This document shows, piece after piece, positions 1 to 64,000 of a DNA stretch of 64,000 bases. The notes below the pieces were generated by a model, which saw nothing but the letters and a program-made list of their open reading frames with translations, was not told the origin of the DNA and ran no database searches. How positions within the stretch are numbered: the stretch's first letter is position 1; each line of letters starts with the position of its first letter. This stretch comes from Sinohyriopsis cumingii (Eukaryota; Mollusca; Bivalvia; Unionida; Unionidae), in NCBI GenBank assembly GCA_028554795.2, contig CM068838.1:127128428-127192427 (forward strand), read 5' to 3'. The position numbers were made by a program, and so were the translations under genes.

Positions 1-1456
1 AGATTGTGGGAGGAAATTGTTTGGTCACTATGGGGATCATCAGGTGATGACTATAAAATGTATCAACTTCAGGACTCTCAATGACCCAAGGTCCCGCCTC
101 AAGTAAGCCTGAACGTTGTTAGAGGACGCTCAGTTTGTGTTATATATGCGTTCTAATGACGCGCCCAAATTTCGCCGTGACGCACCACGTTTGACCATCT
201 GTACCTGCAACAATTATAGCAACCTTTGTCAATCCAGAAAAAAAACCCCATCGGATGTATAAGGCGGATCGATTTCGCCATTGTGTTGGAGTGGGTGGCA
301 AACAACCCAAAATTCTTGCGCATGAAATTGGTACTCAGGATACGATCTGCTTCCTGTATTTACTGTATATACTGGTTTATAAGACAGAATCCAACCTCAG
401 ACTGCACAGACCAGATCTGACGTCTCATAATGCGCCGGCAATTCTAGGTCTGTGCAGTTTATTAGGAGTAATTAGTAGAACAAACGAAAAAGACCCTAAT
501 TTACATGCTCACTATCGTACGACAGATGAGGATCTTTATCTTCTGCAGTTAGATTCGACTTATAAGCGAGTACATACAGGTATGACTAGAACACGGGTGA
601 ATTAAAGACACTCGATGGATATATACTGAAAAGATATAACTTGATCAGATGGAAATTTGCAAGGAAAGTAAAAGTACATTTTTTTGTTGTTGTTGCTCTC
701 TTTAAACCGTTAGGCGACATTTAGCTGATTCAGAGGGACACTGGATCAAAACCTATCGATGTACAGGGCAATACCTTCGGTGGTATTGTTGGAGACAAAG
801 GTATGTCATGTTGCTCAATTCATAGCGTGCAATAAGAAAATAAATTTAGCCAAACCATTTCTCCGTGGTTTCATGATGCTAAAGCTACAGAAGTGGTTAA
901 TGCAATATTTTGAGTACAAAGTGATCTATTCGTCCAATAGAATCAAACTATTTAAGACTGATAAAGAATGGTCGTGTATTATTATCGAAACATGTAACTT
1001 TTACTCTGACATGATGGTTAACTTTAAATGCAACAATGGATTGCCCGAATGGGTAAAATCATGTAATGACCGCTACCAGCCTCGTGGATCTATTCGATAA
1101 TACTATAAAGCGCGTAAAAATAAATCATAACCACAAACGCCTATCGTTGCCCAAGCACAATCGGATACCATAACAACAAAAATAAATGAAACAATAACCA
1201 GGATGGAAGCGATCGCAATTTATGATACTGACAAAGTACCTAAAATAAAACAAGTCATCGATAAAATTTCTCAAATAGAAAGACTCTTAAGCCTCCCCTT
1301 AGTATAAACATACCTACTGTGTAACAGCTAAAACAGTTCGCCTTGCAACATGGAATGTACATACCAAGTCGTATGAGAAAGTCTGACATGTTTAAATTAC
1401 TGAGACCCATATTTGTACTGAATCTAAAATTATTGCCACCATTGTTTGCCACTGAA
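1..1456. other. No gene recognised at left edge
   Basis: Several short open frames exist but none shows a motif I recognise. A stretch near 1,145-1,305 reads on the plus strand as a charged helical segment and could be the edge of the Polinton relic that follows. That is weak. Confidence 0.4.
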
Positions 1457-2440
1457 ACAGCAACAACAAAACAACGGTAAAGCAACGGTTAAACAACTAA
1501 AGCAATTTGCACGTGAACATACTATCTGAATAACAAGAAGGGCAAGAAAAGCGGACACCCCTGTGGTACTAGACACGTTTGAATAACACCGTCTTCATGC
1601 TGAGGATGAACTAAAACATCGTCTCCCATCTGATATCGCTACTTGAGCGGCAGAGTACTTTCTTATCAACACATATTTTGATTGCTAGGATTTTTAGTAG
1701 ATGTAAATGCGCCTGATATCGATCGGACAGTGTAAGTCGCTGCATAAATTATATGCGGGTTCTGTTAGACAGTAGTACGATGTGACTGAAACACAGAACC
1801 ACCAGTTCTTTATCATACCCAGAGGTGTTTCTTAATTCGATCGAAGGCATAGCGAAATGGAATCGACGGCTGCTCGCTTACCGCCAGACGCAATTATGAC
1901 GGATGATAATATCCGTGAGGTTTCAGCAAACACTCACTGCTGGATTTATGAAAAAACTTTTACTTCGAGCGATGCTAAAGTTTATGATTACTGATACATT
2001 CTGGTGCGTACAGAGGCGATGCACAACGCGTGTAATTTTCAACTGCGAATTTACCCTAACAAAACTAAAATCCCTGGAATGTTTTACAACTTGAGTGGGT
2101 ACGATGGTCACTTGATCATGAAAGCAGTAGTCACGACATCACCGTTACCGACTAGTGTGATCCCAACAACATGGACAAATACAAGACGTTCCGGCTGGGC
2201 CAAATGCAGTTTATTGATTCGTTACAGTTTCTGGATTTGACTTTGGACAAGTTAGTGAGCCTGGCATATTAAGAATTACTTCAACAATGCAAATCAATTG
2301 TAACTTGTGACTTTGGCAGTAGTAGCAATAAAAGTAGGTCTGAAACAGCAGGCGTAGTTGTACAAGATTATATACTGTTTGGATTTTTACCAACCGTGAA
2401 ATCAGGTGACTTGATATCGATTACACCCACAGCACCTGTT
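1457..2440 (+). pseudogene. Family B DNA polymerase relic, exonuclease region
   Basis: Polintons encode a protein-primed family B DNA polymerase with a 3'-5' exonuclease domain. Seen here: near 2,088-2,114 the frame reads NLSGYDGHL, the exonuclease II motif (H/YNxxGYDxxL) of this group. It is preceded by a short Cys/His-containing stretch around 1,930-2,040 and followed near 2,203-2,240 by QFIDSLQFLDL, the conserved FIDS-x-FL segment. Upstream, about 1,470-1,560, a SAP-like helix (TVKQLKQFAREH) is readable. Several stops and at least two frame changes separate the pieces. The palm domain with its catalytic aspartates is absent. I am fairly sure of the family and sure that it is inactive. Confidence 0.68.
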
Positions 2441-2579
2441 TAACTTCCATGTCATAATAACTGGCTGACACATATTCGTTTTTCCCATGTAGATCAAGAC
2501 GATCACGTTGTTAATCTGCGAAAGATTATCGATACAACTGCACATTAGAGATCGATCTGACATTCAATAATAACAAAAA

Positions 2580-2816
2580 TGACAGTCGAACACGGACGTG
2601 TGAAACCTGTTCGTGTAATTAACGCTAGAAAAGCCGTGTATATGACACATTACGGAATGGGCTCGGTCATGGTGTTCGTGGATTATTTGCGAATGCACCA
2701 AAAGCACTCGCAGCCTTATGATCATGCGCTGAGCCCATTGCTAAGCAGGCTGCAATGCGAGCTGTTGAAAGTTCCGCTGTGGATCGATTGAAACCAAAGT
2801 GCTCGCTGGCAGTTTA
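2580..2816 (+). pseudogene. Minor capsid-like protein relic
   Basis: The frame beginning at 2,641 reads NGLGHGVRGLFANAPKALAAL, followed after one in-frame TGA by an alanine- and lysine-bearing helix up to a TAG near 2,814. Many Polinton minor capsid proteins start with a glycine-rich GxGxxFRGLF-like segment followed by Ala/Lys helices, and the counterpart in the third block is the gene at 45,674. The position immediately before the major capsid relic supports the call. The sequence is short and broken, so this is a likely assignment, not a firm one. Confidence 0.45.
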
Positions 2817-3054
2817 GTCGCTTAGAGATCGAATACGGCAATTAATAACACGAGCACCATTAACAAAATTCCAGTTACATTACTTTCGACAGAATCAATG
2901 CCGCTTGCAGTAAGTAAAGTCATTAACGTGGGCGCTTTTCAGCGATTGTCAGATTCAGCGAGTGTAAATGTGGCAATGGGGCTAGCTGCAAGCTGTCACG
3001 AAGTGGTATAAAAGAAAATCAATAAGGTATAAGTGGAAACTAGAAGTTTTTGTA

Positions 3055-4370
3055 ATGGCACAGTTCAAAGAGGTATTTGATCCAGCATTTGATATGGGAG
3101 CGCCGGTGCAAGTGGGTCAAAGCAAGAGATATTTTCAGTATTACTCGTATCCAACCGGGGATTCCAATCACTTAAAAATAGAATTGCAAGTGCAATACAC
3201 ATCAAGGATTTTCCTTCCATGTGAGACATTCTTAGAAATTGAGGGAAGACTTGTACTGAATGACGATACCGATTCACCCGCCAATCCTACGGCGGTATTT
3301 ATTGACGATGACATCGTAGTGTTGTTTGACAGTGTACTTTAGTCCATTGATGGAAAGGAACTCGAATCAGTTTTGGATAACATTGACACGACTATCATTG
3401 GACTTGCTAGACATGGCGATGATTACACGAGAACCGCTGATCCAACAATGTTTTATCAAGGATACATCTGACAACGCGGCCTGTCAACAATGTTGAATCA
3501 GTCGACCTAAAACACACACCAACGTTGCTAATGATGCAGATGTACAAACTGTTGTGTGCCCTAGATGCACTTTCAATGGCGAATTTGCTCAGCGCCAAGG
3601 GCAACGTCGTGGAGCCTCGTTACGAGTTCCGTGCGTAAATCAGTCATATATTCGATTTTAGTAGAGATGTTCGCAAAGGTTATTTCTGGAGCCAAATACA
3701 ATCACATTAACCCGCAAGAACAACTCTAACGATGCAATTTGGCGTGGTGCGGCTGCTGATGATGGTAGAGCTGTATTAGAAACATTAACAGTGTAGATGT
3801 ATGTGTTACCACCTTCACTTTCTACAGGTTCAATTTTGTGATTGCTTATGCAGTCGGGAACCACTTCACTAGCGCATACCACAGACGTTCACTCATCAAT
3901 CGCTATTGTGGGACAATTCACTTAGCATATTAGTACCTAACACGGTCTTACTCCACCATAACATGTTTATGGCGTTTCAACTTACAAATTGAAACAATGT
4001 ACAAGCTCACAGCAAAATGATATTTGACGACTTAGAATGTAACTGAGGTCTGGTTGCGGTTAAACGGTCATCAAGAAACTTCTGAAGAAATTCAGCTTTA
4101 ATTTACAACCAGTCATACTGAACGTGCATATCACAATTTGTGGTCGTATATGGACCGGCATCAAAACATTTACACAGGCTTGCAGTGTTCCCAACATGAC
4201 TTCATGATACTGTACCCGACGTTTTTACTTTCAATGGAACACTTGGAGTTGTTCCGACAATCCGTTGCGGACATGTATTTTATTTTCTTGCACGTGTAGG
4301 TAATGCTGGTGGTGGCTATCGGTACTATGATGGAAAATTCATAAAATCCATAATTGAACGTGTTAGGTAT
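3055..4370 (+). pseudogene. Major capsid protein relic (double jelly-roll type)
   Basis: An ATG at 3,055 opens 95 codons, rich in beta-strand-like hydrophobic/polar alternation, that end at a TAG. The same frame then continues with SIDGKELESV and a run of strand-like sequence. Polinton and adintovirus major capsid proteins of this type carry an L-x-S-x-x-x-x-x-NG/DGKE segment at this point. Further pieces (YPTF plus a following helix near 4,210-4,260) fit the C-terminal half. Stops and frameshifts are spread throughout. It lies between the minor capsid and small hydrophobic protein relics, as expected. Family assignment is by pattern only. Confidence 0.52.
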
Positions 4371-4449
4371 TTAAATAATTCCTTTATCGCGAAGTGAAGA
4401 TCGGTCTTACTCAAAATCAACTTGCGAAAATAAAACACTGAATCAGAAA

Positions 4450-5060
4450 CAATTGTGGGGTCACACTCTCTCCGGCAAAATCAACTGGAAATGTACCTGT
4501 GTGGTTGATCCAAACACAGCTCGCACAGCTTAATGCGGCCAAACACAAAAAGACTTCAGTAACATTAAAATTATCCAAGTTAGAGGTGACACAAATGCAA
4601 AAGACTGGTGGAATATTTCTATGCATTGCAGTGATCACAGCATTGTTTGCAGCATCGACTCCGGGGGCCCCGAGTGGCCGAGTGGTCTAAAGCGCTCTCC
4701 GTTACGGATCACTGCCATCTCACCTCTGTCTGCGTGGGTTCGAGTCTAGGATTCGGCCAATGTGGGTATGTGTGAAAGCTTGCCAGTAGCTTCTCGTGGG
4801 TCGGCGGTTCTTCCGGGGATTTTCCCGGGTTCTTTCTCCACCATTAATACTGGCCGCCATGCATAGCCTATCGTGTGCTGAAAAATGGCGTTAAACCCCA
4901 CAACAACAACAACAGTAGAATCGACTCCTGAGGTTGCAAAAGTTGCATCGTTAGGTGCTGTCGGAACTGCATCGGAAATGGCTTTGGAAAAGGGGGTTGA
5001 AGGCGGAGCCTCGAGTGGCTGTATAAGAAATGACGAGGCCTTCGAATACCAGGTCGCATA
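4450..5060 (+). pseudogene. Small Polinton hydrophobic protein, split by a SINE
   Basis: The first part (about 4,490-4,662) reads VWLIQTQLAQLNAAKHKK, then VTLKLSKLEV, then a hydrophobic segment (FLCIAVITALFAAST). This matches a widespread small Polinton protein with an LT-x-x-Q-x-x-K-I-x-x-A / LRLSKTQ pattern and a membrane-like C-terminus. Reading stops inside the SINE and resumes in a sensible frame at 4,929 (PEVAKVASLGAVG), ending at a TAA near 5,058. The element function of this family is not established; a capsid-associated or membrane-active role is often suspected. The SINE insertion is the evident disruption. Confidence 0.55.
4663..4919 (+). mobile_element. tRNA-derived SINE (V-SINE-like) with target duplication
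   Basis: The head contains GTGGCCGAGTGGTCTAAAGC (A-box of a Leu/Ser-type tRNA) and a B-box GGGTTCGAGTC. The tail ends TGGCGTTAAACCCC followed by (AAC)n. Direct repeats ATCGACTCC at 4,654-4,662 and 4,920-4,928 flank it and fit a target-site duplication. Related pieces are at 21,860-22,033 (minus) and 39,477-39,532 (tail only). Confidence 0.85.
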
Positions 5061-5365
5061 AGATCGCTCCGTTGACCCGTCCGTTGATCAATTTTGATTT
5101 GCTAGCGATGACTAAATCAAATATTTTCATGATGTTTTTTATGCAAGTTGAACTTGCATCGGTGGTGCTATACACACGTGAAAGTAGCACCATAAGTCTG
5201 GATTTGTCAACAAGCCCTGTCACTCACTGGGTCGCATACGTGGTAACTCATCAGCATAGCTTATATTTAGACTCGTATGGACTTGCATCACAAACTGAAG
5301 TTGTTCATTATTTATCCCGGGGCACTGGTGGACGAAAACCATTTTGTTCACATTTATCAGTATAA
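5030..5365 (+). pseudogene. Adenain-like cysteine protease relic, C-terminus missing
   Basis: Adenovirus-type proteases process capsid proteins with a His-Asp-Cys triad. The frame shows PLINFDLLAM near the start, THWVAYV (catalytic His) and YLDSYGL (catalytic Asp region), in the spacing usual for Polinton proteases. It then runs into a stop at 5,363. The nucleophile region (usually CGxYC) was not found downstream. The gene follows the small hydrophobic protein directly. The His and Asp motifs make the family call good; the gene is truncated. Confidence 0.72.
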
Positions 5366-5459
5366 AATCAAATGGATGGCCCCATATGCAGTCATCTTGT
5401 CATTGAAGCGTTGTATGCGCTGGACATTCGAAATATCCACTATCTTATAAAAGCAAATT

Positions 5460-5696
5460 ATGCCATTGTTTAGTGGCTACATGTTGTATACTGGAGCTAC
5501 TACCAACGGGACTGGAAGTTCACCTTCCATGGGTATGTTTGTCTATTCTGAGGACAAGGCATTCTGGATTGTATTTACTGAAGCATGGCAAAACATAGAT
5601 GCAGCGAATGTACAGTTACACAGGTACTATTGTAACGTGTATGCCATATTAATTCAAATGAGCACAACCGAAACTATACACTGTATTTCTTACTAA
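5460..5696 (+). CDS. Unassigned 78-codon open frame after the protease relic
   Basis: An ATG at 5,460 opens 78 codons ending at TAA. It has aromatic and Tyr/Cys-containing segments (RYYCNVYAILIQM) but no motif I recognise. It lies about 95 bases past the protease relic on the same strand, so it could be another relic-1 gene or the displaced protease C-terminus. Chance is also possible. Confidence 0.25.
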   Translation: MPLFSGYMLYTGATTNGTGSSPSMGMFVYSEDKAFWIVFTEAWQNIDAANVQLHRYYCNVYAILIQMSTTETIHCISY

Positions 5697-6985
5697 CTGA
5701 TAGAAGTACCAAGACTGTAGTATTATACATGCAAAGAGGTAGCTTATTTATTCAATTGCCTCGAATAAAAAATGTTTTTTTTTATAGTTTTCCAAACTTC
5801 ATCAAAATTGACTCTATCCAGAATATTCATATTCATTTTTGCGTTGACGCCCCCCACCCCCAACATTTTTTTTGTGGACACCCAACCGCTCTTCAGCCAT
5901 TTTGGGCTGGCGACCTTAAAGGTGACCCCCTTTAGTGCCGAAATTTTTAAAAGGCTTTATATGTTATAACCTTTTTGGTCCAGCACATTCATAGTCATGC
6001 TTTCATTGACGGCCCCACCCCAACCTATTTGTTGTAAACGTGAGCTTACTCACCCGTAACACCTGTGACAACTAGGGTTTATATAATTGATCACTACGTT
6101 GTGATGACGTCTGGACACGAGCTCTGCTGTTCATTTGGTAAGGTCGTTTCAAGGTCTCGTTGAAATATGTTGTGCTTTGATTTATAACTGGTAGTTCTTG
6201 CGGTGATCAGATTAAGTCATGGTGCCCACAATACAAAAAACATAATCTGTATTCACTGGACATACACAAACCTTAATAGTTGTTTGCTCAGAGTAGCATT
6301 ATTATTTATTCATAGATTCAATGGCGTCACGGGGGTGTGGGTGGGTGTGCGGACCTCGCTGGGTGACACAGAGCGGGGTGACACCAAAATGACTGTCTAT
6401 ACAATTTTCTACGAATTCTGTATGGTCTGTTACGGAAGGAGGTCCATGGAGGTAACACCATGGGTTGCCGCACTGGGTGACGCCAACCCTAGTGACGCTA
6501 CTGCATAGACTGTCGAGTCTTGTTCAGTCGGCTGCTAATGTATTGACCTCGATTTCAACACAAACTTTACAAACGCCTTGATGACATGGACATGAGTTGT
6601 ACAGTAGGTGTGTTTTTAAATATTTGTAATTATCTATGTGCAGTGCATGCATATTATGTTTTATGTATTTAAAGCAAGGCCTGTGTGAAATGACTGCTCA
6701 TCGCGCCATGATACACACTATCGTCCACCTTTCCATGTAATGGAGGTTGCAAAGGGGAGGGAAGAGGGAAGCGAGAGGTTGACATTTCATGGCAGACACG
6801 TCTGAAGTGGGATGTTGGTGGGCGAGGGATTACATCATAGTTGTTAAGGGATAAAATACAAGTAAAAGATACAGTATTGGTCACGATGAGCTTCTTTTGT
6901 TGTACGGCTGTAGTACTAACGTGTAACTATCGATATCATTATACTAGCACGATTATCGACCGATAAATAATGACCAAAACAAAAT
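5697..6985. other. Intergenic, degenerate repeats only
   Basis: Two diverged copies of a stretch of about 180 bp (a CCCCCACCCCCAAC core near 5,850 and CCCCACCCCAACC near 6,013) lie in tandem. The segment 6,310-6,508, with GGTGACACC-like words and a GTGACGC end, resembles a dispersed repeat I have seen in many animal genomes but cannot name. No gene is supported. Confidence 0.4.
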
Positions 6986-8240
6986 GTAACCTCAGTCAGT
7001 GAAGCGTAAAATATGGGTTATAATAGTCTAATACTGCCACGAGGGAGTATAGTTCATCTAGAAATGTCTCCGCACCAAATTTCAGCAGCTAAAAATTTAT
7101 TATACACACATGATATTATTGATATTATTGATAAGAGAACATATACAGATTTAATCACATATTAACACAATTATAAAATAAAATAAGCAAGATATGTTTT
7201 AAGTTTTAATAATTAAAAAAAATCAAAACCTACATTATTCTATTCTATTTTATCTCTTTTGTATCACCACAAAGACATAATTATGGGATAAATAAATAGG
7301 CACATTAACCAAAAGAACCAATACCTCAGAAGAAATAACATAAGCTAACAAATTTAGGAACAAAAACGCATTAATACAGAGGGATAGGGATCGTCCTGTC
7401 TATTAAGGAGTAAATGATGGTACCAAAGCTACGTGGCTAACGCGAGGTAACACGGATCGTACCAGAGCTCCCCAGAGGGAAGGACGAATAATAAGAATAT
7501 TACGAAAACACAAACACGGGATCACAATTACACTTTACTATTACTATGAGGTATAACATACACGTCACCAAATTTCATGTTTTGTATGTAGGATGTTATG
7601 TACACAGCACGCAGAAACCCTATTAGGTCATTAGCTAAACACAGACATACTATAAGCCTTTAAGACGTGAGATGTAAGACACAGTGATCTTTTATTACAC
7701 GGAGATGTATACAGTCATCTAGTTTGATGATTCAAGCATGAACAGTGACAACACAAAATAAACTCAGTCCGTGAAGCGTGAAATATCGATCACAGTGACC
7801 TACATTTGTAATTAGGTTGATGTATTCATCAAGATGAATTCAGTAACCAAGTCCCGTGATTTCAGGTGTGAATGTATGCAAAAACAGCCACAGCCAACAA
7901 AACAAAAACAACTTGCATGTGAGTTAAACGCTAAGACAGTTTACCTAAGCCTGCATATAGTCATATAGCTTATACTACCAAGTACAGCCCCAGGGCAAGA
8001 GGAACGAGGCAACCGCTTTGGGCCCCAAGCTCTTAGGAAATCAACTCCGCAATGCCATTTTCTTGCTTGAGGCCCCGTTTATCGCTTTTACTGCCTTGGG
8101 CCCCCTCACATCCCAGGGCCGGGTCTGTATACTACTACTACTACTTTTAGTACTACTACTAATAAAAATGCCTTTATGTTGAGAGGATAAACGTAAGTAG
8201 CATTAAAGGTTATCGCCAAGATGGTCCTTATAAAAATGTA
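6985..8240 (+). repeat. Dispersed repeat R1, copy 1
   Basis: The blocks CAGTCAGTGAAGCGTAAAAT, ACAGTCATCTAGTTTGATGA, ATGTATTCATCAAGATGAAT and ACCTAAGCCTGCATATAGTC all recur, inverted and in matching order, at 39,590-40,210. The right end has ACTACTACT/AATAA triplets followed by TGCCTTTATGTTGAGAGGAT. The family is non-coding and unidentified. This copy has an extra 481 bp (7,085-7,565). Confidence 0.75.
7085..7565. mobile_element. 481-bp insertion inside repeat R1 with 12-bp duplication
   Basis: CACCAAATTTCA occurs at 7,073-7,084 and 7,566-7,577, and the R1 copy at 40 kb lacks everything between. The insert is AT-rich with a GC-richer 3' part (about 7,380-7,480). No terminal inverted repeat or coding sequence is evident. 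A non-autonomous retroelement is the simplest reading. Confidence 0.6.
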
Positions 8241-8534
8241 TACAAACTATATATATTGTGACATCCCGTTATCTGCCACTTTAGTTTCTAGTTCTAATCT
8301 GTCTTGTTTGGAATTTGAATATCTTAAATATTTTCGTTTATAAAGCTTTTCAGATGAGAAATATCACGTTGTATAAATTATATACCAAATCCGGTACTCT
8401 TCATAAAGTAATGTATATACTTTATTCAGTATTAACCAATTTAACTTTTATGAACTGCTATCAATCAAGATATGTAAATGATAATTTATAACTTTTAATG
8501 ACATGAGATTATTGTATTGATGTATACATTACAG

Positions 8535-8682
8535 GTAAATTATGTTTCGTACTCGCATTGTTTATTGTGCTAAACGACGGCTTTATTCCGATTATTGTAT
8601 GCGAAATATCTTATGGATTGGTCATATTTTATTGCTCTAAAAATGAATCTTTGGGGTTAGACAACACATTCTCCAATTCAGG
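8535..8682 (+). CDS. Possible internal exon of a host gene
   Basis: An open frame of 49 codons sits between a TTACAG acceptor-like site ending at 8,534 and a strong donor-like site (TTCAG|GTAAGTG) at 8,682/8,683. The reading is hydrophobic at the start (LCFVLALFIVL) and then mixed, with Cys residues. No adjoining exon or homologue is recognised, so this rests on splice-site shape alone. Confidence 0.25.
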
Positions 8683-8721
8683 TAAGTGTGTTTGTGTGAT
8701 TTGGATTTTTAATGTAGCCTT

Positions 8722-9269
<548 letters not shown>

Positions 9270-9745
9270 CACGTTAAGTTGTGACCAGTATGGGCTGAAT
9301 TTTTTTCTCTTTAAATTATTGAATTCAAGTGATTATTTTCCCTGGAAATACAATAGTGCTCTGGTATAATTCTTGGACAAAGATATTTATTGGCTTTATA
9401 CAGAATTAAAAACTGGAATACTATTTTCTGTGATTCAACAAGAGACTGTTGACACATCATTAGAACGCTGACTATTACTTATGTCATCGCCTTCCATCTT
9501 GAATTTCATCGGGATTTGAACTGAGAGTCACTTAGAATCTTTCATTGGTAGGACTTGTGTTTTTTTAATTCTTGGATTACAATTTGGGAAAATTCGCAAT
9601 ACCGTAAGTTCTTTTTTCTTCTCATTTTTCAATTTGTAGTCTAGGGAAATAAATTATTTGTTAAATTTTACAAAGCTTATTGAGTTCTCTATTTTTGTTA
9701 CTTATGTTAAGAGCATAGACTCATAACACTTTAATTTTTTTTCAG
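9270..9745 (+). repeat. Dispersed repeat R2, copy 1
   Basis: The segments GATTCAACAAGAGACTGTTG, AATTCGCAATACCGTAA and GGGAAATAAATTATTTGTTA recur in the same order and orientation at 21,390-21,855 with scattered differences. Non-coding and unidentified. Both copies are followed directly by a minus-strand SINE. Confidence 0.7.
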
Positions 9746-9756
9746 TCATATCGATA

Positions 9757-10022
9757 TGATATCTGCATTGTGACAGTTAGTGATATCTAGCACTGGGACG
9801 TCATTCCGCAGACATATATCATGATGTCCCACCCACTCACATTATCCTGACACCAGACCAACCAGTCCTAACACTAACCTCTTAATGCCGATCACCTAGC
9901 GAGGCAGCTGTTAGTGTCATTTTTTATAAGTCTTTGGTATGACTCGGCAGGGGTTCGAATCAACGACCTCCCGCATCTGAGGCGGACACTCTAACCATTA
10001 GACCAGCGGAGCGGTCCCAATT
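9757..10022 (-). mobile_element. tRNA-derived SINE, family 2, full length
   Basis: On the minus strand it starts GACCGCTCCGCTGGTCTAAT, with A-box TGGTCTAATGGTTAGAG and B-box GATTCGAACCC, then a conserved body (CAGCTGCCT..., TGTCAGGATAATGTGA) and the tail CACAATGCAGATATCATATC. It matches 59,641-59,908 along its whole length and 32,966-33,100 in its 3' half. Confidence 0.85.
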
Positions 10023-10064
10023 CAGGTACTGTCCTAACCGCACGTAAAAGAACTTTAAGCAGAA

Positions 10065-10108
<44 letters not shown>

Positions 10109-10331
10109 CCCAAACAATATTTCCAATGTTTCCAGCTAAGAACTGTGACGGGGGAAAGAAATAACTTACATCCACGAAACAAACACTATCTGAATGACGG
10201 GATAACTATAAGCAAGAAATTAAAAACTGGAAGAAAGAATAGAAATAATAGAAAAATTGCCTTAAAAATCACATGCATTTTCTGCGATGCTGTCAGACCA
10301 AAATAAGCGTGAACACTGGGATGATCGTGTG

Positions 10332-10381
<50 letters not shown>

Positions 10382-12432
10382 AAAGATATATAAAGCGAGA
10401 AGATATACTTACCTCAATAGATTTTCAAGTCAGCGACAGATGAAAGAAAAACACAAGTGTCAGCTCTTACTGCAGCGGAAGTTTTCTTCCTCGTAACAAT
10501 TCGGAGTTAGTGCATTGTATCACGCGCATGCTTCATGTTGAAATCCAGACAGAAAATATATAGTTTTATTGGGAAAACAAGTAAATGCGTAAATGCTTCA
10601 CTGCACCTCGAAATGACTTCACCCTTATTGATTATCCGCACCTATTTTTATATTCCAACCACGTAAACGCGCATTCAATTGGTAACTTCGTGTCAAAAAC
10701 AAATATATCAACTAAATTTGTTTAAGAGATAGAGTATTATCTTGACTGTATTTCATTATTTGCCTATCTTCTTTTATTGATTTACTTTTCTGAGTGTCTG
10801 TTTAAGGTTGAATGTATCGCATTTATTGGGTTCTCAATCGAGTTTAGCATGTTTATATCAATGAACTATTTAATTGAATTAATTGAATCTGCTCGGAACG
10901 AAAGATTATGAAATCTGTAACAAATAATAACCACGGTTATGAACGAATATGACTTCTAAAGAGAAACATCAATGTTAACTTGTATTTACTACAAATGGTA
11001 TGCACATTGCATAATTAAAATAATCTCAGCAGAAGAAAGGATTTTTGAAAATAATTTTTTCCTGCCAATATGCCGCTTCAGAGTAAAATATTATCAGTAT
11101 ATCGCCATATACCCCTATTATGCACTGACGTTGACGTAACAAGGTCTGTGAATATGGATGCATGTACTTTCTATACAGTCAATACTCGTGATTACAATAC
11201 ATCCACGTCGAACATAACAATCAATTTGCTTTCTAGTCAGACCGTTATGATACTGTAAATAAAGTAGAAGACTCTACTTTTAATTTTCGACCAAGATAAA
11301 CAAATATGTCCTTGTTTCCAAATAAAACACAATCGTGATACTACTACTACTACTACTACTACTACTAATAATAATAATAATAATGCGGATTTAGTCGAGC
11401 TCCTAATATTTATAAGCTCTAAGCGCTTTACAATATTAGATAACACATAAAAACATATATAACGACAAGATTAAAAACCAAGCACCATGAAATTACAAAA
11501 CAAGGACATGCTGACAATAATTAGGGGAGTAAACATTAATAAGTCGATAAGTCTGCTTTTGTAGTCTTACAAGGAAACATTCCCTTATGATTAACGTGAA
11601 TAAATTTGTTATTTTATGGAGCTATGTCACTCAAACAACATTATTCGACACAATATTTGTTTTTACACCAATGAGCCAGTCATCTCTTAAGCACACGATG
11701 CATACATAGTGAGGTGGCGAACACAAATCAACCTCGCGAATCATCGAACCATTCGGAAATCCTTTGATGCTTTCATATTATTTATAAATGCTACCTCTGA
11801 GATACCGCTTTGTTGACACCTCTTAGCTCCATACCAGCATATATGGCTGGTTAGAACTTAGAAGTGACATCCTGTTTTTTAAAGTGTTTTTTGGTGTTTG
11901 TTTCCTCTGTCCTCCCGTTTGTGTGTAAGTATCATTGTGTAAAAACAATAATGCGGTAAAGTTTTTGCAGGGTTGCTTTATTTTTTTTCTATCAAGTTAT
12001 TCAGTTTTCTTATCCCATATAGCTACATGATGTACTATTTTCCCTATGTCAGTGCTTACAATGGACCTGATTTCCATCATAGTAGCTTAGATTTAGGGTT
12101 GTACTATTACTCCATGAGCTAGGTACGGCTATTGAATACATTTCTTCCCTTTCCCTATAGTTTGTTGTTGTATTCAGTGACTCTGCCAGAGTCAAACGTC
12201 CATGTGTGTAAGTATTTGGTGCTTTTGGTGTTGTTGTTTGTGTCTGGACAGCCTTTTACGTCAAATTCATGAGAGTTTTAGTCCTTATTTATCCTTATCT
12301 AAAAAAAAGCCTTTATAAAATAATAAGGTGTCTACCTGTTTGTTTTGTATATGCGTATGTGTTGTGTGTCTGTAGAAAATATATGCCTTAGCATACGGGG
12401 TGGGCTTTGGATACTCATGTTGTACAAAAAGG
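10023..12432. other. Non-coding with short microsatellites
   Basis: (GA)n lies at about 10,070-10,105, a (TA)n(GA)n compound at 10,332-10,382, and an (ACT)n(AAT)n compound at 11,338-11,384. The last is followed by ATGCGGATTTAGTC...AAGCGCTTTACA, a shape seen in microsatellite-linked mobile repeats of marine invertebrates. The 11,070-11,258 open frame has no support. Confidence 0.5.
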
Positions 12433-12444
12433 GTTTGAAATCAT

Positions 12445-12473
12445 CCATCACGCGGACGTGATGGAAAACATCC
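12445..12473 (-). promoter_or_regulatory. Copy of the gene A/B/C promoter motif, with a palindrome
   Basis: CCATCACGCGGACGTGATGG is a perfect 8-bp inverted repeat around CGGA. It continues as AAAACATCC, so the right 23 bp match the CGCGGACGTGAAGGAAAACA-type motif upstream of the small Polinton genes at 61-63 kb with one change. No TATA box or small gene is evident beside it. A second copy is at 15,607. Confidence 0.5.
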
Positions 12474-12679
12474 TATTTAAGTTTTAAATTAATTGTGCCG
12501 TAGCACATGATGTGTTCACATTCGTGGTATTGGAGTTCTCCCTCATTATAGATAATGTGTGGAGCGTCCAGATGTTTTAGTTTTATTTGCTTATGCCTTA
12601 GCACATGGTAGTTTTGTCAAATTATTGTGGATGTATATTGATAATGTGATGGTTTCTTGATGGTTCCAAATCCCAAGAA

Positions 12680-13525
12680 CTAAAGAGAACGGCAGCAGCA
12701 ATAATAATACCCGAAAGCAGGATAACACTCGGAGACAGACTCTCGGATGCATGCTCCATCAATACAGCAGAATTTTGGGCGATAAACAAGGCACTCCAAT
12801 GGATAAAAACTCAACCACATAAACAATATGTTATCATAACAGACTCTCTAAGCGTATTAAAATCCAGAGAGACTGGTACAACAAAAGGTAGAGGTAACAT
12901 GCTGGAAGAAACACAAATGTCCATTCGAGAGATTGAAGGAAAACAACACAGTGTGGAATTTTTATGGGTACCATCGCATATGCATCTAATAGGAAACGAC
13001 AAAGCAGACCAACAAGCAAATCTAAACCTTATGAACACCTCAGTAACACATCTTGACTATAGTGTACAAGAGATATACAGCCAAATAAAAACTATAATAA
13101 ACAACAAATGGCAACAACTCTGGGAAAATACCAACAAGGGCAGACAACTATTCCAACTGCAAAAAGAGGTCGGCAGAACCATCATAACATCTAAAGACAT
13201 AAACAGCACTGACCTCCGTGTTATCAACAGATTAAAAACAAGAAAAACTTTACTTAAAAGCAGCTTTGGAAAGTACCTCACCAAAGAAACAAACCAAAAC
13301 ATAAACTGTCCCCATTGTCCAAGAATAGAAACATTGGACCATGTTTTCAACACCTGCCCCAAATATCGCAGTCAACGAAATAACTTCCACAACAAACAAC
13401 ATAAACTAGGATCACCTACAACATACCCAAACATGTTAAATAAGATACATAACAAAAATATTGAAAATACATACAAAAATATAATATGGTACCTAAAACA
13501 AATTGACAAATATGATAAAATTTAA
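12680..13525 (+). pseudogene. LINE fragment: RNase H domain and C-terminal zinc knuckle
   Basis: The frame is open from about 12,680 to a TAA at 13,523. It shows SINTAEFWAINKAL (RNase H Glu), VIITDSLSVLKS (Asp), FLWVPSHMHLIGNDKAD (catalytic Asp region) and then a CPHC...HVFNTCP knuckle typical of the C-terminus of RNase H-bearing non-LTR retrotransposons. The reverse transcriptase and the first RNase H Asp are missing, so the copy is 5'-truncated. The remaining 280 codons are intact, which suggests a fairly young insertion. Clade not assigned. Confidence 0.85.
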
Positions 13526-14960
13526 CAAAACAAAATAGAAATTATTGGACATTCAAACACACAAAACAAAGAAATCAAAACTAACACAACTAGGAAACAG
13601 GCTAATATATCTAAACCTAGGGAGAAAAAACAAAAAAATTTAAATAAAAAAGACTAGATATCCTTGAAAAGTCTTAATGACCCGAGCATTCGGCAAGGAC
13701 AAATGTCCTAATCAAAATAGAAGTAGCCAGAAAGTTAACACTATATAAATAATCAACCTGAAAATAGAAATAACTAAAACAGATTAATAAACCTAAACTT
13801 ATGGAATAAGAAAGACCGGATGTCCTTGAAAAGTCCTAGAACCCGATTACTCGGCAAGGACGCCGGTCTCATCAAAATAAACTTAGCTGGAAAAATAAAC
13901 ATTGTACAAATAACCTAATTAAAAAATAATACTAATAATAAACAAATAAAAAAGTATATATATAATAAATACCCTAACCAACGTAATCTAAAATAGGGCC
14001 AAATAAATAAAAACAAAAATGGACCTAAAATCACAAATAACACAAGATTAATTACATCCACACCGGACTGGACTAAAGAGATAAGGTAAGATCTCTGGCC
14101 AAAAGGCAAGTCCATATCACGCACCCCCCACCCCTCACCCCCAAAATAATATAAAAAAATATATAAAAAACAAACAAAAATGACAATAAAAAATAATTAA
14201 AAAAACACAAAAATAAATCAATAATAATTCTGTATTAAGCAACAAAAAACAAAAACAAAATTATTTACTTCACTGTTCTTAAAGGTGTATACGAATATGT
14301 ATGTCTGTTTATATATATCAATAACTCTCTTTTATTGCCTGTCAGCATGTGCACTTCAAACTAACATAATAATAAACACATAGGTCTGTAAGAACCAATT
14401 CCAACCCAAGGAAATAGTAATATATGAGGTGGCCAAATCCCTGCCATCGGGTCCGGTCGCACAAGGCGACAAAGATTGGCAATACTCAAACAAACCATCA
14501 TTTAACCATAGGGCCCAATAAGAAATCAGAATATAACGTGACAAAGCCCAGTCATCAGGCTATCTAAAACACATCATCTTAAGCCCAACATTACATAAGT
14601 CTAACATTTTCACAAAACTAATAACACTTAGAGGCACAATGTAATTCCAAAACTCCATCAAGTAAATGAGAACAACGGCCTAATAACCAGAGAGACCAGT
14701 CACAAACATCAAACCGGACTACAAAATTGAAAGTCTAGTCGGAACGAAAAACATCCCACCTCAACAACAGAAAGCAGAAAGAAGACGGAGAAGGAAGAAA
14801 AAGAAGACTGACATCGACTTTCAAATTGCCTTCTATTAACGAGGTTCTTCCTATGGTTTATGAAGTACTCTTTTGACAAAAGCTCTATCCACAGAATCCT
14901 AATCTGAACTTTTGATTACCACCATCAGTATTCAAAACCCCCAAAAAACCTAACATGGTA
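13526..14960 (+). repeat. A-rich tail region after the LINE fragment
   Basis: Very A-rich, with a duplicated block: TCCTTGAAAAGTC...CGGCAAGGAC appears at about 13,660 and again at 13,820, roughly 160 bp apart. It probably includes the LINE 3' untranslated region, but its end is not clear. No gene is seen. Confidence 0.4.
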
Positions 14961-16416
14961 CAAAAAGTATACAGGGTACCTGATACCCAGCTGTTTGGCA
15001 CCTTTCCGGAAAAATAAAGGTACACCATGTACACAAAATTCCAATCTTTTGTTAAAAATAATAAAGAAAATTATACAACTCGAACAATTTTGAAAATTGT
15101 ATAGGTGGCTCACACATTATTGGGAAAGTAAGTGTCCAACAGTAAAACTGGACGAAAATTTGATCGTACGAGTCTCAGCGTTACAGGGCGTACCAGCATC
15201 CAATGGCTCACAGCGTCACAGGGGCACCTTTACTTTTTGCCTCGCCTAGACATGTACAAAATCTCAAAATTAAGGAGTGCGACATTGCACATAAAAACGG
15301 GGCTGTGGTGGCACAATACCCACAGACCCGACTAATTAAGAATCCTGACCTTCAGGACTTAACCGGTCGAGCAAGCACTAGCTGCGCAGGCGACCTAAAT
15401 TTATTATCGTATCGTGTTCTTGTGACCAGGATCTTGTTATTTTCGAGTGTCCATAAGATATGTTTATTATAAAATAATTATGCATGTAATGTTTGTGTTG
15501 TGCCTTAGCATTTATGTATTTATGTTAGTGTTTGAATTTTATTTGGTTAGGTTCCGGTTATTACAATATGTAGTTGACCTTGGTAGAAAAAGCGGATTGA
15601 AATCTTCCATCACGCGGACGTGATGGATAACATTCTATGGTTTTGTATCATGTATGATTTATTTATCTGCTTGCCAGACACGTGTCTTCTGTTTGTCAGA
15701 GAGTGGGGGTGCGAGTGACAGATGAAGGTATCTGATATCATGTATGTGATTTTTTCAAGTTGTAATAAGTATTGAAAATTAAATTTTTTCGGTAGGTGTA
15801 TAGTTTTCAAGCTTGTATGATACCTTAGTATTCATACGTATTTAGCTCTATGTATAAGGAAAATTTAAAAATATAAAACTATAGTGGAGGGGCAGGATTT
15901 GGGGTCCTGTGTATGTGTCGAAGTATGACTTCCCCTTTTCCCACTCCGCCACTATTTGTTTAATGGGTACGGTGAATCTGTTTTTAGTTAGTACAAAGGA
16001 AGTTTTAAATAATGAGTTAGATAGAATTAGTGGAGAGCTTCATGTTGGGGTCCTTTCGGATATCACAAAGCGACCTCCCCATACATCGCGGCACCGAACA
16101 TATGACGATGGGTTATGGAGCTGATGATGGTTCGTTTGGCTGCTGAGAGACCCTCGACGTCCAGCACAACATAACAATGCGTATAATCTATGGAACACTA
16201 CGTTTTGCTCCTTTACCATGGTTGCCGGTAATCAGCAACATTCCTACTCCACATCTCCGTTGTCAGGAAGCAACCACAAAACTGCTGGCTAAGGTCTATG
16301 CCAGTGAGAAACTTCTACCGTAGATGGACATCACTTCACATCCAGCAGTCCGCTTGGCTTAGAAATATCCAATCTGGTTAGATCCATTGCCAGAGGATAA
16401 TGATAGCTATTTCGGC
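14961..16416. other. No gene recognised
   Basis: Apart from the motif copy at 15,607-15,635, only short unsupported open frames are present. Confidence 0.45.
15607..15635 (-). promoter_or_regulatory. Second isolated copy of the promoter motif
   Basis: CCATCACGCGGACGTGATGG repeats the palindrome of 12,445 exactly. About 40 bp around it are similar between the two sites (TTGAAATC on the left in both), while sequence further out differs. Confidence 0.5.
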
Positions 16417-16935
16417 ATGATGAGTGGTCTTCAACAGATGTGGTAAACCACTCCCTCGTAGCTGAGTCATCTCTTTGCTCTCCTGGCTTCACTGGAGTGA
16501 TGAGTAGTCTTCAACAGATCTGGTAAACCATCCACTCATAGCTGAGCCATCTCTCTGCCCTCCTGGTTTCATTGGAGTAATGAGTGGTCTTTAACGGATG
16601 TGGTAAACCACTACCTCGTAGCTGACCCATCGCTCTGCCCTTCAGGTTTCACTGGAGTGATGAGTGGTCTTCAACAGATGTGGTAAACCACTTCCTCGTA
16701 GCTCAGCCATCTCTCTGCCCTCCTGGCTTCTTTGGAGTGATGAGTGGTCTTCAACAGATGTGGTAAACCACTCTCTCGTAGCTGAGCCATCTCTCTGCCC
16801 TCCTGGATTCATTGGAGTAATGAGTGGTCTTCAATAGATGTGGTAAACCAGTCCCTCATAGCTGAGCAATCTCTCTGCCCTCCTGGCTTCATTGGAGTGA
16901 TGAGTGGTCTTCAGCAGATCTTGTAAACCACTCCC
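16417..16935 (+). repeat. Minisatellite, about 80-bp unit, 6-7 copies
   Basis: Each unit carries GATGAGTGGTCTTCAACAGA, then GGTAAACCA, then TCTGCCCTCCTGG, with starts near 16,417, 16,496, 16,575, 16,655, 16,735, 16,816 and 16,896. Copies differ by a few bases. Confidence 0.9.
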
Positions 16936-17224
16936 TTGTATTTATTCCTTTCTTGTTCTGAAGTAGAGCTTGTCATGAAAAATGACCTTCTAAAACTGCA
17001 TAACAGTGGCTATGTTTTTCACAAACAAAAACATAAGAAAGAATCCTGAACTTGCTTTTGGTATTATCGAACTTAGATATATGGATTCGCATTGCCATCT
17101 AGGATTATAACTCTCATTAAATACCAAATGGACCTGTCGCATTGATTGCATTTCAAAAACAGCATCATCTCGATTAGTCAATAATCGAAAACTAAAATTC
17201 AAACTTAGCTATCAATTTTATCAA

Positions 17225-17720
17225 AAGTATATATATCTTGGAATATGCCAGTATAGTCTGGGATGGATGCTCTTTGATCGATTCAGAAAAACTGGAAAAA
17301 CAACAGCTTGAAACGGTAAGGACAGTTACAGGACTTCCAAAATACATTAGTAGACAATCTCTCTATTTTGATACGGGGTGGTAAAGTCTGCAGTCTAGAA
17401 GAAAAAAAAAAAACAAAACTTATTAACACTCTACAACATTAAAACTATCCCAACTCCATATTATCTCACTGAATTACTCCCTCCCCCTGACTCCGAACAG
17501 ACACATGATAACCTTGGACGTCCAAATAATATGGTAATTTGTAGTTTCAGGCTAAATGCTACCAAATCATATTTGATACCCTCAACATTATCTTTGTTGA
17601 TTAATTTTTAACAGGATACTCAGTATAGTATGTATTACAGTGCTTTGAAAATTGTTTGTCCAAAAACCGTATCTAGCGAAAATGAAATGTTTTATCAATC
17701 GAACCCTGGATATTATCCAT
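17225..17720 (+). pseudogene. LINE reverse-transcriptase C-terminal relic
   Basis: Readable pieces are ILEYASIVWDGCSLIDSEKL, then a frame change, QLETVRTVTGLPKYISRQSL and YFDTGW. They match the conserved C-terminal part of jockey/CR1-type reverse transcriptases (hLEYASxVWDG, LExxQ, RxhTGLP, LYxETGW). Later, FRLNATKSYLIPST fits the segment that normally follows. It is 5'-truncated and carries several stops and frameshifts. Confidence 0.72.
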
Positions 17721-20700
17721 ACTTGATTACGACATAATGTAAGCACATAAAAAGCTGATTTTTACCGTGTTCAACTTGCTAACACCCTTACGATGGGATC
17801 GTAACCACGATGCATTTGTTAATGTTCTGTCCTGTGTCTACAGTACAACGAACTTGGTTGATGTGAACATTACTTTTATTTTCATAATCAGCTATTATAT
17901 TAGATTTACTGCTTTGGGGAAAGGGCGATGCAAATGAAAAATATAGAATTTTACATTTTGTATGCAAAAATATATAACCGCTACAGGGTGCTTTAATAAC
18001 TTACTCAGGTCGTGATTACTATCATTGTGCCCCCTCCTCTCTCTCTCTCTCCAATCAATTTTCATTATTGTTATGTTGAAAATCGTGCAATACTTTGTAT
18101 CATGTAAGGAGAGGGTAAATTAAAGTTGTTAGAAATTGTGTCTAATCCAGTGTTATGTGCCATTTTTCATTAATTAAGGCATTGCCTGACGTGGACAAAT
18201 TTTCAATTTTCCATTTCATGGAGCTATTAAACATATGTAGTAGTCATACCTTTGAAATTTTCAGAGCCAGAGAATGGCACATTTGTTTTATTTTCTTTCC
18301 TCTGGCTAGCCAGCGTTAGTGTTGCCCGAAGTCACATGTATTTTGAAGGCTGCATCTTTATTGATACACTGTTACTCCAAAGTGCTTCAGTAGGTCACTT
18401 TATATCAATGTTGCTAACAAACCTAACAAACGTGCGTCAGGTATCTATGGATTGTGGTAGGAGTCTAAGCTGGTAGTAGATAACTGTAGTGTTGCGTAAA
18501 ATGAAAACAGGGAAGAGTAACTGTTGCAGCTCACTCTTTCCATTTTGCATCATCCAAAAATAAATATTGGGCCTTTTTTTCTTTTTGGTTTGGAAAAAGT
18601 ATTCATTATTGTGACCTTGAAATATGAAGGAAGGGAACGTTATGTCGGTACAGGCGAGTAGTCTTGGGCAACGATAAAACTCTGTCTGAACTTTTATAAG
18701 TTTGAGGGATTTGTAGTCTATGCTTGGACAATTATTCCTTTTCTGATTCAAATGAGTGAATTTATCAACAAATAATTGCAGTTGCATCAGTTGATAAATG
18801 CATGGAATATTTCCATTGTCCAGAACAGAACCATGTGATCAGACCCAGTTGCGTTTTTTTTTTTATACACTGTACGGAGAACTACTTTATACTAACTTCT
18901 ATAAATATAGTCACGTGCAAAGTAATTTAAACAGTGAATTATAAGGCACGCACAGTGCATGCCTTTAATACGATATAAAAACTGTGGGTTTAGGCCTATA
19001 TTTAATTAGAAAAGTGAATACACTGATTTGACAGAATCAAATAACAAGTCTTTGCAGTGTTTTGAATAAAAATAATTCTTTCTTTGAAAAGATTTGAAAA
19101 CAAAGCTTTGAAACTTAAAATTTGACCAGAAGAGCATTGGGGTGTTACAGTACTTTCACTGCGGCTCGTTACAAATGAATTTCATACTATAGGTAAATGG
19201 ACATATAGATTGAGAGATGAGGGGTTGTTCAATGACTAACATAACAATTGGACTCGAAGTCCTTCAGTGGGGTGTGTCAGAGATAGACCCGTCTCTCCCC
19301 CGTAGTAACTGTCATGGTCGATGTCTTGCACTTTTTGACTATTTGAACCCCCATCACTATAACCATTTACCGATATTCGTAATTTCATTTGGAAGTTGCC
19401 CCTGTAGGTAGCATAAGCTGTTAATGAACATGAAAACAGATTATAGAAACGAAAATTGGTTACTCACGTGTCTGGACATTAACCATTCGGCCAAGTCACA
19501 ACGAACTCACGAACGTATCAAATCCAAGAGTCATTCATTTGTCAAACAAAACAACACGTCTTTTGCTTTGAACACTGAACTTCTACACAGACCACATAAA
19601 CTATTTTAGATAAAATACCAAAACCACGCCGTGGAATGTTTAAAACCTTAAATCACCTACCATTGGTAGAATTTGTTTGATGCTGACGTAGTTACTACGT
19701 TACTGATACCGAATCCCTTGTTCTATAAAAAAAAACTACGTAGATGTCCTAAACAAGAATTCATACCCTAAATAAAGCTCTAAAACTGATAGGAAATATC
19801 TTTAAGAAAAAAAAAAAAAAAAAAAAAAAAATAAATAAACAAAGAAAATAAATTATAGAGTATTGCAATCATAAGAGTTTATCGTCTGCAGACTCAGAGC
19901 TTCCATAACGCCAGTTCTTGTGTAATTCGTCAACTGACAGTTTATTCCACGATAAACTAAAAAAGAATAAATTAAAAAAAAAGTTTTAAAAAATCCCGCA
20001 ACATTAAACTCTTAATACATTAGCACCATGATGGTTCACTTGTAAAGATGTCCAACTCACAATCGGCTGGTTGCAAATGCGAACCCGGCCTATGTCAGAC
20101 CAGGCTTTCTGCCATTGGCAATACCCTTTACTCCAGCTGCCTCGGATATAAATAGCAATTTGCGTTTCGATTTGCCGCCAAACACCAACAATATGTCATC
20201 GTTCTTCAAAACTTTTTGTTGCACTTTTTAAACTTTTTTGTTTTTACTAGATAGCATATGTGTAAACGACGTATGAAGTTTTGGATTATTTAGTTGTTTG
20301 TAACTTACTGTATACTCCAATTTTCCAGTGATGATAGTATGATAAACAGTTTCTCGTAATTTTATTATATAATTTAAATGTGGAAAATATTTAAAATGAA
20401 TTCTATAAAGATTGGCTGGTACGGGTCGGTTTGAGTTCTATTCTAATTTTATACCTTACGATGATGCAGAAAATACGTTATTTAGCTGGAGGTCCGTATA
20501 GGCTGTGTGGATCATGAGTTGTACTTTAAAAGTGTCCACTGAATGACTAACGCTGGACTTGTGTGTGTGTGTGTGTGTAATGACAATCGTGCCACTTATG
20601 GAAGGAATTGCAGATTAAAGGAATTTTCTCATGTATACAGACAGACCAACTACATTATCTGGTTATGGCGACGTGGGGTTTGTTATGCCGTCACTGTGGT

Positions 20701-21389
20701 AGGTGTGGTAGGTGTGGGATGGGGTGCTTCCTATATTTATTTAAATTATTATAAAATTCTCATCCAGGCTCGATGTTGGTTGGAAATTAAATTAGTGAAA
20801 GATAGATTTAAAGCTCTGAGCCCCCAGTCAGCAATACCGACGGTTAAATGATTGAATATACAAAAATGTGAAATTAAACTAATAACAATTTAATAACAAT
20901 TCAATAATCAAATGATTCAAATTTCCCAAGTACTCTCATACCGATCGACCCTGTGACACAGGGGCTCGTATCGTTGCTTAAAACTGACCTATCATACATG
21001 TACTATATAATAACTACAAGGGAGGACACTTCTCTCCTTTCTCGCGCGACCCATTTAAGAATAAACGCTGTTTTTGCAAGCACATTTCTCGTGGCGTAAT
21101 AAATTTTGTACCGATGTTTAGCTCAGGCATTCGACTGGGTATCCGTATCAGAAGTTTAACTTAATATCATACCTTTAAGGAATGCCAAAACATTTTCCCA
21201 GGGTACCGCTCGACATGTACCTGATCGCCCCCGCTTAATATGCAAGAAGAAAGCGCTGGATGGAATAATGTTCTTTCATTGGTTAAAAGAAAATGACGTC
21301 CTGTATTTATTTGTAACTTATTTTCAGTTCGTCAAGACAAATTATTTATTCGTGCTGCAAGACCTTGATGCAGAATTAGTCTTATTGTT
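17721..21389. other. Long non-coding stretch
   Basis: A 25-bp poly-A run lies near 19,808 and a short (GT)n near 20,563. Open frames at 18,252-18,476 (hydrophobic, after a TTTTCAG acceptor-like site) and 20,543-20,851 (one membrane-like segment) could be exons, but nothing else supports them. No RNA gene seen. Confidence 0.4.
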
Positions 21390-21855
21390 GTGTTCAGTTT
21401 TTCCTTTGGGCTGGAATTTATTTCTTCAAATTATTATTAATTCATTGGAAATACAAAGTGCTCATCTACGATATTCTTAAATAGAGACATGAACTTGGCA
21501 TTATAGCGAATTCAAACAAAGAAACCAGGAATACTTACTATGATTCAACAAAAGACTGTTGGCACATCAGTACAAATCAGGTCATTGGTACATTAATACA
21601 TTAGAGACTGCAGGTCACAAAGGCACATCAGCACCTTCAACTTTGGAAATTATTTGAAATACCAATAAAGTTTATTCAAAACTTCATTCATTAGGACTTA
21701 TGTTATAAATTCTACGATTATGTAAGAATTAATTCGCAATACCATAACTTATTTTCTTGCGTTTATACATTTTATTCTGGAGAAATAAATTATTTGTTTA
21801 ATTTTACAAAACTTGTTGGCTTTCACTATTTTCTGTTAGTTTAAGATCATAGCGT
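21390..21855 (+). repeat. Dispersed repeat R2, copy 2
   Basis: Same landmarks as copy 1 at 9,270: GATTCAACAAAAGACTGTTG, AATTCGCAATACCATAA and GAGAAATAAATTATTTGTTT, in order. Confidence 0.7.
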
Positions 21856-21859
21856 CGTT

Positions 21860-22033
21860 TTAAGTGGTAGGAGAGCCTAGGTAAACAACGACCCACAGGA
21901 AGCTACTGGCGAGCTCTCTTATCACATACCCACGCTAATGAAGCTGAGACCCGAACCCAGGTGATCTAGAGGAGAGATGTCAGTGATATGTAAAGGCGAG
22001 CGTCTTAGACCATTCGGTCACCCGTGGCCCCCG
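21860..22033 (-). mobile_element. V-SINE-like SINE, 3'-shortened copy
   Basis: On the minus strand it starts GGGGGCCACGGGTGACCGAA, with an A-box-like TGACCGAATGGTCTAAGACG and B-box GGGTTCGGGTC, then GCCAGTAGCTTCCTGTGGGT, as in the 4,663 copy. The TTAAAC tail is missing. Confidence 0.72.
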
Positions 22034-22260
22034 CGGAAAAATAGAAAAAGAATAAGAAAAGCTGAAGTGGCCGGAAAAGATGAAAGATGGTGACACATGA
22101 TAACTTTTATGCAAACATGCAAATACCTTTCGAGAATAGTAGACCGTGCTACGTATTACTTGTTATCGGTCGCAAACCCGTACTGTTAACTGTTTGATGC
22201 TTACGTTTGCTTTTATTTTCTAATCTTTGATAAGGTTCCAAAACAGAACATTTTCAAATA

Positions 22261-22404
22261 TTAACACATCTGAGGTCCCTTCCTTAACTGGGATATCTCG
22301 GTCAATTGAGGATCGGGAGGTAAATGCGTGGTCCGTTGCTCTTGCCAACGATGGAGTTCCATCCATCGTTCGTAAGGTACTAAAGCCAGTTTTCGTCTTT
22401 CCAT
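22261..22404 (-). pseudogene. Fragment of a small Polinton protein (KLALVP start)
   Basis: An ATG at 22,404 opens 47 codons starting with RRKLALVPYERWMELH. Polintons often carry a protein beginning K-[ML]-x-L-VP with a helical remainder, next to the small LVQRGGF protein, as here. The reading stops early at 22,261. Function unknown. It is the leftmost recognisable gene of the block. Confidence 0.45.
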
Positions 22405-22477
22405 CTAATTCCAAAGGTCACGTCTGAGAATTTTTCACCCCAGAGACCCATTTTATCTTTGAACCATAGCTCCCACG

Positions 22478-22889
22478 GGTCATGTAATTGCTGGTATCAA
22501 TAGGGCTTTCAGCAAGGGTTTTAACAACAGGTGCACAAATCCTCCCCGTTGTACTAACATCGTTTTCTTTTGACGAATGTGTATTTTCTTTTGGACCTTT
22601 TGGCGAAGAATGTTGAGACAAATGTATCGTTCCTTTCAAGACATTCAGACAACATTCACACATGGTATCGATGACGTCTTTACAGAATGATTTGTTTTCG
22701 CATGGGTGGAAGGGCTTTGGGCAGGACAGACAACACGTCCCAAACTTTGGCTAAACGGGAAGGCAGTCCTTTTATTTTCTTTCCTTTGAGGGTAGAAGAG
22801 GGATGGCTAATGAAGGGGGTGGGGCGACGTGTTTGTTTGTTGTAGGGCACAAACAAAAAATACACTAACGTCGATGACTTGGCACACAC
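22478..22889 (-). pseudogene. Small Polinton protein with an NVLKG and RGGF pattern
   Basis: Three pieces in three frames follow each other correctly: KALPPMRKQIIL, then MCECCLNVLKGTIHLSQ (from 22,663), then VQRGGFVHLLLKPLLKALLI near 22,495-22,555. This reproduces a very common Polinton protein whose landmarks are KxRxxIL, CEC-x-x-NVLKG-x-[IV]-x-L and a C-terminal QRGGF followed by a hydrophobic helix. Two frameshifts inactivate it. The role of the family is not firmly known; a capsid-associated role is a guess. A second, more diverged copy lies at 24,420. Confidence 0.66.
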
Positions 22890-22894
22890 CCTTT

Positions 22895-23850
22895 TTATCT
22901 TATTTTTTCACACAGATCAAAGGGTTTGTAGCCAGCCTTCTTGACGACCTCTTTGACTATCGCTTCGTCAAAAAGGGGACAATTTTTTTTTCGATACCGC
23001 CAAACAATCCTCCTCTTTGGTTCATCCTCTTTTTCTTTGGACGATGGAGTCTCTATTGGGGTAGACATCGATGCTTGGCTAAGCGTTTGTTCGATGCGGG
23101 TTCCAACGACGAGATTGTCATTTCCATTTTTGGACAGGAGAACGACAATGGTAATGGTGTCCACTTCTTTTAGGGGACCAATTTTTGGTTTAGGAGCAAA
23201 AAATACACGGAAGTCCATCGCTCGACATGTTTCCTTTATCTTATGTTTTGGAGGTGTAATTTTGGATTATGTTTGGAAAACCAAACTGAATGCACATATG
23301 TTCTACCATTGCAACGCCAACCCCCCCCCCCCTTACTTGCTCCTCTTTTTCTTTCGACAAGTCTTTTCTGCGATAGATGGCGATGGTTGGCTAATCGTTT
23401 CTTCGGATGCAAGTTCCAACGACGAGGCTGTCCTTTTCCTTTCTGGACAAGAGAACGACATTGATAGCGGTGTGCACTTCATTTAAAGGACCTAAGTTTG
23501 GTTCAGGAGCTTACAAATACACTGGAGTCCATCGCTCGACATTCGTCCTTTGAACTTATTGTTTGGAGGTGTAATTTTGGAGTACTTTTGGAAAACCAAA
23601 CTGTTTGAACATATTTCCTACCATTCCATCTCAAAAAATCCTCCCCTGTACTTGATCCTCTTTTTCTTTGGGCGAGTGTGTCTTTTGTGCGGTAGACGTC
23701 GATGCTTGGCTAATTTTTTTTGGGATGCGGGGTCTAACGACGAAATTTTTGTTTTTTCCTTTTACTTTTTGGACAGGAGATCGACGATGTTAGTGGTGTG
23801 CACTTCTTTTAGGGACATCTTTTGGTGTTCAGGAGTACAAAAACAATAGT
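22895..23850 (-). repeat. Three tandem copies of a roughly 310-bp coding-like unit
   Basis: Units at about 22,895-23,218, 23,240-23,525 and 23,545-23,850 share landmarks: on the plus strand CCATCGCTCGACAT, TTGGAGGTGTAATTTTGGA and TCGATG...GGCTAA, ending in the reading VHTxxxVVLLS on the minus strand. The leftmost unit keeps a 107-codon minus-strand open frame with a charged segment (SSKEKEDEPKRR) and a C-terminal helix. No family recognised. The other two units are broken by frameshifts. Confidence 0.6.
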
Positions 23851-23933
23851 TCCCAAAAAGCCTTAGGCCTTTTTTTTATGGTGGAGGGGTCGCATCAAAC
23901 TAAGTCTGGACAGGTCTTGCTTTGATAAATCCA

Positions 23934-24326
23934 TTAAACTCTGTAACATGCCCGATCTTTCTTCGACATTGATGTTGGGGGCAGGTACTTTGTGAGCAGC
24001 TGCCATTGTGACTTAAGAGGGGAGGGTGTCAACGCAGGAGGAGAAGTTCCTGGAGACACCGATTTCAAATATTTCATCAATAGGGAAGAACGGGTGTCAA
24101 ATTGGGTTCGTTTGGCATCACCACCAACGAGAAAGTGGAAGAACCTGAGACTACTGGAGACGCGGTCACCGTCGATGCAGGCCGTGGTTTGGGGATGTGG
24201 TGTCGCGTCTTGGCCGAAGTGCCTCTCTTGCGTGTAGAAGCTCTTTTCTGTTTTTTTTTTTTCTGGGGACTTTTCCATTTTTCTAGGGCCTTTTCTTTTT
24301 CTAGGGCTGTGACCTGGCCTTGACAC
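23934..24326 (-). CDS. Unassigned basic, proline-rich 130-residue protein
   Basis: An open frame starts at 24,326 with a Lys/Arg/Pro-rich N-terminus (RPGHSPRKRKGPRKMEKSPE) and continues as Ser/Pro-rich sequence to a stop at 23,934. It sits in the same orientation between two small Polinton protein relics, so it is probably an element gene or the displaced end of one. A nuclear or DNA-binding role would fit the charge, but no domain is visible. Confidence 0.4.
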   Translation of the reverse strand: MSRPGHSPRKRKGPRKMEKSPEKKKTEKSFYTQERHFGQDATPHPQTTACIDGDRVSSSLRFFHFLVGGDAKRTQFDTRSSLLMKYLKSVSPGTSPPALTPSPLKSQWQLLTKYLPPTSMSKKDRACYRV

Positions 24327-24419
24327 TACTGCTCTTTTTCTTCTGGGTACGTTTGCTTTTATGGGGGTGGCTTTTTAATGGGGAGGACGTCGGGGACATT
24401 GGGGTCGCATTTTAAGAGG

Positions 24420-24800
24420 GAGCGATTGATGACACCTCATAGAGAACCGCTACCTCTAGGTTTCAAAATGATTTGCCTTTTGGTTTGAGTGTCGATGCGG
24501 CGATCTGTCAGCTGTATTAAGGCTACTTTGCTTCTGCCAAAAACTCTTTTGGTTTGACGAAGAATGTGAATCATGCCTTTCAGTAATTGATGTCACCGTA
24601 AATTATCGTATGACTTCTATGAGACTGGCTTCTAAGACACGAACACGTCTTTGTGGATTTTTCTCGCCACTAATGCCGTACAAGGCACGAATCAATTAGA
24701 TGGGAAGATCAGACTGAGGGGACGTTATGTTGGCGATGTGTGAGACAAACCAAAAGTGTGCGAGGTTCTTATAGATTTTCTTAAGTCGACGGGGACGTGT
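24420..24800 (-). pseudogene. Second small Polinton protein, diverged
   Basis: It follows the ATPase stop closely on the same strand. Readable pieces: RRLKKIYKNLAHFWFVSHIA, then NPQRRVRVLEASLIEVIR, then after a frame change ILRQTKRVFGRSKVALIQLT and KRQIILKPRGSGSL. The order basic start, RRxxIL, helical middle, RxLxxLTDRxID, KRxIL, G-rich end mirrors the protein at 22,478. It contains at least two stops and one frameshift. I read it as a paralogue or an ancient duplicate. Confidence 0.45.
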
Positions 24801-25026
24801 ACACTACAGCTTCCCTACGTCTTGACACCAGTGGTGGAACAGATTGGTAAGAAATCGCAAATAATTGGGGGTCATGTGTTTTAAATCCACGAGTACATCG
24901 GCGTGTGGGATTTGAGTGGTATCATCGTACACATAAGTCAGCTAAGGAATTTCAAACTGTTTGGCTAAGACTTGTTCTTGTGATTTACCTCTAGGGCTTA
25001 AAAAAGACCACGTAATGAGCAATGAG

Positions 25027-27539
25027 TCCAATGAGACTGGAATGCCAAAGTTGGCAAAGATGCTCTAAAAGACTGGGAAGAACATTGTGGACCTTCTTGC
25101 AACGAGATTACCAAAGAAAGAGGAAGATGGCTGCTCGAGTTCGCAAGCTACAGCAACTTGGTATTAGCCAACACCCTGGGACAACATAAAGGTTCACGAT
25201 GCTGGACATGGCACGCACCAAATGGAACCCATCACAACCAGGTCGACTACATACTGGTTCAAAACCGTTACCGATCTGGCATCATTAGAGCAAAAACAAG
25301 GACATTTCCAGGTGCTGATGTTGGGAGTGATCACGACCTCGTGATTATGAACCTCCGAGTGAGGCTGGAGAAAATTAACAAGCCAAAGAACACCAGGCTC
25401 AAATTCAACCTTGAACAACTGAAGGACCCTAACATCTGCAAGTCATTCCAAGCCACAATTGGAGGAAAATTTGCTCCACTCCTTGTGATGGATGGTGATG
25501 TCAAAGGGATGACAGACACCTTCAACACAGTCATGACAGAAGCTGCCAAGAACATCATTGGCGTCCATCGCCCGAAGAAAAAACCCTGGATTACAGAAGA
25601 GATTCTGAAGTTGTGTGATGCCCGAAGAGAACTCAAAAACACCAGACACACAACAGGGGCAATGGAGTACCGAGAAATAAACAAGAATATCAGAAGAAAA
25701 AAAACTTGAAGAAAGCAAAAGAAGATTGGACTGGACAAAAGTGCACAGAAATAGAGAGCAGTCTGATAAAGGTTAACAGCAAAAAGGCATTCCAAATTGT
25801 GAAAGACCTCACCAGGCAGAAACAACCAAGAGTCAGTACCATTCAAGACAAAAATGGAAAATGCCTCACAGAAGCGAGTGATATTGCAAAAAAATGGACT
25901 GAGTATTGCAAAGAACTCTACAACCATCAGTCCACAGGAGACTCAGAGGTGCTTGAAGTTCCAAACTCCTCAAATGATTATGACTTCCCCATTCTCAAAG
26001 AAGAGGAGGAGTCAGCAATAAGAGCACTGAAGAATGGGAAGGCAGCTGGAGTAGGCAACATCCCAGCTGAACTTATCACAAATGGTGGTGGTGGGGGGGA
26101 TCAGTGAAAGAGCTACTAACAAAAATCTGCAACAAGATCTGGCAGACAGGTGAATGGCCAACACAATGGACTCAGTCACTGATTATAACACTCCCCAAAA
26201 AGGCTATTGCCAGCTGTGCCAAAATTACAGAACTATCAGTTTGATCAGCCATGCTAGTTAGGTAATGCTGAAGATCATCTTGAACAGACTGAAACCACAA
26301 GCAGAAGAAATAATTGCTGAAGAACAGGCCGGGTTCCGAAGTGGAAGAAGCACAACAGAGCAGATATTCAATCTCAGGGTTCTGTGTGAAAAGTACTCGC
26401 AACACCAACAAGACATCTATCATGTGTTCATAGATTTCAAAAAGGCCTTTGACAGAGTGTGGCATGATGCATTGTGGGGGGAACAATGAAGAAGTATAAC
26501 ATGGGTCAAAAGTTAACCAATACCATCAAGCAGCTGTACGCCAAGGCTACCAGTGCAGTAATTGCCCAAGGTTCTGTGTGGGACTGGTTCCAGGCAACAG
26601 TGGGAGTGCGTCAAGGCTGTCTCCTGTCACCCACGCTTTTCAACATCTACTTAGAGCGCATCATGAGCGAAGCCCTGGAAAACCATTGTGGGACAGTCAG
26701 TATTGGAGGGCGTAGCATCACTAACCTCCGCTTTGCAGACGACATTGATGGGCTGGCAGGCAGTGAAGACTAGCTTGCCACCTTAGTGAAGAACCTGGAT
26801 GAAACACCTTCCAGATTTGACATGGAGATAAGCGCTGAGAAGACAAAGCTGATGAAAAATAGTGGCAAACAAATCTCAGCCAAGATTAAAGTCAGAGGAC
26901 ATGAACTGGAAACAGTGAGCAAGTTCAAATATCTTGGTTCCATAATCACCGAAGAGGGATCAAGAGCAGAAATTGTGTCAAGAGCACCACAAACAATGGC
27001 AGCTATGTCAAAGCTAAGACCCATCTGGAGAGACAAGAATATCTGTCTGAAAACTAAAATCAGTTTATTGCGAGCTCTAGTCATCTCAGTCTTTTTGTAC
27101 TCATGTGAGGCCTGGACCCTGACAGCAGAATTACAACGAAGAATCCAGTCACTTGAAATGAGATGCTACGGAACCATCCTTGGCTTCTCTTACATGGACC
27201 ACATCACAAATGAAGAAGTGCGTAACACCATCAGGCGCGAAGTAGGCTAATATGAGGACCTCCTCACCACCGTCAAAAAGAGAAAGCTGAAATGGTTTGG
27301 TCATGTCACTAGAGCCAACAGTCTATCCACAACAGTCCCGCAGGGCAGCGTCCAGGGTTGCAGAAGGAGAGGTAGACAGAGAAAAAAGTGGACTGACAAT
27401 ATCACAGAATGGACCAGGAAAAGTTTTGCGGAGACACAGGCATTGGCACATGATCGAGGGAAGTGGAGGGAACTGGTCAGATGTTCGCAGCACAGTGCCT
27501 CGACGACCACACTAGGTCATGAGACTGATGATGATGATG
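25027..27539 (+). mobile_element. Non-LTR retrotransposon inserted in the ATPase gene
   Basis: A 5'-truncated LINE lies between AATGAGCAATGAG (25,014-25,026) and AATGAGCATTGAG (27,540-27,552), a 13-bp target duplication with one mismatch. The 3' end is a short (TGATGA)n tail. The flanking ATPase coding sequence reads through if the insert is ignored, which dates the LINE after the Polinton. Confidence 0.88.
25033..27516 (+). pseudogene. LINE endonuclease / reverse transcriptase, truncated
   Basis: It begins inside the AP-like endonuclease (GMPKLAKM region, then WHAPNGTHHNQVDYILV and GSDHDLVIMNLRV, the SDH catalytic motif). Then come a linker with PWITEEILKLCDARREL, and RT motifs AEEQAGFRSGRSTTEQI, FIDFKKAFDRVWHDALW, GVRQGCLLSPTLFNIYLE and FADDIDGLAGSE (the FADD box). 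The C-terminal part is KFKYLGSIITEEGSRAEI, SCEAWTLTAELQRRIQSLEM and RRRGRQRKKWTDNITEWTR. Broken by a few frameshifts (near 25,707, 26,100, 26,260, 26,485) and stops (26,771, 27,248). The clade is uncertain; it has no RNase H domain. Confidence 0.9.
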
Positions 27540-28282
27540 AATGAGCATTGAGACTGAATGTGTGACGGGCTTTACTTTTTTGAAACAAATTTTGAGTGAT
27601 GTAAATGACACTGGCATTACGACGTTGCCCTTTGCGCTCAAATCACGGTTTAATTTCTTCTTCGTCTTCTCATAACATGTCGTCGAAGATGACTAGATGA
27701 GTTTGACTTGGGTCAGACACGATCCCATCGTCTTCACCAGGAATGTCTTCCACAAACACGATGGAATCCCCTTGACTTTTTCGTAGTTGGCTGTACGCCG
27801 ATTGCCGCTCTTTGTAACACCACGCGATACGTTGAGGTGGACGATCGATCAAACGATGTTTATGTTCCATCAATCGTTTGAGAAATTCGATTATGCCTGA
27901 ACCGCTCTGTCCTGCAATTAACGTTTAAGGGATGGCGAAGATACAAGTCCTCTAAACTGGCAGTACATAAAATATTTGTCGATGACTTTGAAAGTGGTTT
28001 GAAGAGGGAGCAAAGACAGCAGAGCTAGCCATAGTACAGGGAATGTCACGTTTGAAATAAAGGCAGACAAGACAAGAGTTTTTATCCTTTTCTTCAGGAC
28101 ACGTTTATTTCAAAATATTTTTAAAATGAAACACGAAAGACAAAAATACATAAAAGCCAAAGGGTTAAGTACATCGATAAAATACACATCAAAACGATCA
28201 AAGTGGAATCTAAAGAAGTCACTGTACAACATGTTTGGTGATGAAGGTGTCCTAGGGACAGTTTGTCATGTTCTTAGACGCT

Positions 28283-28519
28283 CTACACTTGGCAGACACA
28301 GGAGTCCTCACGGAATGTACAGATCGTAAAAGCCGACAAAGAATCGGCTGATAAACGAAATCCCAGAAAGTAAATCACTAAGACAAGCACCACAAGTCGA
28401 CCCAAATGCATGGGATATATTGCTCGTAATAAGTGTTGGTAATCCACCTTAGTCTGAATATTGTCATTGATTTCCTTCCACGGCAATTGTTGTATCACTA
28501 ATGATAAAGGTCGTAGCAT
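28283..28519 (-). CDS. Small membrane protein, unassigned
   Basis: An ATG at 28,519 opens 78 codons. Residues about 44-60 form one membrane-like helix (LVVLVLVIYFLGFRL) followed by a Ser/Cys-containing tail. It is in the same orientation as the ATPase downstream and the duplicated genes upstream, so it is probably an element gene. No homologue recognised, and chance cannot be excluded. Confidence 0.38.
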   Translation of the reverse strand: MLRPLSLVIQQLPWKEINDNIQTKVDYQHLLRAIYPMHLGRLVVLVLVIYFLGFRLSADSLSAFTICTFREDSCVCQV

Positions 28520-28639
28520 TGTATCCAGTTGTGCATACCTCTTCTTGTCTGAGGTGATAAGTGTACTTTCTGATCAGAAGCGGTTTTATTTCAGTACCAA
28601 ACCAAAATGGCTTATCACTAACTCACATACCACACGTCG

Positions 28640-28977
28640 CACAGAAGTTTCCTATTGAACCAAGAATAGTTCTTTTAAAGATTTGTTGTAATCCTTTAAC
28701 TCTTCCTTTGGAATTCGGTGCACTATGGTTACCTTGTAAGTATAATGAAAGGCGTCCAAATTTTATGAATCTCACGTGATTCTCCAATGTCTGACCAATG
28801 GAACACTTTGAAATGAATCAATCCTTTTATATCATTCAGATACCGGTGGTTCCAACATCGGTGACGTAATAGATGCAATTATTCTTTGCGCTGGACTTGT
28901 GTTTTGACCAACGCTTGGTAAATACGTTCTCTCTGCTTAAGAGGTAGATTTTGAATGTACTCTTCTAAACTAGACAT
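28640..28977 (-). pseudogene. Tandem accessory gene, copy 1 (LP-x(3)-R-E-x-IYQ protein)
   Basis: An ATG at 28,977 starts MSSLEEYIQNLPLKQRERIY. The frame stays alignable with copy 2 for about 100 residues, including HFKVFHWSDIGES, but has in-frame stops (a TAA where copy 2 has CAA). The N-terminal LPxxxRERIYQxLV helix pattern loosely resembles an F-box start, which is only a suggestion. The two copies lie about 450 bp apart, head to tail, downstream of the BIR relic. Confidence 0.5.
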
Positions 28978-29078
28978 TCACAACAATGTATTTTGTTGGA
29001 GGCAATAAGTGTACTTTCTGCACAGAGCTGATCATACTCCAGTAGCGAATCTAGATCCCTTAGTCACTAACTTGAACA

Positions 29079-29426
29079 TCACACACCGTTCAGAAGTTTC
29101 CTCCTGAACCAAGTTTAGATTGTGTAGAAGTATTTGGTAGCCCTCTAATTCTTCCTCTGGAATTCGTTGCAGTAAGTCGTGTAGTTAATAGAATCAGTAA
29201 CAAACCAATACTTATCGCCCATGAGTAGTTGATCAATGTCTGACCACTGGAACACTTTTATCAGAATCAGTCTTCTTATAGCACTCAGGTACCAGTGGTT
29301 TTAAATTTTGTGACATAACGGATGCAATTGTTCTTTGCGTCTGACTTGTATTTTGACTAATTCTTGGTAAATGTGTTCTCACAACTCTATAGGCAAACCA
29401 CGAATGTTGTCTTGTAAAGTATCCAT
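29079..29426 (-). pseudogene. Tandem accessory gene, copy 2
   Basis: An ATG at 29,426 starts MDTLQDNIRGLPIEL, then a TGA, then EHIYQELVKIQVRRKEQLHP. Later KVFQWSDIDQLLMGDKYWF matches copy 1. Stops at four positions inactivate it, but the reading frame is otherwise kept to 29,079. Its 5' end overlaps the end of the BIR relic at 29,390-29,691, so the two may once have been one gene. Confidence 0.5.
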
Positions 29427-29691
29427 CCAAGGATTACTGAGGTCATCCCACTAGGTAGGTAGTGACAGTGCGGAGACAATCGAGCATGTTCCAGGTAAGC
29501 GGAATCTTTCTGCTCCCACTGGTGAAGTGACACACCGAAAATAAAGCATTTGACTTGATCACCTTCGCCCAAGTAGATATATCCGGCTCTGGTAAATTCT
29601 TCGGAGGTGGGTCATCCCAGATATTTAGACCACTTTCCTTGGAAGATTTCGATCCGACTTTCAAAGTAGCAGTTTTCAAGCAAACGCACAT
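29390..29691 (-). pseudogene. BIR-domain (inhibitor-of-apoptosis-like) relic 2
   Basis: BIR domains bind zinc through C-x2-C-x16-H-x6-C and block caspases or other apoptosis proteins. The frame near 29,390-29,572 reads EGDQVKCFIFGVSLHQWEQK and DSAYLEHARLSPHCHYL. This gives the GD-x-VxCF, WE-x-x-D, EHxR and PxCxxL landmarks, with the second zinc Cys replaced by Phe. The preceding piece (SEEFTRAGYIYLG) fits the AGFYYTG segment. A frame change and a stop separate it from the upstream WDDPPP region. No RING domain was found. Large invertebrate DNA viruses often carry IAP genes. Confidence 0.68.
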
Positions 29692-29882
29692 GGAACAAAT
29701 ATTCTTCTTTCACGTGCTCATTTCGACGAGGGTACGGTGAAACCCGTAGTAGTTTGCTCAGGCATAGATGACATCCTTAGTTTGGTAGCCGCATGGTTTC
29801 ACGTGGCGGATGACAGACAATGAAAACCAGTAATATGATAAAGTGTTCTGTGACGAGTGGCGTCGCTTTCGCATCAGTCAGG

Positions 29883-30107
29883 TTAGACACTCACATCATC
29901 ACTTTCCATGGCAGGTATTGCAGTAGTAGTCATAGCAAAGTTCCTATGATGTGGTACTGAATCGCTGAGGTCACAAAATACGGCATCCCTGCCATCGCAT
30001 TCCAATTGAGAATCAGCGAACTTGAATGGTGTCTGTTTATAAGAATTCACATTTCTGGCTTGGTGTTGGCAGTCACAATGAACTATGGGCCGTGGACGTT
30101 TTTTCAT
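29883..30107 (-). CDS. Unassigned 74-codon open frame between BIR relics
   Basis: Same strand as its neighbours, with a basic start and several Cys and His residues but no recognisable zinc pattern. It may be the continuation of the gene whose BIR relic is at 30,131-30,460. Weak. Confidence 0.25.
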   Translation of the reverse strand: MKKRPRPIVHCDCQHQARNVNSYKQTPFKFADSQLECDGRDAVFCDLSDSVPHHRNFAMTTTAIPAMESDDVSV

Positions 30108-30130
30108 TGTATATTAGCCGTAATGAAGTC

Positions 30131-30460
30131 TCAAACTTGTAAATGTTTCCTTTTTATATCTATTTTTGGAAGTCTTCCTTTTATCTTCGTGGACAACGGT
30201 ACTACTTTCTCTAAGGTACCGTCATAAATGTACCTTAGTGCGATGGGTGGAAAGGCCATAGAAAGGTAAGGACAGTGTGGAGACCATCGAGTATGTCCCA
30301 GGATAGCTGAATCTTTATATATACATCGATCCATTCGCAACCGCAGACTAAAAATGAAACACTGAACTTCGTATCTAAATCCACTCTCAGGTACCAAGTA
30401 GAACAACCCTATTCTAGCTAAAACATTCGAAGTATGTAGTTCTTCCCTATATGTGGGTCA
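30131..30460 (-). pseudogene. BIR-domain relic 1
   Basis: The reading GFRYEVQCFIFSLRLRM...KDSAILGHTRWSPHCPYL keeps the VxCF, DSA, H-x-R and SPHCxYL landmarks of the neighbouring BIR relic. It lacks the WE pair and the second zinc Cys, and its EH is GH. DNA similarity to 29,455-29,560 (AGTGTGGAGACCATCGAGTA against AGTGCGGAGACAATCGAGCA) indicates duplication. More diverged than relic 2. Confidence 0.5.
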
Positions 30461-30478
30461 TTTGTTAAACGTTTCTAA

Positions 30479-30909
30479 TCAATGGGCACAATCACAATAG
30501 TCAGGCAAGAAGACAGGAAAATTGTATTGTTTGAACTTGGAGTTCGCAGCGGGTCTCTCACTTGCTTCTTTCTGTGTCGAAGTCATCCTTGTTGTTGGTG
30601 GCTGTTTGAAATTGGAGTTCGCAGTGGGTATCTCACTCGATTCTTGCTGTGTCGAAGTCATCCTTCTTGTTGCTGGCTATCCTCTTGGAACCATTTTTTT
30701 TTATCCCAATGTGTCCGAACGGTAGAGTGAAGTGATTGGGAAGTCGCACTCGTTTCTGGTATATGATTTGATGCAGTTTTTCCAACTGTCATCTTCAAAA
30801 TCACTCCATGGATTTGAGCCAAAACTTCAGCTACTGTGTGAGGCGATAGGTCACGTTTCTGCCTCTTACTTTCTTCTCCTTTCTCCAGGAAACGATGCGA
30901 TTGTTTCAT
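30479..30909 (-). pseudogene. Ser/Thr/Gln-rich protein with a duplicated 25-residue unit
   Basis: Two overlapping minus frames give a basic N-terminus (RFLEKGEESKRQKRD), a middle with SATSQSLHSTVRTHWDKKKW, and then two 75-bp tandem copies encoding MTSTQ[QK]E[SA]SE...NS[NK]FKQ. The unit length keeps frame. A frameshift near 30,660 joins the parts. The start lies back to back with the plus-strand CCHC gene at 30,914. No family recognised. Confidence 0.4.
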
Positions 30910-30913
30910 CTTG

Positions 30914-31448
30914 ATGTCAAAAAGTCGAATGATTACATTTGAAGCGCCATGGTCCCCTATATCAAAGTTAGGTCAGTGTCTTTTCTATACAAAAGGTCAG
31001 TGTCTTCCCTCAAAATATTCACTTCACTCTCAATCCTATCAGAAAGATGGAAGAGCCAACACAAATCGAACTTCTTATCTGAGCTTTGCCATACGAATGT
31101 ATCCTTCAGAGAAGCCAAGGGACTACTACCCCTCCTTTCGAGATAAAAGTCCAGATACTTGCTATATCTGTCAAAAGAAAGGACACTGGTTTTCAGAATG
31201 TCCACAACCTCAAAGCAAGAAAAGAATCCAGATACAAAAGTAAAGACATCTGTTATCATTGTCAAGAGAACGTATATTGGTCTTCAGACTGCCCTAATAA
31301 TCAACAGGAGCAGGAGACAGAGCCGGGTTCAGAACAGAAAGAGAAAACAGAAGAACCCATACACGTCAAGAAAGAGAAGAAAAGAAGACAAGAAGAAGGT
31401 GAAGAAAAAACCGTGAAAGTGAAGAAATTGAAACAAAAGAGAGAGTGA
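30914..31448 (+). pseudogene. CCHC zinc-knuckle protein with a highly charged tail
   Basis: The first knuckle is intact: CYICQKKGHWFSEC (C-x2-C-x4-H-x4-C) near 31,160-31,202. The second, CYHCQENVYWSSDC near 31,252-31,293, has the zinc His changed to Tyr and is in a different frame, so a single-base indel lies between them. The rest is Glu/Lys-rich (KEKKRRQEEGEEKTVKVKKL) to a stop at 31,448. Such knuckles bind single-stranded RNA or DNA and are familiar from retroviral Gag and cellular RNA-binding proteins, but I know of none as a standard Polinton gene. No histone-type signal follows. Confidence 0.6.
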
Positions 31449-31628
31449 AAAGTCAAATAAGAAGCTGATGAATTTTTTTAAAGTGATGTGTTGTGACATT
31501 TAATTGTAAATTTGAACCAGAATATACCATCAAGAAAACGTAAGTGTCTCTTATTTTTATTTTTCTAACTATAAGGACATACACCCACGCACTCATACGT
31601 ACATAATGGATTAAAAGTGAGTTCAGTT

Positions 31629-32015
31629 TTAACTGATTTTGGCCTCCTTCTCTCCTAGACCTTGTTTCGTCTCTGCTTCTTATTCCTGTCGTTTTCTTCT
31701 TGCCTCTTCTTCTTGGTGGTACTGTTGAATGAGAAAGGACTGTTTTGCGTCTTTGTGCAGTTGCAAAAATTTATCTAATTCTTCTTTCTGTCTCTGTCGA
31801 AACTCCTCGACGTGTGGTAAGGGAGGAGAAGGAAGCGAAGGTGCTGACACCGGCACAAATTCTTATGAAGAAGAGAGAAAATCCACTAAATCCCAAATGA
31901 AATCGGTTTCTTCTGGAAGTTGGACGGTGTTTGATTTGGTAGCCGCTGCTATGTCATAACTTCTCGTCTCCACAGCTGGTGCACCCCAGTTCATCTTCTT
32001 CATAGTTTCCGTCAT
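31629..32015 (-). pseudogene. Small helical protein, two in-frame stops
   Basis: From the ATG at 32,015 the frame runs 128 codons to TAA at 31,629 with only two nonsense codons, both TAA. It starts MTETMKKMNWGAPAVETRSY and continues with acidic, then proline-rich, then strongly charged coiled-coil-like sequence (EEFRQRQKEELDKFLQLHKD). The long alignable frame argues that it was coding. It is divergent from gene D, sharing an intergenic space of about 230 bp. Function unknown. Confidence 0.45.
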
Positions 32016-32192
32016 GTTCTAACAATGTCGCATCGATTCACTGCGCACAGACGCTAGCGAATCTATATAGGGAATGTGACGTAACAGGTATCTCTCTTCG
32101 GATTGGAAGACAGATTCCGAACTCTGACTGAATTTTGTAGCGCGTGTTTGGATTGGTGAAGGAACTCAATCCGTTTCGATCCGCTCTTCCAC

Positions 32193-32200
32193 TATAAATA
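32193..32200 (+). promoter_or_regulatory. TATA box of gene D
   Basis: TATAAATA, 43 bp before the gene D ATG, with TTCACTTCATTCCC following as a possible start region. The GGGATGTTTTCC motif of genes A, B and C is not present here; only a loose ATCCGTTTCGATCCGC lies upstream. Confidence 0.5.
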
Positions 32201-32242
32201 ACCACAGTTCACTTCATTCCCTTTACCTGCTTTTGTCACAAG

Positions 32243-32484
32243 ATGTGGACAAACGTAGAATCGTGTACCCTCGTATTGTCGATGCTGTTCAACCCTGACT
32301 ATCCCATGTATGTTAAATCATCATGGGCTGACATCCAGATGACTGCTACAGACCTTTAGAAAAGAAGGATCTATGTGGAGAGAAAAGGCTGACTGAAGAG
32401 AGTCGTAATCTACGGACCAGAGGTCAGACGAAGTTTGAGGAAGAGAAGAAGATCCGTGCGATGCCCTCAATGTTAACTGAATAG
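32243..32484 (+). pseudogene. Gene D: small terminal gene ending in a histone-type signal
   Basis: An ATG at 32,243 opens 38 codons (start MWTNVESCTLVLSMLF) to a TAG. Shifting one frame there continues with a charged helical tail (EKKDLCGEKRLTEESRNLRT) to TAG at 32,482. Size, charge and place next to the element end match genes A, B and C, as does the histone-type stem-loop 24 bases after the stop. Sequence similarity to A-C is not evident. Frameshifted, so probably dead. Confidence 0.5.
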
Positions 32485-32507
32485 TGATAACTAGAAGAAA
32501 AAACAAA

Positions 32508-32550
32508 GGCCCTTTTCAGGGCCACTCCATTGCCTCGAAAAGATTAACTC
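32508..32550 (+). terminator. Histone-type 3' stem-loop and downstream element, gene D
   Basis: GGCCCT-TTTC-AGGGCC at 32,508-32,523 is a perfect 6-bp stem with a UUUC loop, preceded by AACAAA and followed by ACTCC. A purine tract CTCGAAAAGA lies about 12 nt further, where the U7-binding downstream element sits in histone genes. Confidence 0.8.
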
Positions 32551-32605
32551 TCTTGCCATATTTGTGTATTTGTTTGTTTTGTTTGTTTCTTTGTCTAAGT
32601 CTATC

Positions 32606-32965
32606 AAGTTATATGTCCCGCTCCGCCAGGCGTTGTATAAAGTTCTATGTCCCGCCGCCCCAGGCGTTGTATAAAGTTATATGTCCCGCCCCACCAAGTG
32701 TTATAGCTTTTTTTTTCCCCCGCTGTCCCTGTTCTCCCGATTCAGGTCAGCCACTTGCAACATTGTTGCCAATGTCCAGTACCGTGACGTCACCACTATT
32801 CCATTCCTATTGTCTCTGTACAAGCCCAATCCCTTGTCGCTATGCTCACTTCCCCTTTCACTCCGTGTTAAATTTCCCCATGTTAAATTCCCATTGTTCC
32901 TAGAGTGGATATACCCCTTTTTAACATTAAGTCCCATTGTCCCTAGGGTGTCCCACATTACTACT
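32606..32965 (+). repeat. Terminal region of Polinton block 2
   Basis: Three 34-bp repeats (GTTATATGTCCCGC...GTTGTATAAA) occupy 32,606-32,705. Then comes TTGCAACATTGTTGCCAAT with a TGACGTCA site (32,785-32,792), shared with 51,190-51,230. AAATTCCCATTGT/CCTAG units follow, and the end ACATTACTACT at 32,965. The final CT agrees with the 5'-AG...CT-3' ends known for Polintons. Confidence 0.6.
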
Positions 32966-33100
32966 CGGGTTCAAACCCAGACCGAGTCATGCCAAAGACT
33001 GGATGGGACATTATGCTACATATCTGTGGCATGATATCCCAGTGCTAGACATCAATTATAAACTACCACAATGCAGATATCGTAGCGATATGACTGAAAA
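32966..33100 (+). mobile_element. tRNA-derived SINE family 2, 5'-truncated
   Basis: Starts within the B-box (GGGTTCAAACCC) exactly at the Polinton end and keeps CCGAGTCATGCCAAAGA, GGGACATTATGCTACATATC and the tail CACAATGCAGATATCGTAGC. The middle part of the SINE is also deleted. Confidence 0.75.
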
Positions 33101-33130
33101 ATTGTTAAAGCTACGTAAAAAATCCAAATA

Positions 33131-33132
<2 letters not shown>

Positions 33133-33177
<45 letters not shown>

Positions 33178-33214
33178 TACATGCACACACGCACGCACGC
33201 ACACACACACACAC
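33133..33214. repeat. (CA)n microsatellite
   Basis: CA dinucleotides with a few G interruptions after the SINE tail. Confidence 0.95.
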
Positions 33215-33885
33215 ATGCACTCAACATATTATAGCACTCTTGTTACTTAAGGCTGCATAAAAATATTACAACACTCGTGCTGCCTTAGGTTGTATAAACG
33301 TATTAAAACGCACTTGTGTTTCAGATAATTACGCTAGATTTGAATCTCATGACATATGGAAATATGTCAGTGATTTCGTACGCAATGTTAATTTTGCGAA
33401 ACTGTTTTCCTGTATTAATTGTCTTGTACACGTTACTCATGATTCATAGTTTCTGACATAGTATCAATTTATAAAGAAACATAAAAAGACATCTTTTTGT
33501 TCCAGTCAGGATTTTAACGGAATAGTGTACCTCTACTTAAATATATCCACCTGGCGTCAAGCTGACGACATTTAAAAAGTATGACAAAAAAATTAAAAAA
33601 AAAATGTTCGCCTTTGTTGGCTATAGAACTTTGATTTAATGATTGTTTTAAAGGGTAGTGCTTTTGTAAAATTTATTTATGGACATGTCTTTTGCATGTT
33701 TATATAAAGAAACTAATCTGAAACGTACACAAAACTGGTTAACAATGTAGCATGTTGACTTAATTAGGTAAACACGAGAACAGATGTTCATATCTGAGAG
33801 CACTTCAATAAGAGAACGTAAAGATATAAATTAGTCGTCAGATCTATATAATATCGTAACATATTGCAATAGGTAACTGGACAGG
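33215..33885 (-). repeat. Left arm of a long inverted repeat
   Basis: Its reverse complement matches 35,540 to about 36,180 in order: the CTTACGTTCTCTTA-like, CAGATTAGTTTCT, AAAACACTACCCT-like, TTTTTGTCATACT, AAACAGTTTC-CAAAATT and AACACAAGTGCGTT blocks. Arms are diverged by substitutions and small indels. No coding sequence seen. Confidence 0.7.
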
Positions 33886-33889
33886 TTGC

Positions 33890-34245
33890 ACGTACATACA
33901 TACATATATACATACGTACATACATACATGCATACATACATACATACACCTACCTAACTACCTACCTACCTACCTACATACATACATACACCTACCTAAC
34001 TACCTACCTACCTACCTACATACATACATACATACATACGTACATACATACATACAGACACACACACACATATACCTACCTACCTACCTACATACCTACC
34101 TACATACACCTACCTAACTACCTACCTATCTACCTACCTACCTACCTACCTACCTACCTACCTACCTACATACATACATACATACATACATACATACATA
34201 CATGCATACATACATACATGCATACATACATACACACACACCAAG
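33890..34245. repeat. Tetranucleotide microsatellite (TACA/TACC)n
   Basis: Alternating blocks of TACA and TACC with CTAA interruptions, between the inverted-repeat arms. Confidence 0.95.
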
Positions 34246-34389
34246 AATAGTTCGACTTTTGAGACCATTTCCCCAGTATTGTCTTATTGACTTCTTTGGT
34301 CTTGAATGAAAAAATTGGATTTGTCGCATCCCCCCTCACGCAGTAGTGTGTGTGTTTCTGTGTCTGTGTGTGTGACCATAAATACATAA

Positions 34390-34975
34390 GTTGATATTAC
34401 AAATTTACTACATTTTGGACTGTAGAAATATGAATAAGACTAGAACATTAATATTAAAGCGTTTACTACTTGTTGTGTCCTAGAAGTCTGATTAAGACTG
34501 AATAATTAATATTCTAATGTCGAGTAATAGCTGTGTCCTAGAGGTCTAAGACTGGAACATTTATGTTACAGTGTTTACTACTTGGTGTGCCCTATAAGTT
34601 TGATTAAGACTGGAGCATTAATATTACAGTGTAAAACACTTGTTTTTGCCCTAGAGTTCTGATTACGACTGGAACATTAATATTACAGTGTTTACTGCTT
34701 GTTGGGTTTTGAAGTCTGATTAAGACTGGAGGATTAATATTACAGTGTTTAATACCTGTTTGGGCCTATAAGTCTTTTTAAGGCTGGAGCATTAATATTA
34801 GTGTTTAGTATTTGTTGGGTTATGAAGTCTGATTAAAAGCGGAACATTAATATTACAACGTATGATACTTGTTTACCCTAGAGGTCTGATTAAGACTGGG
34901 ACATTAATATTACGGTGTTTACTACTTGCTGGAATCTAGACGTTTTATTAAGACCGGAGCATACAGTTCCTATTA
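34390..34975 (+). repeat. Minisatellite, about 58-bp unit, 9-10 copies
   Basis: Each unit contains TCTGATTAAGACTGGA-CATT, AATATTACAGTGTTTA and CTTGTTG. Copies differ moderately. Confidence 0.9.
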
Positions 34976-35539
34976 ACTAATAATCTACATCTTCGCATCG
35001 TTACGTATAGGGGTTAAACATAAGCAGCAAGATCATGTAAACAAACATTCCATTTTCCAATATATCGATTTATTTAAACAAAATCTTAAATCAAACAAAG
35101 TGAAAGAATTAAAAATAACTCACAGTGTAAGAATTTCTAGAAAATCCTAAACTGTGCTATCAATTTCCCACTGATCCTGAAACTTTCCAAAGGTATTCCG
35201 AATGAAGGTAACTAGGTGTTTTTATGTTACCGTTCTATATCCAAATATTTTTACTTCAATGTAATCACGTAGAAAATCACTGAAGTCTTTGAAAGTTTCA
35301 TATAATCCGATAGGACTTATAATGAGATAACTTTGTGACGTGCCCACCTCTATTCACGCCTTATCATCTCACTCTCTGCATCACTGTAAGTCTTAGTTGC
35401 AGTTCATGATCAATGCATGAATTTGGTGACTAGTACTGAATATTACAATTATTACGTCGGGACTTTGCATTATACCATGCAGCATCTTGTCGCTGATTAG
35501 TTGTATAAGTAGCTCGTGGTTGACATAATTAGTTTACAG
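34976..35539. other. No gene recognised (spacer of the inverted repeat)
   Basis: AT-rich unique-looking sequence. No supported open frame. Confidence 0.45.
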
Positions 35540-37849
<2,310 letters not shown>

Positions 37850-38660
37850 CTGTTTGTCTTTCATGAATATACATTTTGTGTCCCAAAATCCGTGTGGCCA
37901 ATTCACAGCCAGATCCTACCCAATCCATACTTCCACTAAAGTAAATAACAATCAATGGAATGTTCTGACCTTAGTCTAAAAGTTCATATAATACCGCTTC
38001 AAATATATTGTCATCGGATTGTTTTGTTGAGCGATATTTCGTAAAAGATAGTCTTTCCAAAACAACCAAAGCAATGTAATTTCTTGCAGGGGCAGTTGCA
38101 AATACTTTCTTTTTCGCTTTTAATTAATACACATTTTGAAACATTTTCTCCTTCTGAAGATAATGATTTGCACTTAGTGCAACCACACTGGTTTGTGGTA
38201 AGGCAGCTCGCAATATTAATTTTTGTTTAGGTCGAACATTGGTTCCTCAGTCGATAATGCATTGTGCTTCATCCACCAGTATAAAACCCGTTTTTAGTTT
38301 CATAACATCCTATATTATATCTGAACAAATGTAGTTTTTCCTCAAAATGTTTTCTGGGTGTGAAGTTGCAATTGAACTCAAGTTCTTTGAAAGGGACAAA
38401 TTACGTGTCACACATTTGCTGTTACCGAAAACCGGCACTGGATCCAAGTTTTGTAATTTGCTGCTCTATCATTTCATTTAATGGCTCTATAATCACCACA
38501 AATGCAGCTTGTTGTAACACATGTTCTCAGAAAATTGGAATTATTTCATAAATTAAACTTTAACCATATCCAGCTGAAAGCATACGTATCACATCATCTC
38601 TGTATACATATCATGGTATATCTTAAGACAGTTCTTGAGGTTTTTGTCCATTGTCTGAAA
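37850..38660 (-). pseudogene. RecQ-like DNA helicase relic
   Basis: RecQ helicases unwind DNA 3'-5' using two RecA folds. Minus-strand pieces appear in the right order: SAGYG-stop-SLIYEIIPIF near 38,553-38,580 (motif I TGYGKSLIYQ, with the Lys codon now TAA), VVIIEPLNEMIEQQITKLG (motif Ia), ILVDEAQCIID then VRPKQKLILRAALP (motif II DEAHC and the FRPxY segment) near 38,210-38,285, and VVALSANH (motif III ALTAT). Then comes the start of the second fold, NIFEAVLYELLD and GQNIPLIVIYF near 37,960-38,080. Several stops. A host-derived or transposon-borne copy cannot be told apart. Confidence 0.7.
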
Positions 38661-39476
38661 AAATATGTATATAAAAAGGAACTGTTGTAAAGTTATCACA
38701 AGTTTACAACACTAATATTATAATATGGATCATGGAAATAACAATTATAATGATATCACAAATATATGGATTAAAAAAATGCAAAATGAAAAGTTTTATT
38801 GAAAAATTTATACAAAAAGTGGTATATCAAAGATACAGCGTACGTACTATATATGTATTTTATTATATCACATACAAAACACATATTCGCCCTTTGAAAG
38901 AGGTAAGACTGAGTACACGGAACAGTGTATTGACCGAGTGAATCTGAGTGTATCAGCGACATAATGTAGTTCTGTACCTTTTTGGCTATTCACAATCGCT
39001 TTTGCAAATTGATAAGTTGATTGTTTTCTCTATAGACACATATCAATTTAACATGAATTAGTGTTTTAATGAAAAAGGTGGAGCATTAAAAACACATTTT
39101 TTGCTTCTTGAATACTGAACGCTCAGCAAACACGGACCGGCAGTGGTATCTCTATCACGTAGGAACAGTGTTCAAATTTGAACAACCTAATTTTGATTGG
39201 ATGCAGTGGCTTGCTGCGCATCCAATGAAATTCACAGATCTGAAGCATATAAATATCTGCTCGATAGGCCAAGACGTAGATAGATTTAACATAACAGAAC
39301 CTTGGCCTGCAAAGATGGTAAAGACCAAATAAAGGTTTGAAGATGACAACGCTTCGAATGAATATTTAACTGAAGACACAGGGAGTCTTAGCGTAGATAA
39401 TTGATTGCTTGCTATAATAAAAAAACTCGAGATATTTGTTCACAATGTTACAGAGCTTACTGCACACATTTTAATT
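38661..39476. other. No firm gene; one protein-like open frame
   Basis: The plus-strand frame 39,160-39,332 reads NFDWMQWLAAHPMKFTDLKH and on to a TAA. It looks protein-like, but I recognise no family. The rest is AT-rich. Confidence 0.3.
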
Positions 39477-39532
39477 TGTCGCTATGTATAGCCTATCGTG
39501 CTGCAAAATGGTGTTAAACCCAAATCAACCAA
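39477..39532 (+). mobile_element. V-SINE-like tail fragment
   Basis: TATAGCCTATCGTGCTGCAAAATGGTGTTAAACCC matches the 3' tail of the SINE at 4,663-4,919 (given here in two parts because of length: TATAGCCTATCGTG and AAAATGGTGTTAAACCC). Confidence 0.7.
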
Positions 39533-39589
39533 CTCTCAGCGCTTTAAGTAGGATTACTACTTCTATCTGGCGTATATATGTATGTAGTT

Positions 39590-40210
39590 TGTATGCATTT
39601 TATGAGGACCATATTGGAGATAACCTTTAATGCTCCGAATGTTTATCCTCTCGACATAAAGATATTCTTCTTCTTCTTCTTCTTCTTATTATTATTATTA
39701 TTACAAACTATATAACTATATGCAGACTTAGGTGAATTATTTTTGCATTTAATTCACAGCCAAATTGTTTTTGTTTTGTTCCTTTTTATTAACATACATT
39801 CACATCAGGAATCGCGAAACTTGGTCAGGGAATTCATCTTGATGAATTCAATACTTCAACCTCATTACAAATGTGGGCCATTGTGGCCGATATTTCATGC
39901 TTCACCGACTTGAGTAAAGTTTTGCGTTTTCATTGTTCATGCTTGAATCATTAAACTAGATGACTGTATACATCTATGTTAGTATCACATTTGTATAAAA
40001 AAAAGATCCATGTGCCCTACATTTCAAATATTAAAGGCTTAGATTAGGTCTGTGTGTTTAGCTCATGACCTAACAGGGTTTCTGCGTGCTGTGTGCATAA
40101 TAGCCTAGATACAATCATAACATTTGGTGACGGGATACTTCTTGATGAACAATACTCTCTCATATCAAGTAGTAGGTCATTATGACCCTTATTTTACGCT
40201 TCATTGACTT
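39590..40210 (-). repeat. Dispersed repeat R1, copy 2 (inverted)
   Basis: Reverse complement of 6,985-8,240 without the 481-bp insert. It has (TTC)n(TTA)n triplets at 39,665-39,705 where copy 1 has ACT/AAT triplets. Confidence 0.75.
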
Positions 40211-41137
40211 GAGATAAAAAGGGTAGGTATTGTATGGCTTCTTTTTGGCCCAAACATTCACCAATTTTCAAACGAGTTGTTGACCTGAAAATACCATGGC
40301 AACTAAATATATCAACATTTGAAAAACCAAACATTGCAATTGACCTTAAAAACCGATTTGCTATGACGTTAGAGGCTTGTAACGTCACAGTTTGCTATAA
40401 AATAACCATTCTGTACTAAAATTTGAGGTAATTTTAAAACATTATGGTGGTCCAAAGGCGTGAAAAACCAAGTTCATATTTGTAGAGGATATAAATGTAT
40501 GCCTGAATAACCTTTAGCTAAAATATCATTTTGTGTCTTGCATGTGGACCATGTGGGAAATGATAAAATCTAAGTGCGTCAGTGATTAATTAGTACATTG
40601 CAACTCTACAACGGTTAAATATTTACTACATGTAAACTGACCTTTTTGCCACCAAGAACTCATAAACTAATTCTGACATATGCCATATTGATTATATGTT
40701 CTCTGTATCATGTATACATATGGTATAGTGAAACGTTTAATTTTGTTGGTATGTTCGTCAAACAAGGCGCATACCGCCATATTTCCACATCTTCAAAAGG
40801 CCTCACCAACTATTAGCGCAGTTGAAAACATGTTGGATTTTTTTGACAGAAGACACTTTAAAAAAAACAAAAAAACATCTACACATATGCAAATTTCAAA
40901 CGTATTCTCGTATGCACTCCTCTTTAAAGAAAGGACAGATAAGACAAACCGTATTCTTAGCTCATCCATTATATCCCTGGCCAGATGGGCAATACAATTC
41001 AGGTACGAAAATATCACAAAATACTTTTTGTCTTCTTTAAAAAAAACCTAGATGACATTCAAATTTCACCTGTCGTTTGCATTATATTTTTCCGTTTAAG
41101 TGATTGAGTTGTGGAATATTTGGAATAGGGCTTAGAT
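40211..41137. other. No gene recognised before the polymerase relic
   Basis: Open frames at 40,710-41,051 (plus) and 40,793-41,017 (minus) overlap and neither shows a motif. No Polinton terminus was found on this side of block 3. Confidence 0.45.
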
Positions 41138-43290
41138 ATGAAAGTAAGAAAATTTAGAACTACGGCGTACACATACTCGGTGAAGTTTAAAGATTTCAAG
41201 TCTAACTTACCACTGGAGAAAGCAGACGGCTTCATCACTGGGGTGTGGGATTCTTTGTTAACCACTCTGTCAAGCCAAAGAAGACGATTGCTTGAGACTT
41301 TCCACTCATCACGACGGTTTGAAGTCCCCTGTTTGGATCGAGTTTAGCAGCTCAGCAGAATTGACGCCTTCCAAAGTCATGGACAAGATACAACACGTGC
41401 AACAATCCAACGACCAATTTCACCGATGGAAAAGCGACACTGTTCATGACTCATGTCTCTCTCCCCAAGGGGACCGGACAATGCAGAAAAGTGTTATTGG
41501 TGGACGACCTTCGTAGCATCAAGCGTAGCCTCGTCCAGATTAACAACCCTCAAGACCAGATGTGTTTGCCCGAGCCATCGTGGTGGGACGAAAGTATGCC
41601 GACAAGAATGACACGGCAGAACGGAAAAGAGCCTGGCAAACAAATCAAAAATCGAATCGTGCCAAACAGCAAAGAGAATCAGAACTCCTGTTACAGCAAG
41701 CGGGGCTATCCAAAGACACACGTTGTGTCATTCCTGAAATGCAAAAATTACAAGATGTCCTAGCTCCGCGCAACACCTTGAAAGTGCATCCTCAAGAAGT
41801 AAACGGACGATTGTGTTTTCGAGGCAAAGATTTCCAAGACGGAAAATACATTCACGTCTATCATTACGATGAACATTTCGATGCCATTATCAGTATCACC
41901 GTATTCTTGTGATACAGTTATTACTGCGAGAAATGTGACTATGGTTATAACAACCGAGAGCATCACAAGCGTTGTGGATCGAAATGTGAGGGCTGTTTGG
42001 CCTCGAAACCCTGTCTGGACGAAGGACAACCACGAGTGCATTGCCCTACTTGTCAGCGCACTTTTGTCAGTCCTGCCTGTTACCAACAACATCTAAAGAC
42101 GCAAGGTTCACAGCAGAAAAGTGTTGTCAACTGCTGTGATTGTGTCCTACTTGTGGACAAGGCATACGTACCAACAGTGTCAAAGGACTCGTATCTTCAG
42201 GAAAGAAACGATGTCACATTTGTCACCAAATCGTGGACTTGGAACACCAATGCTACATTAAAAAATACCAATCCCAACAGGAAGATGGTGACAACAAGAA
42301 GAAAGGCAATTTCATCTTTTTCGATTTCGAATGCATGCAAGAGATCAGCATTCACATTCCTAATTTCTGCGTGGCTCACCGAGCATGCGAGAAGTGCATC
42401 GAAGAACCGATCTTTAGTCACTGACCTCACTGCAGCAAGATTCCTGGAGGACGTGAAAAAATCTTTCGGGGACCGAACACGTTGGCCGATTTCGCCAAAT
42501 GGATCTTAGACCCCATCGACGAAACGTGGAGCCAAGAGGACATTGAACGTTACGGTGATTGTCATCGCCATGCCACGGTAATGGCTCACAATTTCTCGGG
42601 ATACGATGGACAGTTTCTTTTGAGATACTATACGGAACAAAGCACCGCCCGTCCTAAAGTGACTTTGAACGGAGACAATATCATTTCCATGTAAGTGGGA
42701 CAAGTACAGTTTAAAGCTCTGATGAGCTATTTGGCCATGCCTTTGAGCCGAATGCCTAAAACGTTTGGAATGACAGACATGGCCAAAGGCTACTTTCCAC
42801 ACTTTTTCAATATCGAAGCCAATCAACATGCCGTTCTACCCCACTTACCTGAGGCTCGCGATTACGACCCGGCATCATGCGTACCGAACAAGAAGAAGTT
42901 TTCTACGCTTGGTACCAGGCTCACGCCTCGGACCCTTTCGACTTTCAGGAAGAAATGTTAAAGTATTGTCGTTCCGACGTGGACATTTTACGACGTTGCT
43001 GTGGAAAATTTCGAGAACTGTTCATGGAACACGGAGGGGTCGATCCTTTCAAAGAAGCTTGTACCATTGCCAAAGCCTGTTCCTTAGTGTACCGACAACG
43101 ATTCATGCCCGAAAACATCCTGGCTGTCATCAATCCTCAAACAGTCAACTTTGTCAAACGTCAATAATACTCGGTCAAAGCCCTACGCTATTTATATTAC
43201 TTGTGCGACAAGGAAGACAAATGGATCCAACATGCCCGCAACAGAGAAGGCGAAAAGACCATCGGAACGTATTCGGTGGATGGTTGGGAC
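41138..43290 (+). pseudogene. Protein-primed family B DNA polymerase, exonuclease half
   Basis: The ATG at 41,138 opens FRTTAYTYSVKFKDF, usual for the N-terminus. Then CFARAIVVGRKYADKNDTAE and a stretch near 41,840-41,930 ending in HYDEHFDAIISIT precede a Cys-rich zinc region (41,930-42,160). Exonuclease motifs are present: FIFFDFECMQ (Exo I, 42,315 region), VMAHNFSGYDGQFLLRYY (Exo II, 42,580-42,635) and YCRSDVDILRRC (Exo III, 42,964-43,000). LAMPLSRMPKTFGMTDMAKG lies between them. After YSVDGWDLENPK near 43,285 the sequence becomes integrase, so the palm with DxxSLYP and DTDS is deleted. There are at least five frame changes or stops (TAA at 43,165). Confidence 0.9.
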
Positions 43291-44342
43291 TTAGAAAACC
43301 CCAAGATCGTGCTGCTAAAACTCGACTGAAAAGTCTTCGTTTACCTCAAGTGCGACGATGGTTACAAGAACAAGCTACCTACACTTTACACAAACCCATT
43401 CGGCGAAAGTTTTCCAGAAGTCGCACCTCAGTGGAAGGCATCGATCATGAATGGCAAGCCGATTTAGCCGATGTCTCTCATTTGTCCGCCTACAATCGTG
43501 GTTACCAATATTTGTTATGTGTCATCGATGTCTTTCCTAAATTTGCCTGGGTTGTGCCATTTACTTCCAAATCGAGTAGTGAGTTAGCGCGAGCCCTTCA
43601 GCGGGTGTTGAAACAAAGCGGTCGTCACCCTCTTCGATGGCAAACTGACAAGGGCACCGAATTTCTGAACCAAGCTTTCCAAAAAGAATTAGAGAAACGT
43701 AACATTCATTTTTTCACTACCGAAAATCCCAAAACCATAGCCAGCATTGTGGAACGTTTTCAACGCACTTTGAAAGAACGCATGTGGAAATATTTTACGC
43801 ATCACCACACTCTCAAGTACATCGACATCTTACCGCACCTGGTTCAAGCGTAAAACCAGTCTTACCATCGACGCATTGGACGTACGCCCCAAGATGTTAC
43901 TCCCGACAACGAAGTGCTCGTTTCTGATCACCTGTTTGCTACGTCCCAGACGGTGGCTGTCCCTAAGAAAGGTGAAGTGTTGTCTGTAGGAGATTGGGTT
44001 CGCATTGGCAAAACAAAACGCACTTTCGACAAAGGTTACTTACCCAACTGGACCACCGAATTGTTTCTTGTCACTGGACGAGTGCATGGCCGTCATCCTG
44101 CCGTCTATAAATTGGAAGCGTGAACGGGGAAGTGTTATAAGGAACGTATTACTTACCCAAATTACAACGTGTGACCAATAAAAGAAGACGTCGTGTACGA
44201 CACCGAAAGCATTCTCGAACGAAGAATCAGTAAAGTGGGAAAACGACGTGTTAAAGAAGTCAAAGTACGTTGGAAAGGATATCCACCCAGTTATGATTCT
44301 TGGATCGACGCTTAGCAAGTCATGGACTATAAAAAGAAGTGA
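43281..44342 (+). pseudogene. Retroviral-type integrase with C-terminal chromodomain
   Basis: Polinton integrases insert the element with 6-bp target duplications. One frame holds the whole protein: RRWLQEQATYTLHKPIRRKF, then the catalytic D,D,E core in HEWQADLADVSHLS, RWQTDKGTEF and ASIVERFQRTLKERM (second Asp to Glu about 35 residues). Next are an SH3-like C-terminal domain (GDWVRIGKTKRTFDKGYLPN) and a chromodomain (YDTESILERR, VRWKGYPPSYDSWID). The frame never shifts, but in-frame stops lie at 43,851, 44,121, about 44,172 and about 44,313. The N-terminal zinc-binding part is lost to the deletion that joins it to the polymerase. Confidence 0.9.
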
Positions 44343-44347
44343 CCATC

Positions 44348-44763
44348 ATGCCCTTTCACACATCCTCAGCTACCGCTACCACTTCAGCGACTACTCCTTC
44401 ACCCAGTTCTTCTCTGCAAGATCTACAAAAGCAACCCTTGTGGTGTGGTGTGGAGAACGTGTGTCTAAAAGCATGTCGTCCTTTTCTGCCAACTCTTTCT
44501 AGTGCCTTGTCATCGGTGCGGCTATTGCCAATTTGTGTTTGCAACAAGGAGACAAACAATTGTGGACCATTTTATTGAGCAGTTGCATCGGTTACCTTCT
44601 TTCCAATCCATCGCTGAAATTCTCTTCAAACGGCAACAACGGAAATCTTGCGTCCAGTGTCAGTCACCACCACAACAACAATAACAACAACCCCATTTTG
44701 GGCGGAGACACTCCTCTGACTTCCAGTGACCCCTCGGACAGCCACAGAACTCTGGAATTATGA
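44348..44763 (+). pseudogene. Small protein: Ser/Thr-rich start, membrane helix, Asn-rich tail
   Basis: An ATG at 44,348 begins a Ser/Thr-rich segment. After a frame change, the frame near 44,533-44,763 reads LWTILLSSCIGYLLSNPSLK and then an Asn/His-rich stretch to a TGA at 44,761. Polintons commonly have a small protein with a single LLxSSxxGYLLPxP-like membrane helix at this place. The stop overlaps the next ATG (ATGA at 44,760-44,763), suggesting tight packing. Function unknown. Confidence 0.5.
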
Positions 44764-45670
44764 ACAACAATAACCAATTTTACTTAACCTTACCCGTTGA
44801 CAGTTCCATGGAGGTGTTTCCCCACAACACTTTGTGCTGCTACACGGCCAAATTACCTCAGGTCGTCCAATCAGATCATGATGCCCACTGGGAAGTGGCA
44901 TTGGTGGAAATGATTCACCCGACACAAATCCAAAACATTACTGAAAATCAATGCACTTTCCCCGTCGAAATTCGGAACGTCCAATTGCAAGAAAAAATGA
45001 TGAGTTTTCAGGTCCCACAAAAGCAGCAAGCAATCCATCCTTCAGTATCTACACTGTGAAAATTTCGTCAGGCTATTATTTTAGTGGTCAACATTTGGTG
45101 GACACCATTGCGGACAGGTTCGAGTTAGCTTTTGGCAAAGCCCTGAATAGAGTAAAAACAAGTGTTAAGATTGAGTACCATAACGTGGCTCGTCGCCTAC
45201 TGATAAAATACCAGGGTACCGACACGTTGGGCATTACATTTAAGGGTAGATTGTTTGAAATTTTGGGTGGACATTCAAAAATGGTAACACAGAATTTGAG
45301 CCCAAAGATCAACAGTAATATGGATTTTTACAGGGCATTTGGAAACTCGGTAGAACTGAACCAAAGACTGAATTTGATCTTTGTGTACTCCGATGTGGTG
45401 GAGTACATCGTGGTGTGACACACCTCGGTACCATTACTGCGTGTCATTTCTTTCAAAGTAGATTATGCAACGAACACTGACGAGGAAGGTGGAAACACCT
45501 ATCACGTTCACCTCGAATTTGTACATCCTCATTATTTACCCGTCAGCAAGTCGTATTTAGACATTGTCAACATTGCTATAAAAGGAGATCTGGGACAAAA
45601 TATTGCATTCACCAAAGGTAAAGTCACGGTGAAACTCCATTTTCGAAAACGATTCTCTAACGACTCGTAA
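44760..45670 (+). pseudogene. Penton-like minor capsid protein
   Basis: It starts at ATG 44,760 with NNNQFYLTLPVDSSMEVFPH and HWEVALVEMIHPTQ. These are landmarks of the Polinton/adintovirus penton-type protein (FYxTLPS-x-SS-x-x-xFP-x-NT, WEVGLxEI). A frameshift near 45,040 leads into SGYYFSGQHLVDTIADRFE and continues to NLIFVYSDVVEYI. After a TGA at 45,416 the same frame goes on with SVPLLRVISF and VTVKLHFRKRF to TAA at 45,668. In the family, LLRVV and a final LHFR are typical. The protein would sit at capsid vertices. About 300 residues in total, normal for the family. Confidence 0.72.
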
Positions 45671-45673
45671 GTC

Positions 45674-46119
45674 ATGTATCCAGTGTACCTAGGTGTCGGT
45701 CAACAGCGAGGACACGGTTTAGGAGATATATTGAAATCAACCTTTCGTTCGGTGGCTCCAGTTTTGAAACCGATGGTGACACCAGGATTGCACGCCTTGA
45801 AAGATGCCGCATTGACGCAAGGCAAAGAATTTCTTCAAAATGTCATCATCGACAAACAAAACCCTAAAGAAGCATTCTTGAGAGCAGGCAAAAATGTTTT
45901 GCTTCAAACAGGCAAAGACATTTGGGCTGACGAGAAACTCCTATAAATGCCCTGCACGCTACCGAGTCAGGCATTCATGCTTCTCTGACGACACAGCAAG
46001 GACAAGGCTGAAAGAGACAAATAAGAAGAAAGCACCCCGTCAGAAGCCTTTACACTCATAAAGCTAGAAAGATTAAGAAAAGAAGAACCGTCTTAGTCTT
46101 AGACGTTTTTGATTATTAA
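45674..46119 (+). pseudogene. Minor capsid protein with a basic C-terminus
   Basis: The ATG at 45,674, four bases after the penton stop, starts MYPVYLGVGQQRGHGLGDIL, then KSTFRSVAPVLKPMVTPGLH and a helical GKEFLQNVIIDKQNPKEAFL. This is the GxGxxF-(x)-PxLKxGxxxLxxxAL-x-xG-x-x-x-x-D pattern of Polinton minor capsid proteins. A stop at 45,944 is followed one frame over by QQGQG and a very basic tail (RQIRRKHPVRSLYTHKARKI) ending DVFDY. That tail is usual for the family. One frameshift and one stop. Confidence 0.68.
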
Positions 46120-46138
46120 AAATCATAGAGACAATAAA

Positions 46139-47411
46139 ATGATGCACCGAGGGTCTTGCGCCTGTTTCAAGTCGGAACTGGATCTGTTTACCATGCCACC
46201 CACCATGATAACGATGCAAGAATCCCAATGGGTCGAATTTAATCCCGTTTCCTCTGTCAAGGACTCAGCCCCCATCCAATTTGAAATCAAAGGAATGCCC
46301 GAAGACTACATCGATCTGAATAGCAGTTACATGTACTTGAAAGTGAAAGTTGTAGATGAGGAAAATTCGGACCTAGATGGTGATGAGGTACTAGCTCCCA
46401 TCAACAAGTTCATGCATTCCTTGTTCAGCTCCGTGGATTTGTACTTGAATAACAAACTGATCAGCAGTAGCATGGATACTTACCCTTATCAAGCGTACCT
46501 GGAAAATCTCTTGACGTACGGAACAGAGGCCAAGAACACTCATCTGGATGATTGCGTGGTATGGAACCTGACACACGAGGCAAGCTTAGAAACCTAGATG
46601 ACAACAATATGGGGTTTAAAGGCTGTAAAGATAAAATTGCTGGAAGCCGTAGATTAGAACTGATGGATCGCTTGCATTTAGGCATGTGGTTTCAAGAGAA
46701 GTATTTGCTGAACGGCGTGGATGTCCGTCTGATACTGAATCGTAGCAGTTTCGCTTTCCACTTGGTGGCTAATGCTGCTTCTTCCAATTGCAAAACCATC
46801 ATTCAAGAAGCTAGCCTAAAGTGGGAAACGACATCAGTCACACTTTGAGCAGAACGAACTCCAAGTATCCGATACGATGCGTGGAAGTGAACACTTTCAC
46901 CATTCCCGCTAACCAGCGATCCATGATCGAAGATCATCTGTTCCAAGGACAGTTACCCAAACGTTTATTCCTTGGCATCGTCGAGAATTCAGCCTTCAAC
47001 GGAGCGAACGATGAAAATCACCGCGAGTTTAATCACTTCAACGTGTCCAAAATCGAAGTCAGTGGAGATGGCAAGACCTTTTGTACCAGACCTTTCGAAC
47101 CTAACTTTGACAAGAAGAATTACTTGATATCATACTTGTCCCTGTACGAAGCCACCGGACAGTTAGGAACGAAGACCAGTCACGGCATTACGAACGCCGA
47201 TTATGCAGGAGGCTACGCTTTGTGGGCTTTTGATTTCACTAAAGACCAAGGCAGCGACGAGGGACATTTCCACCCTATAAAATCCGGCCCAATTCGAGTG
47301 GAACTTCAGTTTGCTAAACCTCTACCTGAAACGGTGAACGTCATCCTGTATGCAGAATTCGATAATACCATAGAAATCAACAGTTTGAGAGAAGTCATTC
47401 TAGACTATTAG
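46139..47411 (+). pseudogene. Major capsid protein (double jelly-roll, adintovirus type)
   Basis: It starts at ATG 46,139. SELDLFTMPPTMITMQESQW, FEIKGMPEDYIDLNSSYMYL, then INKFMHSLFSSVDLYLNNKL and MDTYPYQAYLENLLTYG are landmarks of the capsid family also seen as F54H12.2-like proteins in invertebrate genomes. Two frameshifts (about 46,560 and 46,850) separate the middle piece (MDRLHLGMWFQEKYLLNGVD) and the C-terminal piece (KYPIRCVEVNTFTIPANQRS, FLGIVENSAFNGANDEN, VELQFAKPLPETVNVILYAE). The stop is at 47,409. About 420 residues overall, full length for the family. Forms the icosahedral shell. Confidence 0.88.
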
Positions 47412-47416
47412 AAGCT

Positions 47417-47689
47417 ATGGAAGACTGTTATCCCTCTTTACATAGTGGAGAATCCTTGGACTTTGAATGGAAGGAGCCACTGTAAGCTTATCTCCAAGAA
47501 AAACCCGTGTTGCATCAGTGGTATAAAGACCTGTGTGAAATTTCTTGTCCTCCATTAACGTATCTGGAGATCTATCACACTGAAGCTCTCTTGGCTCAGA
47601 GTGAAGAGACAAAACGAAGAAACGGTTACTTGTCAGACAAATTTAAAGGGAAAGTCAGTATTGAGTTGATCACTTATCATCACCTGTGA
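47417..47689 (+). pseudogene. Short unknown protein between capsid and protease
   Basis: An ATG at 47,417, six bases after the capsid stop, opens 90 codons with a single in-frame TAA after codon 18. The remainder (PPLTYLEIYHTEALLAQSEE, then KRRNGYLSDKFKGKVS) ends at TGA 47,687. The open frame and tight spacing imply a real gene that has taken one nonsense change. No motif recognised. Confidence 0.5.
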
Positions 47690-47707
47690 AGAAAAAAAGA
47701 CACATAA

Positions 47708-48265
47708 ATGGATGCGTGGGAACGTTATTACCTTTTGAACGACAGTTCGTACACTGCTTCTTGGAATACTGTCGTGTGTGCTAAAGATGAACTACGTCAT
47801 CGCAAACCTCAAGACCATCAAGGTTATGCTATCAACACAGACGACAGTCATCTCCCAGGAACCCACTGGGTAGCCGTCTACTGTCCTAAAGAAAGATGTG
47901 CGGAATATTTTGTTTCGTATGGATTGCCCCCCTTTGGAAAACGATATCATTGACTTTATGAGAAGAAATGCTCAGACAACTCGATTCAATAATGTGAAAT
48001 TACAAGGCACAGATTCATTAGTGTGTGGACAATATTGTATTTTCTGCGTCAACGCAGTCTGGGATATTCTTTAGAACATTTTGTGACTTACTTTGATCGT
48101 CATTCTTCTAGAAACGATGTGAAAGTAGATAAACGTTTTTGTGACCATTATTGTTATCTTTTATCTTTAGTTAGGAAACGTGTGTACATCAATGACCCAA
48201 TGACTTCCAACAGTGGAAGTCTCACTTCAGTTTACAACGTTGTTAACCTTGTCCAAAATAGGTAG
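47708..48265 (+). pseudogene. Adenain-like capsid maturation protease
   Basis: The ATG at 47,708 starts MDAWERYYLLNDSSYTASWN. LPGTHWVAVY carries the catalytic His. The Asp position reads YFVSYGLPP where FDSYG is expected, so the Asp is replaced by Val. A run of six C near 47,931 shifts the frame. SLVCGQYC near 48,012 carries the nucleophile Cys. Compared with the copy at 63,719-64,000, 4 bases are missing just after the CGQYC codons, giving a second shift before YSLEHFVTYFDRHSSRNDVK. Ends at TAG 48,263. Clearly inactive here. Confidence 0.86.
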
Positions 48266-48341
48266 TTAATTGAAAAAATGTTTATTGTTGAATTGAATTG
48301 TTAATTTAAAATTTTTTTAATTGTTAGCTGTTAGTTATTTG

Positions 48342-48347
48342 AATAAA
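48342..48347 (+). terminator. AATAAA polyadenylation signal after the core gene cluster
   Basis: AATAAA 77 bases past the protease stop, in a T-rich stretch. The same arrangement follows the inverted protease (63,608-63,613). No histone-type stem-loop is here, in contrast to genes A, B and C. Confidence 0.6.
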
Positions 48348-48450
48348 AAAATTTCTGTTTTGTTTGCCATTTGTATCATGAACCATGCTCTTTGACTTAT
48401 CTCTATCCCTCAAATCAAACTATTTGAGCGTTCCGACTCGAAACCGTGTA

Positions 48451-48508
48451 GGGATGTTTACGTTCGCGTCCTCGCTTGAACCATAAAAGCGGGGTAGTCT
48501 CAGTCTGT
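48451..48508 (+). promoter_or_regulatory. Promoter module of gene A (left copy)
   Basis: GGGATGTTTACGTTCGCGTC plus CTCGC at 48,451-48,475, CATAAAAG at 48,482 and TCAGTCTG at 48,500-48,507, before the ATG at 48,540. It is the most diverged copy of the shared motif. Confidence 0.65.
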
Positions 48509-48539
48509 ACATCCATTGTCCACTCATCCTACTATGAAG

Positions 48540-48902
48540 ATGTGCTCAAGATTAGACAAGCTGAACGAAGCTTACGTGAATTTGCATCGTGTCAGGCAAA
48601 GCCTGATACCGAAGCCTATAGAGATAGAGAATGTCAGAATGTTAAAAGTCACTGAAGACCTGATAGAAGAAGTCTTCAGAGAGGAAATTAACAGGGAGAA
48701 ATAAGAATAGCCGGAGAAGTACAGACTTCAGAAACGACAGAGAGAACAGAGAGAGCAGCAGCACCATCACCAGCAGGAACCTGACAGAGGTTTTGTCGAC
48801 TGCCATGTAGACACCAAAGAGTTCTCCTTCTCTTTCCGAAGAAGCAGACCCTATCCTATGGGAAAGCCTGTCGCCAGACGAGGCCGCAATCTTAGATCAT
48901 AA
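48540..48902 (+). pseudogene. Small terminal gene A, left copy
   Basis: From ATG 48,540 the frame reads MCSRLDKLNEAYVNLHRVRQ, IENVRMLKVTEDLIEEVFRE and so on for 53 codons to a TAA. A TAG follows two codons later, where the right copy (63,019-63,387) has Asp and Trp codons. The same frame then continues without a shift through a Gln/His run and DRGFVDC and KEFSFSFRRSRP to TAA at 48,900. So the left copy is a full-length gene with two clustered nonsense codons. Predicted product: about 120 residues, an N-terminal amphipathic helix, an acidic helix, Gln run, basic tail. No known family; a histone-type 3' signal follows. Confidence 0.72.
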
Positions 48903-48935
48903 AAGATTGCCATAGATCCTCGTCCACAAAACAAC

Positions 48936-48974
48936 AGCCCTTTTCAGGGCTACCCAATACTCTAGAAAAGAAAT
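48936..48974 (+). terminator. Histone-type 3' stem-loop and U7-like site, gene A left
   Basis: AGCCCT-TTTC-AGGGCT at 48,936-48,951, preceded by AAAACAAC and followed by ACCCA, the canonical histone 3' flank. CTAGAAAAGAAA follows at 48,963, eleven bases on, as the purine-rich downstream element. Confidence 0.85.
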
Positions 48975-49128
48975 ACTCATTCAATTGCCAATGGTATGTT
49001 AGTCAGTTAGAAAAAAAACGAAGTGCGTCTAAAAGCACATTATTTCTTTATCTTAGAAAGTGTGGCTATAAGCCCTTCGTTTCCGTAGCTTGTCAAAAAA
49101 ATTAAATTAGTGATTGTTAATAAAAAAG

Positions 49129-49253
49129 TGAGTGAGTGTTTCTTTTAAGTCCGCGCGTATTTGGTGATAATATGGGCAATGTAAGTTTTGGAGACGGGAT
49201 GTTTTCCTTCACGTCCGTGCTTGACCAATAAATAGGGAACGCTCGTCAGTCTG
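49129..49253 (+). promoter_or_regulatory. Promoter module of gene B (left copy), two motif copies
   Basis: Distal copy GTGAGTGTTTCTTTTAAGTC plus CGCGC at 49,131-49,157. Proximal copy GGGATGTTTTCCTTCACGTC plus CGTGC at 49,196-49,220. AATAAATA at 49,227 and TCAGTCTG at 49,246-49,253 follow; ATG at 49,290. The double motif is also present in front of the right-hand gene B. Confidence 0.7.
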
Positions 49254-49289
49254 GCTACCCATCATTGATTCGTGAAGAACGACAAAAAA

Positions 49290-49771
49290 ATGAGCAACAG
49301 AATTGCCAAACTCTTGGAACTCCAGATGTATCTGGAATACGCCCGACGCCTGTTGGATGAGCTGGTCATGGAGGCCATAGCAGAGGAAGCAAAGATAAAG
49401 AGGAGGAGGAAATAAAGAAGAAACAAGAAGAAGAGGAAAAGAAAAGAGGAATCCTTCCTCACCTCATGCTAAGGAAAAGTTGTGAGGTGAAGCCTGTGGT
49501 GAGGACACTTCCACAGGTAGCACCAGCACCAGCACAACAGTCGCAACCACAACAACCACAACAACAACGTCAACAACAACAACAACATTATCCTCGGGTC
49601 TGGCAGCGTAGGAGAAGACAGAGGGAAGGTTACACTATCCCAGAGACAGAAGACTGGGGCGCTGAGGCTAATCATACATCCTCTGCACTCCCATCTGCTA
49701 CAGACAACTGGGATAATGACTGGAGCAAGAGATGTGTCTGCGGTGCCAGGCCGGGGAGATGTCGACATTAG
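49290..49771 (+). pseudogene. Small terminal gene B, left copy
   Basis: ATG 49,290 starts MSNRIAKLLELQMYLEYARR and LLDELVMEAI. After a one-base shift within the Glu/Lys-rich stretch near 49,400, the frame continues through Pro/Gln-rich sequence (APAPAQQSQPQQPQQQRQ) and GYTIPETEDW to a C-terminus RCVCGARPGRCRH before TAG at 49,769. The right copy has the same beginning and ends RCVCGARPVRCHH. The conserved C-x-C-x5-C-x-H tail could bind a metal. About 160 residues here. Family unknown. The N-terminal helix resembles that of gene A, so the genes may be paralogues. Confidence 0.7.
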
Positions 49772-49799
49772 CTAGGTGCCTCTTGAGTTCCAAAACAAC

Positions 49800-49838
49800 A
49801 GCCCTTTCCAGGGCTAACCAACGCTCTAGAAAAGAGTC
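49800..49838 (+). terminator. Histone-type 3' stem-loop and U7-like site, gene B left
   Basis: AGCCCT-TTCC-AGGGCT at 49,800-49,815 with AACCA after it. CTCTAGAAAAGAG at 49,824 matches the expected complement of the U7 snRNA 5' region (CUCUUUUAG) well. Confidence 0.83.
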
Positions 49839-49959
49839 TCTATTCAGTTTGCCAATTTGCGTGACTGTGGAGTAGAATGAATATAAACACTCACTCATTT
49901 ACTAATGTGATTATGTGTGTTTGTATGTGTATGTGTGTTTGTATGAGCTCACAAACGTT

Positions 49960-50545
49960 TGTGTGGATAGTAGATTATTGGGGTTTGTAAGCGCTAACGT
50001 ACGTTTGTGTGGATAGTAGATTATTGGGGTTTGTAAGCGCTCGCGTACGTTTGTGTGGATAGTAGAGTGTGAGGTTTTTTCAACCTTCCCTTCTGTGTGG
50101 ATAGTATAATTAGGTTTTGTTTTGCTTCTTCGCGTGTGTGAATAGTATAATTTGGATTTGGTTTTTGCTCCTTCCCGTGTGTGGATAGTATATTTTGGTT
50201 GATTTTTGCTTCTTCGCGTGCTTAGATAGTATAATTTTGGTTTGATTTTTCTCCTTCCCGTGTGTGGATAATATATTTTGGTTTTGAATTTGCTCCTTCC
50301 CTTGTGTGGATAGTATATTTTGGTTTTGATTTTGCTCCTTCCCGTGTGTGGATAGTATATTTTGTGTTTGTTTTTTGCTTCTTCGCATGTGTGGATAGTA
50401 TATTTTGGTTATGTTTTTGCTCCTTCCCGTGTGTGGATAGTATATTTTGGTTATGTTTTTTTGCTTCTTCGCATGTGTGGATAGTATATTTTGGTTATGT
50501 TTTTTGGCTCCACATCTCTGTGTGGATAGTAGATAATATGTGTAG
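49960..50545 (+). repeat. Tandem repeat between genes B and C, unit about 42-62 bp
   Basis: Units carry TGTGTGGATAGTATATTTTG and GCTCCTTCCCGT or GCTTCTTCGCAT. About ten copies, the first three longer (with TGTAAGCGCT). Related, more degenerate units lie in the inverted block at 61,801-62,060 and 62,750-62,890, so the array belongs to the element. The 42-bp period keeps frame and makes long spurious open frames on both strands. Confidence 0.85.
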
Positions 50546-50555
50546 TGAATGTAAT

Positions 50556-50614
50556 GGATGTTTTCCTTCACGTCCGTGCTGACAGATATAAACTCAAAGC
50601 GTTCGTCGTTCGCG
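50556..50614 (+). promoter_or_regulatory. Promoter module of gene C (left copy)
   Basis: GGATGTTTTCCTTCACGTCC plus GTGC at 50,556-50,579, TATAAA at 50,587 and GTTCGTCGTTC near 50,600, then ATG at 50,641. The start-region words also occur before the right-hand gene C. Confidence 0.7.
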
Positions 50615-50640
50615 CCATTCTACAAAGAATAAAAAAGAAG

Positions 50641-51018
50641 ATGGCTTCAAACAACCTTAACAAAATGAAGAAGTTACAAGACGTTCTGGACAATTTGGGA
50701 ATAATAGAGCAGATGCTAGTAAAACTGGACGATGATCACTATTCCCATAGACCACATAGAATAAAGATGGAGATAAACAGCTAAAGAAAGTTAAATGAAA
50801 TAATAAGCGATCTGCTTAAAGAAGAAAAGGAGGAGAAGGAGGATGAAGAGGAAAGAATAAGGACGAAGGCGTGGAACGAAAAAATTGAAAAGGAAGAAGA
50901 AAATGAGAAGAGGAAGAACGAGGAGGAGGAGAAGGAGAAAAAGGAGAAAAAGGAGGAAGAAAAAAGAGAAGAAGAGAAAAATTGTAGGAGCAAAAATAAG
51001 AAGTCGGTGGAAGAATAG
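50641..51018 (+). pseudogene. Small terminal gene C, left copy
   Basis: ATG 50,641 starts MASNNLNKMKKLQDVLDNLG and IIEQMLVKLDDDHYSHRPHR. A TAA at codon 48 replaces a TTA of the right copy. The frame then continues unshifted through a very Lys/Glu-rich helix to TAG at 51,016, giving 125 codons, exactly the length of the right copy. So one nonsense change separates it from an intact gene. Product: an N-terminal helix with regularly spaced Leu, an HY-S-x-x-PHR-x-KMEIN segment, and a charged coiled coil. No known family. Confidence 0.75.
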
Positions 51019-51041
51019 AAGAAATTAGAAGAAAACCAAAA

Positions 51042-51080
51042 GGCCCTTTCCAGGGCCACTCATATGCCTCGAAAAGAACT
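51042..51080 (+). terminator. Histone-type 3' stem-loop and downstream element, gene C left
   Basis: GGCCCT-TTCC-AGGGCC at 51,042-51,057, preceded by ACCAAAA and followed by ACTCA. CTCGAAAAGAACTG lies at 51,066. Confidence 0.83.
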
Positions 51081-51159
51081 GCTTTCTTGCCTCAAATTTA
51101 AAAAAAAAAATGTTGTATAAGTGTTTGTCTATTGTCTGTGTTATATCTGTACATCCGCT

Positions 51160-51497
51160 CTTTGCTCAGTACTGTGACGTCACCTCCCCTAGTTGCAACA
51201 TTGTTACCAATCTCCCCTATCGTGACGTCAGAGGCTATACAGTCTCCACTTTCCCTTGTCTGTCAACATGCCCAATATTCCCCATGTTCAATTACCCTTG
51301 TCCGTCAACAGGCCCAATCCATTGTCCCTCTATATATTCCTATGCTCAATTTCCCATGTTAAATTCCCCTTGTCCGTATACAGGGCCGGGTGGGGTGGGG
51401 TGGGGTCCGTAATGTATTTTCCCATTCTCCGTATACAGGCCCAGGGGGTTCTGTAATGTGTGTTCCTATTGTCCGTATATCTCCCCCATTCACTACT
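51160..51497 (+). repeat. Right terminal region of Polinton block 3
   Basis: Two TGACGTCA sites (51,175-51,182 and 51,223-51,230) surround TTGCAACATTGTTACCAAT, as in block 2. Then units with CCCATGTT-AAATTCCCCTTG follow, and the end CATTCACTACT at 51,497. The inverted block 4 has the same end at 60,983, and sequence beyond both ends differs after AAC. Confidence 0.65.
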
Positions 51498-52827
<1,330 letters not shown>

Positions 52828-52830
52828 CAG

Positions 52831-52926
52831 GTGAATTTTAAATCTTCGGGATATGGTGGAAAATACTACAATGTTGGCCGTTCTGTTGTTCCTATTATTG
52901 TTGGATCGAGCAGCTGCTGGACAGGG
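52831..52926 (+). CDS. Candidate first coding exon with a signal peptide (host gene)
   Basis: The TTACAG acceptor at 52,825-52,830 directly follows the (TA)n tract. The ATG at 52,853 begins [20 protein letters not shown], then AAGQ, a textbook signal peptide (short n-region, Leu-rich core, A-x-A-like cleavage site). A donor GGG|GTAAGA ends the exon at 52,926 in phase 2. Acceptor, signal sequence and donor all within 100 bp make a secreted-protein gene plausible. No further exon was identified in the window; the satellite array downstream would lie in an intron or beyond the gene. Confidence 0.5.
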
Positions 52927-54242
52927 GTAAGATAAAAATGCAATTGCTAAAATCTGTGGATCTTTGTCAATTTAATGTGATAAGTACACAAGCAGACCGA
53001 AAGCGAATTATGTCTGCAATGAGCTACAACGTGAAACTTGGAAACATGATTGCAAGTGAGAGACATGCCACTGCTTATATATTCATACGCAACTTCCAGC
53101 TGTCCCGTCCCGTTTATGCTGAATTATGTAAAGCCACCTAAAGGATTTCTTACGTAATAAATAACAGATACGAGTGAATTTGTTTTTACAAAGAGATAAG
53201 ACAACAAGGACAGTCATTATGCAATTTTGACTCATGATGACAGTAAATGTAGAAAGAGGCAAAGTGGCAAGGGACTACGCTAACTTTAAACAAACGTATT
53301 AAAATTGACAACAAGCTTATTTCTATCACGGTATAAATAAACTGTGTGCAGCACTTCCAGTTCATGTCACGTACTATATCAATTCCATTTAGCCTAAAAC
53401 AAATACTAGCTTGTTTAATGATAAAGTATGCATTATGCAACAGAAATGACAACGGAATAAAATAGGATGGTTAAGATGCGATTTCGGTATCTCCTTGCTT
53501 TTCTTGAAAAATGAAGAAACTGTAAAAAAATATGTAAAAATTGTAAATGTAATAACTTAAGTGAGCCTCGAAGCAGACAAATAGATCTACATATACATAC
53601 ATGTATTTTACGTGGTGAGAAATAGCAGATGTTGGTCATGTTAAATGCCTTTGTGCACATAATTTATAACCGAAACTGGAACGACATTATCTCAAGAATT
53701 GAACACACAGGTATCTCGGAGGAAACATCAAAAACCTAACATGAACTGTTTATAAAGCCTTTATTGCGACACGGACCTGAATACGTCAGAAGCCAATTCA
53801 TAAATCTGAACATCATAATAAAAATGAAAATAAGTAGAACATGTGTTAACTATTGCTACTCGTAAACTACCGAACCATCTTTGGGATACCAGTTTTATAA
53901 TTTTTGGCCAAGCGTCAAGTACACACTCACCTTGTTTGCGGTTGTCCAGCCGTAACAACAAGGGTTATTACCCGAGCAACAGACTCGAACAATCTATATC
54001 CACATGTCCCGCCATCTTTGTTATTGTTCACTCCAACTTCAGATGAGGTGTGCGTTCTGACGCCAAATTCACGCTGAAAAAAAATTTGGCAAACAATGTT
54101 CTTCAAATTAAGGTGATAAAGAAACAATACAACATTGTTTTCGTGACCAGACCTGCCTCGCCCAGAGGAATCCCTAGTACAGTTGATATGGAAAACAAAT
54201 TTGGTGGGTGATCACTGTAATACAGGCGCTTATATGCTGATT
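52927..54242. other. No gene recognised
   Basis: Possible intron of the preceding exon. Open frames here are short and without motifs. Confidence 0.45.
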
Positions 54243-57200
54243 GTTCACTTAACACTGTCATTGACACATGACACTGTCAAAGACACGTAACACTATCACA
54301 GACACTTAACACTATCATAGACACGTAAGATTATCATAGACACTTAAGAATATCATTGACACTTAACACTATGATTGACACTTAACACTATGATAGACAC
54401 TTAACACTATGATACACACGTAACACTATCATAGACACCTAACACTATCATAGATGCTTAACACTATCGTTGACACTTAACACTATGAGAGACACCTAAG
54501 ACTATCATTGACACTTAACACTATGATTGACACTTAATACTATGATAGAAACTTAACACAATGATAGACACTTAACACTATCATAGACACGTAAGACTAA
54601 CATAGACACTTAAGACTATCATTGACATTTAACACTATCATTGACACTTAATACTATGATAGACACTTAACACTATGACAGACACTTAACACTATCATAG
54701 ACACATAACACTATCGTTGACACATAACACTATCATAGACACTTCAAGCTATCATAGACACTAAACACTATCATAGACACTTACCACTATCAAGGACACC
54801 TAACACTATAACAGGCACTTAACACTATCATTGACACATAACACTATCACATACATTTAACACTATCATAGACACTTACAACTATCATAGACACTTAAGA
54901 CTATCATTCGCATGTAACTCTATCATAGACACTCAACATTATCATTGACACTTAAGACCATGATAGTCACTTAACACTATGATAGGCACTTAACACTATC
55001 ATAGCTACATAACACTATCATAGACACTTAACACTATCATAGACACTTAGCACTATCATAGGCACTTAACAGTATGATTGACACTTAACACTAAGATTAA
55101 CACTCAACACTATGATAGACACTTAACACTATCATCGCCACATGACACTATCTTAGACACATAAGACTATCATTGACACTTAACACTATCATAGAGACAT
55201 AACACTATCATAGACACTTACAACTATCATAGTCACTTAACACTATCGTTCACACATAACACTATCATAGGCACTTAATACTATCATAGACACTTAACAC
55301 TATCATAGCCACATAACACTATAATAGGCACATAACACTATCATCAACACCTAACGCTATCATTGACACTTAACACTAAGATTGACACTTAACACTATGA
55401 TAGACACTTAAAACTATCATAGCCACATAACAATGTCATAGACTCATAACAATATCATAGACACTTAACACTATTATAGTAACATAACACTATCACAGAC
55501 ACATTCCCACTATCATAGACACTTAACACTACCACAGACACATAACACTATCATAGACAGTTATCACTATCAAAGACACATAACGCTATCGTTGACACAT
55601 AACACGATTATAGACACTTAACACTATCATAGACACATAACACTATCATAGACACATTCCCACTATCATAGACACTTAACACTATCACAGACACATAACA
55701 CTATCATAGACAGTTATCACTATCAAAGACACATAACGCTATCGTTGACACATAACACGATTATAGACACTTAACACTATCATAGACACATAACACTATC
55801 ATAGACACATAACACTATCATTGACACTTAACACAAAGATTGACACTTAACAGTATGATAGACACTTAACACTATCATAGCCACATAACAATATAATAGG
55901 CACATAACATTATCATAGACACTTAACACCATTATAGTCACATAACACTATCATAGACACTTGACACTATCATAGACACTTACCCACTATCATTGACACT
56001 TAACACTATCATAGACACGTAACACTATCATAGACACCTAACACTATCATCGACACTTAACACTAAGATTGACACTTAACACTATGATATACACTTAGCA
56101 CTATCATAGCCACATAACACTATCATGGACACATAACAATATCATGGACATCATTGACAATTAACACTAAGATTGACACTTGACACTATGATAGACACTT
56201 AACACTATCATAGCCACATAACACTATCATGGACATCATTGACAATTAACACTAAGATTGACACTTGACACTATGATAGACACTTAACACTATCATAGCC
56301 ACATAACACTGTCATAGACACATAACAATATCATAGACACTTCACAATATTATAGTCACATAACACTATCATAAACACATACCCACTATCATAGACACTT
56401 AGCACTATCATAGACACATAACACTATCAAAGACAGTTACCACTATTATAGACACTTAACACTATCGTTGTCACATAACACTATCATAGACACTTAACAC
56501 TATCATAGACACTTAACACTATCATAGACACATAACACTATCATAGAACCTTAACACTATCATAGACCCTTAACACTATCATAGACACCTAACACTATCA
56601 TTGACACTTAACACTAAGATTGACACTTGACACTATGATATACACTTAACACTATCATAGCCACATAACACTATCATGGACACATAACACTGTCATGGAC
56701 ATCATTGACAATTAACACAAAGATTGACACTTGACACTATGATAGACACTTAACACTATCATAGCCACATAACACTGTCATAGACACATAACAATATCAT
56801 AGACACTTCACAATATTATAGTCACATAACACTATCATAAACACATACCCACTATCATAGACACTTAGCACTATCATAGACACATAACACTATCACAGAC
56901 AGTTACCACTATCATAGACACTTAACACTATCGTTGTCACATAACACTATCATAGACACTTAACACTATCATAGACACTTAACACTATCATAGACACATA
57001 ACACTATCATAGAACCTTAACACTATCATAGACCCTTAACACTGTCATAGACACTTGACACTATCATAGACTCTTAACACTATCATTGACACATAACACT
57101 ATCATTGACACATATCACTATCTTAGACACTTAACACTATCATAGACACTTAACACTATCATTGACACATAACACTAGCATTAACGCATAATACTATCAT

Positions 57201-58806
57201 AGACACTTAAGATTATCATAGACACATAACACTATCGTATACACTTAGCACTATCATTGACATTTAACACTGTCAAGACACATAACACTATCACTGACGC
57301 TTAAAGCTGTGACACATAACACTATGATAGACACTTAACACTATCGTAGACACTTAACACTATCATAGACACTTAACACTGTCATAGACACTTAATTCTA
57401 TCATTGACACATAACACTATCATAGACACTTAACACTATCATATATACTTGACATTATCATACACCCTTGAGACTATCATAGAGATTTACCACTATCATA
57501 GACGCATAACACTATCATAGACACTTAACACTATCATAGACAGTTGACGCTAACATTGGCACATTACACTAGCATTGACACATATCACTATCATAGATAC
57601 TTCACACTATTATAGACACTTGACAGTATCATACACCCTTGAGACTATCATAGAGACTCACCTCTATCATAGACACATAACACTATCATAGACACTTAAC
57701 ACTATCATAGACAGTTAATGCTATCATTGGCACATAACACTATCATTGACACATAACACTATCATAGACACTTAGCATTATCATATACACATAATACTAT
57801 CATATACACTTATCACTATCATAGAAACTTAACATTATCATAGACACTTAACACCATCTTAGACACTTAACACTGTCATTGACACATAACACTGTCATAG
57901 ACACATAACACTATCACAGACGTTTAACACTATCATAGACACGTAAGTTATCATATACACTTAAGACTATCATTGACACTGAACACTATGATTGCTCTTA
58001 ATACTATGATAGACACTTAACATTATAATAGACACATAACACTATCATAGACCCTTAACATTATCATCGACACTTAACACTATCATAGACACTTAATACT
58101 GTCATTGACACATAACACTGTCATAGACACATAAGACTATCATAGACACTTAAGACTGTCATTGACACTTAAAACTAAGATTGACACGTAATACCATGAT
58201 AGACACTTAACACTATAATAGACACTTAACACTATCATGTACACTTAACACTATCATAGACACTTAACACTATCATGTACACTTAACACTATCATAGACA
58301 CTTAACACTATCATGTACACTTAACACTATCATAGACACTTAACACTATCATAGACACTTAAGACTATTATGGACACTTAAGACTATCATTGACACTTAA
58401 CACTATCATAGTCACTTAACACTCTCAATGACACTTAGCACTATCATTGGCACTTAACTCTATGATAGACACTTAACACTATCATAGACAGTTGACACTA
58501 TCATATACACTTATCACTATCATAGACACCTGACACTATCATTGACACTTAACACTATCATAGACACATACCACTCTCATTTACACATAACACTATCATA
58601 GACACTTAACACTATCATTGTCACATTCCACTATCATAGACACATAACACTATGATAGACAGTTAACACTATCATAGACACATAACACTATCATAGACAC
58701 TTAACAGTATCATAGACACTTACCACTATCATAAATACTTAACACTATCATTGACACATAACACTATCATAGACACATAACACTATCATAGACACTTTAG
58801 CACTAT
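54243..58806. repeat. 19-bp satellite array, about 240 copies
   Basis: The monomer is close to TTAACACTATCATAGACAC. The core 9-mer alternates between CTATCATAG and CTATGATAG, which are reverse complements, and CTTAA alternates with CATAA. Longer blocks are themselves repeated, for example TCATGGACATCATTGACAAT at about 56,140, 56,228 and 56,695, showing higher-order units. Ends abruptly near 58,806. Confidence 0.95.
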
Positions 58807-59348
58807 CATATGTTTTCTTTCATCAGCGTGTTTGTAAGCATAGACACGTAAGTATACATACAAGTTGAGGGAGAGTGGTACATAACAGGTTTTAAACATA
58901 TTTTATTGGCATTACTAAGGCACATGAATTCGGGCTACAAGTTCGCCTACCTTAGCAACAGCCCCACCCATAATACACAAGCAGGTACGTGAAAAGTGCA
59001 AGGACTAACAGTTCGCTTATATACTTATGAATGAATCAGAAATACAACGACATTATGAGAATGAATATCGAAAACTTCATTGTAATGAAAATCGTGATAC
59101 AAAGTAAGTGTACAACAATTATTTAAAGAAGAGAAGGGGTAGAATTGGTGTTGGGGGTTTATAAAGGGGTTTCATGGCGGGTACAGGAGGGATCTGTTGC
59201 TTTTAGGTAATTTGTCTCAAATATTTCTTTAGTTTCTTTAATTTAAGTTTGAAAAATTTCAGATACGAGTGTTTAGGTCTTTTGATAGCTCTGTTGATGC
59301 AAAACAACAATACGTGTGTACAAACATGGATGAATAATTAATTTAATC

Positions 59349-59394
<46 letters not shown>

Positions 59395-59640
59395 AAGATA
59401 GTATAGTTTCTTTTTAACGACACTAACTAGTTTATTTGAATAATTGTGCAGGTGATACAGTTTGTTGACGACAATTACCGACAACCTTTCAAATAGTCTC
59501 AGCCTAATAAAACAAAACCCTGTTTTGAGAATTTTACAGAAAATAAATACGAAAACAAAAAACGACTGCCTTTAAATCAAATCATATGTCAACGTAAGCT
59601 AAATTAATACAAAGTATCCGCGCTTTGCCCTTTTTCTACA
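58807..59640. other. No gene; (CA)n at 59,347-59,391
   Basis: AT-rich with one (CA)n run. Nothing else is supported. Confidence 0.55.
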
Positions 59641-59908
59641 GACCGCTACAGTGGCCTAGTGATTAGAGCGTCCGCCTTGGATGCGGGAGGTCGCGGGTTC
59701 GAATCCCGGTCGAGTCATACCAAAGAATTACAAAAATAGTACTAACAGCTGCCTCAGTAGGCGCTCAACATTTAGTTGTTAGTGTTAGGACCAGTCGGCC
59801 TAGTGTCAGGATAATGTGACTAGGTGGGACATTATACTGCTTATGCGGTATGATGCCCCAGTGCTAGACATCACCACAAGCTACCACATTGCAGACATCG
59901 TAGTGATA
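59641..59908 (+). mobile_element. tRNA-derived SINE family 2, full length
   Basis: Head GACCGCTACAGTGGCCTAGT with A-box TGGCCTAGTGATTAGAGC and B-box GGGTTCGAATCCC, body CAGCTGCCTCAGTAGG and TGTCAGGATAATGTGA, tail CACATTGCAGACATCGTAGT. Followed by (CA)n to 59,955. The cloverleaf does not close at the acceptor stem, so this is not a working tRNA gene. Confidence 0.87.
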
Positions 59909-59909
59909 T

Positions 59910-59940
<31 letters not shown>

Positions 59941-59955
59941 AAACAAACACACACA

Positions 59956-60982
59956 TTCTTGTAAAACCTACAAAACTGGGACAAATTATTTTTACCATCA
60001 AAAGGGGGACATTTTTTTTAGTTTAACAAATTATGAGCGATAAAGATCTATTTTAATATGCATTTGATACATACATGTCAATTCTAATTGATCTGTGGTT
60101 GATTTCCAAGAAACACTGTATGAGAACTTTTGCCATCAGAACGGGGACACACGCATATACACAGTGCTGGAAATTATACAATCAAATACGGGACATTCAA
60201 CAAGTATGTATTTTGATTGTAAATAGAAATCAATTCAATCTAAATACTGCAGTAATCACATCTGATACACATAGTTCCCATCCATTTTAATAAACTAAAT
60301 TAAAATTATCATGTTGAATCTTTCTATAAAGTTTTTTGTATATATAAGTAAAAGTAGTGTCCAGGAGTTTGAAGAAGTTGAATTGTCAGAATTGTGTGAA
60401 AATACAGAGAATGTGTCCCTTTTTCTAAAGTGAAATAATCAAAGATATGCATGCCAATCTTCAGTTAAAATAATTATACTGGCAAGACTACGGTTTAGAA
60501 TTTAAAATGTCCCACACAATAACACATATTTAACTTTGGTGTACAAAAATTTTCCATTTTAGCGCAATCCCTTTCATTAATAAGCCAATGCATGATAAGG
60601 TTTCTTCAATATGAAACACACCAAAAGTTTATTGATGGCATGGTTTAGTTTTAGTGAGCTCAGGTCAAAGGCGCATAAGTGACCCTGGAGCCAAATAGTC
60701 CCTATTAAAATCTAATTGTGTTGATCGATTGTGACGCCATGTGCAGCATTCATGATAGTGACTGGTACATTGTACAATTGAATGATCGAGAAGGGACTGT
60801 CTCGTTATCCGGAGACGCCTTTTATTCTTACTATGATGGTAAATATGGTGTAGAGTTATAGGCCAAATGAGGCTTACAATCACGATTTGACTGACGTAGG
60901 TAGCGTAGGAAAAATAGTTCCCGGTGTTTGGTGTTTGAACTGTGATTTGTATTTTATGGTAGTTAAGTACCGGGGTTACGTT
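59956..60982. other. No gene recognised
   Basis: AT-rich flank of block 4. The minus-strand open frame 60,665-61,099 crosses the element terminus and is not supported. Confidence 0.5.
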
Positions 60983-61200
60983 AGTAGTGAATAGGGGCAC
61001 CCTAGCGTCAATGGGAATTAGCATTAAAACACCCCTGGGCAACTCTAGCGTCAAGGGAAATTTAACATGGAGAAAAATCGTGGGCAACTCTAGCGTCAAG
61101 GGGAATTGAACATGGGGGAATAAAGTGTGGGTCTATCTAGGGACAAGGGGAATTGAACATGGGATTTTTTTTTTAAAAAATAAAAAATAAAAATAAAAAA
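60983..61200 (-). repeat. Terminal region of block 4
   Basis: Four units with TAGCGTCAAGGGGAATTGAA and CATGGG (or near variants) repeat inward from AGTAGTGAATAGGGG. The outermost words match block 3, but the TGACGTCA part was not found. Confidence 0.65.
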
Positions 61201-61224
61201 AGGGTAGGCAATCGAAAGTCATTC

Positions 61225-61260
61225 CCTTTTCGAGAAATGTGGGTGGCCCTGAAAAGGGCC
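61225..61260 (-). terminator. Histone-type 3' stem-loop and downstream element, gene C right
   Basis: On the minus strand CCCAAA-GGCCCT-TTTC-AGGGCC-ACCCACA, the stem-loop at 61,245-61,260. This is the copy closest to the animal histone consensus, flanks included. TTTCTCGAAAAGG follows. Confidence 0.88.
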
Positions 61261-61278
61261 TTTGGGTTTCTTCTGCTT

Positions 61279-61656
61279 CTAATTTCTTCTTTTTCTCCAC
61301 CAACTTCTTATTTTCTCTCCTACACTCTTTCTCTTCTTTTCGTCCTTTTTTCTCTTCTTTCTTCTTCTCCTCCTCTTCTTTCTTCCTCTTCTCATTTTCT
61401 TCTTCTTTTTCAATTTTTCATTCCATTCTCTTATCCTTATCCTTTCCTCTTCATCCTCCTTCTCCTCCTTTATTTCTTTCATCATACCACTTATCATGTC
61501 CTTTACTTTTCTTAAGTTATTAATCTCCATCTTTACTCGATGGGGACTATATGAATAGTGGTCTTCATTTAGTCTCACTAGCATTTGTTCCATCATGCCC
61601 AAATTGTCTAGGACGTCTTGCAATGTTTGCATTTTATCCAGGTGGTTTGAAGCCAT
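61279..61656 (-). CDS. Small terminal gene C, right copy, intact
   Basis: ATG at 61,656; 125 codons, the same length as the left copy, with no interruption. It begins MASNHLDKMQTLQDVLDNLG and MMEQMLVRLNEDHYSYSPHR, then a charged helix with long Lys/Arg/Glu runs and a basic end (KIRSWWRKRRN). Intact length and close match to the left copy argue that it was under coding constraint. The basic C-terminus would suit nucleic acid binding; that is a guess. Upstream in-frame extension to 61,737 lacks support because the promoter module lies there. Confidence 0.78.
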   Translation of the reverse strand: MASNHLDKMQTLQDVLDNLGMMEQMLVRLNEDHYSYSPHRVKMEINNLRKVKDMISGMMKEIKEEKEDEEERIRIREWNEKLKKKKKMRRGRKKRRRRRKKRKKDEKKRKSVGEKIRSWWRKRRN

Positions 61657-61675
61657 CTTCTCTGTAGAATGGTTT

Positions 61676-61802
61676 GAACGACGAATACTGTGCGTTCTTA
61701 TACGAAAAGCGCGGACTTGATGGAAAACATGCCCCAAGACATAAAATTGATCTTACCTAGATCATGACCAAACAACGCGCGGACGTGAAGGAAAATATCC
61801 CC
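61676..61802 (-). promoter_or_regulatory. Promoter module of gene C (right copy), two motif copies
   Basis: Minus strand: distal GGATATTTTCCTTCACGTCC plus GCGCG (61,775-61,800), proximal GGCATGTTTTCCATCAAGTC plus CGCGC (61,709-61,735), TATAAG at 61,698-61,703 and ATTCGTCGTTC at 61,676-61,686. Confidence 0.7.
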
Positions 61803-62100
61803 TACTTTTCTCATTTCATATGATCTACTATCCACATACCTGAACCATCAATAAAGAAACCCCAAATCTACTATTTACACTCACAAATCATTAAAACTAA
61901 ATCCATAATCTACAATCCACACAATCGTACGTCAGCATTTACAAAACCCTAACTATACTCTCCACATACGCTAAGAAACAATAAACAAACCCATAATCTA
62001 CTATTCACACAAACGTACGTGAGTTCTTACAAACACAAACACACACCCTCACACTATGAAAAAAGAGTCAGTGTTTATATTCACACTACTCTACCTACAC
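61801..62100 (-). repeat. Degenerate tandem repeat between genes B and C
   Basis: Repeats of AATCTACTATTCACAC-like words and CGTACGTGAG, counterparts of the array at 49,960-50,545 but longer-diverged. Confidence 0.6.
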
Positions 62101-62129
62101 ACATTGGCAAATTGATGGTTATTTCTTTT

Positions 62130-62161
62130 CTAGAGTATTGGGTAGCCCTGAAAAGGGCTGT
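62130..62161 (-). terminator. Histone-type 3' stem-loop and downstream element, gene B right
   Basis: Minus strand AGCCCT-TTTC-AGGGCT at 62,146-62,161, followed by ACCCA and then CTCTAGAAAAGAAA. Confidence 0.85.
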
Positions 62162-62188
62162 GTTTTTTGGAACTTCATGGACACCTGG

Positions 62189-62535
62189 TTAATGATGGCA
62201 CCTTACAGGTCTGGCGCCACATACACATCTTGTTCTCCAGTTGCTTTTTACTTTTTTTGGGGAGAGAGCAGAGGCGGGATAAATAGCTTCAGAATCCAAT
62301 TTTCTGTCTCTTGGATTCTGAAATTTCTTCTCTCCTTTTCCTCCTCTTCTTTGTTTCTTCTCTCCTCTTCCTCTTCTTTGTATCTTCTCTCCTCCTCTTC
62401 TTTGTATCTTCTCTCCTCCTCCTCTCTCATCCTTCCCTCTTCCACAATGGCTTCCGCGGCCAGTTCGTTCAACAGGCGCCTGGCATATTCCAGATGCACA
62501 TGAAGTTCCAACAGTTTCGCTAGTCTGGTGTTCAT
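62189..62535 (-). pseudogene. Small terminal gene B, right copy
   Basis: ATG at 62,535 starts MNTRLAKLLELHVHLEYARR and LLNELAAEAIVEEG, then a Glu/Arg/Lys-rich repeat (EEERRYKEE units). The start frame ends at 62,248, while the neighbouring frame carries on to RCVCGARPVRCHH before the stop at 62,189. A one-base shift in the A-run near 62,255 or in the purine-rich repeat explains this. Start and end are both conserved with the left copy; the middle is not (Pro/Gln-rich there, EEERR repeats here). About 115 residues. Confidence 0.68.
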
Positions 62536-62562
62536 TCTGGTGTTGATCAATCAACAAGGTTA

Positions 62563-62692
62563 GCTGGACTGACGAGTGACTTTTAATTTATACTAAAAGC
62601 GCGGACGTGAAGGAAAACATCCCCTAAAACATAAAATTGATCTTACCTAGATCATGACCAACACAACGCGCGGACCTAAAAGAAACACTCAC
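62563..62692 (-). promoter_or_regulatory. Promoter module of gene B (right copy), two motif copies
   Basis: Minus strand: distal GTGAGTGTTTCTTTTAGGTC plus CGCGCG (62,668-62,690), proximal GGGGATGTTTTCCTTCACGT plus CCGCGC (62,599-62,624), TATAAAT at 62,586-62,592 and GTCAGTCCAGC at about 62,563-62,573. Confidence 0.75.
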
Positions 62693-62959
62693 TCATTTTT
62701 TTATATACTACCCATTCCTATTCTAAAAATTTTTTTTTCATTAATCAATTCAATATACTATTCACATACGCAAAGCAATCCAATCAAACCCCAAATCTAC
62801 TCTCCCCACACCTCAAACACCAAAAAACATGATCTTAATCTACTATCCACACCAACGTACGTGAGCACTTACAAACACATACACTCACATCACAAAAGAG
62901 TCAGTATTTATATTCACACTACTCTACCTACACACATTGGCAAATCGATTGTTATTTAT

Positions 62960-62992
62960 TTTCTAGTGTATTGGGTAGCCCTGAAAAGGGCT
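62960..62992 (-). terminator. Histone-type 3' stem-loop and downstream element, gene A right
   Basis: Minus strand AGCCCT-TTTC-AGGGCT at 62,977-62,992, ACCCA next, then CACTAGAAAATAAA, slightly weakened against the other copies. Confidence 0.83.
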
Positions 62993-63018
62993 GTTTTTTT
63001 GTTTGCTATGGCAATCTT

Positions 63019-63387
63019 TTAGTTTCTAAGAATGCGATGTCCTCTGAGGATAGACTTTCTGTCGATAGGTCTGCTTCTTCGGAAAGAGAAGAAGAACTCT
63101 TTGGTGTCGATACGACAATCGACAAAGCCTCTGTCAGGTTCAGGTTGCTGCTGTTGCTGTTGTTGTTGTTGTTGTTGTTGCTGTTGCTGCTGTCTCTGAA
63201 GTCTGTACTTCTCTGTCCATTCATCTTTCTCCCTGTTCACTTCTTCTCTGAAGAGCTCTTCTATCAGATCTTCAGTGACTTTTAACATTCTCACATTCTC
63301 TATCTCTTCTGGCTTCGGTATCAGACTGTGTCTGACCCTATGCAAATTCACGTAGGCTTCGTTTAGCTTAGCTAGTTTGGAGCACAT
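63019..63387 (-). CDS. Small terminal gene A, right copy, intact
   Basis: ATG at 63,387 (MCSKLAKLNEAYVNLHRVRH), matching the left start; the longer frame upstream to 63,516 covers the promoter motif and is unlikely to be used. 122 residues without interruption: N-terminal helix, IENVRMLKVTEDLIEELFRE, an EKYRLQR segment, a Gln run of roughly 19 residues, then DRGFVDCRIDTKEFFFSFRR and a short basic end. The Gln run is much longer than the Gln/His stretch of the left copy, as expected of a CAG/CAA repeat. Function unknown. Shape resembles a small nuclear regulatory or packaging protein. Confidence 0.78.
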   Translation of the reverse strand: MCSKLAKLNEAYVNLHRVRHSLIPKPEEIENVRMLKVTEDLIEELFREEVNREKDEWTEKYRLQRQQQQQQQQQQQQQQQQPEPDRGFVDCRIDTKEFFFSFRRSRPIDRKSILRGHRILRN

Positions 63388-63414
63388 CTTCGTAGGAGGA
63401 TGAGTCGACAATGG

Positions 63415-63477
63415 ATGGTTAGACTGGAAATTGCCCCGGTTCTTAAAGTCAAAGCGCGGACGTGAAGGAAAACATCC
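63415..63477 (-). promoter_or_regulatory. Promoter module of gene A (right copy)
   Basis: Minus strand GGATGTTTTCCTTCACGTCC plus GCGC (63,454-63,476), no good TATA box (CTTTAAGAA), then CCAGTCTAACC at 63,418-63,428. Confidence 0.65.
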
Positions 63478-63607
63478 ATCCACGGTTTTCGAGCCGAAAC
63501 GTTCAATGAGTGACATGAGAGGGATAGTAAGAAGTCAAAGAGCATGAATCAAACATTCTTATAGCCAAACAAACCACAAAGGCATTTTTTTCAAAACACA
63601 ACATTTT

Positions 63608-63613
63608 TTTATT
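63608..63613 (-). terminator. AATAAA polyadenylation signal after the protease (right copy)
   Basis: AATAAA on the minus strand, about 105 bases past the protease stop, as in block 3. Confidence 0.55.
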
Positions 63614-63718
63614 CCAAATCACTTAACACCAACAAACAAATATAACATTTTTAACAATAATCCAACAATATAACATCAAACATTTTTTTCAAATCACTAA
63701 CATTTTTCAATTTACACT

Positions 63719-64000
63719 CTACTTTAAACAGGGTTGACAACGTTGTGAATGAAATTGTGATTTCCACTGTTGGAAGTCATTAGGCCATTGATGGACACTA
63801 CGTTTCCTAGCTTGAGACAAAAGATAAGCATAATGGTCACAAAACCATCGATCTACTTTCACATCGTTTTTAGAAGAAGAACGAGGATCAAAATGAGTCA
63901 CTAAATGTTCTAAGGAATAGCCTACGCTGCGATGATGCAGAAAATACACGCAATATTGTCCACACACCAAGGAATATGTGCCTTGTAATTTCACATTATT
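63719..64000 (-). CDS. Adenain-like protease, C-terminal part, runs off the window
   Basis: The frame is open from the window edge. SLVCGQYCVYFLHHRSVGYS holds the nucleophile Cys region, followed by LEHLVTHFDPRSSSKNDVKV and FCDHYAYLLSQARKR. It keeps the 4 bases missing from the left copy. Near the C-terminus the two copies part frames because of a one-base difference (CGTAGTGTCC against CGTGTGTAC), so the last 25 residues differ and one copy is shifted. The His and Asp part lies outside the window. Confidence 0.82.
   Translation of the reverse strand, partial: NNVKLQGTYSLVCGQYCVYFLHHRSVGYSLEHLVTHFDPRSSSKNDVKVDRWFCDHYAYLLSQARKRSVHQWPNDFQQWKSQFHSQRCQPCLK

Follow-up and report, generated by a model that had tools for sequence, protein, structure and literature searches.

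Histone-like 3′-end signals and promoter boxes on small genes of a Polinton/adintovirus-like element in the genome of Sinohyriopsis cumingii

To our knowledge, the messages of replication-dependent histone genes are the only cellular ones that normally end in an SLBP stem-loop. Polintons (Mavericks) and adintoviruses carry genes for an rve integrase, a type-B DNA polymerase, a capsid-like protein and an adenain-like protease; in the literature searched, we found no report of histone-type 3′ ends or histone promoter boxes in either group. Here, we analysed a stretch of 64,000 nt from Sinohyriopsis cumingii (the window), harboring an element that has the rve integrase in common with these two groups, appears to share their polymerase and may share the capsid and protease genes, and that is unlike them in that its small genes possess histone-type 3′ ends and, in part, the promoter box. 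These small genes share with metazoan histone genes a 6-bp stem, a 4-nt loop, an A-rich 5′ flank, an ACC-type 3′ flank, a purine element 13–14 nt behind the stem, a short 3′ UTR and, in four families (A, B, C, and F), a promoter box, the likeness having been assessed directly against five histone genes of the host. In contrast to them, those examined encode no histone, the first stem pair is A-U in the hairpins of A and B, and the viral loop is nearly always TTTC, the five host ends showing three loop variants.

The element appears to be Polinton/adintovirus-like, since it possesses integrase and PolB domains. An ORF with the rve integrase core lies at 42828..43853 (+; PF00665, E 1.4e-10), while the type-B polymerase domain (DNA_pol_B_2, E 5.6e-30) was found in a related locus (L014), the window holding only broken pieces that resemble that polymerase by eye. 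The putative major capsid gene is also broken: its first piece (46139..46597, +) resembles by eye the start of a 447-aa ORF of another locus (L024), and its second piece (46923..47411, +) has 24 relatives, the best of them with 76% identity over 99%. The capsid-like family is conserved, yet neither Pfam nor PDB gave a significant sequence match for it. The start of a broken, putatively adenain-like protease gene lies at 47708..47953 (+); there was no Pfam match for this protease, and its longer relative in L024 gave weak PDB matches to S273R (E 0.012) and to the adenovirus protease (E 0.8). Probing a viral contig collection with the capsid piece, the capsid alignment, the PolB piece, the protein A alignment and three hairpin patterns did not retrieve any relative; two hits of a hairpin pattern were discarded, the ORFs of their contigs looking phage-like in our judgement and the hits giving no Rfam match at E ≤ 0.01.

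The window was searched for perfect 6-bp hairpins with a Watson-Crick stem, at least four G/C pairs and a TTTC or TTCC loop. Seven were found, with the first stem base at 32508, 48936, 49800, and 51042 on the plus strand and at 62992, 62159, and 61260 on the minus strand (loop TTTC in five and TTCC in two). They are the same seven that the original prediction had described, and no eighth hairpin of this form exists anywhere in the window. In 40 first-order Markov simulations of the window the expectation was 0.025 hairpins per window and no simulated hairpin had a purine core, so that a chance origin of the seven was rejected. In the search with the Rfam Histone3 model (RF00032, gathering score 34 bits), which had been suggested as a check, six of the seven stood above background; two reached the gathering score (39.8 and 37.3 bits), four remained below it (27.8–32.5 bits, E 1.8e-5 to 0.00095), and the hairpin at 49,800 was absent from the results even at E ≤ 10.

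On the plus strand, three decayed gene copies are each followed by a stem-loop and a purine tract: gene A (48540..48902) by a stem-loop at 48936..48951 (32.5 bits) and the tract CTAGAAAAGA at 48962..48971; gene B (49290..49771) by the stem-loop at 49800..49815, recognised by the pattern and unlisted by Rfam, and CTAGAAAAGA at 49826..49835; gene C (50641..51028) by a stem-loop at 51042..51057 (27.8 bits) and CTCGAAAAGA at 51068..51077. A further plus-strand stem-loop (32508..32523, 37.3 bits), with the U7-site-like tract CTCGAAAAGA at 32534..32543, stands behind a degenerate D gene without an intact frame. The minus strand carries the genes of a second element, namely, gene C (61279..61656; stem-loop 61245..61260, 39.8 bits; purine core GAAAAG at 61226..61231), gene B, whose frame is broken (62189..62535; stem-loop 62144..62159, 28.2 bits; core GAAAAG at 62125..62130), and gene A with an intact frame (63019..63516; stem-loop 62977..62992, 30.1 bits; core GAAAAT at 62958..62963). 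In this last gene, the ATG common to its relatives lies 43 codons inside the ORF. Protein A is predicted to form two helices, its tail being of low confidence (mean pLDDT 71.2, pTM 0.44), and no function follows from the fold.

For six of the seven hairpins, the stem is separated by 13–33 nt from the stop that ends the gene, and not by 24 to about 65 bases as previously proposed; similarly, the position 62,146 given for one hairpin was two off. The hairpins do lie behind small genes, of which the one before 32,508 is degenerate and the one before 62159 (−) is broken, so that its terminal stop and the listed ORF are in different frames. The purine tract, expected about 10–15 nt past the hairpins, was found behind all seven, its core starting 13 nt past the stem.

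The strongest test of the histone-type reading, which these sequences support, is represented by the histone genes of the host itself. One host histone repeat (L062) was read, comprising H3, H4, H2B, H2A, and H1; all five genes terminate in such a stem-loop (RF00032 35.0–39.4 bits; loops TTTT, TTTC, and TTTA), located 27–38 nt after the stop and followed 13–14 nt behind the stem by a purine tract, which is CTAGAAAAGA in four of them. The histone-gene arrangement of hairpin plus downstream element that had been claimed for the small genes is, hence, of the same kind and spacing as that of the host. The viral hairpins score up to 45.6 bits, exceeding the five host ends. When the seven viral and five host hairpins are considered together, pairing is kept in 72 of 72 cells, and two of the six stem pairs have changed on both sides in a compensatory manner. 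The viral 3′ ends also seem to hold a TTGYC box, likewise present in the host histone genes.

The 18-nt hairpin core has 38,941 copies in the host genome (reversed control: 0). All 75 genomic places that were scored reach the RF00032 gathering threshold of 34 bits, and 69 of them score more than 42 bits, higher than any of the five host histone ends. Such numbers might favour a decoy or sponge, in which many thousands of hairpins, if transcribed, would titrate host SLBP or U7 and disturb the histone supply; this is quite improbable, as the genes preceding the hairpins encode conserved proteins (66–77% identity to relatives in family A), and a sponge needs no proteins. DNA was read at 28 of the 75 places, and in the window plus these 28 loci, each of the 67 perfect hairpins (loop TTTC in 64) stands behind one of six small viral gene families (D 18, B 12, E 12, C 11, A 9, and F 5), a count in which the hairpin that led to the choice of each locus introduces a bias, since the loci were picked by hairpin search. 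In the reverse count, gene matches reaching the C-terminus were followed by a perfect hairpin in 9 of 10 cases for A, 12 of 15 for B (two more having a hairpin with one mismatch), 3 of 3 for C and 3 of 3 for F; D and E yielded no matches reaching the C-terminus and, hence, no reverse count. The possibility that the hairpins belong to an unrelated dispersed repeat found away from genes, raised in the original prediction, is borne out as far as dispersal is concerned, but all 67 hairpins examined sit behind genes of the element.

In 63 of these 67 viral hairpins the purine core is found 12–15 nt past the stem, versus 144 of 11,200 random places, and in 60 the distance is exactly 13 nt. The six families are mostly dissimilar to one another; nevertheless, the hairpin, the tract and their spacing recur throughout. 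Their representatives match no histone family, and all Pfam matches of A–F are below the respective cut-offs. A dispersed repeat that captured fragments or pseudogenes of histone genes, now functionless, would explain why both the promoter and the 3′ elements match those of the host histone genes; we consider it highly improbable and reject it, because the genes behind the hairpins are non-histone and mostly unlike each other while tract and spacing are kept across families. The hairpins of C/F and of D border an apparent terminal repeat on its inner side and are followed by similar tails, which would fit a role in the biology of the element itself, at the DNA or RNA level (terminal inverted repeat, replication or packaging), the hairpins only looking like histone ends. 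This is improbable too: the hairpins of A, B, and E lie inside the element, behind other genes, and a replication role leaves unexplained both the U7-like tract at the host spacing of 13–14 nt and the promoter box.

In addition to the features noted earlier, four of the gene families (A, B, C, and F) bear what, by its sequence, is a histone promoter box, with a counterpart before the host genes H2B (no mismatches) and H1 (one mismatch). The box occurs at eight places in the window and at none in shuffles, and in B, C, and F it lies just upstream of a TATA-like sequence. It precedes gene B at 49198..49220 (+) and gene C at 50557..50579 (+); in the second element, all on the minus strand, it precedes gene C at 61709..61731 (two mismatches), with a further copy at 61777..61799 (one mismatch), gene B at 62599..62621 (exact), and gene A at 63454..63476 (exact). 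Gene A of the first element has no box match even at three mismatches. Matches to the box also lie at 12450 and 15612 (both −), where no gene of the histone type was seen, and once in another locus (L020), with no hairpin downstream. Moreover, a 21-mer of the host H4 promoter recurs in the window, with two mismatches at 49139..49159 (+) and identical at 62665..62685 (−).

Families D and E lack the box and have in common a different promoter with, by eye, CCAAT-like and TGACGTCA motifs. This would agree with a 3′ end that directs processing as a compact terminator only, without cell-cycle timing, and compactness alone could be selected; we regard this as possible but rather unlikely, given that four of the six families carry the histone promoter box, which a plain terminator does not need.

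On the host side, a pattern search for U7 retrieved no place in the genome, and a second one retrieved 47, versus 14 for the reversed control; the ten places fetched from these 47 had no Rfam match at E ≤ 1. Three of the ten share a flank that by eye resembles the integrase of the element. The best Rfam candidate for the host U7 (29.3 bits) was rejected, being below the cut-off, with an odd Sm-like site and a 5′ part that, in our judgement, pairs poorly with the host tract. No SLBP domain was detected in the host at E ≤ 0.001, a null that is uninformative because the domain could escape when split among exons and no control genome holds it. Lastly, the polyadenylation signals AATAAA/ATTAAA are not enriched within 200 nt after the viral hairpins (16 of 67 versus a background of 20%) and occur within 40 nt upstream in 7 of 67.

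These data suggest that the viral genes probably copy the expression cassette of the replication-dependent histone genes of the host and use SLBP/U7 processing. Hairpins and tracts are present behind the small genes, at the position and spacing of the host histone elements, which they match; we infer that the U7 machinery cleaves the transcripts, that their expression is timed to S phase and that the cassette was acquired from the histone genes of the host. According to this scheme, the six families of small genes would flank the structural and replication genes of the element on both sides; the 3′ end of each family would be a copy of the host histone 3′ end, with the SLBP stem-loop and the U7 purine element, and A, B, C, and F would additionally carry the promoter box of the host histone genes. 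During infection or transposition, their transcripts would be made, cleaved and stabilised like histone messages, lacking poly(A) and being present mostly while the cell replicates its DNA; this would apply to all six families. Some genes combine histone-type 3′ ends with the promoter box, and the genes may therefore ride on the DNA-replication programme of the host. There is perhaps an even chance that this virus lineage has adopted the histone programme as a gene class of its own, with activation, processing and decay coupled to those of the histone messages and, perhaps, with transcription in the histone locus body.

If this is true, the histone 3′-end pathway can be taken over by a virus-like element for six different gene families, which would suggest how a small DNA virus ties its genes to S phase; furthermore, these families, being naturally occurring non-histone genes, could serve to test which effects each of the three elements (stem-loop, U7 site, and histone promoter box) is sufficient for.

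The pattern search of the whole window retrieved seven hairpins of 16 nt, each with a TTTC or TTCC loop on a perfect 6-bp stem that includes at least four G/C pairs, and no further hairpin of that form; the chance expectation is 0.025 per window (40 first-order Markov simulations). All of them lie where the original prediction had placed its seven histone-type hairpins. Their location after the stop of a small gene held for six of the seven, the distance from the gene-ending stop to the stem being 13–33 nt and not, as had been proposed, 24 to about 65 nt; the gene preceding the hairpin at 32,508 is decayed. In the comparison with the Rfam stem-loop model Histone3, two of the seven reach the gathering score, four more were listed beneath the threshold, and the hairpin at 49,800 was absent from the listing even at E ≤ 10.

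According to the spacing of the matches in the 2.9-Gb genome searched, the same as that of the window, the host histone genes are organized in tandem repeats of about 8.3 kb. The one repeat read (L062) harbors H3, H4, H2B, H2A and H1, which were named by their sequences, the core-histone domain having matched at some of these places. Each of the five genes is followed by a perfect hairpin (35.0–39.4 bits), 27–38 nt from the stop, and by a GAAAAG purine core, which starts 13 nt past the stem except in H2A and H1, where the distance is 14 nt. The host purine tract is CTAGAAAAGA in four of the five genes and CCCGAAAAGGA in H2A; the viral genes have tracts of this kind in the same position, CTAGAAAAGA and CTCGAAAAGA. 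Hence, the five host histone ends match the arrangement of stem-loop and purine tract that had been claimed for the viral genes. Moreover, the alignment of the seven viral and five host hairpins revealed that all 72 cells are paired, with pairs one and three changed on both sides.

The Histone3 search of the genome yielded 589,472 first-look candidates, 75 of which were scored; all 75 lie above the cut-off (best, 45.6 bits), and a match in one control genome (Lactococcus lactis) lies beneath it. The best 28 of the 75 scored places were read (L001–L008 as 3-kb loci, L009–L028 as 6.5-kb stretches) and, together with the window, contain 67 perfect hairpins. In these hairpin-picked loci, all 67 stand behind one of six small gene families, named A–F (D 18, B 12, E 12, C 11, A 9, F 5), the hairpin being dispersed along with the element. 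Given this selection by hairpin, more weight falls on the converse count: among gene matches reaching the C-terminus, with 200 nt of sequence behind them, a perfect hairpin follows 9 of 10 for A, 12 of 15 for B, and all three for both C and F. Two further B matches have a hairpin with one mismatch; in the two remaining misses the hairpin is mutated yet still recognisable. No D or E match passed the C-terminus filter. Furthermore, the 18-nt pattern RGCCCTTTTCAGGGCYAC has 38,941 genomic copies versus none for the reversed control, and does not fit any of the five histone ends in the host repeat L062; among the first 100 or so places listed, one has an unmatched first pair (by eye). The spacing of these listed places suggests an element length of roughly 15–20 kb.

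In 63 of the 67 viral ends, the distance between stem and purine core is 12–15 nt (exactly 13 nt in 60), versus 144 of 11,200 random places. A TTGCC box is found 29–35 nt past the stem in 61/67. Its host counterparts, placed by eye, are CTGCCA (H3), TTTGTCA (H4), TTTGCCA (H2A) and TTGTCC (H1), with just TTTGTTT in H2B; a TTGYC box, about 33–35 nt past the stem in the first four, is common to host and viral 3' ends. An AATAAA or ATTAAA signal follows the hairpin within 200 nt in 16/67 (background, 20%) and precedes it within 40 nt in 7/67. The putative protease gene has TTGAATAAAAAA behind its end instead, in both copies examined (window and L024).

A 23-nt box, GATGTTTTCCNTCACGTCCGCGC, is shared by the promoters of the host H2B (no mismatches) and H1 (one mismatch) genes (L062:3030–3052 and 6429–6451) and by the upstream regions of viral A, B, C and F; in the last three of these, it usually lies 5–7 nt ahead of a TATA-like sequence. 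The host H2A promoter has, by eye, a similar box on the opposite strand, which was missing from the matches at three mismatches. In the window, eight boxes were found at up to three mismatches versus none in shuffles, and six of them precede A, B or C genes (49198, 50557, 61709, 61777, 62599 and 63454); at this threshold, gene A of the first element gave no match. The other two (12450–12472 and 15612–15634, minus strand) have no hairpin and lie in a seemingly unrelated dispersed repeat; therefore, the box is not exclusive to hairpin genes, and it may be bound by some widely used factor. A hairpin lies within 1.5 kb downstream of 54 of the 57 boxes in the window, the 28 loci and L062, a count biased by the hairpin-picked loci. 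The H4-promoter 21-mer TTTCTTTTAGGTCCGCGCGTT is identical at window 62665; it also matches with two mismatches at 49139 and with three at 61774, the last of these matches overlapping the GATGTTTTCCNTCACGTCCGCGC box. D and E have a common two-way promoter, from which the box is absent. They form a divergent pair bounded on both outer sides by a hairpin (L003, L010–L014, L016, L021, L023, L026 and L028), an arrangement resembling that of paired histone genes.

The window contains an integrase gene. In L014, a 1036-aa open frame with a DNA polymerase B domain neighbours a zinc-knuckle gene, E and D, and in L024 the capsid-like family and the putative protease adjoin A, B and C; these two loci and the window suggest that the core genes are flanked by hairpin genes. 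The tails behind C/F and D are similar and resemble terminal repeats. An element of this make-up, with its putative terminal repeats and presumed capsid fold, fits the description of adintoviruses or Polintons in PMC11071296. Proteins A–F had no Pfam match above the cut-off and are mostly unlike one another, with a weak resemblance between the N-termini of A and B; D, F, A and C are basic (pI 11.2, 9.7, 9.3 and 9.2, respectively), B and E are not, and A has eight relatives in public data. Between the two element ends of the window lies a 19-bp satellite (54246–58810; about 241 copies). The pieces at 3055–3342 and 5030–5365 resemble, by eye, capsid and protease genes of another decayed element; Pfam gave no match for them.

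In the part of the open-access literature covered, no report of histone stem-loops in an adintovirus or Polinton was found, in line with the original prediction, which knew of none, and no report of viral SLBP or U7 use. In animals, according to PMC9133132, SLBP binds the stem-loop and U7 snRNP the purine element, cleavage occurs between the two, and the message is not polyadenylated; a bivalve study (PMC6210712) reports that the histone mRNAs it covers carry stem-loops and some of them also purine elements. Rfam and pattern searches of the genome gave no convincing locus for the host U7 gene, and a domain search at E ≤ 0.001 gave none for SLBP; we ascribe these negatives to incomplete searching and do not read them as evidence of absence. 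The viral genes possess both elements in this host's own form. From this likeness, we infer that the viral messages would be cleaved by the same host histone-processing machinery, and that viral gene expression would be tied to DNA replication.
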